Shown one piece after another: positions 1-64,000 of a stretch of 64,000 nt of DNA (within the stretch, counting starts at the first letter, position 1; each line of letters starts with the position of its first letter). The stretch spans positions 17,318,354-17,382,353 of the forward strand of contig CM020620.1 in assembly GCA_009829735.1 (NCBI GenBank), written 5' to 3'. The notes beneath the pieces were generated by a model. The model did not search any database, was not told the DNA's origin, and was given only the letters and a program-made list of their open reading frames with translations. A program made the position numbers and the translations under genes. This stretch comes from Pyropia yezoensis. Its lineage: Eukaryota > Rhodophyta > Bangiophyceae > Bangiales > Bangiaceae.

Positions 1-1729
1 TCTTGATCCCGCCCCATTTGGTTCAGAAATGGGGAAGGACCAAGACCATTCCCCATTCTCGAGGCCCTCTGGCAGGCGATCTGGAGAGTCCGTAGCGTGC
101 CGTGTGGCAATTTTCTGAATACCATTCTAGACGTAGACGATCGCGTCCGCGTCGCCCTACGGTCGCCTCTCGACTGGCGCTTGATCGTCGGCGACCGGTA
201 CCACATGCAACTCAACCACACACACTGCATGGCGTTGTATTTCACAATTTTCCACTGCAACGTACTGCAACATCACGCGAAAACCGTCCACTGACGAAAA
301 AAGAGCACCACTGCAATACATGTCATGGCTTGTGTATCGCCGCATCTTCTTGTATATCCCTGCAACACAGATCCCTCATGCACATCACCGCTCCTCACAC
401 ACTGGCCATCGCGACTCCGACAGTCGCATCGGACAAGCTGGTCGAGTCACGGACGACGAAACACCGACCTTTCGTTCTCCACGCCTACACGCCCGGCCGC
501 CAGTGTCGTCCTCGTTCAAAATACATCGCTGAAGAGTCCACCAATTCTTCCGACCCGACCAGATCGCGCGGTCCGGACGTTTCAGGACATCTGATTGACC
601 ACACAGCCTCGCCCGAGCCTCCATTCACGCAGGCTACTTTTTGGCATCCCCTCCTGAACATGCTCATTTGCGCATCTACCGACGCCAATGAGCTGATTCT
701 GGGCTCAGTTTGTCTTAAATCGCACCAAGATCCTCCACAAGTGATGATCCAGTTCCCGGCTCGCACCCCTCCCACATCTCCACGCGAAGCACCTCCCGAG
801 AATCGTCCTTGGGGAGGGGCACGGTGCCTTCTGGGCCCAAGTCAGAGGACTGTCGACTTGGTGCAGTCAGCGAAGAGCAAGAGCCTGTACGTCTGCGTGT
901 CCATGATTGAAGATTTCACCGAATCGCCTCTCCTTGCCACGTCCTGAGCAATCCCCACCCCTCTTTCCCAGAATTCTCATCTGACTCCTCAAATCCTAGT
1001 CAATCGCAGCTCCGGAAGCTCTCTGCCTCCCCGCCCCCGCGCGCCCCCCCAGGCCTCCCAGTTGCTCATGCTGACCCCCCCTCCACGAAGGGCTCTCAAC
1101 ACATCAATTCAGCTCATGGAACTTGTTCGCGAGGACGAATGACGACGGGAGCAAGACGCTGGGCTCATTCGACTGCGTGATCCCCCGCTCCCGGGCAAGC
1201 TACTGCGACGTAAAAAAAATATCCCGCAGGGGCATGGAGGACTGACAAGCTATCAAATCAGTCTCACTTCAGATTTCTTCTCGCGAAAGTTAGTAGACCT
1301 TAATTGTTCATGATAAGTCTCATTCGACACCACTATCTTGAATTTGCATAGGGGCACCATCGCGTTCTGGTTGGTCGATGTGATGATATGTTTTGAAAAC
1401 GTTGCATTTCCGCATGTTCTCTTGATGACTTACGTTACAATGCTTGTGCACTCCGAAATTGGGGATGAATCAAGTACGTTTTCGTCAGTATTTGAACTTT
1501 CCGTGTGCGCAAGTACAGGATCTCTTGTTGATCTCTTACAGAATCTGAACAGAGTGGGCAGATCCTTGCACGGGCTTGCTCCATATGAAGATTATTTGCT
1601 TGACCAATCAGCGCAATCCGCCACCACCACTTGGCGCCCAATGAATGAACTGGTGGCTAACGTCGCTGCGGTGGAGACCGCACGCCATTGGATGCGTGTG
1701 GAGCACGAACCGGGCTTGCCACTCATTGC

Positions 1730-2056
1730 CCCCTCCACCGACCGCCTTGCCTCCACCTCACCCTTCCCTCCACGCTTCGCTTGTACTCTCCTCCATCCCC
1801 TGCAAGCGCTCTCCCGGACTGCCCCTTCTCCCACCGTGTCGTGTCCCATTCCTTTCCCGCTCCCCCCCCACCCCCCCCCGTCTCCACCCCCCGCGCCCCT
1901 CTTCTCTCCGTCCCCTCTCCCACTTCCCCGCACCCATGCCCCCCCCCCCACCCCCCCCCCTTTTCACCCCCCGCACCCCCCCCGCTTCCCTCCATCGCCT
2001 CTCCCGCTTTCCCGCACCCACGCTCTTCCTTTTCCGCTTACTCTTCTTGTCCATCA
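1730..2056. repeat. C-rich polypyrimidine tract
   Basis: About 330 bases are almost purely C and T on the plus strand, with long C runs. Any open frame here is a low-complexity artefact. A shorter tract of the same kind (about 12055-12165) precedes the related repeat on the other side of element A1, so tract plus repeat seem to form one unit. Confidence 0.75.
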
Positions 2057-2205
2057 CTCAGGTATGTGCGGAGGATGCCATGGGTGGTGCATGTGGGTGG
2101 ATCGGCTGGACGGAGCTGCTCTGGTAATGTAAGTGGTTGTGTGTGCGGAAAGCTGCTCGCGCGGTGGTACGAGAGGGCGTGTGGAAGGGTGGCAGTTGCC
2201 GTGGT
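2052..2205 (+). repeat. Dispersed repeat, left copy
   Basis: This copy aligns with 12162-12320. The match starts around CAGGTATG and runs through GTGGTGCATGTGG and a GGA(C)G(C/G)AGCTGCT core, strong for about 90 bases and weaker for about 60 more. Both copies follow a pyrimidine-rich tract. The two copies are direct and about 10.1 kb apart, with element A1 between them. I recognise no family. Confidence 0.6.
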
Positions 2206-2383
2206 GGTGGCGGTACGAAGACGATACACATGGGGGTGCCGTACATGCACAGTTCCATGTCATGCGCCACATTGGCTTGCATTTCTCTGCATGTGCGTTG
2301 CGTTGGCTCGCAATTACCTGCATGTTTTTGTTATTCATGAGTTTTTTGCCCGCTACGTACCTTTCGCAGTTCCTTCTCAATGT

Positions 2384-2954
2384 TGTAGCATCCCTGGCCC
2401 CGACTTGGCGCCGACCCGGGACTACAACCAGAGGGCACCAGGTGCCAGAACACGCCCGCCGTGTGGTGATGGTTGGCGGCCGTGGCCCGTGCCCGGCACT
2501 GGGATGCGTTGGACTCCGCTATCCACACGTGAGAGAGGGATTTCTGATGGGTTTTTGCATACTTGTGAGGGACTTGATTTGAGAGAATTTGAGTGTGAGA
2601 TTAGCGAGTGGGAATAGAATTAGTAGTGATAGTGGCCCCCGACCTGACGAGGTTAGACTCGGGTCGGGGCCACTCGGGGTTATGGGGGGGCTACCTGGCC
2701 AACGTGCCGAGGCTCCCCCAGATGCACGTTAAGAGGGACAGCGAGGCGCCCTTGGCCCGCGCCCTCAGGAAAAAGACAACTGCGCGTTTGCTTTCCTCTT
2801 CCCCGTGTGCACTACCGTGCGTATCTGTTTGCTCTGCGAGCAGGCACGTGAGGCAACAGGCATACCATTCTCGTAGTTCCCCTTTCTGTGTTACCTGTCC
2901 CTTTCCCCCGAGGGATATTGACACGTGTCTGAGAGGATCGAGTTTTATACCACA
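2384..2954 (+). repeat. A1 5' LTR
   Basis: A 571-bp LTR beginning TGTAGCATCC and ending TTATACCACA, repeated at 11467-12037 and inverted in A2. It holds a strong inverted repeat (2632-2673), a palindromic GACACGTGTC box (2920-2929), and at its 3' edge GTTTTATACC, which reads GGTATAAAAC on the other strand. Confidence 0.97.
2632..2673. promoter_or_regulatory. Conserved hairpin inside the A-family LTR
   Basis: GTGGCCCCCGACC pairs with GGTCGGGGCCAC apart from one bulged C, and an inner CGAG/CTCG pair lies in the loop region. It is present in all four A-family LTRs of the window. It may be an RNA structure near the start or poly(A) region of the transcript; its role is not known. Confidence 0.6.
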
Positions 2955-2958
2955 TATT

Positions 2959-2976
2959 TGGTGGAGCAGCAGGGGA
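2959..2976 (+). other. A1 primer-binding site
   Basis: TGGTGGAGCAGCAGGGGA starts 4 nt after the 5' LTR. Its complement ends in CCA, as expected for a tRNA 3' end. The same string follows the 5' LTRs of A2, B1 and B2, and its start follows that of C. The tRNA is not identified. Confidence 0.8.
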
Positions 2977-3166
2977 TGATTGGAGTGTTTGAGAAGAGAC
3001 ATTTGGGAGCAGCGGTTGGGTTGTTCCTGTTCTGTCTTTTTCTGTGGTTTGGGAATTATATGCACCCGTTTACGGGAATTCCATTCCTGGCTCTCTAACC
3101 CCTCTCTTGTGGTCTGGCGATCTTTGGACACGCAGGCAACTGGACTGTGGCTGTCAAGAGACCAAC

Positions 3167-4931
3167 ATGGCTACCCTCCCTGGCACGACGGTGCCCGAAG
3201 GGGTAGACCCCGCGTCCCTTGACGCATCCCTGGTCACCGCGGGGGACGGTGCCCAACCCGGCGTTCTCCCTACGGGTGAAGCAGACCTGCGCGTGACATC
3301 CGGTAGCGGACTGGAGTCCACAGGCGGCCAAGCACCACCTGCTCCCGTTCCTCCGGCTGTTCCTCCTGTGGGAGCTACCCCGGGGTCAACGGCGTTTGAG
3401 TCCGCTCGCAGCAGACGTCTCCCTCCTGTCGGTTCTACTCCTCAACCTCCAGGGATAGCCCCTGGTGTGTTTACTCCTGGACCCACACATGGCAGCTGGG
3501 TGTATACACCTCTTCCTGTGGGCACTAGCGATGCCAGAGGCACCGTTGTGACTGGTTCTACGGGTCTCCCTGAGACCTCGACTCCTGGGACCGGCCAAGC
3601 TTTTCCTCCCCTTGCATCCTATGGGGCGGGGAGCTCCAAGACCGGTAACCGGAGCAGCCGAAGGCGTCGGCGTCATCGCCGTCGCTCTAGCACCAGCGAG
3701 ACCAGTTCCTCCAGCTCTGAGGAGGGATATGATTGGGATGCATCTCCCGGTCCCACCCGGCGCAGGCTAGTCGAGTTTGACTTCCCTGCCCATCAAGTGG
3801 GAGATGCCACCCTGAACAAGGTCACGTATTGGGGTAACTACCGGCTGGAGAACCAAGACCAAGGTTACACCCGGAAGATGGCCAAGAAGATGGCGTCCCT
3901 GAACCGGCGAATGCAGCCGAGCTTCGGGGGACATCCTAAGTTTTCCGGGAAGAGACCGGCGCTTATCTTTGCCTTCCTGCGCCGGTTTGTCAAGGCATGC
4001 AATGACAAAGATGTGCCCGAGGGCAAGGCTCTCTCTCTACCTCCTGGCTAACTTCATGACCGGAGAAGCGGAACAGCGGTTTGCACAGGTTCTACCAGAC
4101 TCTGCCGGACACATTGTCGGACGTACCGTCGCGAGTTATCCGGAGGCGGTCAACTGGCTCCTGTCCAACTGCGCTGACGCGGACTCTCTGCGTAAAGCAG
4201 TCGGCAGGCTGAACCGGGCAACCATGGAAAGACAAGAGACTCCAGAGGCGTTCGCCCGTCGTGTCCGGGAGATGAGCGATGCTTGTGGCAACGTTTACCC
4301 TGAGGACAGGCTCAAGATGATCTTCTCGGAAGGGCTTCCTGAATATCTCCAAGTGGATGCGGAGAACTACAACCAGGAACATCAAGAACATACCTTCCAG
4401 CAGTTGTTGGCCTACACCCAGGGCAAGTACCGGCAAGCCAGGGCCCTCCAAGCTCCCATGGTATCAACTCCCAAGCCGTTGTCGCGAGTTCGACCCGGAC
4501 CCGACAAGTATAAGGGAGGTGATAGCCCTGTACCAGTACTCGCAGTTGGCGAGGCCTCACCCATGGGGTCAGGGGACAAGTGGGGCGGCTTCGTTTCTAA
4601 GGAGCAACCATCCCTGGTCGCCCCCAAGCAAGTCAAGAACCAGCGGTTCCGGTCTTGTTGGCTGTGCCAGAAGGAGGATCACATGTCCTACCAGTGCCCG
4701 ACCATTCCCAAGGACCTCCAGGAGAAACTCAAGCGTCAAGGACTGGTGTTTGCAAAGGCGGTCAACTGGGCTGACCGGCGGGCACCCTCCAAGATGGACA
4801 AGGCACAGGTACATGCAATCCGAGTGGCAACCTTACAGAGCATCACGGAGGCTCTGGCAAGGGAAGCTCCTACGGACTTCGACCTGGAGACCGAAACCTC
4901 TAAGGACTCCTCGGACCCGGGAAACGAGTAG
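3167..4931 (+). pseudogene. gag: A1 gag (capsid/nucleocapsid)
   Basis: This is the structural protein that packages element RNA in cytoplasmic particles. The likely start is the ATG at 3167 in the context CCAACATGG, which B-family gag shares; the frame is open upstream but without a better start. The N-terminal third is Pro/Thr/Gly-rich, followed by a basic Arg/His and Ser/Glu stretch. The core shows the retrotransposon capsid pattern (FAFLRRFVKAC...EGKAL...F). A zinc knuckle CX2CX4HX4C (CWLCQKEDHMSYQC) lies near 4657-4698. A2 has the counterpart as one open frame of about 590 codons. This copy looks broken about once. Confidence 0.93.
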
Positions 4932-7900
4932 GGCAGGCGCTCTCCCCAAGTGTCTTCCCGAATCTCCGACGGCAGGGTACTTCTACCTGTTCTCCCCTTG
5001 CGTGCCGGGAGAAAGGACGGCAGTTACCCGCTCAACCGGTAGCCGCCTGGACACCCTGTTTGTTCAAGGGGACATTGCTCGTCCTGCGTAAAGAAAACCT
5101 CAAGATTAATGCTCGTATGCGTGTGGGGGATAGTCTCCCCCAAGCAGTTACGCCGGTGGTTGACACGGGAGCCGGACCAAGCGTCATCACTGAGAACCTG
5201 TTACCTCCGGGCTGGCGTCGACATGCCTGGAGAGCGCCTACCCGGACCCATATCGTCGACGCTTCGGGTCAAACCCTACGACCGCTTGGCCGTCTTCCTG
5301 TCGCCATCTATGTCAACAATGAACCAATGCTTTTTCCCTTTCTAGTAGTCAAGACCCTATCAGTCCCCCTCATCCTAGGCTGGGACTTCCAGAAGCAGCA
5401 TGTCAAGAGCATCCTACCCGGAGAAGGGAAGGTCCAGTTCAACCATGGGTTTGTGTCACCGGTATTGGAGCATGTGGACGCCAAGGTTCGTGTAGCCAAG
5501 AGCAAGAGGGAACGCATCCCACCCTCTACCTTGACTCTCTTCAAACCGGTGCTCCTACCTCCTCGCTCGGAGACCAAGGTTCAAGAAACGACCCGGATTG
5601 CAGGTCAATGCCTGATCTACGGACGTAAGGAATTCCTGGCGAAACACCGGCTATACTTGGCCCACGGACATCACAAGAAGGTAGAAAGGCACACCCCGTT
5701 CTCGGTGCTAATCGTCAACGTGAGCCGGAAGCCAATAACCCTCGCCAAGGGCACCCGAGTTGGTACAGCAGAGCCTTACCGGGGATCCGCCCGTGCTATG
5801 AGCAAGGAAGACCTCCTGAACCTGCAACAAGAACTGGCATCCAACTTGACGGCCTTAGACGTACCTCCGAAACAAGAGCAGGCTGGCAGCGCTACTCCGA
5901 AACCCGAACAAGCACCACCCGGGATGCCGAAGGTCAAGCAAGAAAATGTCCCTCCCGACTTGAAGGAGGCACTGGAGAAGCTTCTCCAGGAATATCGGCC
6001 CCTGTGGTCGGGAGAGCTGGGCAAGATGGACGCCACTCTACACCGGATTCAACTCAAGCCGGAAGCTAAGCCAGTGCACATGCAACCATATCGGGCCGGA
6101 CATCATCGCCGGGATGAGATTGAGAAGCAGGTTAACAAGATGCTCAAGATGGATGTTATCGAGCCGTCTGATGGCGAGTGGGCTTTCCCAGTGGTAGTCG
6201 TCCCGAAAACCGGCGGTCACTTCCGTTTCTGCGTTGACTACCGGCGCCTGAACGAGATGACAGTCAAGGACGTATACCCGATACCCCGGATGGATGATTG
6301 CCTCGACTTTCTTGGTGATGCCACCCTCTTCTCGACGCTGGATTGTAATGCCGGTTACTGGCAGATCCCTCTGGCTGACGAGGACAAGGACAAGACCACC
6401 TTCACGTGCCACCTGGGACTATTCCGGTGCAAGCGTCTTCCTTTTGGTCTCACCAATGCTCCGGCAACCTTCCAAAGAGCCATCGACATCATCCTGTCCG
6501 GGCTAAGGTGGAGAACATGTTTGGTCTACCTGGACGACATTATCGTTTTCTCCCAGACCCCAGCGGAACACCTGGAGCACCTTCGGGAGGTCCTGGCCCT
6601 CCTGTCCAAGGCTGGAGTTACCCTCAAGGCCGAGAAGTGCCACCTGTTTGAGACTGAGGTGCAGTATCTGGGGCATGTGCTGAGTCCGGGGGAGCTCCGA
6701 GTCAATGAGAAGAACATGAAGGCCCTCCGGCATGCACGGCAACCCAAAACCCAGACGGAACTCAAGAGCTTCCTGGGTATGTGCAACGTCTATCGCCGGT
6801 TCGTACGGGACTATGCTCTGATTGCCCGGCCACTGACCAAGCTGACCAGCAAGAAGCTTCCCGCACAACTCCCGGTGTTCGACGAGAAGCAGACCGCGGC
6901 CTTCGAAGAGCTCAAGAAGCGCCTGACCACCACTCCAGTACTGGCGTTACCCAAGCGGGAGGGCCAGTTTGATCTGGAGACTGATGCCTGTGGCGTCCAG
7001 GTGGGGTGCTCACTACTCCAGCAGCAACCTGATGGGCACTTTCTCCCGATAGGCTACTACAGTCGCGTCTTGACTCCAGCTGAGAAGAACTATTCCACGA
7101 CCGAGCGCGAGTGCTTGGCAGTCGTCTGGGCTTGCTTCCTGTTACGGCCATATCTTGAAGGACAAGAGTTCCTCATCCGGACGGACCACGCCAGCCTCAG
7201 GTGGCTGCTATGTATGGACAGCAGTCAAGGAAGGGTAGCCCGGTGGCGCCTACGCCTTTCGGAGTTCAAGTACAAGGTGTGCACCAGAGCAGGGAGGGAG
7301 CACCACTGCGCCGACACCATGTCCCGGCTGGAGACTCCTGCAGCCGATACCGGTCCTATCCCGGAGGAAATACCGTGCTTCATCCTCCCGAATGTCGGAC
7401 GTGGCTGGCACGCTCCCCTGTATGAGACACCTGAAGCTCATCAACCGGTGACCATTCACCGGATGCTAGAGGCACAACTGACGGATCCTCAATGCTTGGA
7501 GCTTCGCCACCAAATGGACCTGAACCGGAACAGTCGTTTCTCCGAGTCTACGGACGGACTCCTAGTACGGGTGTCACCCTTCGATGGGGCCACTCAAGTC
7601 TACGTACCCCGGGGCCTACGAGCTGACATCCTACGCCTGGAGCACTCGTCTCCCCAGGCCGGACATCCTGGTATCAATCGGATGTATGCTTCCATGAGAC
7701 GACACTATTACTGGGAAACCATGGCCAGTGACGTCCATAAGTACCTGGAGGCTTGTGTTTCGTGTGCAAGGAACCGGTTGTCCCAGAGGAAGAAGACTTC
7801 TAAGCTACGCCTATTCCCGGCGGCAGAGCCCTTTGCAAGCTTAAGCATGGACATCCTGGGGCCCCTACCTGAAACATCCAGTGGCAACATATACCTGCTC

Positions 7901-9019
7901 ATCATATGTGACCGGTTCTCCAAGTTCACTCGAGCAATCCCGCTGAGGACCATCACGGCTCTGGATGTCACGGCAGCCTTTTGCGAGTACTGGATAGCTG
8001 CCTACGGCCCTCCAGACTCCGTCTTAACCGACAACGGTCCTCAGTTTGCATCCCTGTTCTTCCAAGGAGTCTGTGACCTGATGGGCATCAAGAACTTGTA
8101 CACTACGACGTAACACCCTCAAACGAACGGCCAGGTGGAACGATTCAACCGGACCCCAGTAGACATGCTACGGCACTACGTGGAGGAGCACCAAGAAGAC
8201 TGGGACGAGCTCCTGGCTGTCCTCACTCTAGCCTACAACTCCCGAGTTCACTGGACAACGGGGGTCGCTCCACTCGACTTTGTCACCCCAAGGCGGCTGA
8301 CCAACTTCTCCCTGGAAAGAATACCAGACGGTCTCCAGCCTGCACTGAAGTCAGGTCCCAAGGCAAAGGATGAGTTCCTGGAACAACTGAAGCTCCTGCT
8401 CCCAAGAGTCAAGGAGTCAATCTCGAAGACCCAGGAGCGATACAAGCGGGGCTATAACAAGGGCGTTCGGGAAAAGAACAAGGAACTGGGTGGTGGCGAC
8501 TGGGTTTTTGTGGACAACCATAGCAAGACCCGGGGGAAGCTGGACTCGAAGACGGATAAACCTTATGAGATCCTGAATACGGACGGTTGGACCTTTCTTC
8601 TAGACGTGGATGGCTCCCCGTACCGCGTGAGCAGCGACCATGTCACCCGAGCTCCACCGCCAAGCCAACGGGACTTGACCCGGCGCAAGCGGGCCGCAGT
8701 ACCCTGGCTATCCCAAGAAGAAGGTCGGGAATATGTCTACGTCAAGTTTGTGGACCATGCCTGGAGAGACGGACGCCTGTACCTGCGAGTACGCTGGTTC
8801 GGTTTTAACCCGGCAGATGATACCTGGGAACCCTCAAACCGGCTACCCATCGCGGATGTCTGTGCCTACACGCGACGGAACGGGATAGAGGGCACTCCAG
8901 TGGCCAGAGCCGGCAAGATTCTGGAGTCGGACTCGCAGGAGGACCAAGAGGATGGGGCCAACCAAGACCCTCGGGACGAGCCGAGTTCATCCGCAACGGA
9001 TGCGGAACAAGAGGATTGA
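4904..9019 (+). pseudogene. pol: A1 pol: protease, RT, RNase H, integrase, chromodomain
   Basis: The polyprotein makes cDNA and integrates it. Order: aspartic protease (VDTGAGPSVI, near 5160), reverse transcriptase with FRFCVDYRRLNE and the YLDDIIVFS catalytic box (near 6530), RNase H (ETDACG, near 6980), integrase zinc finger (H...H...CVSCARN, about 7640-7765), DDE core (SMDILGP near 7845, LTDNGPQF near 8026, E in QVERF near 8140), and a C-terminal chromodomain (YVYVKFVDHAW...LRVRWFGF...DDTWEP, about 8735-8880), which in this clade targets chromatin. Order RT-RH-IN is that of Ty3/gypsy. This copy looks broken about once; A2 has it whole. Confidence 0.95.
4919..4925 (+). promoter_or_regulatory. 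-1 ribosomal frameshift heptamer GGGAAAC (A1)
   Basis: G GGA AAC lies in the exact X-XXY-YYZ phase of gag, two codons before the gag stop. The pol frame is -1 to gag and is open from about 4904, so the frames overlap around the site. Frameshifting at such heptamers is a known way retroviruses and Ty3/gypsy elements make Gag-Pol; its use here is inferred. Confidence 0.75.
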
Positions 9020-9164
9020 GAAGAAGGGAACGGGTATATCAAGGAGAACACGCAATACAAGCATGGAACAATCAAGGAAAACAAGCACCCGCTCGTGCAA
9101 CCCTTCTCTCCGCCTCTTCCCTCCTCGCTTCTCCCAAGACCCTCACCCTCCTTGCCTCCAACTA

Positions 9165-10835
9165 CTACTCCCGGCGCGGACGCTGAGCCGCGGGAGTGTC
9201 CTCCAGCGCTGCCTCCGCGGCACGACGGGAACCGGAGGAAGACGGGATGACGTAGTGCGGTGGACGCGGTGCATCCCGGTATGACGCCATCGGAGTAGTA
9301 CCGGTAGTTGCCGGAGGCTCCCGCTCACCCAGATATGCCCGTCGGCGCCCCTGGAAGCCAGTGAAGGTTTCTGACCACTGCTGGGCCAAGCCATGCCGCG
9401 TCAAGGTCGCCAGAAGTTCGCCAACCACCGGGCTGTTCGACATCTGGCCGCTGTCCGCGCAGGCAAACACCCGGTCAACCACGTTGTTCAAGACGCTGGC
9501 ATAAGTACCCAGCACCAGGGAGGACCCAACGCCTTCAACCTGCACCGGAAGACGACCCAGCTGGTCTTCAATCATACCGACGTCGTACTGGTCGCATGTC
9601 GGACCACCCTGGATCAGGTACCAGTCAGGCACCCGGAAGCGGGTAAGGCGCAGAGTCGGCGCCGGAATCTCGAACCGCCCCGAGGATGACACCACCGGAC
9701 GGTCCACAACGGCCCCCGAAACCGGAGTACCCAACTCCAGCGGAGGCACAGCGCCGCCGGCGTTGGAAGAAGGCGTCGGAGGCGGAGCGGCTGGAGTGGT
9801 AGGCGACCGCACGGTCACCCCCATACTCGCCGCAGACAGGCGCGGTGCCGGAGGAGCTTGAAGTACCGGCACAGCCGGAACAGGGCGTGAACGCGCCGGC
9901 GACGGTTCAGGCGAGGCCACCGGGGCGACAGGTGCAATAGGAGGAAGCCGAGCCGCCGCAGACGCCTGATCGACCGCCGCGGCCCATCCCGACTCCTGCA
10001 CCGGCGGCCCAACTGGCAGAAGATCAAGGGCGGCCGGGGCAGGAAAGCTACCTAGCTGCGGCCACGCCGGAAGCGGCGTCGCCAGCTGCACCTTGGCCGG
10101 AAAAGACTGGTAGACCACCTGCACCCAACCGAAGCCATCCCGACGCGGGCGGTTCTGGTCGGCAATCGCGTTCAAGAAGTTCCGGTCATGCACCGGCACC
10201 AGACGCCGGAAGTCAATCATCGCCTGGAAGAGCCCCTTGTACTCTTCGTCCTGGCTGCACAGGAAGTCGACGGTCAACTTGTCGACAATCCAGACCATCA
10301 GGAGGTCAGGGAGAAACCAAAGCCGGTTGGACACCAAGACCTCGTGAAGCCAGTGGTTGGCCGCCAAGACTGTCATGTCGGACGTGTACATCATGTACGG
10401 GATCGAGTGGAAGAAGCCCTTGATCGACGCCTGAGTCAAGGCGTCCAAGAAGTACCAGGTGAAGGGGATGCTGGAAGGAGCAAACCCGACCGGGATCTCG
10501 ACTTCCTGCTGCTGCGGGATGACCTTGGGGTAGTACGCCGCCCGGTTAGCCTTATCCAGCTTCCAGAACTCCTGATGGTTGCAGCTCACGAGGAAGTCAC
10601 GCTGGCGGCCGCGTCGCTCGCCTTGCTCCCGTGCCGGTGACAACTTGGAGTACTTCCGGGTCAGGAAAGGCGGCTCCAGAGCGACCATGCGCGGACGGGG
10701 GTCGCAGTTCAGGCTCCCCGACCCCTTGAGCGCCTCGTCCCAGACCTTGAGCGCCCGGTGGACGTACCCCTCCTCCTCCGGCCACCGGAGAACGGACGCG
10801 GACACGCGACGCTCGGTCAAGGGTAGATCCAGCAC
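9165..10835 (-). CDS. A1 antisense ORF, distal part (aORF-C), unknown function
   Basis: A 556-codon frame on the strand opposite to pol, tail-to-tail with it (about 145 nt between stops). I do not recognise the product. It has a conserved N-terminal block (ALEPPFL...RDFLVSC...YYPKVIPQQQEVEIPVGF), a Trp/Leu/Met-rich probably helical block (WYFLDAL...), then PRRDGFGWVQVVYQSFPAKVQL, a Pro/Ala-rich linker, and a basic tail ending RPRRE. The first blocks align collinearly with the antisense ORF of family B. The A2 copy is nearly identical and equally open. The region could act as protein, as antisense RNA, or both. Confidence 0.7.
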   Translation of the reverse strand: MLDLPLTERRVSASVLRWPEEEGYVHRALKVWDEALKGSGSLNCDPRPRMVALEPPFLTRKYSKLSPAREQGERRGRQRDFLVSCNHQEFWKLDKANRAAYYPKVIPQQQEVEIPVGFAPSSIPFTWYFLDALTQASIKGFFHSIPYMMYTSDMTVLAANHWLHEVLVSNRLWFLPDLLMVWIVDKLTVDFLCSQDEEYKGLFQAMIDFRRLVPVHDRNFLNAIADQNRPRRDGFGWVQVVYQSFPAKVQLATPLPAWPQLGSFPAPAALDLLPVGPPVQESGWAAAVDQASAAARLPPIAPVAPVASPEPSPARSRPVPAVPVLQAPPAPRLSAASMGVTVRSPTTPAAPPPTPSSNAGGAVPPLELGTPVSGAVVDRPVVSSSGRFEIPAPTLRLTRFRVPDWYLIQGGPTCDQYDVGMIEDQLGRLPVQVEGVGSSLVLGTYASVLNNVVDRVFACADSGQMSNSPVVGELLATLTRHGLAQQWSETFTGFQGRRRAYLGEREPPATTGTTPMASYRDAPRPPHYVIPSSSGSRRAAEAALEDTPAAQRPRRE

Positions 10836-10868
10836 CAGCGCGAAGGGGAGATCCTCCAGACGAGCAAC

Positions 10869-11282
10869 TCAAGAGGAACCCGAGAAGCTCTGGGAGCGGT
10901 CTTGTGCCAGGCGCATCTGGTCCGCCGTGTGAAGACGAGCCTTATCCATCTCGGTCAGGACCCCGCGCTGGAGTTCCTTGCGCCAGAGGTCCAAGCAATC
11001 CTGCCGGCACAGGGCCGCGCCGGCGTTGCCGACCACCGTGGAGTAGCGCCGGCCCGCCAGAGTGTCCTGCCCAAGAAGCATCTCCGGGAGACCCACCGGG
11101 GGGGTCTCGACCGGGTGCATCACAGAAGCCGGGGGAACCCGATCCGTCCCCGCCGTGGCGACCGGCGCCGACATCGACACCCGAGGAACCGGAGGCAGGA
11201 GAGGGGCGCGACTACCCGAGTTCTCCTCCGCAACACTCGCCGCCGGAACCACGGGCCCAGCTTGGATCTCGGAACTGGACAT
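10869..11282 (-). CDS. A1 antisense ORF, proximal part (aORF-N), unknown function
   Basis: A frame of about 137 codons from the ATG at 11282 (MSSSEIQAGP...), placed directly before the 556-codon antisense frame, as in A2. The frame is open further back to the LTR edge, but this ATG is the first after the LTR. The product is Pro/Val-rich, then has a possibly helical stretch (LCRQDCLDLWRKELQRGVLTE) that loosely matches VWDRLREKYPRRVGF in the B antisense ORF. Both A copies share this two-frame layout, so it is the family's organisation. Function unknown. Confidence 0.55.
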   Translation of the reverse strand: MSSSEIQAGPVVPAASVAEENSGSRAPLLPPVPRVSMSAPVATAGTDRVPPASVMHPVETPPVGLPEMLLGQDTLAGRRYSTVVGNAGAALCRQDCLDLWRKELQRGVLTEMDKARLHTADQMRLAQDRSQSFSGSS

Positions 11283-11453
11283 GACGTCCAGACTCCGGGG
11301 GAACGAGAGGGCCAAGGTGAAGGAGAGAAGGGGGGCAGAGAACCGGAGCAGGTGATCGTGACCAGGGTGAAGACGCTCGACCTCGGCACCGGTGTGGACG
11401 TGCTCGAGGCTGTGCACGGTGGCACCTGGTTCGGCCCGAGGACGTGCCGGACT

Positions 11454-11463
11454 AGGGAGGGAG
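11454..11463 (+). other. A1 polypurine tract
   Basis: AGGGAGGGAG lies 3 nt before the 3' LTR, the usual position for the plus-strand primer. Confidence 0.7.
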
Positions 11464-11466
11464 CTA

Positions 11467-12037
11467 TGTAGCATCCCTGGCCCCGACTTGGCGCCGACCC
11501 GGGACTACAACCAGAGGGCACCAGGTGCCAGAACACGCCCGCCGTGTGGTGATGGTTGGCGGCCGTGGCCCGTGCCCGGCACTGGGATGCGGTGGATTAC
11601 GCTATCCACAAGTGAGAGAGGGATTTCTGATGGGTTTTTGCATACTGGTGGGGGACTTGATTTGAGAGAATTTGAGTGTGAGATTAGCGAGTGGGAATAG
11701 AATTAGTAGTGATAGTGGCCCCCGACCTGACGAGGTTAGACTCGGGTCGGGGCCACTCGGGGTTATGGGGGGGCTACCTGGCCAACGTGCCGAGGCTCCC
11801 CCAGATGCACGTTAAGAGGGACAGCGAGGCGCCCTTGGCCCGCGCCCTCAGGAAAAAGACAACTGCGCGTTTGCTTTCCTCTTCCCCGTGTGCACTACCG
11901 TGCGTATCTGTTTGCTCTGCGAGCAGGCACGTGGGGCAACAGGCATACCATTCTCGTAGTTCCCCTTTCTGTGTTACCTGTCCCTTTCCCCGGAGGGATA
12001 TTGACACGTGTCTGAGAGGATCGAGTTTTATACCACA
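11467..12037 (+). repeat. A1 3' LTR
   Basis: A 571-bp copy of the 5' LTR with about eight differences. Its outer edge, read on the minus strand, begins TGTGGTATAAAACTCG and points into the antisense ORFs. The AATGT duplication follows at 12038-12042. Confidence 0.97.
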
Positions 12038-12042
12038 AATGT

Positions 12043-13637
12043 GATCCTTACCGCGCTGGTGTCCTCTCTTCCCTTTCCTTCCGCCCCCGGCATCCCGGCT
12101 CCCCTCGACGCGATTTCACACCCCCCGGCGCCTTCTCCCTCCTCCCCTTGGTCTTTCTGTGTACCCATCAGGTATGCGCAGAGTATGCCGTGAGTGGTGC
12201 ATGTGGATGGATGAGCCGGACGCAGCTGCTGTGGTCATTTAGGTGGGTGCGTCGGCGGGTGGATGCGTCTGCTGTGGTACGGGGGGACATGTGGGCCGGA
12301 GACCGCGGGCGTAGTTGTGTGCGTCGGGTGACGGCGAGTACAGGCGGCCGCGCGTGGGAGCACCAGCAGGCGTGCGGAGTGTCTGGCGGGATCCGTTGAA
12401 CGGTGTGTCTGCCCACTGTGTCAGGGACGGCGGGTGTCTGGGGCGGCGCAGACACTGCGGCGAGGCATTGACGTCGATGCGGCAAGTGGCTGTGACTGTG
12501 TCTGTCTCTGGTTTGTGTCTGTGCCTAAGTCTATTCACCTGATCAGGCAGCTCCAGGTGGCCCGCCTCTGTAACACGTGTCCAACTGCTTTGAGAACGTC
12601 CTGAGTAACTACTAAAGTGAACAAAAATGAATGAGCGATTCCACAAAGACCGGAGTAAAAAGGGCCGTCATCCGGCGTTTTCCGGACTGTGCCGGATACG
12701 CACTGTAGTGGCCTATTCAACTCTTTGTGTTTCACACTGCAATCTAGCTTGCATTAAGCTGTGTTACGGGATGCAATGCACGTGGTGTATGGTGCATCAC
12801 ACCATTCTTGCTGCCCTTTTTCGGTGCCTGAATTGCAAGCATCTGCCTGTATCTACTGCATTTTAAAGAGGCGTTGAAATACAGGAAACCATGCAGTGAA
12901 ATACAGTGGTTCCGGTCGCTGACGATGCGCCCCGCCGTCCGCTTTCTGAAGTGATATCGCCCTCGTGTGCCGAAGCGCATGCCGGCTATCCCAACGGGAC
13001 GTGGTTGATGCCGGCGGCAATCCACACCGCGGTCTCATGACAACACGTGCGTGCTTTGTTGCCATCCCCCCTGGGACCGTTGACTTCCGGCAGCGATAGC
13101 AAAAGCGCCCCCCCCTCCAGAACTGCTTGGAATGGGCACCTGGCGTGGGGGGACGGCGGCGCCACAGTGCTTGCCGCCCGCTGATTAGGTGAATTGATGC
13201 CGGCGGGAAAGCCTCAGAACGGCCGCCGAGCCCCCTCCCCCTGCCAACAGTGTTTTCTTGCTGGTGGCGGATGAGCGTGCGGGGGCCCGACCGTGTGGCG
13301 ACTGGATGGTGAAGAAGGACAGGGGGCACAGCGTTTGCCCGATTTCTTGCCCTTAATTGGCCGACGCGAGGGTAGGAATGTGCTGGCGTGCTCTAGCCAC
13401 CCGTCCGCCTTCTGCAAGCATGTTCTGGGGGGTTGGGGGGGGGGGGGCGCCGCAATTCCTTTGCGACACTGGCCGTGGGGCCGATTCTTGGAGGGGTGGC
13501 CAATTACGCCAACCGCCGTCGCCACCGCCGCCACGCGCATCGTCGTCGCCGTCACGCCCACCATCGTCGTCCCCCGAGCCCCTGCGCCCGCCATTTGCTC
13601 CTTCCCCCCTTGCCAATAGCCCTGTGTACCCGCCGGC
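12043..13637. other. Anonymous DNA between A1 and the Harbinger relic
   Basis: No gene is supported. The first 120 bases are pyrimidine-rich and lead into the right copy of the dispersed repeat. The middle has short self-complementary stretches, for example around 12770-12800. From about 13130 the DNA becomes GC-rich, and a single block near 13170-13190 (CACAGTGCTTGCCGCCCGC) resembles the minisatellite at 15565-16762. A G run lies near 13436-13448. No terminal inverted repeat of the Harbinger element was found. Confidence 0.5.
12162..12320 (+). repeat. Dispersed repeat, right copy
   Basis: Counterpart of 2052-2205: CAGGTATG, GTGGTGCATGTGG, GGACGCAGCTGCT and a diverging GT-rich end, again after a pyrimidine-rich tract. 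Confidence 0.6.
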
Positions 13638-15108
13638 ATGGAGGAGGAGCTGGATCTGGACGTTTGCGCGCTGATGCGGGACCAGGAGGGCATTGAGGCG
13701 GCCTCGGCCGTTGCTGCCCACCTTTCCGTTCTGCGGCGTTATCGCCGCCGTGTACGCGCGACCCAGCGTGGGAAGCGGCTGAGGTACCGCGGATCTGCGC
13801 GCGGCCGGCAGAACAAGCCACGGGACTTTTGCGTTTGGCATGTTTTGTATCTTACGTGACTATTTTGGTGTGAATGGTGCCCCCCTTGTGTACTCGGAGG
13901 CCGATCATGAGCGTCGCTTTCGCGTCCCTCGCGCTGTGTTTGTCCGCGTGTATCGAGCTTTGAAGGACCGCCCGTGGTGGGCGCAGAAGGTCAACGCAAC
14001 CGGCCAACTGCAGACCCACCCGCTGCAGAAGCTGGTTGCCGCTTTTCGAGTGCTGGGGTACGGGGAAGCCACTGACCGTGCCGATGAGTACTGCCGCATT
14101 TCTTCCACCACGATCGAGATTGCTGTGAAGAATCTGGTGGTTTTTATTGGTGATGAGTTTGGAGGCGAGTACCTGCGCCCACCCAACGATGCCGAGCTGG
14201 ACGTGCTGCTGAAGAGGAACGCGGAGAGGGGCATGCCGGGCTGCATTGGATCACTGGCCTGTTCCCAGTGCGAGTGGAAGAACTGTCCGAAGGGGCAGGC
14301 TGGGCTGTACCAGAACAGGAAGGGGCGTCGGGCAGTTGTCATGGAGACCGTTTGTGACGAGGACCTGTATATCTGGCACCTGTTTGTCGGCTGCCCGGGC
14401 AGTATGAATGACCTCAATGTTATGCAGCAGTCTCTGCTCTACCAGGATATCACTGAGGGGGATTGGCTGCCCTGTAGCAAGCCCTTCACTATCAATGGCC
14501 ACACGCGCACGCTTCCCTATTACCTGGTTGACGGCATTTACCCGCACTTCGCCTTCTACATTTGCTCGTATGGACGGGCTGTCACAGACAAGCAGACGAC
14601 CTTCAATTGCCTCCAGAAGGCGCTGCGTAAGGACGTTGAGCGACTTTATGCGGTACTGACTTCTCGCTTTTACATCGCCCTCCACCCGGCCAGTTACGCC
14701 AAGGTCACAACCATCTGTTCTGTGGCCAAGGCGGTTGCTATCTTGCACAACATAGTGACTCAGGTGCGTCGGTGGAGTTATCTGGCCAAGCAGCGGCGGG
14801 ACTTCGCTGTTGCTGTTGCTGAAGAGACGTCGGACTCTGCTTCTTTGAGTGAGTCTGGTGGCTCTGGCGCCGGGGGTGGTGCACCTGGCAGTAGGCGGGG
14901 GGGAGGTCCACTTGGAGGACGCTTTCCAACCGCTGGCGAGGCAGGCCCAGACATCATGCCCATTGCCCAGGCGGCACCTACCGCGTTTTTGCGAGCTATA
15001 ATGGCCTGGAAGGAGGTCCGAAGTGCTAAGGAGCACGTCGCGCTGCGTAACGACCTCGTCGAGCACATCTACCGCGACCGGGGGGAGCTGCTGGAGCCGT
15101 ACCTGTAA
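13638..15108 (+). pseudogene. PIF/Harbinger transposase, inactivated
   Basis: A DDE transposase that would cut and paste its element. The start ATG at 13638 follows a GC-rich leader; an N-terminal piece rich in Arg (about 67 codons, ending NKPRDFCVWH) is followed by a 422-codon frame from 13840. The two are offset by one base near 13840, within the normally continuous RDF...ILRDYFG stretch, so this looks like a frameshift. The frame shows PWW, the helical block HPLQKLVAAFRVLGYGE, MPGCIGS, QAGLYQNRKGRR, PGSMNDLNV, YYLVDGIYP and RKDVERL. In the 422-residue frame, D191, D231 and E267 are kept, but the first catalytic Asp, expected in GS(I/L)DC, is Ala140 (GSLACSQCEW). The tail is Ser/Gly-rich. 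Confidence 0.9.
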
Positions 15109-15564
15109 GGGAGTCCGCGAAGCTGGGAGTGTAGTCGTCATCTAAGGTTTTTTTTTCCCCGTTCAGCAGGGGTTTTTTTTTTCCTTGGACGCGATTGTCT
15201 CTTCCTCTTGCTTATAACAACAATGGCCGCAACTGTGTAGCCGTCCGAAGCGGGAGACAAGGGTGGGGAACTCGGTGGGGGGAGGGGGTGGAACGTAGCA
15301 CCTGGCTACGCGCAGGGAGGGTGTGTCCAGCAGCGGAGAGGGGGGGAAGGAGTCAGGAAACTGGCGGCGTGCAAGGGGAGGACTGCGCTGGGTGTGTTGG
15401 CGTAAAAGGGGTGCCAGTCGGGGATGGGCTGCGCGCGCGTGTGGCGGTGCGAGTAAGTGGGTGGGGGGGGGGGGCATGCGCCCAGACCTGGGGTGGTGGC
15501 CGCGTTCACCCGCGACAGGCACAGCGGCGCCGCCGGCGACAGTCGGCCGGAGCTGAGGGGGAAG
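15109..15564. other. Harbinger 3' flank and GC-rich DNA
   Basis: Two T tracts (about 15148-15156 and 15172-15181) sit around CCCC-gttcagca-GGGG, a small terminator-like hairpin just past the transposase stop. The rest is G-rich with no supported gene. No terminal inverted repeat could be paired with the left side. Confidence 0.4.
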
Positions 15565-16762
15565 TGCTGACGGGTGGTGGGATTGAAAGGCGGCACAACT
15601 CTGTGCTGTTCGCTGGACGCCGCCATCCGCAGCGGCGGTGGCGGCGGTCGTGGCGGCGGCGCGAGCCTCTGCGGCGTCTGCTGGGGTTGGTCACAGGGTA
15701 GCTGAGGGGATAGGTGGGTAGAGCAGTGGGAAGGGGGCCAGCCCCTGTGGTGCTCGCCGCCCGAAGCCATCGGGGGCGGTGGCAGTAGCGCCGCCGGCAC
15801 GGCGCCAGCCGTCACGGCTGGGGTTCCAGAGGAGGTGGGGGGACGGATGGGGGTCGCGGGGGGGAGTGGCCACAGACCATTGGTGCTTGCCGCCAGCCGC
15901 CGCAGGCGGTGGGCGGGGTCTGCGGCGGAGCTGGCCGCAGCGCCGGCCGCTCTGTCTGGCTGGGGTAGACGCCGGGGGACAGGTGGGCAGTGGGTGGGGG
16001 AAGGTGCGAGCCGCTGGCTCGCTCGCCAATCGATTGCGGCGGAGGCGTCGGTTGGGGCGGCAGCCGCTGGGCCTGGCTGGCGTGGAGGGGTGGGAACTGG
16101 TGTGAGGTTGGGGGCGGAGGTGTGCCAACCACGTGTGGCGCTCGTCGCCCCCCGCCATCGGGGCAGTGCTGGTTGGGGCGGCGGCTACAGTGCTGGCGGC
16201 CGCGGCTGTCTGCAGAGGGGAGGGAAACCGCTGAGAGGAGGGTGGGGGAGCGCGATATTCACAGTGCTGCTTGCCGCGCGCCGCCATTGGACGCGGTCTG
16301 GGCGGCGGCAGCTGCCTGTGCTGGTAGGGGTGGAAGATGGGACACTCGTGGGAGGTGGGGGGGGAAGGGGGCCAGCCCCTGTGGTGCTTGCCGCCCGCCG
16401 CCATCGGGGGCAGTGGCGGTGGCGGCGCCGGTCACGGCGCCGGCCGTCGCGGCTGGTTGCGGAGGAGGGAGGGGGACGGGGGGGGGGCAGAGGGGGAAGC
16501 GGCCACACTCCTGTAGTGCAGGCCGCCTGCCGCCATGGGCAGCGGGCGGCGTCTGCAGCGGTGCTGGCCATGGCGCCGGCCGCTCTGGCCGGCTGGCGTG
16601 GAGGGGGGGGAACTCGTGCGAGGTGGGGGGGAAGGGGCCAACCCGTGTGGCGCTGGTCGCCCCCCGCCGTCGGGGCAGTGCTGCTGGCGGCGGTGGCAGC
16701 GCCGCTGAGCGCCGCGGCTGCTTCGGGTGGAAGGGGGGGGACTGGTGGGAGTCGGGGGGGGA
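15565..16762 (+). repeat. GC-rich minisatellite, about 9 units of 115-140 bp
   Basis: A block like GGAAGGGGCCAGCCCCTG followed by TGGTGCTTGCCGCCCGCCGC and CATCGGGGGCAG recurs near 15590, 15735, 15866, 15995, 16120, 16255, 16369, 16497 and 16634. Units differ by substitutions and small length changes. Long frames cross it on both strands, but their Arg/Gly/Ala or Pro/His composition follows the repeat. It ends at the LTR of element D. Confidence 0.7.
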
Positions 16763-17124
16763 TGTAGCAATATGGATGACCGTATGGTGACCATAGTATA
16801 GGGGGGCTACTTTCAACCCTTGACTCTCAGTTTGGGAGTCCGCACTGGTTACGGTATCTATAAGTTACGTACGACCAGAGGGACTGGCATCTTGGGGTGG
16901 AGGGTAGTTAGTAGTGTTTCCGAGGGTTTCTAACGAGGGGGCCGGCGGCGAATCCACCGCCGGCCAAGGTAGAACAACAAACCCCTCCCATTTGGGCTCC
17001 CATCTTGGTCCCGTGGCTTGCGCTCCAAGGACAGCAGCCTTGGCCTCCCGGTGACGTTGGTGCCGATCCCCCTTGGTGAGTGTTCCCTGAGAGTGGACGT
17101 GGAGCGGTTCCCTATCGTGCTACA
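16763..17124 (+). repeat. Element D LTR
   Basis: Starts TGTAGCAATATGG and ends TATCGTGCTACA. The start resembles the A-family LTR start (TGTAGCATCC), but the body is unrelated by eye. Confidence 0.75.
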
Positions 17125-17125
17125 T

Positions 17126-17143
17126 TGGTGGAGAGCAGGGGAC
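17126..17143 (+). other. Element D primer-binding site
   Basis: TGGTGGAGAGCAGGGGAC starts 1 nt after the LTR. It shares TGGTGGAG and CAGGGG with the A/B primer site but differs in the middle. Confidence 0.6.
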
Positions 17144-17348
17144 GGGTTTCCGTTACCCTTGTGGTGACGCCGTCTTCGGCCCTGGCACACGGATAGGGAT
17201 CCGGTCCTTTTCTTGTACTCGTGGTGCTGCGATCTGGTTGATTGTTTTGAGTGGTTGCGTTTGACTGCGATCTACGGTTACTCTCCCCCAACTACCCCCT
17301 CGCTCTCTTATTCGTGGTGATTGTTACGTCGGTTGACTGATTGTGACT

Positions 17349-18660
17349 ATGTCTACCCAAGAGACGGGGAACGTTCAAGATGACGGTTCGGCGTCGACGC
17401 CGACCCCGGAGCTGAACCCGGGAACCGGGATCGGTAACCCGATCGACAACATTGAGACGCCGATGCTCTCCGGTGCCGGATCGACGTTTGGTACGGCACG
17501 GACGGCCGGGGGCGGCGTACCGCCGCAACTGTCCTCTGCCGACCTCACGCCGCCGCCACCTTCACCAGGGGATTCCCTGATGGCATCATTGGCTCGCATC
17601 GAGGCCCGATTCACCGGACTCGACGCCCGTTAAGAGCGTACGGAGGACGCAATGGCTGTGCTGATGTCAACACGCCACACGACGGTACCCCGTCGTGTTC
17701 CTCCCACACCGGTACGGTTCGCACCGGCCGGACTACTTTCGGAGTCCACCAGGGTCAACCCCGGTGTTGCTACTCCTGGACAACCCCCGGACACGGCGGG
17801 TTATGGATCCGACTCGTCAGCCGAGTTGGAACGTAGCCATACAGAGCGCTACGCTCGGAGCACCCAGAGCGGGCTCCGCGGACATGATCCGGCGGATACT
17901 TACGCCGGAACAGAGTCGGCGGTGGTGGGAGGCGGTACCGTCTCGCAGTATCCCATCAACGACGGAAGCCAAGCAACTCGGGTACCCGAGGCGACAACGC
18001 CGGAAGTTCCAGCGTCACTGGTGCAAGCGATGAAAGCGCAGGTTACTGTGAGCTTCCTGAAGCGGATGGAGTCCGAAAGGTTTACTCATCAACTAGCCAA
18101 GCGACTGGATACCCAGGACGCGGACACAGAGATTGTCAAGGAAGTCTTCAGGTCGGTACTGACTCCTGAACGTTATCGTTCGGAGGACCGATCCACTACC
18201 GTATCGGAATCGATGCGTACTACCTCGCACCGAGCGATCCGCTCTATGCAGACCCGTATGAAGGGAGTCCCGATGATCGGGGGCCCGAACGGACGCCCGT
18301 TGGCAGTCATTGGCTTCTTGACTAGCTTCAAGGCAGTCGCGGACAAGGCACTCGTCAACGAGGGGCTCGCGCTGGAGATCCTCCCGTTCTTCGTTGATGA
18401 ACAGGTACGAGGCATCCTCCGCCGGGCATCCCCGATGCCGGCAATGAGGGTCGCAGCCACCCCCATGGATTACCGTGGTATACTGAAGGAGCTGCTTAGC
18501 AGCCACCTCAGTGAGGACATGGGCGAAGACCACTATCGGGCCCTTCGCACCGCCACCGTCCAGTCCTGGGAGGATGAGGAGATGTTTGGACGCCGGATCC
18601 AAGAGCTCGACTTCGAGCTGAGGAAGCTCCTCGACCGCCCGGGGGGTGCGGCTGCTGCTG
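17349..18660 (+). pseudogene. gag: Element D gag-like region
   Basis: The region starts near an ATG at 17349 (MSTQETGNVQ...). The N-terminal part is Pro/Thr/Gly-rich, as in A and B gag, with a short helical stretch (SLMASLARIEARFTGLDAR). The centre holds a capsid-like block (VIGFLTSFKAVADKALVNEG, then a helical stretch ending near DRPGG) with the same F-L-x-x-F-x-x-A...EG-x-A-L pattern as A gag. No zinc knuckle is seen before the GC-rich repeat. Identification rests on this pattern, the LTR and the primer site. It is a fossil with one or two breaks. Confidence 0.65.
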
Positions 18661-19825
18661 AACTACGCGACGGCGCGGCTGCTCAGCTGCATGTCTACGG
18701 CTGCCGCGGACGGTGTGGCAGCGGGAGTGGCTGGCCGCGCGGCAACGGCCGGCGTACCGGTCGTCACTGGCCCAAGGGCGGTGTCTGGCGGCTCGGGTGG
18801 GGCGGGGGGGGGGCTGTTTGTCGGCGGGATCCGTCCCCTCGCCGCCTCCCAGCCCACGTCTTCCCCGGACGCTACTGCCGCGACCGATGGTACCGCTTTC
18901 CGCGGAGGCTACTGAACGCTGCGGCGGCGGCGGCGGTGGCGGTGGTGTATGTGGTGTAGGCGGTGGGGGCGGTGGTTCCGGTAGCTGTGGTGGTCGTGGT
19001 AGCTGTGGTGGGAGCGGCGCCGACAGTGGGTGCGGTGGTGCCGGCGGCCGCGCTGGCTGTGAGCGCGGCGGCATTGCCGGCGGTGGGCGGAAGGGACGGC
19101 GCAGGCGGCTACCCGTCGCCCTACCAGCCACCCAGTGCAGTATACTCCCAGCAAGAGGGACACTCAACGCCGCTGGCGGTGAAGGTAGTGGCGGTGGCTG
19201 CGGTGGCGGCGGTGGCGGCGGTGGCGGCGGTGGCGGCTGCCACGGTGGTGAGGGCTTCGGTGGCCGGAGCTGTGGTGGTCGCAGTATCTGTGGTGGGGGT
19301 GGTGCCGAAGGTTGCAGATCTGGCGCGGGCACCCGCGGCGGCCGCAGTGGCGGCGGCGGCGGTGGCAAGTGTGGCAGTGGCGGCGGGAGTGGCTACCCGC
19401 CGCCCAACCAGCCACCCAACGCAGTGGGCACCCGGCGGGTGGGATACTGACTGCCGGCGGCAGCGCAGGTAGTGGCGGATGCGCCGGTAGCGGCCGTCGC
19501 GGCTGAGGCGGCGGCGGCGGTGTGGGGGTTGTGATGGCGGGAGCTGTGGTGGGGGCGATGTTCACGGGGGCTGCCGTCGCGCTGGTGTCGGCTGTGGCTG
19601 CGAACGCGGCAGTGGCGGCACTGCCGGCGGCAGTTGGTTGGCGGCGGCGGTCGCCACCCATCGCCTCACCAGCCACCCAACGCTGTGAGCACCCCGCCGG
19701 TGGTCTACTCAACGTCGCCGCCGGCGGAGGTAGAGGCGGTGGCCACCGCGGCGGTGGTGGGCTAATGTGCCGGTACCTGTGGCAGGCGGTGGTAGTAGCC
19801 GATCTTCACGCCGCCGCCGGCGGAG
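18640..19825 (+). repeat. GC-rich tandem repeat, about 270-bp unit, 4 units
   Basis: A block like ACCAGCCACCCA(A/G)(C/T)GCAGT followed by TACT(G/C)A(A/C)(C/T)GCCGCCGGCGG recurs with landmarks near 18843, 19115, 19395 and 19655. The unit encodes Gly/Cys-rich or Ala/Val-rich strings in different frames, several with stops, so it is not convincingly coding. It may once have been the Gly-rich end of element D's gag. B1 is inserted at its right end and similar GC-rich DNA resumes at 38874. Confidence 0.5.
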
Positions 19826-19830
19826 CTAAT

Positions 19831-20300
19831 TGTGGCAAAAACCACATGCACACACGGCACCCAAGTTGGGGCGGTGTGCAAGGGCTGCCTCCCGTGTCGG
19901 GGGAACCGGAAGAAGTGCAAGTCGCACACACTCTGTCCCTGTTGTGGGGCAAGCCCCCCACGGACAAACAAGAGGATGGTGTGTGGTCCAACAGTTTCTT
20001 GGTCGGGACGGGGACGCAGGGCCAAGCCCCGCTGTCCCTCCCCTTATCCCCCCAGGGTCCACTCAGAATCTCGCCACTCAGAATCTCCCACCCCAGCACC
20101 TGCCCACCGGGCCACACGAAAATTCAAGACGATAAATGCAGAAAAACCCTCAAATCCAAGTTGGATTTACTACTAAGCTAACTATCCCAAACTTAGGGAA
20201 TATGGACCCTAATGCAGGGGGAGGAACGGATCAGGCTAGTGGCCTGCCGCCCCTTGCATGGCACGTGTTGCCCCCCTACCTGGGGGTCAATACTGCCACA
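19831..20300 (-). repeat. B1 3' LTR
   Basis: A 470-bp LTR matching 38395-38868, 47833-48198 and 56644-57113. It contains the palindrome AAATCCAA-g-TTGGATTT at 20152-20168 and a short direct repeat CACTCAGAATCTC. Confidence 0.95.
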
Positions 20301-20313
20301 CTCCCCTCTCCTC
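20301..20313 (-). other. B1 polypurine tract
   Basis: GAGGAGAGGGGAG on the minus strand directly abuts the 3' LTR. Confidence 0.8.
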
Positions 20314-20638
20314 AGTTCCGACCGACCCGGTCGGCCCTGTGAGGGGGTGCGTAAGCGCACGTCTGTGCGTTGGGGGCGCGACTTGCTGTCTCCCATCGAG
20401 TACGTAACGCGGATGTGGAGGCGGTCACGTTGACCGCCCCTTTCCTCAAGCTTGCCCACTCGGCAGCTTGCTCTCTTCAGTTCACACTTCACCATCACCA
20501 CCACCTCCCCTTCACCTTCCACTGGGCCGCCCCACGCTGGGGAGGCCACCCGTATACCCACGATCCGAGTCCCCCTCAACTCGAGGCGGGTCTCGTGCCG
20601 CGAGAGCCAGAGCGTCTCTCCCGAACTTGGGGAGAGCC

Positions 20639-20818
20639 ATGGCGACCCCGGGGGTGGAGACGGACTCCCTCGATGAACGTATTGAGGACACCTCCTACGG
20701 TGCAGCGCCCGCCGGGACTTCCGGCGGGGGCTCCGCGATCGCTCCGGGGGATGGGACTCCCGCGTCACCCGGCTTTGGGTTGACGGCGGGATCTCTCCCG
20801 GAGGCGGGCCTAGTTGTC
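20639..20818 (+). CDS. B1 antisense ORF, start portion
   Basis: First 60 codons of the B antisense ORF from the ATG at 20639 (MATPGVETDSLDERIEDTSY...), Gly/Ala/Pro-rich. The start matches B2 at 48536 and follows an imperfect hairpin (CTCTCCCGAA-c-TTGGGGAGAG). Element A2 is inserted directly after this piece; the rest lies at 30474-32237. Function unknown. Confidence 0.6.
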
Positions 20819-21389
20819 TGTGGTATATAACTCGATCCTCTCAGACACGTGTCTATATCCCTCGGGGGAAAGGGACTGGTAACATAGAAAGGGGAACTAC
20901 GAGAATGGTATGCCTGTTGCCTCACGTGCCTGCTCGCAGAGCAAACAGATACGCACGGTAGTGCACACGGGGAAGAGGAAAGCAAACGCGCAGTTGTCTT
21001 TTTCCTGAGGGCGCGGGCCAAGGGCGCCTCGCTGTCCCTCTTAACGTGCATCTGGGGGAGCCTCGGCACGTTGGCCAGGTAGCCCCCCCATAACCCCGAG
21101 TGGCCCCGACCCGAGTCTAACCTCGTCAGGTCGGGGGCCACTATCACTACTAATTCTATTCCCACTCACTAATCTCAAACTCAAATTCTCTCAAATCAAG
21201 TCCCTCACAAGTAAGCAAAAACCCATCAGAAATCCCTCTCTCACGTGTGGATAGCGTAGTCCACCGCATCCCAGTGCCGGGCACGGGCCACGGCCGCAAA
21301 CCATCACCACACGGCGGGCGTGTTCTGGCACCTGGTGCCCTCTGGTTGTAGTCCCGGGTCGGCGCCAAGTCGGGGCCAGGGATGCTACA
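20819..21389 (-). repeat. A2 3' LTR
   Basis: A 571-bp A-family LTR next to the antisense ORFs. Its outer edge on the plus strand reads TGTGGTATATAACTCG, a TATA-like sequence pointing toward 21574. Confidence 0.97.
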
Positions 21390-21392
21390 TAG

Positions 21393-21402
21393 CTCCCTCC
21401 CT
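21393..21402 (-). other. A2 polypurine tract
   Basis: AGGGAGGGAG on the minus strand, 3 nt from the 3' LTR, as in A1. Confidence 0.7.
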
Positions 21403-21573
21403 AGTCCGGCACGTCCTCGGGCCGAACCAGGTGCCACCGTGCACAGCCTCGAGCACGTCCACACCGGTGCCGAGGTCGAGCGTCTTCACCCTGGTCACGA
21501 TCACCTGCTCCGGTTCTCTGCCCCCCTTCTCTCCTTCACCTTGGCCCTCTCGTTCCCCCGGAGTCTGGACGTC

Positions 21574-21987
21574 ATGTCCAGTTCCGAGATCCAAGCTGGG
21601 CCCGTGGTTCCGGCGGCGAGTGTTGCGGAGGAGAACTCGGGTAGTCGCGCCCCTCTCCTGCCTCCGGTTCCTCGGGTGTCGATGTCGGCGCCGGTCGCCA
21701 CGGCGGGGACGGATCGGGTTCCCCCGGCTTCTGTGATGCACCCGGTCGAGACCCCCCCGGTGGGTCTCCCGGAGATGCTTCTTGGGCAGGACACTCTGGC
21801 GGGCCGGCGCTACTCCACGGTGGTCGGCAACGCCGGCGCGGCCCTGTGCCAGCAGGATTGCTTGGACCTCTGGCGCAAGGAACTCCAGCGCGGGGTCCTG
21901 ACCGAGATGGATAAGGCTCGTCTTCACACGGCGGACCAGATGCGCCTGGCACAAGACCGCTCCCAGAGCTTCTCGGGTTCCTCTTGA
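21574..21987 (+). CDS. A2 antisense ORF, proximal part (aORF-N)
   Basis: Counterpart of 10869-11282 in A1, nearly identical. The ATG at 21574 (MSSSEIQAGP...) lies about 185 nt inside the 3' LTR boundary; a longer frame reaches back to the LTR edge. Pro/Val-rich first half, then a stretch with LCQQDCLDLWRKELQ and ADQMRLAQDRSQSF. Any antisense transcript starting in or beyond the LTR would read this frame first. Function unknown. Confidence 0.55.
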   Translation: MSSSEIQAGPVVPAASVAEENSGSRAPLLPPVPRVSMSAPVATAGTDRVPPASVMHPVETPPVGLPEMLLGQDTLAGRRYSTVVGNAGAALCQQDCLDLWRKELQRGVLTEMDKARLHTADQMRLAQDRSQSFSGSS

Positions 21988-22020
21988 GTTGCTCGTCTGG
22001 AGGATCTCCCCTTCGCGCTG

Positions 22021-23691
22021 GTGCTGGATCTACCCTTGACCGAGCGTCGCGTGTCCGCGTCCGTTCTCCGGTGGCCGGAGGAGGAGGGGTACGTCCACCG
22101 GGCGCTCAAGGTCTGGGACGAGGCGCTCAAGGGGTCGGGGAGCCTGAACTGCGACCCCCGTCCGAGCATGGTCGCTCTGGAGCCGCCTTTCCTGACCCGG
22201 AAGTACTCCAAGTTGTCACCGGCACGGGAGCAAGGCGAGCGACGCGGCCGCCAGCGTGACTTCCTCGTGAGCTGCAACCATCAGGAGTTCTGGAAGCTGG
22301 ATAAGGCTAACCGGGCGGCGTACTACCCCAAGGTCATCCCGCAGCAGCAGGAAGTCGAGATCCCGGTCGGGTTTGCTCCTTCCAGCATCCCCTTCACCTG
22401 GTACTTCTTGGACGCCTTGACTCAGGCGTCGATCAAGGGCTTCTTCCACTCGATCCCGTACATGATGTACACGTCCGACATGACAGTCTTGGCGGCCAAC
22501 CACTGGCTTCACGAGGTCTTGGTGTCCAACCGGCTTTGGTTTCTCCCTGACCTCCTGATGGTCTGGATTGTCGACAAGTTGACCGTCGACTTCCTGTGCA
22601 GCCAGGACGAAGAGTACAAGGGGCTCTTCCAGGCGATGATTGACTTCCGGCGTCTGGTGCCGGTGCATGACCGGAACTTCTTGAACGCGATTGCCGACCA
22701 GAACCGCCCGCGTCGGGATGGCTTCGGTTGGGTGCAGGTGGTCTACCAGTCTTTTCCGGCCAAGGTGCAGCTGGCGACGCCGCTTCCGGCGTGGCCGCAG
22801 CTAGGTAGCTTTCCTGCCCCGGCCGCCCTTGATCTTCTGCCAGTTGGGCCGCCGGTGCAGGAGTCGGGATGGGCCGCGGCGGTCGGTCAGGCGTCTGCGG
22901 CGGCTCCGCTACCTCCTATTGCACCTGTCGCCCCGGTGGCCTCGCCTGAACCGTCGCCGGCGCGTTCACGCCCTGTTCCGGCTGTGCCGGTACTTCAAGC
23001 TCCTCCGGCACCGCGCCTGTCTGCGGCGAGTATGGGGGTGACCGTGCGGTCGCCTACCACTCCAGCCGCTCCGCCTCCGACGCCTTCTTCCAACGCCGGC
23101 GGCGCTGTGCCTCCGCTGGAGTTGGGTACTCCGGTTTCGGGGGCCGTTGTGGACCGTCCGGTGGTGTCATCCTCGGGGCGGTTCGAGATTCCGGCGCCGA
23201 CTCTGCGCCTTACCCGCTTCCGGGTGCCTGACTGGTACCTGATCCAGGGTGGTCCGACATGCGACCAGTACGACGTCGGTATGATTGAAGACCAGCTGGG
23301 TCGTCTTCCGGTGCAGGTTGAAGGCGTTGGGTCCTCCCTGGTGCTGGGTACTTATGCCAGCGTCTTGAACAACGTGGTTGACCGGGTGTTTGCCTGCGCG
23401 GACAGCGGCCAGATGTCGAACAGCCCGGTGGTTGGCGAACTTCTGGCGACCTTGACGCGGCATGGCTTGGCCCAGCAGTGGTCAGAAACCTTCACTGGCT
23501 TCCAGGGGCGCCGACGGGCATATCTGGGTGAGCGGGAGCCTCCGGCAACTACCGGTACTACTCCGATGGCGTCATACCGGGATGCACCGCGTCCACCGCA
23601 CTACGTCATCCCGTCTTCCTCCGGTTCCCGTCGTGCCGCGGAGGCAGCGCTGGAGGACACTCCCGCGGCTCAGCGTCCGCGCCGGGAGTAG
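22021..23691 (+). CDS. A2 antisense ORF, distal part (aORF-C), unknown function
   Basis: 556 codons, ending about 145 nt from the pol stop on the other strand. Visible parts: LEPPFLTRKYSKL and RDFLVSCNHQEF (residues about 50-90), YYPKVIPQQQEVEIPVGF (about 100), a hydrophobic probably helical region with MTVLAANHWLHEVLVSNRL (about 120-190), PRRDGFGWVQVVYQSFPAKVQL (about 230-250), a Pro/Ala linker (about 270-390), a second conserved-looking region (LRLTRFRVPDWYLIQGG on) and a basic end. No known domain recognised. It is unlike gag, pol or env, though a helical core preceded by flexible sequence would not exclude a distant gag-like origin. Confidence 0.72.
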   Translation: MLDLPLTERRVSASVLRWPEEEGYVHRALKVWDEALKGSGSLNCDPRPSMVALEPPFLTRKYSKLSPAREQGERRGRQRDFLVSCNHQEFWKLDKANRAAYYPKVIPQQQEVEIPVGFAPSSIPFTWYFLDALTQASIKGFFHSIPYMMYTSDMTVLAANHWLHEVLVSNRLWFLPDLLMVWIVDKLTVDFLCSQDEEYKGLFQAMIDFRRLVPVHDRNFLNAIADQNRPRRDGFGWVQVVYQSFPAKVQLATPLPAWPQLGSFPAPAALDLLPVGPPVQESGWAAAVGQASAAAPLPPIAPVAPVASPEPSPARSRPVPAVPVLQAPPAPRLSAASMGVTVRSPTTPAAPPPTPSSNAGGAVPPLELGTPVSGAVVDRPVVSSSGRFEIPAPTLRLTRFRVPDWYLIQGGPTCDQYDVGMIEDQLGRLPVQVEGVGSSLVLGTYASVLNNVVDRVFACADSGQMSNSPVVGELLATLTRHGLAQQWSETFTGFQGRRRAYLGEREPPATTGTTPMASYRDAPRPPHYVIPSSSGSRRAAEAALEDTPAAQRPRRE

Positions 23692-23836
23692 TAGTTGGAG
23701 GCAAGGAGGGTGAGGGTCTTGGGAGAAGCGAGGAGGGAAGAGGCGGAGAGAAGGGTTGCACGAGCGGGTGCTTGTTTTCCTTGATTGTTCCATGCTTGTA
23801 TTGCGTGTTCTCCTTGATATACCCGTTCCCTTCTTC

Positions 23837-26800
23837 TCAATCCTCTTGTTCCGCATCCGTTGCGGATGAACTCGGCTCGTCCCGAGGGTCTTGGTTGGCC
23901 CCATCCTCTTGGTCCTCCTGCGAGTCCGACTCCAGAATCTTGCCGGCTCTGGCCACTGGAGTGCCCTCTATCCCGTTCCGTCGCGTGTAGGCACAGACAT
24001 CCGCGATGGGTAGCCGGTTTGAGGGTTCCCAGGTATCATCTGCCGGGTTAAAACCGAACCAGCGTACTCGCAGGTACAGGCGTCCGTCTCTCCAGGCATG
24101 GTCCACAAACTTGACGTAGACATATTCCCGACCTTCTTCTTGGGATAGCCAGGGTACTGCGGCCCGCTTGCGCCGGGTCAAGTCCCGTTGGCTTGGCGGT
24201 GGAGCTCGGGTGACATGGTCGCTGCTCACGCGGTACGGGGAGCCATCCACGTCTAGAAGAAAGGTCCAACCGTCCGTATTCAGGATCTCATAAGGTTTAT
24301 CCGTCTTCGAGTCCAGCTTCCCCCGGGTCTTGCTATGGTTGTCCACAAAAACCCAGTCGCCACCACCCAGTTCCTTGTTCTTTTCCCGAACGCCCTTGTT
24401 ATAGCCCCGCTTGTATCGCTCCTGGGTCTTCGAGATTGACTCCTTGACTCTTGGGAGCAGGAGCTTCAGTTGTTCCAGGAACTCATCCTTTGCCTTGGGA
24501 CCTGACTTCAGTGCAGGCTGGAGACCGTCTGGTATTCTTTCCAGGGAGAAGTTGGTCAGCCGCCTTGGGGTGACAAAGTCGAGTGGAGCGACCCCCGTTG
24601 TCCGGTGAACTCGGGAGTTGTAGGCTAGAGTGAGGACAGCCAGGAGCTCGTCCCAGTCTTCTTGGTGCTCCTCCACGTAGTGCCGTAGCATGTCTACTGG
24701 GGTCCGGTTGAATCGTTCCACCTGGCCGTTCGTTTGAGGGTGGTACGTCGTAGTGTATAAGTTCTTGATGCCCATCAGGTCACAGACTCCTTGGAAGAAC
24801 AGGGATGCAAACTGAGGACCGTTGTCGGTTAAGACGGAGTCTGGAGGGCCGTAGGCAGCTATCCAGTACTCGCAAAAGGCTGACGTGACATCCAGAGCCG
24901 TGATGGTCCTCAGCGGGATTGCTCGAGTGAACTTGGAGAACCGGTCACATATGATGAGCAGGTATATGTTGCCACTGGATGTTTCAGGTAGGGGCCCCAG
25001 GATGTCCATGCTTAAGCTTGCAAAGGGCTCTGCCGCCGGGAATAGGCGTAGCTTAGAAGTTTTCTTCCTCTGGGACAACCGGTTCCTTGCACACGAAACA
25101 CAAGCCTCCAGGTACTTATGGACGTCACTGGCCATGGTTTCCCAGTAATAGTGTCGTCTCATGGAAGCATACATCCGATTGATACCAGGATGTCCGGCCT
25201 GGGGAGACGAGTGCTCCAGGCGTAGGATGTCAGCTCGTAGGCCCCGGGGTACGTAGACTTGAGTGGCCCCATCGAAGGGTGACACCCGTACTAGGAGTCC
25301 GTCCGTAGACTCGGAGAAACGACTGTTCCGGTTCAGGTCCATTTGATGGCGAAGCTCCAAGCATTGAGGGTTCGTCAGTTGTGCCTCCAGCATCCGGTGA
25401 ATGGTCACCGGTTGATGAGCTTCAGGTGTCTCATACAGGGGAGCGTGCCAGCCACGTCCGACATTCGGGAGGATGAAGCACGGTATTTCCTCCGGGATAG
25501 GACCGGTATCGGCTGCAGGAGTCTCCAGCCGGGACATGGTGTCGGCGCAGTGGTGCTCCCTCCCTGCTCTGGTGCACACCTTGTACTTGAACTCCGAAAG
25601 GCGTAGGCGCCACCGGGCTACCCTTCCTTGACTGCTGTCCATACATAGCAGCCACCTTAGGCTGGCGTGGTCCGTCCGGATGAGGAACTCTTGTCCTTCA
25701 AGATATGGCCGTAAGAGGAAGCAAGCCCAGACGACTGCCAAGCACTCGCGCTCGGTCGTGGAATAGTTCTTCTCAGCTGGAGTCAAGACGCGACTGTAGT
25801 AGCCTATCGGGAGAAAGTGCCCATCAGGTTGCTGCTGGAGTAGTGAGCACCCCACCTGGACGCCACAGGCATCAGTCTCCAGATCAAACTGGCCCTCCCG
25901 CTTGGGTAACGCCAGTACTGGAGTGGTGGTCAGGCGCTTCTTGAGCTCTTCGAAGGCCGCGGTCTGCTTCTCGTCGAACACCGGGAGTTGTGCGGGAAGC
26001 TTCTTGCTGGTCAGCTTGGTCAGTGGCCGGGCAATCAGAGCATAGTCCCGTACGAACCGGCGATAGACGTTGCACATACCCAGGAAGCTCTTGAGTTCCG
26101 TCTGGGTTTTGGGTTGCCGTGCATGCCGGAGGGCCTTCATGTTCTTCTCATTGACTCGGAGCTCCCCCGGACTCAGCACATGCCCCAGATACTGCACCTC
26201 AGTCTCAAACAGGTGGCACTTCTCGGCCTTGAGGGTAACTCCAGCCTTGGACAGGAGGGCCAGGACCTCCCGAAGGTGCTCCAGGTGTTCCGCTGGGGTC
26301 TGGGAGAAAACGATAATGTCGTCCAGGTAGACCAAACATGTTCTCCACCTTAGCCCGGACAGGATGATGTCGATGGCTCTTTGGAAGGTTGCCGGAGCAT
26401 TGGTGAGACCAAAAGGAAGACGCTTGCACCGGAATAGTCCCAGGTGGCACGTGAAGGTGGTCTTGTCCTTGTCCTCGTCAGCCAGAGGGATCTGCCAGTA
26501 ACCGGCATTACAATCCAGCGTCGAGAAGAGGGTGGCATCACCAAGGAAGTCGAGGCAATCATCCATCCGGGGTATCGGGTATACGTCCTTGACTGTCATC
26601 TCGTTCAGGCGCCGGTAGTCAACGCAGAAACGGAAGTGACCGCCGGTTTTCGGGACGACTACCACTGGGAAAGCCCACTCGCCATCAGACGGCTCGATAA
26701 CATCCATCTTGAGCATCTTGTTAACCTGCTTCTCAATCTCATCCCGGCGATGAGGTCCGGCCCGATATGGTTGCATGTGCACTGGCTTAGCTTCCGGCTT

Positions 26801-27952
26801 GAGTTGAATCTGGTGTAGAGTGGCGTCCATCTTGCCCAGCTCTCCCGACCACAGGTGCCGATATTCCTGGAGAAGCTTCTCCAGTGCCTCCTTCAAGTCG
26901 GGAGGGACATTTTCTTGCTTGACCTTCGGCATCCCGGGTGGTGCTTGTTCGGGTTTCGGAGTAGCGCTGCCAGCCTGCTCTTGTTTCGGAGGTACGTCTA
27001 AGGCCGTCAAGTTGGATGCCAGTTCTTGTTGCAGGTTCAGGAGGTCTTCCTTGCTCATAGCACGGGCGGATCCCCGGTAAGGCTCTGCTGTACCAACTCG
27101 GGTGCCCTTGGCGAGGGTTATTGGCTTCCGGCTCACGTTGACGATTAGCACCGAGAACGGGGTGTGCCTTTCTACCTTCTTGTGATGTCCGTGGGCCAAG
27201 TATAGCCGGTGTTTCGCCAGGAATTCCTTACGTCCGTAGATCAGGCATTGACCTGCAATCCGGGTCGTTTCTTGAACCTTGGTCTCCGAGCGAGGAGGTA
27301 GGAGCACCGGTTTGAAGAGAGTCAAGGTAGAGGGTGGGATGCGTTCCCTCTTGCTCTTGGCTACACGAACCTTGGCGTCCACATGCTCCAATACCGGTGA
27401 CACAAACCCATGGTTGAACTGGACCTTCCCTTCTCCGGGTAGGATGCTCTTGACATGCTGCTTCTGGAAGTCCCAGCCTAGGATGAGGGGGACTGATAGG
27501 GTCTTGACTACTAGAAAGGGAAAAAGCATTGGTTCATTGTTGACATAGATGGCGACAGGAAGACGGCCAAGCGGTCGTAGGGTTTGACCCGAAGCGTCGA
27601 CGATATGGGTCCGGGTAGGCGCTCTCCAGGCATGTCGACGCCAGCCCGGAGGTAACAGGTTCTCAGTGATGACGCTTGGTCCGGCTCCCGTGTCAACCAC
27701 CGGCGTAACTGCTTGGGGGAGACTATCCCCCACACGCATACGAGCATTAATCTTGAGGTTTTCTTTACGCAGGACGAGCAATGTCCCCTTGAACAAACAG
27801 GGTGTCCAGGCGGCTACCGGTTGAGCGGGTAACTGCCGTCCTTTCTCCCGGCACGCAAGGGGAGAACAGGTAGAAGTACCCTGCCGTCGGAGATTCGGGA
27901 AGACACTTGGGGAGAGCGCCTGCCCTACTCGTTTCCCGGGTCCGAGGAGTCC
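23837..27952 (-). CDS. pol: A2 pol polyprotein (protease-RT-RNase H-integrase-chromodomain)
   Basis: One open frame of about 1,320 codons from the first internal start-like codon, open further back into gag to about 27952, which suits -1 frameshifting from gag. Approximate positions in the 1,319-residue part: protease DTG at 35, RT YLDD at 490, RNase H ETDACG at 639, integrase HHCC at 860-900, DDE residues at about 930, 990 and 1,030, chromodomain at 1,225-1,275 (FVDHAW...LRVRWFGF...TWEP). The domain order and chromodomain place it among chromoviruses of Ty3/gypsy. Usual length for the family. Confidence 0.96.
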   Translation of the reverse strand, partial: GLLGPGKRVGQALSPSVFPNLRRQGTSTCSPLACREKGRQLPAQPVAAWTPCLFKGTLLVLRKENLKINARMRVGDSLPQAVTPVVDTGAGPSVITENLLPPGWRRHAWRAPTRTHIVDASGQTLRPLGRLPVAIYVNNEPMLFPFLVVKTLSVPLILGWDFQKQHVKSILPGEGKVQFNHGFVSPVLEHVDAKVRVAKSKRERIPPSTLTLFKPVLLPPRSETKVQETTRIAGQCLIYGRKEFLAKHRLYLAHGHHKKVERHTPFSVLIVNVSRKPITLAKGTRVGTAEPYRGSARAMSKEDLLNLQQELASNLTALDVPPKQEQAGSATPKPEQAPPGMPKVKQENVPPDLKEALEKLLQEYRHLWSGELGKMDATLHQIQLKPEAKPVHMQPYRAGPHRRDEIEKQVNKMLKMDVIEPSDGEWAFPVVVVPKTGGHFRFCVDYRRLNEMTVKDVYPIPRMDDCLDFLGDATLFSTLDCNAGYWQIPLADEDKDKTTFTCHLGLFRCKRLPFGLTNAPATFQRAIDIILSGLRWRTCLVYLDDIIVFSQTPAEHLEHLREVLALLSKAGVTLKAEKCHLFETEVQYLGHVLSPGELRVNEKNMKALRHARQPKTQTELKSFLGMCNVYRRFVRDYALIARPLTKLTSKKLPAQLPVFDEKQTAAFEELKKRLTTTPVLALPKREGQFDLETDACGVQVGCSLLQQQPDGHFLPIGYYSRVLTPAEKNYSTTERECLAVVWACFLLRPYLEGQEFLIRTDHASLRWLLCMDSSQGRVARWRLRLSEFKYKVCTRAGREHHCADTMSRLETPAADTGPIPEEIPCFILPNVGRGWHAPLYETPEAHQPVTIHRMLEAQLTNPQCLELRHQMDLNRNSRFSESTDGLLVRVSPFDGATQVYVPRGLRADILRLEHSSPQAGHPGINRMYASMRRHYYWETMASDVHKYLEACVSCARNRLSQRKKTSKLRLFPAAEPFASLSMDILGPLPETSSGNIYLLIICDRFSKFTRAIPLRTITALDVTSAFCEYWIAAYGPPDSVLTDNGPQFASLFFQGVCDLMGIKNLYTTTYHPQTNGQVERFNRTPVDMLRHYVEEHQEDWDELLAVLTLAYNSRVHRTTGVAPLDFVTPRRLTNFSLERIPDGLQPALKSGPKAKDEFLEQLKLLLPRVKESISKTQERYKRGYNKGVREKNKELGGGDWVFVDNHSKTRGKLDSKTDKPYEILNTDGWTFLLDVDGSPYRVSSDHVTRAPPPSQRDLTRRKRAAVPWLSQEEGREYVYVKFVDHAWRDGRLYLRVRWFGFNPADDTWEPSNRLPIADVCAYTRRNGIEGTPVARAGKILESDSQEDQEDGANQDPRDEPSSSATDAEQED

Positions 27953-29685
27953 TTAGAGGTTTCGGTCTCCAGGTCGAAGTCCGTAGGAGCTTCCCTTGCC
28001 AGAGCCTCCGTGATGCTCTGTAAGGTTGCCACTCGGATTGCATGTACCTGTGCCTTGTCCATCTTGGAGGGTGCCCGCCGGTCAGCCCAGTTGACCGCCT
28101 TTGCAAACACCAGTCCTTGACGCTTGAGTTTCTCCTGGAGGTCCTTGGGAATGGTCGGGCACTGGTAGGACATGTGATCCTCCTTCTGGCACAGCCAACA
28201 AGACCGGAACCGCTGGTTCTTGACTTGCTTGGGGGCGACCAGGGATGGTTGCTCCTTAGAAACGAAGCCGCCCCACTTGTCCCCTGACCCCATGGGTGAG
28301 GCCTCGCCAACTGCGAGTACTGGTACAGTGCTATCACCTCCCTTATACTTGTCGGGTCCGGGTCGAACTCGCGACAACGGCTTGGGAGTTGATACCATGG
28401 GAGCTTGGAGGGCCCTGGCTTGCCGGTACTTGCCCTGGGTGTAGGCCAACAACTGCTGGAAGGTATGTTCTTGATGTTCCTGGTTGTAGTTCTCCGCATC
28501 CACTTGGAGATATTCAGGAAGCCCTTCCGAGAAGATCATCTTGAGCCTGTCCTCAGGGTAAACGTTGCCACAAGCATCGCTCATCTCCCGGACACGACGG
28601 GCGAACGCCTCTGGAGTCTCTTGTCTTTCCATGGTTGCCCGGTTCAGCCTGCCGACTGCTTTACGCAGAGAGTCCGCGTCAGCGTAGTTGGACAGGAGCC
28701 AGTTGACCGCCTCCGGATAACTCGCGACGGTACGTCCGACAATGTGTCCGGCAGAGTCTGGTAGAACCTGTGCAAACCGCTGTTCCGCTTCTCCGGTCAT
28801 GAAGTTAACCAGGAGGTAGAGAGCCTTGCCCTCGGGCACATCTTTGTCATTGCATGCCTTGACAAACCGGCGCAGGAAGGCAAAGATAAGCGCCGGTCTC
28901 TTCCCGGAAAACTTAGGATGTCCCCCGAAGCTCGGCTGCATTCGCCGGTTCAGGGACGTTATCTTCTTGGCCATCTTCCGGGTGTAACCTTGGTCTTGGT
29001 TCTCCAGCCGGTAGTTACCCCAATACGTGACCTTGTTCAGGGTGGCATCTCCCACTTGATGGGCAGGGAAGTCAAACTCGACTAGCCTGCGCCGGGTGGG
29101 ACCGGGAGATGCATCCCAATCATATCCCTCCTCAGAGCTGGAGGAACTGGTCTCGCTGGTGCTAGAGCGACGGCGATGACGCCGACGCCTTCGGCTGCTC
29201 CGGTTACCGGTCTTGGAGCTCCCCGCCCCATAGGATGCAAGGGGAGGAAAAGCTTGGCCGGTCCCAGGAGTCGAGGTCTCAGGGAGACCCGTAGAACCAG
29301 TCACAACGGTGCCTCTGGCATCGCTAGTGCCCACAGGAAGAGGTGTATACACCCAGCTGCCATGTGTGGGTCCAGGAGTAAACACACCAGGGGCTATCCC
29401 TGGAGGTTGAGGAGTAGAACCGACAGGAGGGAGACGTCTGCTGCGAGCGGACTCAAACGCCGTTGACCCCGGGGTAGCTCCCACAGGAGGAACAGCCGGA
29501 GGAACGGGAGCAGGTGGTGCTTGGCCGCCTGTGGACTCCAGTCCGCTACCGGATGTCACGCGCAGGTCTGCTTCACCCGTAGGGAGAACGCCGGGTTGGG
29601 CACCGTCCCCCGCGGTGACCAGGGATGCGTCAAGGGACGCGGGGTCTACCCCTTCGGGCACCGTCGTGCCAGGGAGGGTAGCCAT
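27925..29685 (-). CDS. gag: A2 gag
   Basis: About 586 codons from the ATG at 29685 (CCAACATGG). Pro/Gly/Thr-rich N-terminus, basic RRRRRHRRRSS stretch near residue 185, Ser/Glu run, capsid-like core with FAFLRRFVKACNDKDVPEGK near residue 270, and a zinc knuckle CWLCQKEDHMSYQC near residue 500. It ends GNE-stop, with the frameshift heptamer covering the last codons. A1 gag is its close relative. Confidence 0.95.
   Translation of the reverse strand: MATLPGTTVPEGVDPASLDASLVTAGDGAQPGVLPTGEADLRVTSGSGLESTGGQAPPAPVPPAVPPVGATPGSTAFESARSRRLPPVGSTPQPPGIAPGVFTPGPTHGSWVYTPLPVGTSDARGTVVTGSTGLPETSTPGTGQAFPPLASYGAGSSKTGNRSSRRRRRHRRRSSTSETSSSSSEEGYDWDASPGPTRRRLVEFDFPAHQVGDATLNKVTYWGNYRLENQDQGYTRKMAKKITSLNRRMQPSFGGHPKFSGKRPALIFAFLRRFVKACNDKDVPEGKALYLLVNFMTGEAEQRFAQVLPDSAGHIVGRTVASYPEAVNWLLSNYADADSLRKAVGRLNRATMERQETPEAFARRVREMSDACGNVYPEDRLKMIFSEGLPEYLQVDAENYNQEHQEHTFQQLLAYTQGKYRQARALQAPMVSTPKPLSRVRPGPDKYKGGDSTVPVLAVGEASPMGSGDKWGGFVSKEQPSLVAPKQVKNQRFRSCWLCQKEDHMSYQCPTIPKDLQEKLKRQGLVFAKAVNWADRRAPSKMDKAQVHAIRVATLQSITEALAREAPTDFDLETETSKDSSDPGNE
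27931..27937 (-). promoter_or_regulatory. -1 ribosomal frameshift heptamer GGGAAAC (A2)
   Basis: Same position and phase as in A1: G GGA AAC GAG stop. The pol frame is open across it. Confidence 0.75.
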
Positions 29686-29875
29686 GTTGGTCTCTTGACA
29701 GCCACAGTCCAGTTGCCTGCGTGTCCAAAGATCGCCAGACCACAAGAGAGGGGTTAGAGAGCCAGGAATGGAATTCCCGTAAACGGGTGCATATAATTCC
29801 CAAACCACAGAAAAAGACAGAACAGGAACAACCCAACCGCTGCTCCCAAATGTCTCTTCTCAAACACTCCAATCA

Positions 29876-29893
29876 TCCCCTGCTGCTCCACCA
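29876..29893 (-). other. A2 primer-binding site
   Basis: TGGTGGAGCAGCAGGGGA on the minus strand, 4 nt from the 5' LTR, as in A1. Confidence 0.8.
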
Positions 29894-29897
29894 AATA

Positions 29898-30468
29898 TGT
29901 GGTATAAAACTCGATCCTCTCAGACACGTGTCAATATCCCCCGGGGGAAAGGGACAGGTAACACAGAAAGTGGAACTACGAGAATGGTATGCCTGTTGCC
30001 TCACGTGCCTGCTCGCAGAGCAAACAGATACGCACGGTAGTGCACACGGGGAGGAGGAAAGCAAACGCGCAGTTGTCTTTTTCCTGAGGGCGCGGGCCAA
30101 GGGCGCCTCGCTGTACCTCTTAACGTGCATCTGGGGGAGCCTCGGCACGTTGGCCAGGTAGCCCCCCCATAACCCCGAGTGGCCCCGACCCGAGTCTAAC
30201 CTCGTCAGGTCGGGGGCCACTATCACTACTAATTCTATTCCCACTCGCTAGTCTCACACTCAAATTCTCTCAAATCAAGTCCCCCACAAGTATGCAAAAA
30301 CCCATCAGAAATCCCTCTCTCACGTGTGGATAGCGTAGTCCACCGCATCCCAGTGCCGGGCACGGGCCACGGCCGCAAACCATCACCACACGGCGGGCGT
30401 GTTCTGGCACCTGGTGCCCTCTGGTTGTAGTCCCGGGTCGGCGCCAAGTCGGGGCCAGGGATGCTACA
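29898..30468 (-). repeat. A2 5' LTR
   Basis: A 571-bp LTR, same termini as A1. The B1 target copy TTGCC follows at 30469-30473. Confidence 0.97.
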
Positions 30469-30473
30469 TTGCC

Positions 30474-32237
30474 CCGCGTGAGGCCTTGGGGCGGTGGTTT
30501 TACCCCGCTTGGCCTCTCTATGAAGAGGGGTTGACTGTTCTTCGCTGTGGCCGACTTGGCACAGCGATGGGTCGGGTGTGGGACCGCCTACGGGAGAAGT
30601 ATCCCCGTAGGGTCGGGTTCCTGGCCCGCTTCAGGACGGACCAGTTTGCCTTCCTGGACGATGAGGGGGTTGAGGACGTTCAGCGTGCCAAGGCCATGGT
30701 GGACCGCGGGGGAACTATCCCGGGTCCCGGCGACTTGCCGACCTTTACTTGGGACGCGGTGGTAACTCGCCCCCCGTACCTCCACGAGGCCGATCCGCAC
30801 ACTCATCACTTTGATGTGCGGATGGAGAAGGACTTTCGGCGAGGTCCCTACTTGGTGACCTCGGCTCAACTTGAGCTTCCTCAACAGTCTGCTGCCAGCA
30901 AGGAGCAGTACTATCCGAAGAAGCCCGAGTGGTGGCCTCAAGTTGAGGTCCCGTACGGTTTCCCAGCGTTGCTACCACGGTTGCTTGACCACTTCGGCTC
31001 CGTCATGTTGACGGCTGGCCCTGATCACCTGGTGTGGGCCATGTTGGCCACCCAGTGGCTCCTCGAGGTCATGTCGACCTGGGTGTCCTGTGTCCAGCGA
31101 CGGGGGATGCTCTGGCATCTCCCCGTCCGGCTCATCCAAGGTTTGGAACAGCTCACCCCTCAGCTAGTCGCTGAGGGGTGCTCATCAGGACAACTCACTC
31201 TACTTGAGGAGATGCTCCGGCTCCATAAGGTCATCGAGTGGGAAAGCATTGAGCACAAGTTGCGGCGCCCCACTCGTGGGCCCAAGGACGATGGCGCACT
31301 TCGCCAGTTCGTGTGGGTCGCTCGTGAACTTCACGACGGCCGTGTGGTCCTACGAAAGGGGATGGGCATCGGGGACTACCCGTATGCCTCGGGGGTGGAT
31401 CGCCACACTGCGCCACCCCCGGACAAGCCCATAGTTATGGCCGTGCCCTCATATGATGACCATATGACTCAACCTACTGCGGGGGCCCCAAGTCGGGGTC
31501 GCAGTTATACCCGGGTAACGCCACCTCGGCGTGCCCGTCCGCTTCCTCCTGTTCCTTTCCAGCCTCACAGGAACATCCCGATCAGCGTGGCCGTGGAGTC
31601 ATCCACCCCGGTGTCCCCCAACTTGGGGTCCATTCTCCTGACGGTATACCCCAAGCTGGTGTTACCGCCCACGCCTCTAACCTCAGAGATGATGATCACC
31701 ACGTTGGTGCGCACCATTTCCTGGTTGGCCGCGTCAACCGCAACCCCCCAAAGTTCCGAGACTCCTCAACTTGAGGAGCGCGTTCGTACTGCAGTGGCGA
31801 CCGCGAGTTCCGAGTCGGTGGCGGAGTTTATGACAGCCGAGTTGGCTCGCATTGGGGCTATTATGCCCCAGCCAGCCCCACCTGGGCGTGGCAAACGTCG
31901 CGCGAGCCGGGCATACTCGCCTCCTCGCCGTCGTCGCCGGCGCACCCGGCGCTCTCCCTCCGTGTCGGAAGACGAGTTGTCTTACTCCGTCTCGGAGTCC
32001 TCTACCCCGTCGGAGTCGGAGTCTGTCCGGCGTCTGCGTCGCCAACGTGCGCGCAAGGCTAAACAGAAGGGCAGCCGCAGTCGTCGCCACTTGCGCGACC
32101 GTGAGGGGCGCGGCGGTTCCGACTTGGAGCCGCCGGCCCCGCCGACTGGTGGGGAGCGTTATCGCCGTGGGTCTCGCCGCTCGCCTCCACGTGAAGGCGA
32201 GGGCCGTGGAGTGGGAGAGTCTAGCATGCGTGCCTAG
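30474..32237 (+). CDS. B1 antisense ORF, main portion
   Basis: About 588 codons continuing the B antisense ORF after the A2 insertion. Parts in order: GRWFYPAWPLYEEGLTVLRC; VWDRLREKYPRRVGF; PPYLHEADPHTHHFDVRM; FRRGPYLVTSAQLELPQQ; YYPKKPEWWPQVEVPYGF; a helical region with WAMLATQWLLEVMSTWV; RPTRGPKDDGALRQFVWV; a Pro-rich middle; SEMMITTLVRTISWLAAST; and an Arg/Ser-rich tail resembling an RS domain. The YYPK...PYGF and downstream blocks match the A antisense ORF in the same order. It ends 34 nt from the B1 pol stop. Function unknown; the basic RS-like tail hints at nuclear or RNA-related activity. Confidence 0.72.
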   Translation, partial: PREALGRWFYPAWPLYEEGLTVLRCGRLGTAMGRVWDRLREKYPRRVGFLARFRTDQFAFLDDEGVEDVQRAKAMVDRGGTIPGPGDLPTFTWDAVVTRPPYLHEADPHTHHFDVRMEKDFRRGPYLVTSAQLELPQQSAASKEQYYPKKPEWWPQVEVPYGFPALLPRLLDHFGSVMLTAGPDHLVWAMLATQWLLEVMSTWVSCVQRRGMLWHLPVRLIQGLEQLTPQLVAEGCSSGQLTLLEEMLRLHKVIEWESIEHKLRRPTRGPKDDGALRQFVWVARELHDGRVVLRKGMGIGDYPYASGVDRHTAPPPDKPIVMAVPSYDDHMTQPTAGAPSRGRSYTRVTPPRRARPLPPVPFQPHRNIPISVAVESSTPVSPNLGSILLTVYPKLVLPPTPLTSEMMITTLVRTISWLAASTATPQSSETPQLEERVRTAVATASSESVAEFMTAELARIGAIMPQPAPPGRGKRRASRAYSPPRRRRRRTRRSPSVSEDELSYSVSESSTPSESESVRRLRRQRARKAKQKGSRSRRHLRDREGRGGSDLEPPAPPTGGERYRRGSRRSPPREGEGRGVGESSMRA

Positions 32238-32270
32238 TTGGCAGCTGCCTTTGTTGTGAGAGTGTGAGGG

Positions 32271-35200
32271 TTAGGGCTGTAGGTAAAAGCCACTCTGCGT
32301 ACCACTTCGACTTGAAGCACTCTCTTGGCACTGTTGCTCGGCCTTCCTGCACGTTGAGGGAGGGCTGTTAGGGTCTATCTCATTCCGGGCACAGTACGCC
32401 CGGACCTTCTCAGCGGGAAGGTCCTCCACATACTCCCACGTATCGTCCTTGGCTTTGTAGCCAAACCAACGCACCCTCAACATGAGGCGGTCAGTGTCTT
32501 CATCCCATCCGTGGTCGATGAACTTATCGAACACGTACTCCTGCGGGCCCTGTTTGGCCGCAGGCAGTGAGGGGAGGCGCCACGCTTCCAAAGCACGCGC
32601 CCAAGCTGGGTCGTCTGCAGGCGGTGGTGCAATTTTGACCACGTCCTGTCCGTTCACTGTGCGGACCCCATCGTCACATTCGATGGTGAAGCGCCGCCCA
32701 TCAGTACGAAGGACCTGGTACGGCCCCTTCGTCTGGAATACCAACTTACCCCCAGTTGGGGTGTGCGAGTGTACCAGCACCCAGTCACCCTGCTCGGGGA
32801 CGTGCTTAGCATTGCGCACCTTTTTGTCAAAGGTACGCTCGTAGCGCTTTTGTGCTTTGTCCATCTCAGCCCTGACTTTAGGGATGAGGTTTTCAAGCCT
32901 AGCAGCGAGCTCCGCCTTACTCTCAGTAGGAGTAGGCGTACTGCCACCATCCTCCCTAGTTCGGAGCGACCGCCGCACGGCAATAGACCGCACACGACGG
33001 GGGGTCACAAAAGCGAGGGGTACTTCCCCGGTAGATGAGTGAACCTGCGAATTGTAGGCGGTAGTAAGAATAGAAATGTATTGGTCCCACGTCTTCACGT
33101 GCTCACTCACATAGTGGCGCTGCTGCCTAACAATAGTTTTGTTGAAGCGCTCCATCTGCCCATTAGTTTGTGGGTGGTAGGGGGTGGCATAGTGTGCCTT
33201 AACCCCCAATATATCCAGCACTCCCTGAAACAGTACAGACGCAAATTGCGGTCCATTGTCCGATAGTGTACTATCCGGGATGCCATACGCGGCAACCCAG
33301 TGATCTAGGAAGGCTGACACGACCGACATGGCCGTGATCTCTGCCAGTGGGATCGCTCGCGTAAGTTTCGTGAAGCGGTCACAGATGACCAGGAGGTACT
33401 GGTTGCCCCCCTCGGTCACTGGCAGTGGCCCAAGGATGTCCATTTCCAACGCGGCGAACGGCTCCTTGGCCGGGAACAATAGCATAGCCGTACTAGGCCG
33501 CCGTTCCATCAGACGGTTCTGTGCACAACTTGTGCAGGCAGCCACCCAACTGTAGATGTCGACCACCATGGACGGCCAGTAGTACCTGGTCCTCAGGGTC
33601 TGGTACAGTTTACTAGACCCCAGGTGTCCACCCATGGGAGCGTTGTGCTCCCTCTCAAGGATACTGTCCTTGAGGGATGCGGGGACGACAAGTTGTTCAG
33701 CCCCTTGGAATACCTCCCTCCTCATGAGGAGGCCATCGTCCCCCAGAAAGAACCGCATCTCCGCCACTGTATCCAGTGTATCCCTCTGCGACTTGCAGAA
33801 GGGATCCTCGGCCTGGGCCTTCACCACCTCGTCCAGGGACAGGGGCAAGTACTTCTTGTTCCCTGGCGCCTCGGGGTTCAACGCCTGACCCGAGCGCGTG
33901 ACTACCCTCACGATAGGGATGTCCTCATCGACTGGGTTAGTGTCCAGCCCCTCGGTAGGTACCCGAGAGAGGCCGTCGGCAAGGGCATGTTGCCTGCCAG
34001 GTCGGTACTCAATGTCAAAGTTGAAGGGTGCCAGTCGCACCCTCCACCGATTGAGACGAGTGTTCGTACAGTCCGTCTTAAAGATGAACTGCAACGCGCG
34101 GTGGTCACAGCGGATGAGGAACTTCTCACCCTCGAGGTAGTGACGAAGTGACGTCACCGCCCACACCACTGCGAATCCTTCCAACTCGGTGACTCCGTAG
34201 TTCTTCTCGGCCGAGTTCAGCCCCTTACTGAAGTATCCCACCGGCAAGTACTCCTTTGCCGGCTGCTGTTGAAGCAACATACAACCAAGTTGGTTGTAGC
34301 TAGCGTCCACATCCAGGATTTAGTGGCCTCCCAACCTGGGAAAAGCCAGGATAGGGGGCTTCAGCAGAAGGTCCCGAAGAGTCTCAAAGGATTCCTGCTC
34401 CACCCGAGTTGGGGGAGGCAGGTTCTTCGGTACCGTTGAGCTAACTAGCTCATTCAATGGCTTCGCCACCTTGGCGAAGCCCTTGGTGAAACGTCGGTAC
34501 ACGTTACACATCCCGAGGAAGCTCCTCATCTGTGATTGGGTCTGGGGGTACTGAGCCTTACGAATGGCCCTCAAGTTCTTCTCGTTAACACTGAGACGCC
34601 CCGGACGGACAACATGTCCCAAGTACTCCACCTCTTGAGTGAAGAGGTGGCACTTACTCGCCTTCAGTGACACACCGGCGTCAGCAAGTAGCTTGAACAC
34701 CTGGCCAAGATGGCCAATGTGTTCCTCCGGACTTCGGGAGAACACAATGATATCGTCTAGGTACACAAGACAGATCTGCCACCGTACTCCGGCCAGAGTC
34801 ATGTCCATAGCGCGCTGGAAAGTTGCCGGCGCGTTACACAGTCCAAACGGTAGGCGCTTGCACTGGTAGGTACCACAGTGACAGGTAAAGGTAGTTTTAT
34901 GCCTGTCCTCCGGGGCAATGGGAATTTGCCAGTACCCCGCGTTACAGTCCAGGGTAGAGAACACGTTTGCCTCCCCCAGAGAGTCCAGACAGTCGTCCAT
35001 CGTAGGTAGGGGATAACTGTCCTTTACCGTGCTCTCGTTGAGCTTACGGTAGTCGATACAAAACCGGGGGGTCCCATCAACTTTGGGGACGATAACCACC
35101 GGACTCGCCCACTCGGCGTTGCTGGCCTCGATCACATCGAGGGCCTCCATGCGAGCGACTTGCTCCTTAACGAGGGCCCTTGAACGAGGTCCTCCCCTAT

Positions 35201-36331
35201 ACACTTGTTGGCGTATAGGGGGTGCACCGGGCTTCAACTCGATCCGGTGTTGGGTGGCTCTCATGAGTCCCAATTGACCATCCCACAACTTGTGATATTG
35301 GTCCAAGAGGCGTTCAACTTGAACCCTCAACCTGGGTGGAACACCCTCCATGTTCACATGGGGCCGAGGAGAGGCGGCCGACTTGGCTTGGCGCTTCTCC
35401 TTTCCGGACTTCGGGTCGCTACTTGCGCCCGCGTTGAGGGTGACCGCTACTACCGGTCCCTCGTGTTGGTCGATATAGCCGAACTTGGCTCCCGACTTGA
35501 AGTACTTGGGCGACGAGCTCAGGTTCATATCCTGGATCCTCCACGGGACTCCAGCGTTGGAGTCCATCGTGCCTAGGGCAACATGCACTTGGTGCTTGCG
35601 AGCAAGACGGGGGTGAGGGTGCACCAACCCGCTCCCCGTATAGTCAGTTACAACGTCAACATGCGCCACCGAGTTGGGGGGCAACGTGACTTTACATGCT
35701 AGACGCAGGGTAGCAGTAAACCCTTCCCTCACAGAGCAAACAGGCTTCGACTACGAAACTGTCACAGGAGCCACAGACTTTCCCTTACCAAGGATGGGGA
35801 TAGTCTTCCCATTCATCAACTTGACCCAGTACTCAGGGCCACAAATCAAAGGCACTTGTGTAACAACATAAGGGGTACCCAGAAGCAGGGGTACCGATAT
35901 TTTCTCAACTACACCATAGGTCACGTCGACCTCATGGGTCCCCAACCTAGTTGGTAGGGTCACGGCACAACGATGGGAAGTACCCCACCATTGATGTCAA
36001 TCACATGGTCAGCTTTGGACCTCCAGCGTTGGAGCTTCACCTCCTTTGGTAATAGCGACTTGCGTATCAAGGAGGCTCCTGACCCGGTATCAAGTACGAT
36101 ACGGGCACAACAGGCGCGGCCGGGGGCGAGTTGCACCCGTCCAGCCACCTGGAAGCTCTCACCCGTCAGCACCGCGATGACCCGACGTGGGTTTACGTTC
36201 TTGGGGAGTCCTACCCGAGGTGGGCGGACTCCCTTAGGTCGCCGCAGTATCCGGCACGGTTGGTTCGTCCTCCTGGCCCACTTGGCCGAGGCTGCCGTTG
36301 TGAGCTTCGGACGACCAGTTCCAACGGTCAT
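32271..36331 (-). pseudogene. pol: B1 pol: protease, RT, RNase H, integrase, chromodomain
   Basis: Pol starts in the -1 frame at the gag stop (ATGA overlap at 36328-36331). Protease motif LDTGSGASLI near 36080, RT with RFCIDYRKLNES and YLDDIIVFS near 34745-34770, RNase H (DASY in a divergent ETDA-type box) near 34310, integrase HHCC (H...H...CTSCAQNRL) near 33530-33650, DDE core with EMDILGPLP, LSDNGPQFAS and the E after NGQ, and the C-terminal chromodomain (FIDHGW...LRVRWFGYKAKDDTWE) near 32420-32540. The family is distinct from A but has the same domain order. It is a fossil with several breaks. Confidence 0.92.
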
Positions 36332-38275
36332 TCGTTTCCCGCCGACTTGGCGTCCGAATCTGAGGGCGAAGGGAAAGACGACGAGTCCGAGGACGACGTG
36401 TCCGCCTCCTCCGCCGAGGGTGTGGCGACCGCCACCACCGGTCGAGACCCACCCTCGCGGCGTGAACGTACTTCGTTCGTAGCCGACTTCTTACTCGCAT
36501 TCCTAACAAGTTGTTGGATGCGTTTACTCAACTTGGGGCAATCATATGCCCAGTGTCCATCGGAGTTGCAGTTCCAACACCGATGGTCTGTTCCGGGAGG
36601 GGTCTTCCCAACTGGGGAAGACGAAGAGATACCCTGGGAAGTTCCCACGGCAGCTCCCACCCTCTCCTTGCGGATTCGGCGTGCCTCTCTCAACTCTCTG
36701 GCCTGGCGCGCCTCCTCCCGCTCCTTGGCCAACTCGGCCTGACGCTCCTGGCGTTGTTCCTCCCGCAACTTGCGGTAGGCCTCGCCTCTGCGATAGGCGA
36801 ACCTAGCCAACTCGGCCAGGGTCGCCCGGGCAGTGTTATGCTCCCGGGTCTCCATCCGGACTGACCAATGGAGTCCCTCCACAAACCGACTCTTCACCAC
36901 AGCTTGTGGATGAAGAAACCCACAAAGATTGTTGAGCTTACGGACTCGCTCCGCAAAGGACAACTCGTCCTCCGCCTCTTCCTGATGGGCTTGTGTAAAC
37001 TCCTCACCTTGAGAAGCCAACGCTGCTTCATCCACCATGGCTCTCAACAACCAGTTGACGAGCTCCAAATAGGACGTCACCTCCCCAGCGCCTCCACTTG
37101 AGGAGCTGGGCATGACGGACATAAGTTCTGTCCGCAGGTCGCCCTTCGTGAATTCCTGTAGCATATAGAACGCCATGCCTTCACTTATGGCATTGTCGTC
37201 ACAGGCTTTTGTGAAACGACGTAGGAAACTCAAAGACACGGAGGGGGGGAGTTCCATCCCACTCCGCTTTGTGCCCAAAAGAATGAAGTGCATTTTTCTT
37301 GGCACGGCCCGTGGCTCGGGCCTGGTCAGGACCATACACCACCGACTTGTTGTGGAGGGCGTAGGTCTCACAGTCAAAGATCCTCTGGTAGACCGGGTTG
37401 GCTACCTGGATCTTTGGCGGCACCTCACCTTGAGGGAACAGCCGCTAAGGCACTGGGGTAAGTTCACCCTCAGTGCCTGTAGTCCGGCGCGGCGCACTTG
37501 GTGTAGCCGCCGGCGTTTCCGGGGGGAACTCCCCCATGAAGGGCGTACGCCCCACCGAGTATGGTGTGGCTCCCTCGTTGGGAGTCACAGGTGTCGCCCC
37601 CAGTTCGGGGCGACCCGAGATAGGCGTGAGGAGGGATTCCCCCTGTGCCTGCGGGCTCGAAAGCCCCAATCCGGTTTGGACATTGAGGCCATCTGGCAAA
37701 CTCGCCACAATCTGATTCAGAATAGTATTCGTCATCGTGACCACCAGGTCCGGCAAAGTCTGCCGCAACACATTGGTCGCCTCCCGACGGACAGTCTCCG
37801 CGAGGAGGGGATTGTCGACTCCAGTTGAGTCTCGGTCCGCCTCCGGGAGTCCACCTGAGGGGTAACCACGTTCCTCAGGGGTCACAACCGGGGGCATGGG
37901 CGGGAGCCCATCGCCGACCAACGGAGGTTCGCCGTCCTCCGAAAGCCTAGTTGGCGACGGCTTCAAGCCAAAGTTGGCCCCAACCCGAGTGGAACCCGCG
38001 GGGACAGTCCTCACCCCTTGGGACGTTCCCGTTGAGTATACCACACGGTGGCCAGACTTCGGCCCACCCACATCAGAAGTGTCACCCGAGTGAACTCCCG
38101 ACTGAGTTGGGGTGGCCTGTTGCCCGCCCGCACTTCCAGTCCTGCTGACTTGAGGGACCTCCAGTCCCTCTGCGAACCCAGGTAAACCCACCTGTGTCTC
38201 ACCAGTATTCAAAGGCACTGAAGTACGTGCGTCACCCGTGTACTCCCCGGACGACGGGGGGTCCGAGCTAGCCAT
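36328..38275 (-). pseudogene. gag: B1 gag
   Basis: The likely start is the ATG at 38275 in CCAACATGG (MASSDPPSSGEYTGDARTS). Pro/Gly/Thr-rich N-terminal half, capsid-like core (SFLRRFTKACDDNAISEGMA), a charged Glu/Arg coiled-coil-like stretch (KLREEQRQERQAELAKEREE) and a zinc knuckle CWNCNSDGHWAYDC, then an acidic Ser-rich end GNE-stop. The coiled-coil-like stretch is absent from A gag. It is broken in about one or two places. Confidence 0.9.
36334..36340 (-). promoter_or_regulatory. -1 ribosomal frameshift heptamer GGGAAAC (B1)
   Basis: GC(G GGA AAC) GAA TGA: correct phase, two codons before the gag stop, exactly as in family A. The pol frame also has an ATG overlapping the stop (ATGA), so stop-reinitiation is an alternative to frameshifting. 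Confidence 0.7.
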
Positions 38276-38374
38276 GTTGGCTGACGATCCGTATGACACG
38301 GTCCAAGTCCACCGCTCCTCTGAGACAGAGGGCCCCCTACACCCGGGTGCACCTGGAGGTAAAGTTTACCTCTG

Positions 38375-38392
38375 TCCCCTGCTGCTCCACCA
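38375..38392 (-). other. B1 primer-binding site
   Basis: TGGTGGAGCAGCAGGGGA on the minus strand, 2 nt from the 5' LTR; identical to family A. Confidence 0.8.
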
Positions 38393-38394
38393 AA

Positions 38395-38868
38395 TGTGGC
38401 AAAAACCACATGCACACACGGCACCCAAGTTGGGGCGGTGTACAAGGGCTGCCTCCCGTGTCGGGGGAACCGGAAGAAGTGCAAGTCGCACACACTCTGT
38501 TCCTGTTGTGGGGCAAACTCCCCACGGACGAACAAGAGGATGGTGTGTGGTCCAACAGTTTCTTGGTCGGGACGGGGACGCAGGGCCAAGCCCCGCTGTC
38601 CCTCCCCTTATCCCCCTAGGGTCCACTCAGAATCTCGCCACTCAGAATCTCCCACCCCAGCACCTGCCCACCGGGCCACACGAAAATTCAAGACGATAAA
38701 TGCAGAAAAACCCTCAAATCCAAGTTGGATTTACTACTAAGCTAACTATCCCAAACTTAGGCAATGAATATGGACCCAAATGCAGGGGGAGGAACGGATC
38801 AGGCTAGTGGCCTGCCGCCCCTTGCATGGCACGTGTTGCCCCCCTACCTGGGGGTCAATACTGCCACA
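38395..38868 (-). repeat. B1 5' LTR
   Basis: A 474-bp LTR, TGTGGCAG...TGCCACA on the minus strand. The CTAGT target copy follows at 38869-38873. Confidence 0.95.
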
Positions 38869-38873
38869 CTAGT

Positions 38874-40260
38874 GGCGGTGGCTGCGGTGGCTGTGGTGGG
38901 CTCGGTGGGAGCTAGCTGTGGTGGTGGTCGTTGCTGTGGTGGGTGCGGCGGCGCTGGCGGCTGAGGTGGTGGTTATGATCGGGCTGGTGGCAGCAGTGCC
39001 GGCGGCGTTGGCTGTTGCGGCGGTGGTGTCTAGACACCGTCGCTCCACGAAGACGTTCGGCGAGGACGGACAGGGATTGAAGGCACAGCACGGCCGCCAA
39101 GGCAGCGGCGTTCGCCTACCCGAGGGACTGCCGCCACCGCAGCCGCCGCTGGCCCGTGTCCCCCCCCCCCCCGCCGGTGCTCCCACGCCGCAAGGCGGGG
39201 TCGCCTTCACGTGGAGGCTGACGCCGCCAAAAGCGGCGGCGGCGGCAGCTACGGCGCAGAAGGCGGCGCTGCCCCTCTTCGACGGCCAGAGTCAGCGCGA
39301 ACGGTGCGGTGCCACGGTGACGGCGGGGGGGCGGGGCGGGGCGGGCGGTCAAGGCGGCAGCGACTGCGAGGGGAAGGGCAGGGGAGGGGCAGCCGGACGG
39401 GCGCGCCCACCCCGCACAGTCGCCGCCACAGCAGTCGCCGCCGCCGCCACCGCCGCAACCGCCGCTGTCATGGCAGCCGCCCGACGCCGTCGCCGTCGCC
39501 GCTGTCGCCGCTGCAGGGGGAGGGGGCTATAAAACCCCAGAGCTGGTAGCGGTGGCGGTGGTGGGGAGGGCGAGGGGGACCATCCGATGGGGCGGTGGCA
39601 TGGGGGGGAGGGGGGGGTCCGCGGCGCGCCGACGCTACCGCCGCGGCGGCCGCCTCCGCTGTCGCCGCCGCCGCCGCCGCACGCCGCCGGCGGTGTCCCC
39701 ACTCGGTGGCCGCCTCCGCCGCCTCCCCCACTCGGGCCGCCGCTGCCGCTGCCACTGCCGACAACCCACGGCAACGCGCACGGGGGAGGTGGAAAACGCC
39801 CGAGGCCCCGGTGCGGTTCCTCATCACGAGACTCGTTCCAGCGTCGGCGGGAGAGACAAAAGCGCGCGAGGTAGGGCAGGCCCGGCCTCAGGCTGACCCA
39901 CCTTGGTGCCCAACCTTCTATGTTTCTCGGCCGCCTTGCCCGCGTGCGGGCCGACGGGAGCGGCAGCCGTCACGGTGACTGCCACCGCGTCCCTACGATG
40001 GCACCCCCGCAAACGCCCCGCGGGGGAAGGCTTGCGCTCGTTGGGGCGGAAGAGCTCCAGCTGCTGGAGCGGCCGCGGGTGCGCCGGCCGGGCCCCCGTG
40101 CGCAGCGCTTGGCGGCAGTGAAGATCGTGAAGGTCGACGAGCCCACGAAGCGGCGACGGCGGCGGGGGGCGACCGCGTGGAGGAGGGCGGGGAGGGCGCC
40201 CCATCACTTGGTGAGGCAGGGGTGACGAGCGGCGGGGAGGGGGGGGGGGTAGGCCGCTTG
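38874..40260. other. GC-rich low-complexity DNA right of B1
   Basis: GGC/GCC-rich DNA continues the repeat interrupted by B1. Frames in both directions give Ala/Arg/Gly/Pro strings without a recognisable domain, so I call no gene. A run of C lies near 39162-39172. A TATA-like sequence is annotated at 39528. The DNA loses its GC bias near 40260. Confidence 0.45.
39528..39534 (+). promoter_or_regulatory. Possible TATA box in GC-rich DNA
   Basis: TATAAAA within GGGGC-TATAAAA-CCCC stands out in otherwise AT-free DNA. No supported gene lies within the next kilobase, so its meaning is open. Confidence 0.2.
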
Positions 40261-43200
40261 CCATGATGACAAGGCAGATCACCGCCGACGGTGCTGTTAG
40301 CAGGTGCCGTCGGTCCTGAGCACAGACATGCAGTGCATGACACCCTCCAGCTCTCTTCTTATAGAACCTCATGCGGGCCCACGCGCCCCTCCCCGCCCCA
40401 TGGTCACTCGCCTAACTTGCTGATCAGCGACGGACGTTTAAACTCAAAATATTCAGCTTCGGATGAAACATGACAAGCACATTGTGCTTGTTGAGATCGT
40501 TTGAACAAAACATACTCAAAGTGGATAGAAGAGAGAGAAAGCACACCCAGTTAAGACCCCCTCTGAGCGGACATAGAGGTTTTCGAAGGATTGCCTGCGT
40601 TCCATTCGCGGCCGGTGAACATCTGAGGGGTCTGAGCCCAATGATTGGTGGCAGCACAGAATATCAGCAGGAACACTGAAGAAGCTCCGAAGTCGGAAAC
40701 GTGGCTTGATGCACCCCGCCAGATTGCTCGACTGGGGGCGCCCTGCTTCAATTCATGGACACTTGACGGTGCTGGTGCCCTACTTTAGAGAGTTTCCGTG
40801 ATGAATGATTCAAACGGCTCCAGACCTTTCACGGCCGCGACTGATTGACTTGGCCGTTTCGCAGGAGTCGACTCGCTATGGATCCACACCTCAGGAGGGG
40901 GGGGGATTCACGCGCGGCGCACGTACCAGGTGACTCCCTCGCCCTTCTCAGGGACTGCGCAGGGAGCATACATGCACAATGAGTGCGGCTGGAAATTCTT
41001 CACCAACTGCGAGACCTCATAGCGAACACAGTCAAAGTGCATAGGCAGGAGAGAGAAATAGGGCCCCGTAGCGAAAAAGTGAGCAACGGTTGCAGGGGTT
41101 CCAATGGGACAGGAAGAATCAGCCAGTCATCGCGCATCCGCTCATACATGCACCTGTCCAAGAAACGCGGCGCACACAACCGTTCTTGCGCTCCAGAGAC
41201 AGTACAGGTCCGGTTGATATCGCTTTCAGCCGTATTGGCGCCAGCTGGCTACCTCTTACGTTCGGTGTGGCACAGAGGCCTACTTCTGTCTCGGGTCGAA
41301 GACGTTCCTGGGCGCTGGTTCGACTGCATCGGCAAAGGATGCGCTCAGAGTGCCCGCATGCCCGGACTTGGTGGTGCAGCCCCCGCGGTTACCCTCACGC
41401 CGACGGCGCGTACAGGCCACACAGACCACGCAACTTTTACAATATATTCAAATTCTGTCACACGTGGCTCTGTAACGAGCCAATACGCTATGTCCGCCCT
41501 TAACTGGGTGTGAGAGAGCGAAGTGTGGCTGTCGAAGTCCAGGCCTCGTGCACTTCGCGGCAACCTGTCTTTCCCAGCAGGCTCTATTGCAACACATTGG
41601 GTATTTTCGTCGGTAATGTATGAAAGAGTCTGCCGCTTCTTCCAACGACGAAAACAAGCTGCTTTGAACTAAGAACAGCCGTGTCCTAACTCAAGTTTCC
41701 AGACGCTGCACCTTCTTCACAGGGGTGACGATCATCCGCGTGCACCGTGCCGGAATGTGACGGGCCCTCGACGGCCGCTCCGCACGTCGCGGTCACGTGC
41801 GGCTACCCGAGGCGGACTCGTTAACGAGTTTCGGGGAGTCACGTCGATCTCGCTCTCTAGCCTGTCTGCCCCAATGACCAACCACCTCAACAGACGAGGT
41901 AGTTCTCCACGGCTCCTCAAAAAAAAAAAAAACCGCTGGAGAGAGGAGAGTGAGCTCAGTCCCGCGATGTTCTCTATGTTTTGTTCTCTGTGAGTGAGCA
42001 TCTCGTAGCGCGGCCCCCAGTATGAGGCTGCCACGTGTAGTGCCCCTAAATCAACCAGCCTTGCAATGCGCCTTCAGGGCCCATCTCGAGCATGATACGT
42101 GTCAAGAGAACTTCCAGTACGGCTCCGTGTTTACTCTACCCTCGCATACAATCAATCCCCGACCTTGTACCACCCCCGTAAAAGCCCAGGTGCGCCTATA
42201 ACGAGTTGGCCGACAGTATTTTACAGTCATTGAGAGCAGCGAGAGAGGCGCGGGCGGCTTTGCTCGAGCGACTGATTGGCGATCACGCAGCTGGCGTTGC
42301 GGTGCCGGCAGCTGTAATGCTCGCCATTGGGGTTGGTCATCATCGGGGAATGACTGTAGTTGATCCGATCTGCTTTACGGAAGCATTGCCAGCCCAAGCG
42401 CTACCGCTGGCGGCGCGCACAAGATAGCAGACGCTGTTCTTGTACTGTTTTGTCCCCGCACCCGCAGGTCCCTGGTGACGAGGGCTTCGCGAGCGCGAAT
42501 ATCCGTGCGGTGCTTCTTCTCTGCGGCCTTGCGCACCGCCCCTTCGAGCTTATCAGCATGCGAGACAGACCGGGGATGGCCAACATCAACTGGGAAACCA
42601 GGCTTTAACTAGATAGAAAAGAAAATAGCTCACAGGCTCGCGCAGACGGGTCCACAGGGGGATGCCCCTTCCCCAGCGACGACGCATGCCCCCCCCCCTC
42701 GCTGGGAGAAACCGCCTGCTGCCGCGCCGCATCAGGTCCTGAGGAATTCAAGCGACGTGGCTGGCTCCGCCACGGGTAGGCGACATTGTTGGGTGGGGGG
42801 GGCGGTGCGGGGCGCGGGTATGTGTGGTACAGTGAAGGGAGAACAACACAGACGGGTGACCAGTACAGCGAGTGCTGCGACCAAGTCTGACAGATTGTTG
42901 CTTGAGAGTCAACTTCGGGAAACACGTGGGCCACGTGGCCTGGCTGGTCTAGGGGCAGTGGTTGGATGTTGGGGCATACAAGCTACTATGCGGTGTCGAG
43001 CGCACGGGGTGAGCAATCCTGGCAAAAGTCAAAGCATGAGGGTGCCATTCATTCAGCAGTGCGTGCAATGTTGCTGACGAAGACGATTGGCGGGGGTAGA
43101 TCAATGTCATCGAACTCGAGGACAACAGCAACGGTCAGGATCGTCTAAGTTCACATACTCAGAGGCGCGTATTGCACGTCTTCTTTGCGAGGCGGTCGGG

Positions 43201-43935
43201 CCTTCTTCGTAAAACCGCCTGGATGTCAATCACAACACGCCTCCATCGCTGCTCGGGAGCAGCGGAAGGCGACGTCTCGTGCGGTCCAGGGAAGCAGTCG
43301 TCCCAGGACCACAGAGAAGGGGTCGCACCTGTGCCTCTTGCAACGGGCACTCCCATCGCTTCTGCGAGCAGCAGTGCAAAGTGGCTGTGCACCCACCCCA
43401 AAAGCATAGCCGGGCCAGCACCAATTGAAGCCAACGCAGAGAATGGTGGGTGCACTGCTGTGGTGCATCCATATAAGAAGGCGTGTGGCGCAGCTCGGTG
43501 CATGCCTCTGGAGCTCACAGCGTCAGCCACTGCGAAGCATCTTCCTGCCCACCCCACCCGCCCTCACTGCTCTTTCACCATCGTCCACCCGGCTGGGGTG
43601 CGGCCCGGCCCACCGAGCGGAGGCAGACTGGGAACGCCGGGATAGAGATGAAGGGGGCGCCCGCCGGGGGGTTGTGTGCCCTCGGGCGGGCGTGTGCTTG
43701 CGTGGGGGCCACGTGCCGACGGCGGGCCGCGTGCCCACGGGGGGGCGCGCGCCGACGCACCGTGGGCCGTGAAGGCGCCACTGGCCGTCGGGGGTGCGCG
43801 GATTGTCGGGGGTGCGCGGGCCGTCGGGCACCAATCGGTTGACTAAAAGAAAACCTCCGTGAAAGAAACCACCAGGGTTGAGTCGGGAAATTGTTCGTTC
43901 GATGTGATTCGTGGAACCCGCTACGTTCGTATTAG
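40261..43935. other. Anonymous intergenic DNA
   Basis: Composition is closer to balanced and no frame longer than about 180 codons occurs; none shows a recognisable domain. Visible simple features are an A run near 41919-41932 and short C or G runs near 42690 and 42795. A short frame at 42206-42427 has an Ala/Arg-rich helical start but lacks an ATG at its beginning. GC-rich direct repeats (GTCGGGGGTGCGCGG) lie near 43787-43825. Confidence 0.5.
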
Positions 43936-43943
43936 GGTGCATC

Positions 43944-44403
43944 GATTGCAGTTCCGCGAATTTTGTCTCATGGAGACAACAGCAGCAGCGTGACATTAAC
44001 GCCATGAGCTAAACGCGAGCTGGGAGCTCGCAGCGAAGCAATAGCGTGCTGTGGGGCTTTCCTGTCGATCAGGCGATGATCGGCTGCAGTCGTGGCGGAT
44101 CTGGTACCGAACGCTGGTTGGCCAGATAGCTGTTGTTTTCTCTAACGATCTCGGCGGATTTCCCTCTATCTCAGACGGATCCACTCAAGTGCACTGGAAG
44201 AGGTCGCAGCTGGTTCCTGGGATGCCTGGTCCCTCTCCGATGTGGGCAGAAATCTCGAGAACGTCTCATATCGCAGTGTTTCCACACTAACGCGGAGCAC
44301 TTATTGGCCAGTGGTGCGCCATCTGAGGCATGCCATTGTCCTGTTGAGGGTCTGTCGTTGTTATTGTCGCCATGAGACAAAATTCGGGTACTGCAATACA
44401 TCC
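43944..44403. mobile_element. MITE-like inverted-repeat element
   Basis: The left arm 43944-43995 and the right arm 44352-44403 are inverted repeats of about 52 bp sharing ATTGCAGT, a 16-bp perfect core GAATTTTGTCTCATGG, and GACAA, with roughly 356 bp between. There is no coding capacity inside. The target duplication and exact ends are unclear. It lies just left of the HARBI1-type relic, so it may be a non-autonomous relative or an internal remnant of that element. Confidence 0.5.
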
Positions 44404-44519
44404 GGGGTGGTTCGGCCAGTCGCCGAATGCCAAATGTTCGGCTGCCCGTCGGCCAAGTCCGCGGCTTCGCCAAGCGTCGTCGAGTGCGGCGCGCTCGACG
44501 CGCTGAGGAGGCCGATTGA

Positions 44520-45697
44520 GTGCACCGGAACGTGCTTATTGCCTCACTAACGACCCCCCTCGTGACCCTCTACTGTACGCGCGTGGACCGCGAACGCGGC
44601 TGCAACCGCCTCATATTTTCTGATGAGGTGGCCGCGGTGGGTCGCCATCTAAAGACGAAGTATCGCATGGCGTTCGACGTTTTCACACGCCTGGTTGTGC
44701 GGCTGCCGCCCCACCTCTATCGCAACGACGCACGAGCCCGACGGCGCTATGTGCGAGGCAGCCCCTCGTCACGGGCAGTATCAAAGGAGCCCAAGATTGC
44801 TGTGGCGCTGCGCTTTTTTGGCGGCATCTCCCATCATGACGTGTGTGGGACGCACAAGCTTGAGCCAGGCTCATAATACATCATCGTCAAGCGGGTTGTT
44901 GCATCGATCAATAATGAAATGCACCTGGGGGCGGACATGGCGAGCGACGCGGGCCAGGACAGCCTGGCCGCCACATTTGTGGACACTATGCCGCTCAGCC
45001 CACTGTTACCATGGGTTTTGGGTGCCCTCGACGGCTCGGAAGTGCGCATACTGGCGCCCAGTCATGCTGCGACGGCAACGCCGTCAGAGTACTACCGGTG
45101 CAAGGGCTTCTTAAGTTTGAACGTGCAGGCTATTTGCGACGGCCGCTGTCGGTTTTAGTTCATGTCCACGGCAGCCCCAGGCACCATGCACGACAGCGCC
45201 GCCTGGGCCCAGACCCAGCTGGAAGACATTCTGGAGCGCGGGGCCATTCGCATCAGTCGTCGCTGCATCATCTGTGACGACACATTTGCCGCTTGCGGAC
45301 ATCTTGTACCGCCTTGGCCGGATGCAAACGTAGCCATCTCGCAAGACTCGGTCAACTATTTCGGAAGTCAGCTGCGGCAGGCCATCGAGCGTGCCTTTGG
45401 ATTCTGAACAAGCGGTGCGAGATACTCTGGTCGCCGCTGCGCATTTGTTTGTCAACCTGCGGCGACCTTATCGCGGCACTAATGAATGTGCATAACTTCA
45501 TTACTGACAACTCTTTCACTACCGTGAGCGAGCCTGACAACGATGAGGATCACTGAGCCGCGCTGGTGCAAAGCGACGAGCAGTGCACCGACGCTGGCGG
45601 CGTGCCAAACAGACATGACACTGCGGCCTGGCCGCCGAGGGATTACTGGACGACGCGCATGGCTGCCCCAGGCTACGCGGGACCTGTGCGGATGTGA
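44520..45697 (+). pseudogene. HARBI1-type (PIF/Harbinger superfamily) transposase relic
   Basis: A second, different DDE transposase. One frame runs through 44520-45407 with in-frame stops at 44874-44876 (TAA), 45156-45158 (TAG) and 45405-45407 (TGA); near 45400 the homology moves to another frame (RCEILWSPLR...LIAALMNVHNFITDN), so there is one frameshift. Recognisable parts: KIAVALRFFGGISHHDV, LGALDGSEVRI (first Asp), YYRCKGFLSLNVQAICDGRCRF, GTMHDSAAW, ICDDTFAACGHLVPPW (second Asp) and AIERAFG (Glu). All catalytic positions are kept, unlike the relic at 13638. The C-terminus may reach 45697 (PRDYW). It is clearly dead. Confidence 0.85.
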
Positions 45698-47345
45698 TGA
45701 AGAGCAGTGATGGTCAAGTATGACGAGCGCAATTCACTACCCAACGACTGGCGCCAATGAACCTGGGAAATGAAGTTCCTCAACAGCCTCTGCACGACGC
45801 ACAAATTAGTGCCAGCCAGGAACTGATCGACACAGGGAGAAGAACAGAATCTTCTCGACCCCGGTCCATGAAATGAAAACAAGCAAACGTGGGCATCACA
45901 CGAACAAGTTGACATGTGGAGGAATCGCGCGGGGAGTTAAAAGAAGAAAAGCGGCTACACGAAACAGCATCACGACTCCAAGATGACCATCAGTTAGAAC
46001 CTACCCATTCGTTTCCTCGCATCAGTGCACAAGACCCTGCTCTCCGCGCGCACGTGCTGGCTGGAGCGGCACGTGGGATAAAAAAATGCAAAACCTCCCC
46101 CTCCCGCCCGTCCCAGAATAATAGTGGAGGACCTCCACGCCCCCCGTCCCAGCATAAGAGTGCACGTGGAAGATCCTTTATCGAGAATGGCACTCATTTT
46201 TGCGCTTGAACCGCGGCTGCAAGTACACACAATAATACACACAAGCAGCACATAAACAAACATTGAGCGGGTATGAGAGATGAGCGGTGGGGACACGACA
46301 ATAAAGATACGGACGAGTTGAAGGAACAAAACGAGGACAGAAGTCACAATGGCTGCTCCAACGTCACATACCCATGCAATGTAGGCCGGTATTCCTACAG
46401 CCTCGCCGAGAAAGGTGCATCAGCTGGCCGTGACCAAGGTGCAAAACTTTCCCCCCTCGTGCACTGAAGAAAAAAGAAAAAGCGCAGCTCCGGACCCATG
46501 GGTAGGTAGTACGTGCTTCGTCTCCTTTCCGTACAGTATCTGCGAAAAAAAAAAAAGAAAAGCATGGCAGACCCAGCCCCGCCAGCACAACCGCAGTCAG
46601 AAGCGCCACGGCGGAGAATGGGTGACCAGCGGCGGATCAGTACACGAAATTCCACGGTCAAAATGGTCGCTGCGTCGTACGAGCAATGCTGCGCCGGACA
46701 ACCATCGTGGAACACCCAGAAGAGTAAAAACAACAGGAGCCCTCCAAGGACAGAGAGGTTCCGCGCACCTTCACAGCCAGGCCGAGACGGGAGTTGCCAC
46801 ATGTGACGGTCAAGGAAGACAGCACGTGCAGGGGAGGGACACATGCGGAAGAGACGAAGGGTAGCGTGGGCCAGGGAGACACCCGGCTGTTAACTAGCTA
46901 CCGGCAAGGACATGCTGGTGATACGAGTGGCCAAGGAAAGGGGACCGCTCACGACGCGGTGCAGCAGGTGGTCGCTCTTCCACTGACGGTGATCTTGATC
47001 CAGCAGGCCGCCACACGCCCGGGCGGCAGCCCCTTCAAAGTCGAAGATCACTGCCATATGAGGTGAACACGATTTGGGCATCGATATTCATTGCGATTGA
47101 GAACCGTCGAGTGCTACGTAATTCAATTGACGTAGCCGTCCCACAGTGCGCATCTTACCGCAAGGAGCTGGCACGAGAGGGGGAGGTATGGCGAGGCAAC
47201 CCCGATTGTGTGTCAGTCATCGACAGAATCTGCGTTCGGCCCAAACTTCTTGAACGTATCGCGATTCCGATGAATATTGTGCAGATCTCGACGCACTTGT
47301 GGGGGGTGAAAATGTGTTCCTCCCCCGACCACGGTCCAACACCTC
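45698..47345. other. Anonymous DNA left of element C
   Basis: No supported gene. A short direct repeat lies at about 46090-46160 (CC(T/C)CC...CGTCCCAG(A/C)ATAA(T/G)AGTG). A-rich runs lie near 46472-46482 and 46544-46560. The frames here are under 150 codons and carry no recognisable domain. Confidence 0.5.
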
Positions 47346-47814
47346 TGTGGAAAAACTGGCCCGCACGCAGGGGGCATGGCGCGCCATACGGGGTCGAAAG
47401 ACAGCTGGTCTGACCCGCTTCTCCCTTTGCATTTGATATCGAGTTTCCCTTAGTCAGGGACACTTTGCGTAATAGTAAATCCAACGTGGATTTGAGGGTT
47501 TTCTGCATCTTATCGTCTTGAACTTTCGTGTGGCCCCGTGGGCAGTTGCTGGGGTGGAAGATTCAGAGTGGAGAGATTCTGAGCGGGACCCTGGGGGGAT
47601 AAGGGGAGGGATCACCGGGATTGGCCTCGCTTCCCTGTCCCGACCAAGACACTGTTGGCCCACACACCATCCTCTTGTTTCGTGGTGGGGGGTTTGCCCC
47701 ACAGCAGAGACAGCGCGTGTGCGACTTGCACTTCTTCCGGTTCCCCCGACACGGGAGGCAGCCCTTGTGGACCGCCCCAACTTGGGTGCTGAGTGCGCGA
47801 GTGGTTTTTGCACA
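47346..47814 (+). repeat. Element C 5' LTR
   Basis: About 469 bp, starting TGTGGAAAAACTGG and ending TTTTGCACA. It aligns with the B LTRs along its length, better in the 3' two thirds (AGTAAATCCAACGTGGATTT onward). Confidence 0.8.
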
Positions 47815-47816
47815 TT

Positions 47817-47832
47817 TGGTGGAGCAGCAGGG
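47817..47832 (+). other. Element C primer-binding site, interrupted by B2
   Basis: TGGTGGAGCAGCAGGG starts 2 nt after the LTR; the sequence resumes at 57114. The last five bases are the B2 target duplication. Confidence 0.75.
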
Positions 47833-48198
47833 TGTGGCAATAACCACTCGCACACACGGCACCAAAGTTGGGGCGGTGTACAAGGGCGGCCTTCTGTGTC
47901 GGAGGAACTGGAAGAAATGCAAGTCGCACACACTCTATCCCTGTTGTGGGGCAATCCCCCCACTGACAAACAAGAAGATGGTCTCCCAGCCCAGCACCTG
48001 CCCACCGGGCCACACGAAAATTCAAGACGATAAATGCAGAAAAACCCTCAAATCCAAGTTGGATTTACTACTAAGCTAACTATCCCAAACTTAGGGAATA
48101 TGGACCCAAATGCAGGGCGAGGAACGGATCAGGCTAGTGGCCTGCCGCCCCTTGCATGGCACATGCTGCCCCTCTACCTGGGGGTCAATACTGCCACA
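47833..48198 (-). repeat. B2 3' LTR
   Basis: A 366-bp B-family LTR; both termini (TGTGGCAG and GCCACA-type ends) match the other B LTRs. Confidence 0.9.
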
Positions 48199-48211
48199 CT
48201 CCCCTCTCCTC
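48199..48211 (-). other. B2 polypurine tract
   Basis: GAGGAGAGGGGAG on the minus strand abuts the 3' LTR, identical to B1. Confidence 0.8.
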
Positions 48212-48512
48212 AGTTCCGACCGACCCGGTCGGCCGTGTGAGGGGGTGCGTAAGCGCACGTCTGTGCGTTGGGGGCGCGACTTGCTGTCTCCCATCGAGTA
48301 CGTAACGTGGATGTGGAGGCAGTCACGTTGAACGCCCCTCTCCTCAAGCTTGCCAACTTGGCAGCTTGCTCTCCCCGGTTCTCACTTCACCACCACCACC
48401 ACATCCCCTTCACCTTCCACTGGGCCGCCCCACGCTGGGGAGGCCACCCGTCTACCCACGATCCGATTCCCCTCAACTCGAGGAGGGTCTCGCGCCGCTG
48501 TAGCCAGGGCGT

Positions 48513-48533
48513 CTCTCCCCAACTTGGGGAGAG
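48513..48533 (+). promoter_or_regulatory. Hairpin just before the B2 antisense ATG
   Basis: CTCTCCCCAA-c-TTGGGGAGAG, perfect 10-bp arms with a one-base centre, ends 2 nt before the ATG at 48536. B1 (about 20616-20636) has the same hairpin with one mismatch and C a decayed form. It could affect initiation on the antisense RNA; this is inference. Confidence 0.5.
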
Positions 48534-48535
48534 CC

Positions 48536-50478
48536 ATGGCGACCCCGGGGGTGGAGACGGACTCCCTCGATGAACGTATTGAGGACACCTCGTACGGTGC
48601 AGCGCCCGCCGGGACTTCCGGCGGGGGCTCCGCGATCGCTCCGGGGGATGGGACTCCCGCGTCACCCGGCTTTGGGTTGACGGCGGGATCTCCCCCGGGA
48701 GCGGGACAAGTTGTCCCGCGTGAGGCCTTGGGGCGGTGGTTTTACCCCGCTTGGCCTCTGTATGAGGAGGGGGTGACTGTTCTTCGCTGTGGCCGACTTG
48801 GCACAGCGATGGGTCGGGTGTGGGACCGCCTACGGGAGAAGTATCCCCGTAGGGTCGGGTTCCCGGCCCGCTTCAGGACGACCAGTTTGCCTTCCTGGAC
48901 GATGAGGGGGTTGAGGACGTTCAGCGTGCCAAGGCCATGGTGGACCGCGGGGGAACTATCCCGGGTCCCGGCGACTTGCCGACCTTTACTTGGGACGCGG
49001 TGGCAACTCGCCCCACGTACCTCCACGAGGCCGATCCGCACACTCATCACTTTGATGTGCGGATGGAGAAGGACTTCCGGCGAGGTCCCTACTTGGTGAC
49101 CTCGGCTCAACTTGAGCTTCCTCAACAGTCTGCTGCCAGCAAGGAGCAGTACTACCCGACGAAGCCCGAGTGGTGGCCTCAAGTTGAGGTCCCGTACGGT
49201 TTCCCAGCGTTGCTACCACGGTTGCTTGACCACTTCGGCTCCGTCATGTTGACGGCTGGCCCTGATCACCTGGTGTGGGCCATGTTGGCCACCCAGTGGC
49301 TCCTCGAGGTCATGTCGACCTGGGTGTCCTGTGTCCAGCGACGGGGGATGCTCTGGCATCTCCCCGTCCGGCTCATCCAAGGTTTGGAACAGCTCACCCC
49401 TCAGCTAGTCGCTGAGGGGTGCTCATCAGGACAACTCACTCTACTTGAGAAGATGCTCCGGCTCCATAAGGTCATCGAGTGGGAAAGCATTGAGCACAAG
49501 TTGCGGCGCCCCACTCGTGGGCCCAAGGACGATGGCGCACTTCGCCAGTTCGTGTGGGTCGCTCGTGAACTTCACGACGGCCGTGTGGTCCTACGAGAGG
49601 GGTTGGGCATCGGGGACTACCCGTATGCCTCGGGGGTGGATCGCCACACTGCGCCACCCCCGGACAAGCCCATAGTTATGGCTGTGCCCTCATATGATGA
49701 CCATATGACTCAACCCACTGCGGGGGCCCCAAGTCGGGGTCGCAGTTACACCCGGGTCCCGCGACCTAGGCGTGCCCCTCCGCTTCCTCCTGTCCCCTAC
49801 CAGCCGCACGGGGACATCCCGATTAGCGTGGCTGTTGAGTCGTCCACCCCGGTGTCCCCCAACTTGGGGGCCACCCTCCTGACGGTATACCCCAAGCTGG
49901 TGCTACCGGCCACGCCTCTGACCTCAGAGATAATGATCACCACGTTGGTGCGCACCATATCTTGGTTGGCCGCGTCGACCGCAACCCTTCAGACTTCCGA
50001 GACTCCCCAACTTGAGGAGCGCGTTCGTACGGCAGTGGCGACTGCGAGTTGCGAGTCGGTGGCGGAGTTTATGACGGCCAAGTTGGCTCGCATTGGGGCT
50101 ATTATGCCCCAGCCAGCCCCACCTGGGCGTGGCAAACGTCGCGCGAGCCGGGCATACTCGCCTCCTCGCCGTCGTCGCCGGCGCACCCGGCGCTCTCCCT
50201 CCGTGTCGGAAGACGAGTTGTCTTACTCCGTCTTGGAGTCCTCGACTCCGTCAGAGTCGGAGTCGGTCCGGCGTCTGAGTCGCCATCTTGCGCGCAAGAC
50301 TAAACAGAAGGACAGCCGCGGTCGTCGCCACTTGCGCGACCGAGAGGGGCGCGACGATTCCGACTTGGAGCCGCCGGCCCCGCCGACTGGTGGGGAGCGT
50401 TATCGGCGTGGGTCTCGCCGCTCGCCTCCACGTGAGGGCGAGGGCCGTGGAGTGGGAGAGTCTAGCATGCGTGCCTAG
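48536..50478 (+). pseudogene. B2 antisense ORF
   Basis: Full-length counterpart of the B1 antisense ORF, about 645 codons, from the ATG at 48536 to 50478, ending 111 nt from the B2 pol stop. It shows the N-terminal GVETDSLDERIEDTSY, GRWFYPAWPLYEE, the YYP...WWPQVEVPYGF block, the helical region, PRPRRAPPLPPVP linker, SEIMITTLVRTISWLAAST and the RS-like Arg/Ser tail (RRRRRRTRRSPSVSEDE and on). Most differences from B1 look conservative by eye. This copy looks broken about once. Product function unknown. Confidence 0.7.
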
Positions 50479-50589
50479 TTGGCAGCTGCCTTTGTTGTGA
50501 GAGTGTGAGGGTTAGGGCTGTAGGTAAAAGCCACTCTGCGTACCACTTCGACTTGAAGCACTCTCTTGGCACTGTTGTTCGGCCTTCCC

Positions 50590-53500
50590 TCACGTTGAGG
50601 GGGGGCTGTTAGGATCAATCTCATTCCGGGCACAGTATGCCCGGACCTTCTCAGCGGGAAGGTCCTCCACATACTCCCACGTATCGTCCTTGGCTTTGTA
50701 GCCAAACCAACGCACCCTCAACATGAGGCGGTCAGTGTCCTCATCCCAGCCGTGGTCGATGAACTTATCGAACACGTACTCCTGCGGGCCCTATTTGGCC
50801 GCAGGCAGCGAGGGGAGGCGCCACGCTTCCAGCGCCCGCGCCCAAGCTGGGTCGCCTGCAGGGGGTGGTGCAACTTTGACCACGTCCTGTCCGTTCACTG
50901 TGCGGACCCCATCGTAACTTTCGATGGTGAAGCGCCGCCCATCAGTACGAAGGACCTGGTACGGCCCCTTCGTCTGGAATACCAACTTACCCCCAGTTGG
51001 GGTGTGTGAGTGTACCAGCACCCAAACACCCTGCTCGTGGACATGCTTAGCATTGCGCACCTTTTTGTCAAATGTACGCTTATAGCGCTTTTGTGCTTTG
51101 TCCATCTCAGCCCTGACTTTAGGGATGAGGTTTTCAAGCCTAGCAGCGAGCTCCGCCTTACTCTCAGTAGGAGTAGGCGTACTGCCACCATCCTCCCTAG
51201 TTGGGAGTGGCCGCCGCACGGCAATAGACCGCACGCGACGGGGGGTCACAAAAGCGAGGGGTACTTTCCCGGTAGATGAGTGAACCTGCGAATTGTAGGC
51301 AGTGGTAAGAATAGAAATGTATTGGTCCCACGTTTTCACATGCTCACTCACATAGTGGCGCAGCTGCCGAACAATAGTTTCGTTGAAGCGCTCCACCTGC
51401 CCATTAGTTTGTGGGTGGTAGGGGGTGGCATAGTGTGCCTTAACCCCCAACATGTCCAGCACTCCCTGAAACAGTACAGACGCAAATTGCGGTCCATTGT
51501 CCGATAGTGTACTATCCGGAATGCCATACGCGGCAACCCAGTGATCTAGGAAGGCTGACACGACCGACATGGCCGTGATCTCTGCCAGTGGGACCGCTCG
51601 CGTAAGTTTCGTGAAGCGGTCACAGATGACCAGGAGGTACTGGTTGCCCCCCTCGGTCACTGGCAGTGGCCCAAGGATGTCCATTTCCAACGCGGCGAAC
51701 GGCTCCTTGGCCGGGAACAATAGCATAGCCGTACTAGGCCGCCGTTCCATCAGACGGTTCTGTGCACAACTTGTGCAGGCAGCCACCCAACTGTAGATGT
51801 CGACCACCATGGACGGCCAGTAGTACCTGGTCCTCAGGGTCTGGTACAGTTTATACTAGACCCCAGGTGTCCACCCATGGGAGCGTTGTGCTCCCTCTCA
51901 AGGATACTGTCCTTGAGGGATGCGGGGACGACAAGTTGTTCAGCTCCTTGGAATACCCCCCTCCTCATGAGGAGGCCATCGTCCCCCAGAAAGAACCGCA
52001 TCTCCGCCACTGTATCCAGTGTATCCCTCTGCGACTTGCAGAAGGGATCCTCGGCCTGGGCCTTCACCACCTCGTCCAGGGACAGGGGCAAGTACTTCTT
52101 GTTCCCTGGCGCCTCGGGGTTCAACGCCTGACCCGAGCGCGTGACTACCCCCACGATGGGGATGTCCTCATCGACTGGGTTAGTGTCCAGCCCCTCGGTA
52201 GGTTCCCGAGAGAGGCCGTCGGCAAGGGCATGTTGCCCGCCAGGTCGGTACTCAATATCAAAGTTGAAGGGTGCCAGTCGCACCCTCCACCGATTGAGAC
52301 GAGTGTTCGTACAGTCCGTCTTAAAGATGAACTGCAACGCGCGGTGGTCACAGCGGATGAGGAACTTCTCACCCTCTAGGTAGTGACGAACTGACGTCAC
52401 CGCCCACACAACTGCGAGTGTTTCCAACTCGGTGACTCCGTAGTTCTTCTCGGCCGAGTTCAGCCCCTTGCTGAAGTATCCTACCGGCAAGTACTCCTTG
52501 TCCGGCTGCTGAAGAAGCAGCACACAACCAAGTTGGTCGTAGCTAGCGTCCTCATCCAGGATGTAGTGGCCTCCCAACCTGGGAAAAGCCAGGATAGGGG
52601 GCTTCAGCAGAAGGTCCCGAAGAGTCTCAAAGGATTCCTGCTCCACCCGACTTGGGGGAGGCAGGTTCTTCGGTAGCGTTGAGCTTACTAACTCATTCAA
52701 CGGCTTCGCCACCTTGGCGAAGCCCTTGGTGAAACGTCGGTACACGTTACACATCCCGAGGAAGCTCCTCATCTGGGTCTGGGTCCGGGGGTACTGAGCC
52801 TTACGAATGGCCCTCAAGTTCTTCTCGTTAACACTGAGACGCCCCGGACGGACAACATGTCCCAAGTACTCCACCTCTTGAGTGAAGAGGTGGCACTTAC
52901 TCGCCTTCAGTGACACACCGGCGTCAGCAAGTAGCTTGAACACCTGGCCAAGATGGCCAATGTGTTCCTCCGGACTTCGGGAGAACACAATGATATCGTC
53001 TAGGTACACAAGACAGATCTGCCACCGTACTCCGGCCAGAATCATGTCCATAGCGCGCTGGAAAGTTGCCGGCGCGTTACACAGTCCAAACGGTAGGCGC
53101 TTGCACTGGTAGGTACCACAGTGACAGGTAAAGGTAGTTTTATGCCTGTCCTCCGGGGCAATGGGAATTTGCCAGTACCCCGCGTTACAGTCCAGGGTAG
53201 AGAACACGTTTGCCTCCCCCAGAGAGTCCAGACAGTCATCCATCCTAGGTAGGGGATAACTGTCCTTCACCGTGCTCTCGTTGAGCTTACGGTAGTCGAT
53301 ACAGAACCGTGGGGTCCCATCAACTTTGTGGACGATAACCACCGGACTCGCCCACTCGGCGTTACTGGCCTCGATCACATCGAGGGCTTCCATGCGAGCG
53401 ACTTGCTCCTTAACGAGGGCCCTTGAACGAGGTCCTCCCCTATACATTTGTTGGCGTATAGGGGGTGCACCGGGCTTCAACTCGATCCGGTGTTGGGTGG

Positions 53501-54575
53501 CTCTCATGAGTCCCAATTGACCATCCCACAACTTGCGATATTGGTCCAAGAGGCGTTCAACTTGAACCCTCAACCTGGGTGGAACACCCTCCATGTTCAC
53601 ATGGGGCCGAGGAGAGGCGGCCGACTTGGCTTGGCGCTTCTCCTTTCCGGACTTCGGGTCGCTACTCGCGCCCGCGTTGAGGGTGACCGCTACTACCGGT
53701 CCCTCGTGTTGGTCGATATAGCCGAACTTGGCTCCCGACTTGAAGTACTTGGGCGACGAGCTCAGGTTCATATCCTGGATCCTCCACGGGACTCCAGCGT
53801 TGGAGTCCATCGTGCCTAGGGCAAGATGCACTTGGTGCTTTCAAGCAAGACGGGGGTGAGGGTGCACCAACCCGCTCCCCGTATAGTCAGTTACAACGTC
53901 AACGTGCGCCACCGAGTTGGGGGGCAACGTGACATTACGGGCTAAACGCAGGGTAGCAGTAAACCCTTCCCTCACAGAGCAAACAGGCGTCGACTGTGAG
54001 ACTCTCACAGGAGCCACAGACTTTCCCTTACCAAGGATGGGGATGGTTTCCCCATTCATCAACTTGACCCAGTACTCAGGGCCACAAATCAAAGGCACTT
54101 GTGTAACAACATAAGGGGTACCCAGAAGCAGGGGTACCGATATTTTCTCAACTACACCATAGGTCACGTCGACCTCATGGGTCCCCAACCTAGTTGGTAG
54201 GCTCACGGCACCAACGATGGGAAGTACCCCACCATTGATATCGATCAGATGGTCAGCTTTAGACCTCCAGCGTTGGAGCTTCGTGTCCTTTGGTAATAGC
54301 GACTTGCGAATCAAGGAGGCTCCTGACCCGGTATCAAGTACGGTACGGGCACAGCAGGCGCGGCCGGGGGCGAGTTGCACCCGTCCAGCCACCTGGAAGC
54401 TCTCACCCGTCAGCACCGCGATGACCCGACGTGGGTTTACGTTCTTGGGGAGTCCTACCCGAGGTGGGCGGACTCCCTCAGGTCGCCGCAGTATCCGGCA
54501 CGGTTGGCTCGTCCTCTTGACCCACTTGGCCGAGGCTGCCGTTGTGAGCTTCGGACGACCAGTTCCAACGGTCAT
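50590..54575 (-). pseudogene. pol: B2 pol
   Basis: Same layout as B1: protease LDTGSGASLI near 54320, RT YLDDIIVFS near 52990-53015, RNase H near 52550, integrase zinc finger near 51770, DDE core with EMDILGPLP, LSDNGPQFAS and NGQVERFNE, chromodomain near 50660-50780 (FIDHGW...RVRWFGY...DDTWE). The frame starts with ATG in an ATGA overlap with the gag stop. It is a fossil with a few breaks. Confidence 0.92.
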
Positions 54576-56524
54576 TCGTTTCCCGCCGACTTGGCGTCCG
54601 AATCTGAGGGCGAAGGGAAAGACGACGAGTCCGAGGACGACGTGTCCACCTCCCCCGCCGAGGGTGTAGCGTCCGCGACGACCGGTCGCGACCGACCCTC
54701 GTGGCGTGAACGTACTTCGTTCGTAGCCGACCTCTTACTCGCATTCCTAACAAGTTGTTGGATGCGTTTACTCAACTTGGGGCAATCATATGCCCAGTGT
54801 CCATCGGAGTTGCATTGCAGTTCCAACACCGATTGTCAGTTCCCGGAGGGGTCTTCCCGACTGGGGAAGACGAAGAGATACCCTGGGAAGTTCCCACGGC
54901 AGCTACCACCCTTTCCTTGCGGATTCGGCGTGCCTCTCTCAACTCTCTGGCCTGGCACGCCTCCTCACGTTCCTTGGCCAACTCGGCCTGACGCTCCTGG
55001 CGTTGTTCCTCCCGCAGCTTGCGGTAGGCCTCGCCTCTGCGGTAGGCGAACCTAGCTAACTCGGCCAGGGTCGCCCGGGCAGTGTTATGCTCCCGGGTCT
55101 CCATCCGGACTGACCAATGGAGTCCCTCCACAAACCGACTCTTCACCACAGCTTGTGGATGCAGAAACCCACAAAGATTGTTGAGCTTACGAAACTCGCT
55201 CCGAAAAGAACAACTCGTCCTCGGCCTCTTCCTGATGGGCTTGCTTAAACTCCTCACCTTGAGAAGCCAACGCTGCTTCATCCACCATGGCTCTCAACAA
55301 CCAGTTGACGAGCTCCAAATAGGACGTCACCTCACCAGCGCCTCCACTTGAGGAGCTGGGCATGACGGACATACGTTCTGTCCGCAGGTCGCCCTTCGTA
55401 AATTCCTGTAGCATATAGAACGCCATGCCTTCACTTATGGCATTGTCGTCACAGGCTTTTGCGAAACGACGTAGGAACTCAACGACACGGAGGGGGGGAG
55501 TTCCATCCCACTCCGCTTTGTGCCCAAAAGAGTGAAGTGCATTCTTCTTGGCACGGCCCATGGCTTTGGCCTGGTAAGGACCATACGCCACCGACTTGTT
55601 GTGAAGGGCGTAGGTCTCACAGTCAAAGATCCTCTGGTAGACCGGGTTGGCTACCTGGATCTTGGGCGGCACCTCACGTTGAGGGAACAGCCGCTGAAGC
55701 ACTGGGGTAAGTTGACCCTCAGTCCCCATGGTCTGGCGCGGCGCACTTGGTGTAGCCGCCGGCGTTTCCGGGAGAAACTCCCCCGTGAAGGGCGTACGCC
55801 CCACCGAGTATGGTGTGGCTCTCTCGTTGGGAGTCACAGGTGTCGCCCCCAGTTCGGGGCGACCTGAGATAGGCGTAAGGAGAGATTCCTCCTGCGCCTG
55901 CGGGCTCGAAAGCCCCAATCCGGTCTGGACATTAAGACCATCTGGCAAACTCGCCACAATCTGATTCAGAAAAGTATTCGTCATCGTGACCACCAGGTCC
56001 GGCAAAGTCTGCCGCAACACATTGGTCGCCTCCCGACGGACAGTTTCCGCGAGGAGGGGATTGTCGACTCCAGTTGAGTCTCGGTCCGCCTCCGGGAGTC
56101 CACCTGAGGGGTAACCACGTTCCTCAGGGGTCACAACCGGGGGCATGGGCGCGAGCCCATCGCCGACTAACGGAGGTCCACCGTCCTCCGAAAGCCTAGT
56201 TGGCGACGGCTCCAAGCCAAAGTTGGCTCCAACCCGAGTGGAACCCGCGGGGACAGTCCTCACCCCTTGGGACGTTCCCGTTGAGTATACCACACGGTGG
56301 CCAGACTTCGGCCCACCCACATCAGAAGTGTCACCCGATTGAACTCCCGACTGAGTCGGGGTGGCCTGTTGCCCGCCCGTACTTCCAGTCCTGCTGGCTT
56401 GAGGGACCTATAGTTCCTCTGCGACCCCAGGTAAACCCACCTGTGTCTCACCAGTATTCAAAAGCACTCAAGTACGTGCGTCACCCGTGTACTCCCCGGA
56501 CGACGGGGGGTCCGAACTAGCCAT
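54572..56524 (-). pseudogene. gag: B2 gag
   Basis: Start ATG at 56524 in CCAACATGG. It keeps the Pro/Gly-rich N-terminal half, the capsid-like core, the Glu/Arg-rich coiled-coil-like stretch and a zinc knuckle near the end (CW.C...DGHWAYDC type), ending GNE-stop at the frameshift site. It is broken in a few places. Confidence 0.88.
54578..54584 (-). promoter_or_regulatory. -1 ribosomal frameshift heptamer GGGAAAC (B2)
   Basis: Same site and phase as in B1. Confidence 0.7.
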
Positions 56525-56623
56525 GTTGGCTGACGATCCGTATGACACGGTCCAAGTCCACCGTTCCTCTGAGACAAAGAGCCCCCTACACCCGGGTGCA
56601 CCCGGAGGTAAAGTTTACCTCTG

Positions 56624-56641
56624 TCCCCTGCTGCTCCACCA
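56624..56641 (-). other. B2 primer-binding site
   Basis: TGGTGGAGCAGCAGGGGA on the minus strand, 2 nt from the 5' LTR. Confidence 0.8.
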
Positions 56642-56643
56642 AA

Positions 56644-57113
56644 TGTGACAAATACCGCTCACACACACGACACCCAAGTTGGGGCGGTGTACAAGGGCTG
56701 CCTCCCGTGTCGGGGGAACCGGAAGAAGTGCAAGTCGCACACACTCTATCCCTGTTGTGGGGCAATCCCCCCACTGACAAACAAGAAGATGGTGTGTGGT
56801 CCAACAGTTTCTTGGTCGGGACGGGGACGCAGGGCCAAGCCCCGCTGTCCCTCCCCTTATCCCCCCGGGGTCCCCTCAGAATCTCGCCACTCAGAATCTC
56901 CCACCCCAGCACCTGCCTACCGGGCCACACGAAAATTCAAGACGATAAATGCAGAAAAACCCTCAAATCCAAGTTGGATTTACTACTAAGCTAACTATCC
57001 CAAACTTAGGGAATATGGACCAAAATGCAGTGGGGGGATCGGATTAGGCAAGTGGCCTGCCGCCCCTTGCATGGCACGTGTTGCCCCCTTACCTGGGGGC
57101 CAATACAGCCACA
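56644..57113 (-). repeat. B2 5' LTR
   Basis: 470-bp B-family LTR. Its outer end on the minus strand reads TGTGGCTGTATTGG. Confidence 0.93.
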
Positions 57114-57118
57114 CAGGG

Positions 57119-57802
57119 GACAGAGGTAACCTTTACCTCCGGGTGCACCCGGGCGTAGGGGGCCCTCTGTCTCAGCGGAACGGTGGTCTTGGTCTGTTTC
57201 GAGTGGATCGTTAGCCAGCATAGCTGGATCGGGCCCCCCGTCGTCTGGGAAGTACACGGGTGACGCACGTCTTTCAGTGCCTTTTAAAACTGGGGAGACA
57301 CACGTCGGTGTACCTGGGGTCGCAGAGGGATTAGAGGTCCCTCCAGCCAGCAGAACTGGGAGTACAGGCGAGCAACTGGCCTCCCCGACAGGCCGAGTTC
57401 GCCAAAGAGAAGGAGAAGGATCGCAAGGCCTGAGAGTTACAAGAGGTACGCCGGATCCGTAAGGACAAGGTAGTAGCCGCTGTGGGCACTTTACAGGGCA
57501 ACCCCTCGGGTTCCTAACCCGGGAAGACTCTCCCGGGGACAGAGAATCGGTGTTGGAACTGCAACGCTGATGGACACTGGGCATGCGACTGCCCTATCTT
57601 GATGAAACACATTCAACAGCTTATCAAGAATGCGAGCAAGAAGACGGCTGCGCGCGAAGTACGCTTGCGCCGCGAGGGTGACCCGCGGCCGGTGGAGGCT
57701 GTGGCCACGCCCTCGGCTGAAGAGGTGGACACGTCGTCCTCGGACTTGTCGTCCTCCCCTTCGCCCTCAGACTCCGAGGCCAAGTCCGTGGGAAGTGAGT
57801 GA
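57119..57802 (+). pseudogene. gag: Element C gag remnant
   Basis: Starts in leader sequence matching the B leader (GACAGAGGTAACCTTTACCTCC). It shows parts of the B-type gag: the charged KDK stretch, zinc knuckle CWNCNADGHWACDC near 57555-57600, and the acidic Ser-rich end (DTSSSDLSSSPSPSDSE). It is clearly decayed. Confidence 0.8.
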
Positions 57803-60800
57803 CTGCTGGAGCTGGACGTCCGAAGCTCACAGCGCCAGCCTGCGCCAAGTAGGTCAAGAGGAAGAATCAACCATGCCGCATACCGTGCCGACGCAAAGGG
57901 GTCCGCCCACCTCGGGTAGGACTCCCTAAGAACCTAAGCCCGCGTCGGGTCATCTCTGTGCTGACAGGAGCGAGCGGCCAGGTGGCTGGCCGGGTGCAAC
58001 TAGCCCCAGGACGTGCGTGTTGTGGCCGTATCGTACTGGATATTTGCTCAGGCGCTTCTTTGGAACGCAAGTCGCTGTTGCCCAAGGAGGTGGAGCTCCA
58101 ACGCTGGAGGTCCAAAGCCAACTACAGGATAGGCATCAACGGTGGAATTCTTTTCATTGTGGGTGCTGTGGACATGTCAATTAGGCTGGAGTCCCACGCG
58201 GTCGACGTGACCTATGGTGTGCTTGAGAACATTTCGGTGCCCCTGCTTCTGGGCACCCCGTATGTGGTGAATCAGGTGCCTTTGATTGGCGGCCCTGCGT
58301 ACAGGGTTGAGTTTACGAATGGGGAGACTATCTCAATCCTTGGAAAAGGGAAGTCTGCCGCTCTTGTGACAGTCTCACTGTCGAAGCCTGCTTGTACGGT
58401 ATCAGAAGGGTTACTCCTACCTTGCGTCTGGCCCGTTAGGTCACGTTGCCTCCCAACTCGGTGGCTCTCGTGGACGTTGTAACTGATTACACGGGGAACG
58501 GGTTGGTGCAGTCTACCCCCCGTCTTGCTCGAAAGCACAAAGTGCATGTTTCCCTTGGCACAATGGACTCCAATGCCGGGGTCCCGGTGAGGGTCCAGGT
58601 GATGAACCTCAGTTCCTCACCCAAGTACTTCAAGTCGGGAGCCAAGTTCGGCTATATCCACCAACATGGGGGTCCCGTGATTGCGGTCACCCTCAACGCG
58701 GGTGCGGCCAGTTGCACGAAGCCCGCGTCAGAGAGGCACAAAGCCAAGTCGGCAGCCCTTCCCCGACCCGATAAGGATAGGGAGAATGTAACGCTCAAGT
58801 TGCGGGTTCAAGTTGAACGCCTCTTGGACCAATATCACAAGCTGTGGGTTGGTCAGTTGGGACTCATGAAAACCACGAAACACCGGATCCAGTTGAAGCC
58901 CGGAGTGGCCCCTATACTTCAACAACCTTATAGGAGATGGCCCCATCCAAGGGCCCTCGTCAAGGAGCAAGTTGCTCGCATGGAGACACTAGACGTGATA
59001 GAAGCCTGTGACGCCGAGTTGGCGAGCCTGGTGGTGATTGTCCATTAACCACATTGAACTTCACGGTTCTGTATAGACTATCGTAAGCTCAACGTGAGAA
59101 CGGTGAAGGATGGTTACCCTCTTCCGAGGATGGATGACTGTCTGGACTCGTTGGGGGAGGCAGACGTGTTCTCCACCCTAGACTGTAACGCAGGGTACGG
59201 GCAAATTCCCATTGCCCCGGAGGACAGGCGTAAACCTACCTCTACCTGTCATTGTGGCACATACGAGTGCAAGCGGCTGCCGTTTGGGCTGTCCAACGCG
59301 CCACCAACATTCCAGCGCGCCATGGACGTGAATCTGGCCGGATTACGGTGGCAGATCTCTCCTGTGCACCTTGATGACATCGTCGTGTTCTCTCGAACTT
59401 GGGAAGAACACGTGCACCATCTTCGTCAGGTGTTCAAGCTACTCGCTGACACTGGTGTGTCGTTGAAGGCCAACAAGTGCCACCTCTCCACTCAAGAGGT
59501 ACAATACCTGGGGCATGTTGTCCGCCCGGGGCGCTTCAGTGTCAACGAGAGGAATCTGAAGGCCATCCGCAAGGACCAGTACCCCCGCACACAGACCCAG
59601 ATGAGGAGCTTCCTCGGGATGTTTAACGTGTACCGATGTTTCACAAAGTGCTTCGCCAAGGTGGCGAAGCCGCAGAATGAGCTAGTTAGCTCGACGCTGC
59701 CGAAGAATCTGCCCTCCCCAATTCGGGTAGAGCAGAGAGCCTTTTAGATTCTTCGGGATCAGTTGCTGAGCCCTTCCATCTGGGCTATTCCCAGGTTGGG
59801 AGCCCACTACGACCTACACGTGGATGCTAGCTACGACCAACTTGGTTGTGCGCTGCTATAACAGCATCCAGATAAGGAGTACTTGCCGGTAGGTTATTTC
59901 AGCGAGGGGCTCAACTCTGCGGAGCAAGCCTACGGAGTCACCAAATTGGAAGGACTCGCAGTGGTGTGGGCGGTAACGTCACTTTGTCACAACCTGGTGG
60001 GTGAGAAGTTCCTCATCCGCTGTGACCACCGCGCGTTGCTGTTCATCTTTAAAACGGATTGTACCAACACCGGCCTTAACAGGTGGCGGGTGTAACTGGC
60101 GCCCATCAACTTTGACATTGAGTACCGCCTCGGCCGGCAACATGCCTTGGCCGACGGTCTGTATCGGGTAATGACCAAGGGGCTAGATACATATCCAATC
60201 GATGAGGACATCCCCATCGTGGGGGTGGTCACGCGCTCGTGGCACGTGCTGAACCCCGAGGAGCCAGGAAGCAAGAAGTACTTGCCTCTGACGGTGGACG
60301 TAGACGTGAAGGCTTAGGCGTAAGATTCCATCTGCAAGTCGCAGAGGGACGCACTCGACGCCGTGGCGGAGACACTGGTTTTCGTCGGAGATGAGGGCCT
60401 CCCCTTGAGGACAGGGGCGATCCAGGGGACTGAACAACTTGTTGTCCCCTCAGCTCTCAAGAACAGTGTCCTTGAGCGGGAGCACTACGCTCCTAAAGGT
60501 GGACACATGGGGTCTAGTAAACTTTACCAGACCCTCAGGACCCGGTACTTCTGGACCTGTATGGTGGTGGACATCCACAGTTCAGTAGCTGCATGCACAA
60601 GTTGTGCGCAGAATCTCCAGACGGAACGGCGGCCTGCTACGGCCATGTTGCTGTCCTCGGCTAAGAAGGTCTTCGCCGCGTTGGCATTGGACATCCTTGG
60701 GCCCCTGCCAGTGACGGAGGATGGCAACCAGGACCTCCTGGTCATCTGCAATCGCTTTACGCAACTTACGCGAGCGATCCCCCTGCCAGAGATCACGGCC

Positions 60801-61781
60801 ATGTCGGTCGTGTCAGCCTTTCTAGTTCGCTGGTTTGCCGCGTATCGTATCCCGAACAGTGCGTTGTGGGACAACGGACCGCAATTTGCCTCCGTATTGT
60901 TCCAGGGAGTGCTGGATATGTTGGGGTTTCGGGCAAACTATGCCACCCCCTACCACCCACAAAATAATGGGCTGTTGGAGCGCTTCAACTAAAATATTGC
61001 TCGGCAGCTGCGCCACTATGTGAGTGAGCGCTTGAAAACGTGGGACCAATACATCTCTGCTTTGACTACCGCCTACAACTCGCAGGCTCACTCCTCTACG
61101 GGGGAGGCACCCCTCGCCTTTGTCACTCCGCGCCGTGTGCAATCCAATGCTTTACAGCGGCCGCTCCCAACTAGGGAGGCCGGTGGTGGGACACCTACTT
61201 CCACTGAGAGTAAGGTGGAGTTCGCTGCAAGGCTCGAGAAGTTCGTCTCCAAAGTCAGGGCTGAGATGGACAACGCGCAAAAGTGCTACAAGCGTTCTTT
61301 TGATAAGAAAGTGCGTACCGCCAACCACGTCCCCAAGCAGGGTGACTGGGTGCTGGCACATTCACATACCCCAACTTGGGGTAACCTGGTGTTCCAAGCG
61401 AAGGTACCATACCAAGTCCTTCGTACGGATGGGCGGCGGTTCACCATCGAAAAAGACGATGGGATCCGTAAAGTAAAAGGACAGGACGTGGTGAAAGTTG
61501 CAACACGTCCTCCCGGCGACCCGGCTTGGGCGCGTGCGCTCAAGGCGTGGCGTCTGCCTTCGCTACCTGCGGCCAGCCAGGGCTCGCAGGAATACGTGTT
61601 CGACAAGTTCGTCGACCACGGGTGCGATGAGGATACTAACCGTCTCACGTTGAGGGTGCGCTGGTTTGGCTACTGCGCCAAAGACGAAACATGGGAACAC
61701 GTGAAGGACCACCTCGATGAGAAGATCCGGGCTTACTGCGCCCGGAATGATGTCGAACCTGACTGCCCTCCCTCACCGTGA
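57803..61781 (+). pseudogene. pol: Element C pol remnant
   Basis: Protease region with DICSGASL in place of the B-type DTGSGASL near 58040, RT region (PLPRMDDCLDSLGEADVFST near 59120, LDDIVVFS near 59370), RNase H part near 59810-60100, integrase with CTSCAQN, ALDILGPLPVTE and LWDNGPQFAS (60590-60890), and a chromodomain region near 61590-61700. Divergence from B is far higher than between B1 and B2. It is a fossil with many breaks. Confidence 0.88.
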
Positions 61782-61935
61782 GGAAAGGTCAAGAGTCAGT
61801 GCCAAGAGAGAGCTTCAAGTCGAAGTGGTACGCAACGTGGCTTGAACTACGGCCTTAACCCTCCCACTTTTAACAACATAGACAGCTGCCAACTAGGCAG
61901 GCATGCAAGACTCCCCACCCTCGCAACTCTCACCT

Positions 61936-63647
61936 TCATGTGGAGGAGAACGATGAGACCCCCGTCGGTGGGGCCGGCGGTTCCAAGTCTGAACCGTCGT
62001 GACCAAGATGGTCGCGAGTATGACGACGACTACGGCTGCCAACCTGCCTGGTTTTGCGCGCAAGCTGGCGACGCAGACGCCGGACCGACTCGGGCTCGAA
62101 CATCGTGGATGAATTCGACGCGAAGTAAGACATCTCGTGTTCCGACACGGATCGAGAGCGCCGCGAGTGGCCGCGATGACGGCGAGGAGGTGAGTATGCC
62201 CGGCTTTCCCGACGCTTGCCGCGCCCGAGTGGGGCCGACAAAGGCATGATCGAGCCGATACGAGCCAGCTCGGCCGTCATGAACTCCGCTACCGACTCGC
62301 ATCTCGCGGTCGTGTTGCCTGTCCGAGAGCGCTCCTCAAGCTGAGTAGTCTCCGAAGCTTGGAGGGTGGCAACCGACGCGGACATCCACGATATCGTACG
62401 CAGCAACGTGGTGATCATCATCTCCGACGTCAAAGGCGCCGTCGGCAACACCAACATGGGGAAGACCGTAAGTATAGCGGCCCCCAAGTTGGGGGGTACA
62501 AGCGTAGACGTCTCGACTGCAACGCCCATCGGAGTGTTCTTGTGCCGCTGGAACGGAACGGGAGAAAGAGAAGGGAGACGCCGAGTCGACGGAGCCCGCG
62601 GGTGGCCGCGATCTCGAGTTTGGGCCGCGGCCGCACCTTGCGCCAGGTACTCTTGGTGCGTCACCACGCCAACCACGGTCTTTTTGTCTAGGAGAGGCGC
62701 AGTGTAGCGTTCCACCCCCGGGGCATACGGGTAGTCCCCGATGCCCAACCCTTTCTTGAGTACAACGCGGCCGTCGTGAAGTTCATGGCCGACCCAGACG
62801 AACTGGCGAAGTGTGCCTTTGTCCTTGGACCCACGGGATCTTCGGCGCAACTTGTGCTCGATGCTCACTCACTCGATGAGCTTGTGAAGCCGAAGCATCT
62901 CCTCAAGTAGAGCCAGTTGGCCGGACCGGCACCTCTCCGCAAGTAGCCGAGGGGTGAGCTGCTCCAAACCTTGGAACAGGCGGGGCAATAAGTGCCAAAG
63001 CATCCCGCATCGCTGTACGAATGGTACCCATGTCGACATGACCTCGAGCAGCCACAGTGTTGCTAACATGGCGAACACTAGGTGGTCCCAGCTAGCCGTC
63101 AACATGACGGAGCCAAAGTGGTCAACCAACCGCGGCAACAATGCCGGGATCCCATACCTGACCTCAACTTGAGGCCACCACTCAGGCTCCTTGGGGTAGA
63201 TTTGCTACTTGTTCGCCAGGGCTTGTTGCTCAAATTCAAGCTGAGCTGAGGTTACCAAGTATGGACCTCGCCGGAGGTCCCTCTGAGCAAGGCGAACTGT
63301 TCCGTCTCGAAGTCATGACGGACACTGACACTACGTGGGCACTTCTCCTGTAGGCGCCCCCAGATGCGCTCCATCGCTGGACCAACTCTGCCGCAGCGGA
63401 TGACCGTCACGCAGTCCTCATACAGAGGCCAGGGCGGGTAAAACCACATTCCCAGGCCCTCCCTTGGAGTTACGGGGCCTACCTCCGGAGGAGAGCCCGC
63501 CGCCAACCCAGAGTCGGGTAGCGCAGGCGGTCCATCCCCCAAGGCAACCGTGGAGCTCCCACCGGAAGAACCGACGCGTGCCACGACCCGGGACGTGTCC
63601 TCCATACGCTCGTCCAGTGAGTCAGAGTCTCAAACTGGACTCACCAT
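61936..63647 (-). pseudogene. Element C antisense ORF remnant
   Basis: Homologue of the B antisense ORF in the expected place, from a start-like ATG near 63647. Recognised parts are a stretch beginning EDTSRVVARVG, the FYPPWPLYEDCVTVIRCGRVG block, a helical block with FAMLATLWLLEVMSTWVPFV, GTLRQFVWVGHELHDGRVVL, SEMMITTLLRTISWMSASV and the RS-like tail. An open stretch of about 310 codons (61936-62868) covers the C-terminal half. It is decayed elsewhere. Confidence 0.7.
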
Positions 63648-63958
63648 GGCTCTCCCGAAGTTGGGGAGAAAGAACTCGGTCACAGCTTCCCGACGTCCAC
63701 CTCGAGTTGCGGGGTACCTGGGTAGAAGGCAGACAGGGGGCCTCCCCAGCGTGGAATGGCCCCGGGTAAGGTGAAGGGGAAGAGTTGGTGCGGAAGAGGT
63801 ACGTGCAAGCTGCCAATTGGGCATGCTTTAGGAGAGGGGTGGTCGACAAGACCGCCTCCACGTCAACGTGATGCACCTGAGGACAGCGAGTCGCGCCCCC
63901 GGGGAGCGCAACACACGGTCTTATGCCACTCGCAGGACCGACCGGGTTGGTCCGACCT

Positions 63959-63971
63959 GAGGAGGGGGGAA
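63959..63971 (+). other. Element C polypurine tract
   Basis: GAGGAGGGGGGAA directly before the 3' LTR, close to the B tract. Confidence 0.75.
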
Positions 63972-64000
63972 TGTGGCAGTATTGATCCCAGGTAGGGGGC
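63972..64000 (+). repeat. Element C 3' LTR, first 29 bases
   Basis: TGTGGCAGTATTGATCCCAG matches the B LTR start; the window ends inside it. Confidence 0.85.

Follow-up and report, generated by a model that had tools for sequence, protein, structure and literature searches.

We identified a gene on the strand opposite to pol in two families of Ty3/gypsy retrotransposons. In one of them, family B, the antisense frame codes for a protein and is under constraint equal to that on pol. Judged by sequence similarity to the antisense protein of the second family (A), the gene probably dates back to the common ancestor of the two families. We consider it very likely that the frame represents a genuine coding accessory gene of one chromodomain Ty3/gypsy lineage.

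Self-comparison and Pfam searches of the window (the whole 64-kb stretch of DNA analysed) revealed two Ty3/gypsy families, A (A1 and A2) and B (B1, B2 and B3). The elements, their coding regions as identified in a Pfam domain scan of A2 and B1, and the antisense genes are located as follows:

2384..12037, plus strand: element A1, 99.46% identical to A2
20819..30468, minus strand: element A2, a chromodomain Ty3/gypsy element nested in B1
20819..21396 and about 29892..30468, minus strand: 3' LTR and 5' LTR of A2, respectively
23837..27952, minus strand: A2 pol with protease, RT, RNase H, integrase and chromodomain (protease and chromodomain with Pfam scores below the curated cut-off)
27925..29859, minus strand: A2 gag ORF, in which a CCHC zinc knuckle scores weakly in Pfam
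about 19828..38870, minus strand: element B1, interrupted by A2
about 19828..20302 and about 38392..38870: LTRs of B1
32271..35750, minus strand: B1 pol in two ORFs, one with RT and one with RNase H, integrase and chromodomain
47833..57115 (ends approximate), minus strand: element B2
57114..64000 (start approximate), plus strand: element B3, running past the window edge
9165..11282, minus strand: A1 antisense gene, layout as in A2
21574..23691, plus strand: A2 antisense gene, whose putative initiator Met lies at 21574
20639..20818, plus strand: 5' part of the B1 antisense gene (its first 180 bases), severed by the A2 insertion
30469..32237, plus strand: remainder of the B1 antisense gene, ending 33 bases from the end of the pol ORF
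48536..50478, plus strand: B2 antisense gene, reading frame interrupted at about 48.85 kb
61936..63647, minus strand: B3 antisense gene, decayed by stops and an internal deletion

The order of pol domains in A2 and B1 (RT, RNase H, integrase, chromodomain) is that of Ty3/gypsy chromoviruses. This assignment is by domain order; the Chromo domain (PF00385) at the C terminus of pol was found with E-values of 7.9e-4 (A2) and 4.9e-4 (B1), both scoring below the Pfam curated cut-off. Families A and B are 46-48% identical in pol and 28% identical in Gag over 259 amino acids, and the primer-binding sequence following the 5' LTR is the same in both. Where the two can be aligned (5.9 kb), B3 shows about 80% identity to B1 and to B2. 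Between A1 and A2, divergence amounts to 1.6-2.5% in the LTRs and to only 0.17-0.6% in the internal pieces compared (indel columns counted). The LTR differences are mostly private to one LTR and include many transversions; the excess could be due to gene conversion, to faster mutation of LTRs or to less thorough polishing of the LTRs in the assembly. Between the retrotransposons, a 441-codon ORF (13783-15108) matches Plant_tran (PF04827, E 3e-49) and DDE_Tnp_4, and we take it by its domains to be a PIF/Harbinger-like transposase. One of the ten flanking ORFs scanned, a transposase, gave a Pfam match at E ≤ 0.01. No tRNA was found. GC-rich direct repeats, 65-85% alike, are located at 15714-16762 and 18921-19760. 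Pfam gave no hit for either of the two ORFs scanned in this area (15706-16767 and 17634-18959).

In all five copies in the window, the antisense gene occupies the interval from pol to the 3' LTR and meets pol tail-to-tail, and in each of them it is damaged, leaving none fully intact. The sequence-only reading had placed the A2 frame correctly: it occupies 21574-23691 on the plus strand and, since the pol ORF on the opposite strand ends at 23837, the two genes are arranged tail-to-tail without overlap. In A2 a stop codon at 21985-21987, which that reading did not mention, interrupts the frame, after which 567 codons are open (21988-23691); A1 carries the same stop and likewise 567 open codons. 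The nested insertion that splits the B1 gene had also gone unmentioned, and the break in the B2 frame is a further correction. A2 is inserted within the B1 antisense gene (junctions at 20818 and 30469), so that the frame open from 30339 begins in the A2 LTR and is partly A2 sequence, the true 5' part of the gene lying at 20639-20818. B3, a third and decayed B copy, had not been used at all.

The predicted antisense protein has an N-terminal region that is conserved, hydrophobic and Trp-bearing. A linker rich in Pro, another conserved stretch and a basic tail follow; in the B protein this tail is Arg/Ser-rich and contains KRRASRAYSPPRRRRRR. Selection on the frame was determined by comparison of B1 and B3 over 462 codons (B3 positions 61860-63290, to which the B3 gene contributes 61936-63285 and not its upstream part). 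This comparison yielded a dN of 0.183, a dS of 0.765 and a dN/dS of 0.24 (95% bootstrap interval 0.18-0.31), and pol of the same two copies, used as a control, also gave 0.24. The antisense dN/dS was 0.24 for B2 versus B3 and 0.30 for B1 versus B2. Differences between B1 and B3 were distributed over codon positions 1, 2 and 3 as 91:70:179. When the same substitutions were scattered neutrally in 2000 trials, dN/dS ranged from 0.59 to 1.39 and never reached 0.24, and third-position changes numbered at most 140, compared to the 179 observed. A position bias driven by CpG was rejected, as dN/dS was 0.225 when codons in CpG context were omitted. The constraint between B1 and B3 is strongest in the region shared with family A (dN/dS 0.136 and 0.204) and in the second conserved stretch (0.162). 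The basic tail (0.32) and the Pro-rich linker (0.36) are less constrained. The antisense frame contains one to three stops, including the one at its end, and the other five frames of the region contain 10 to 24. For B3 the three stops compare to a mean of 9.2 and a minimum of one in the neutral scatters, a difference that is not decisive alone. In family A, the antisense ORFs of A1 and A2 differ at four of 1704 bases, three of these changes being protein-changing, and because of this small number dN/dS is not measurable and constraint is not seen in this family. A dN/dS well below 1 for the antisense frame, proposed beforehand as support, was obtained in family B, and the central claim of the sequence-only reading, a coding antisense family common to two divergent Ty3/gypsy families, is supported.

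The antisense proteins of families A and B from the window are 22% identical over 166 amino acids in a BLASTP alignment (E 2e-6), and the A protein is about 23% identical over 166 amino acids to P0008, a longer B homologue (E 4e-8). When each of the six frames of the A region was paired with each of the six of the B region (36 pairings), antisense against antisense was the sole match (E 2.7e-6; the next lowest E-value is 0.29). The Smith-Waterman score of A against B is 100, compared to a maximum of 68 in 2000 shuffles, so the sharing of sequence blocks exceeds chance, as had been argued from the letters only. Profile comparison with hhalign also aligned A to B above background (P 5.8e-5 and 9.4e-5), with probabilities of only 66% and 59% from shallow alignments. 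Of the ordered blocks that had been listed, PPFL/PPYL, DFLVS/YLVTS and YYPK...VEIPVGF/VEVPYGF occur in order within a single BLASTP alignment. The last one (PRRDGFGWVQ.. / ..KDDGALRQFV) is considered weak because it lies outside the BLASTP and hhalign matches and lines up only in MAFFT. TBLASTN searches of the window (E ≤ 1e-3) with P0006, an A homologue, detected only the antisense genes of A1 and A2 and those of B1 and B2 (5e-5 and 7e-4 for the B genes), and with P0008 only the B genes and the antisense genes of A1 and A2 (9e-7 for A). Counting against this, the A2 protein alone, searched against 5.8 billion proteins, did not retrieve B proteins at E ≤ 1e-3 among the matches listed. Since both families carry the antisense protein, the gene probably predates their split.

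Intact or longer relatives of the antisense protein exist outside the window. P0006 (583 amino acids) is 97% identical to the A protein and P0008 (576 amino acids) is 91% identical to the B protein, and the A-like proteins P0012, P0023 and P0024 from EukProt are open across the position of the stop in A. The search of 5.8 billion proteins with the A2 protein listed at least two homologues and a further search at least one. A profile search based on conserved segments of both proteins, in which 8000 candidates were scored, found at least 18 proteins at E ≤ 0.1. The 18 listed include P0006 and P0008, which were already known, and originate from EukProt (5), 'ena' (1) and 'lgn' (12); 16 of them are 238 amino acids or shorter. 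P0007 is a relative absent from this listing, and alignment A5 leaves out P0022, which loses the frame after its first part, and P0005. The proteins found in the database searches look like members of the same family as the antisense protein. In viral contigs of IMG/VR, 134 and 31 pattern matches were obtained and no relative was confirmed among them.

Pfam searches, run on four window proteins and on 14 A-like and 8 B-like members, gave no significant match for the antisense protein. The best E-value, 0.031 to Acetyltransf_6, was obtained for one of the eight B-like members (0.14-0.36 for the others) and is taken as chance. The antisense proteins have no significant match among PDB sequences, the best one (E 0.034, a Rieske subunit) extending over the Pro-rich part and likewise being taken as chance. 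A clear transmembrane segment was not found, the highest hydropathy over 19 residues being 1.54 (A) and 1.23 (B). The threshold usually applied for a transmembrane segment is 1.6. An Env-like ORF was rejected based on the antisense orientation and on hydropathy values below this threshold.

The explanation we favour as a whole, and which we hold to be rather probable, is that of an ancestral coding accessory gene which is kept by purifying selection and whose product is a nuclear helper or regulator. Under this explanation, the gene would be kept by purifying selection during transposition. Its convergent placement beside the 3' LTR points to an antisense promoter in or close to that LTR; such a promoter of its own would drive the gene, and the transcript would end convergently with that of gag-pol. 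The product is predicted to be a soluble protein. It would most likely enter the nucleus, act on RNA or cDNA of the element or on Gag, and thereby regulate or help transposition, in a way comparable to the product of gene23 of the maize element Grande. Considering the features of the protein, its placement and the analogy to gene23, we lean towards an accessory protein that is nuclear or particle-associated and has element nucleic acid or Gag as its target, and a nuclear role in nucleic acid binding specifically is put forward tentatively. A point against this explanation is the in-frame stop shared by the recent copies A1 and A2, which indicates that in this subfamily the full-length protein is dispensable in cis, is provided in trans or is disappearing. 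The stop suggests that the full-length protein can be absent in cis, and we hypothesize that it works in trans or that its N-terminal part is dispensable.

Instead of a nuclear regulator, the gene might encode a second structural or Gag-interacting particle protein, such as a capsid- or nucleocapsid-like helper. The hydrophobic domain, the Pro-rich linker and the basic RS-like tail would fit such a protein, and a similar Arg/Ser-rich stretch is present in the Gag ORF of family A. No homology of the antisense protein to the Gag and Pol proteins of its own element was found, however, and BLASTP gave no match to A or B Gag at E ≤ 0.01 (best E 10); we regard this alternative as unlikely. Equally improbable is an accessory of host origin, for instance an enzyme or a transcription factor, acquired by capture from the genome of a host or a virus and with relatives that are no longer visible. 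The orphan nature of the sequence agrees with capture, and PMC6317226 assumes several sources for the extra ORFs in plant retrotransposons. Any capture must, however, predate the split of A and B, and no non-element homologue is found among the matches listed in searches of Pfam, PDB and 5.8 billion proteins.

It is very unlikely that the antisense transcript is what matters, acting through double-stranded RNA or small RNAs in control of copy number, and that the open frame is incidental. The convergent arrangement with pol would suit this explanation, and PMC7264820 considers a role of this kind for antisense ORFs of plants, but an RNA function leaves the pol-level constraint on codons unexplained. 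The RNA could have a role in addition to the protein. Chance open frames with look-alike low-complexity blocks are hardly credible: long open frames arise easily at the GC content of 55-68% (measured in 2-kb steps), the window containing 106 stop-to-stop ORFs of at least 150 amino acids, but the single match among 36 frame pairs and the failure of shuffles and neutral scatter to attain the observed score and dN/dS refute chance for family B, and for family A the case rests on similarity to B and on homologues elsewhere.

The sequence-only reading was right in noting that plant retroelements with antisense genes had been described before, which lowers the novelty of the arrangement. The layout between pol and the 3' LTR is known in plants as 'aORF-3R', as described in PMC7264820 and PMC6317226. 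The present genes share with this class an antisense frame in this position that reaches the 250 codons set as threshold in PMC6317226, with 567 open codons in A1 and A2 and 576 amino acids in the B homologue P0008. They also share its presence across copies (all five in the window, damaged) and its conservation, family B having the same dN/dS in the antisense frame as in pol. The known systems, including Grande gene23 and Boty in Botrytis, have the same place and the same antisense orientation, and their proteins, like the present ones, are conserved as other element proteins are (PMC7264820 and PMC6317226). PMC6317226 distinguishes 314 groups among the proteins from extra ORFs of Ty3/gypsy elements, describes the extra ORFs of plant retrotransposons as highly heterogeneous and questions whether they have any function. 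For Grande gene23, PMC7264820 reports a promoter of its own and a nuclear product.

The Retand protein TRP28 is likewise antisense and located between pol and the 3' LTR; it is a proposed nucleic-acid-binding regulator and is reported from flowering plants only (PMC11963269). The same source places Grande and Retand in the non-chromovirus lineage, whereas the present elements carry a chromodomain. Membership of the Retand lineage was rejected on the pol of A2 and B1, which carries that domain (sub-cut-off). RIRE2 also figures in the placement of Grande and Retand. Identity to TRP28 was rejected as well, as PF04195 was not detected at E ≤ 1 in 22 family members and the four window proteins. The earlier doubt about membership of known families was thus justified, with neither Transposase_28 (TRP28) nor any other Pfam domain matching significantly. 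REM1 of Chlamydomonas is, like the present elements, a Ty3/gypsy chromovirus with a reverse-frame ORF, but this ORF contains a GPY/F module and a chromodomain (PMC2774666), whereas here the chromodomain is located in the sense pol. A REM1-type reverse ORF was rejected, as no chromodomain or PHD match was found in the antisense proteins by Pfam at E ≤ 1. The reverse ORF of REM1 also carries a PHD finger. HBZ of HTLV-1 and ASP of HIV-1 are antisense accessory genes of LTR elements whose likeness to the present gene is in layout only. The antisense promoter of HTLV lies in the 3' LTR according to PMC7264820.

No description of this antisense protein family was found in literature titles and abstract openings, a collection in which subscription papers are sparsely covered. 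The layout is known; what looks new, as far as these searches extend, is the protein family and the fact that two chromodomain families both conserve it. A protein conserved across families with pol proteins that are about 47% identical, together with selection of pol strength in family B, makes this a good case for studying the function of antisense accessory genes. That the gene is shared and selected suggests that the protein helps or controls movement of the element. It is conceivable, though we would not count on it, that this new accessory family defines a whole chromodomain Ty3/gypsy lineage in a non-flowering eukaryote and represents a second independent origin of the arrangement seen for HBZ and gene23, with a protein that acts in trans such that elements without a full-length copy still move. 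Antisense accessory genes are now approachable in a lineage to which Retand TRP28 does not apply, and the recent A copies with their interrupted frame make trans-complementation directly testable.
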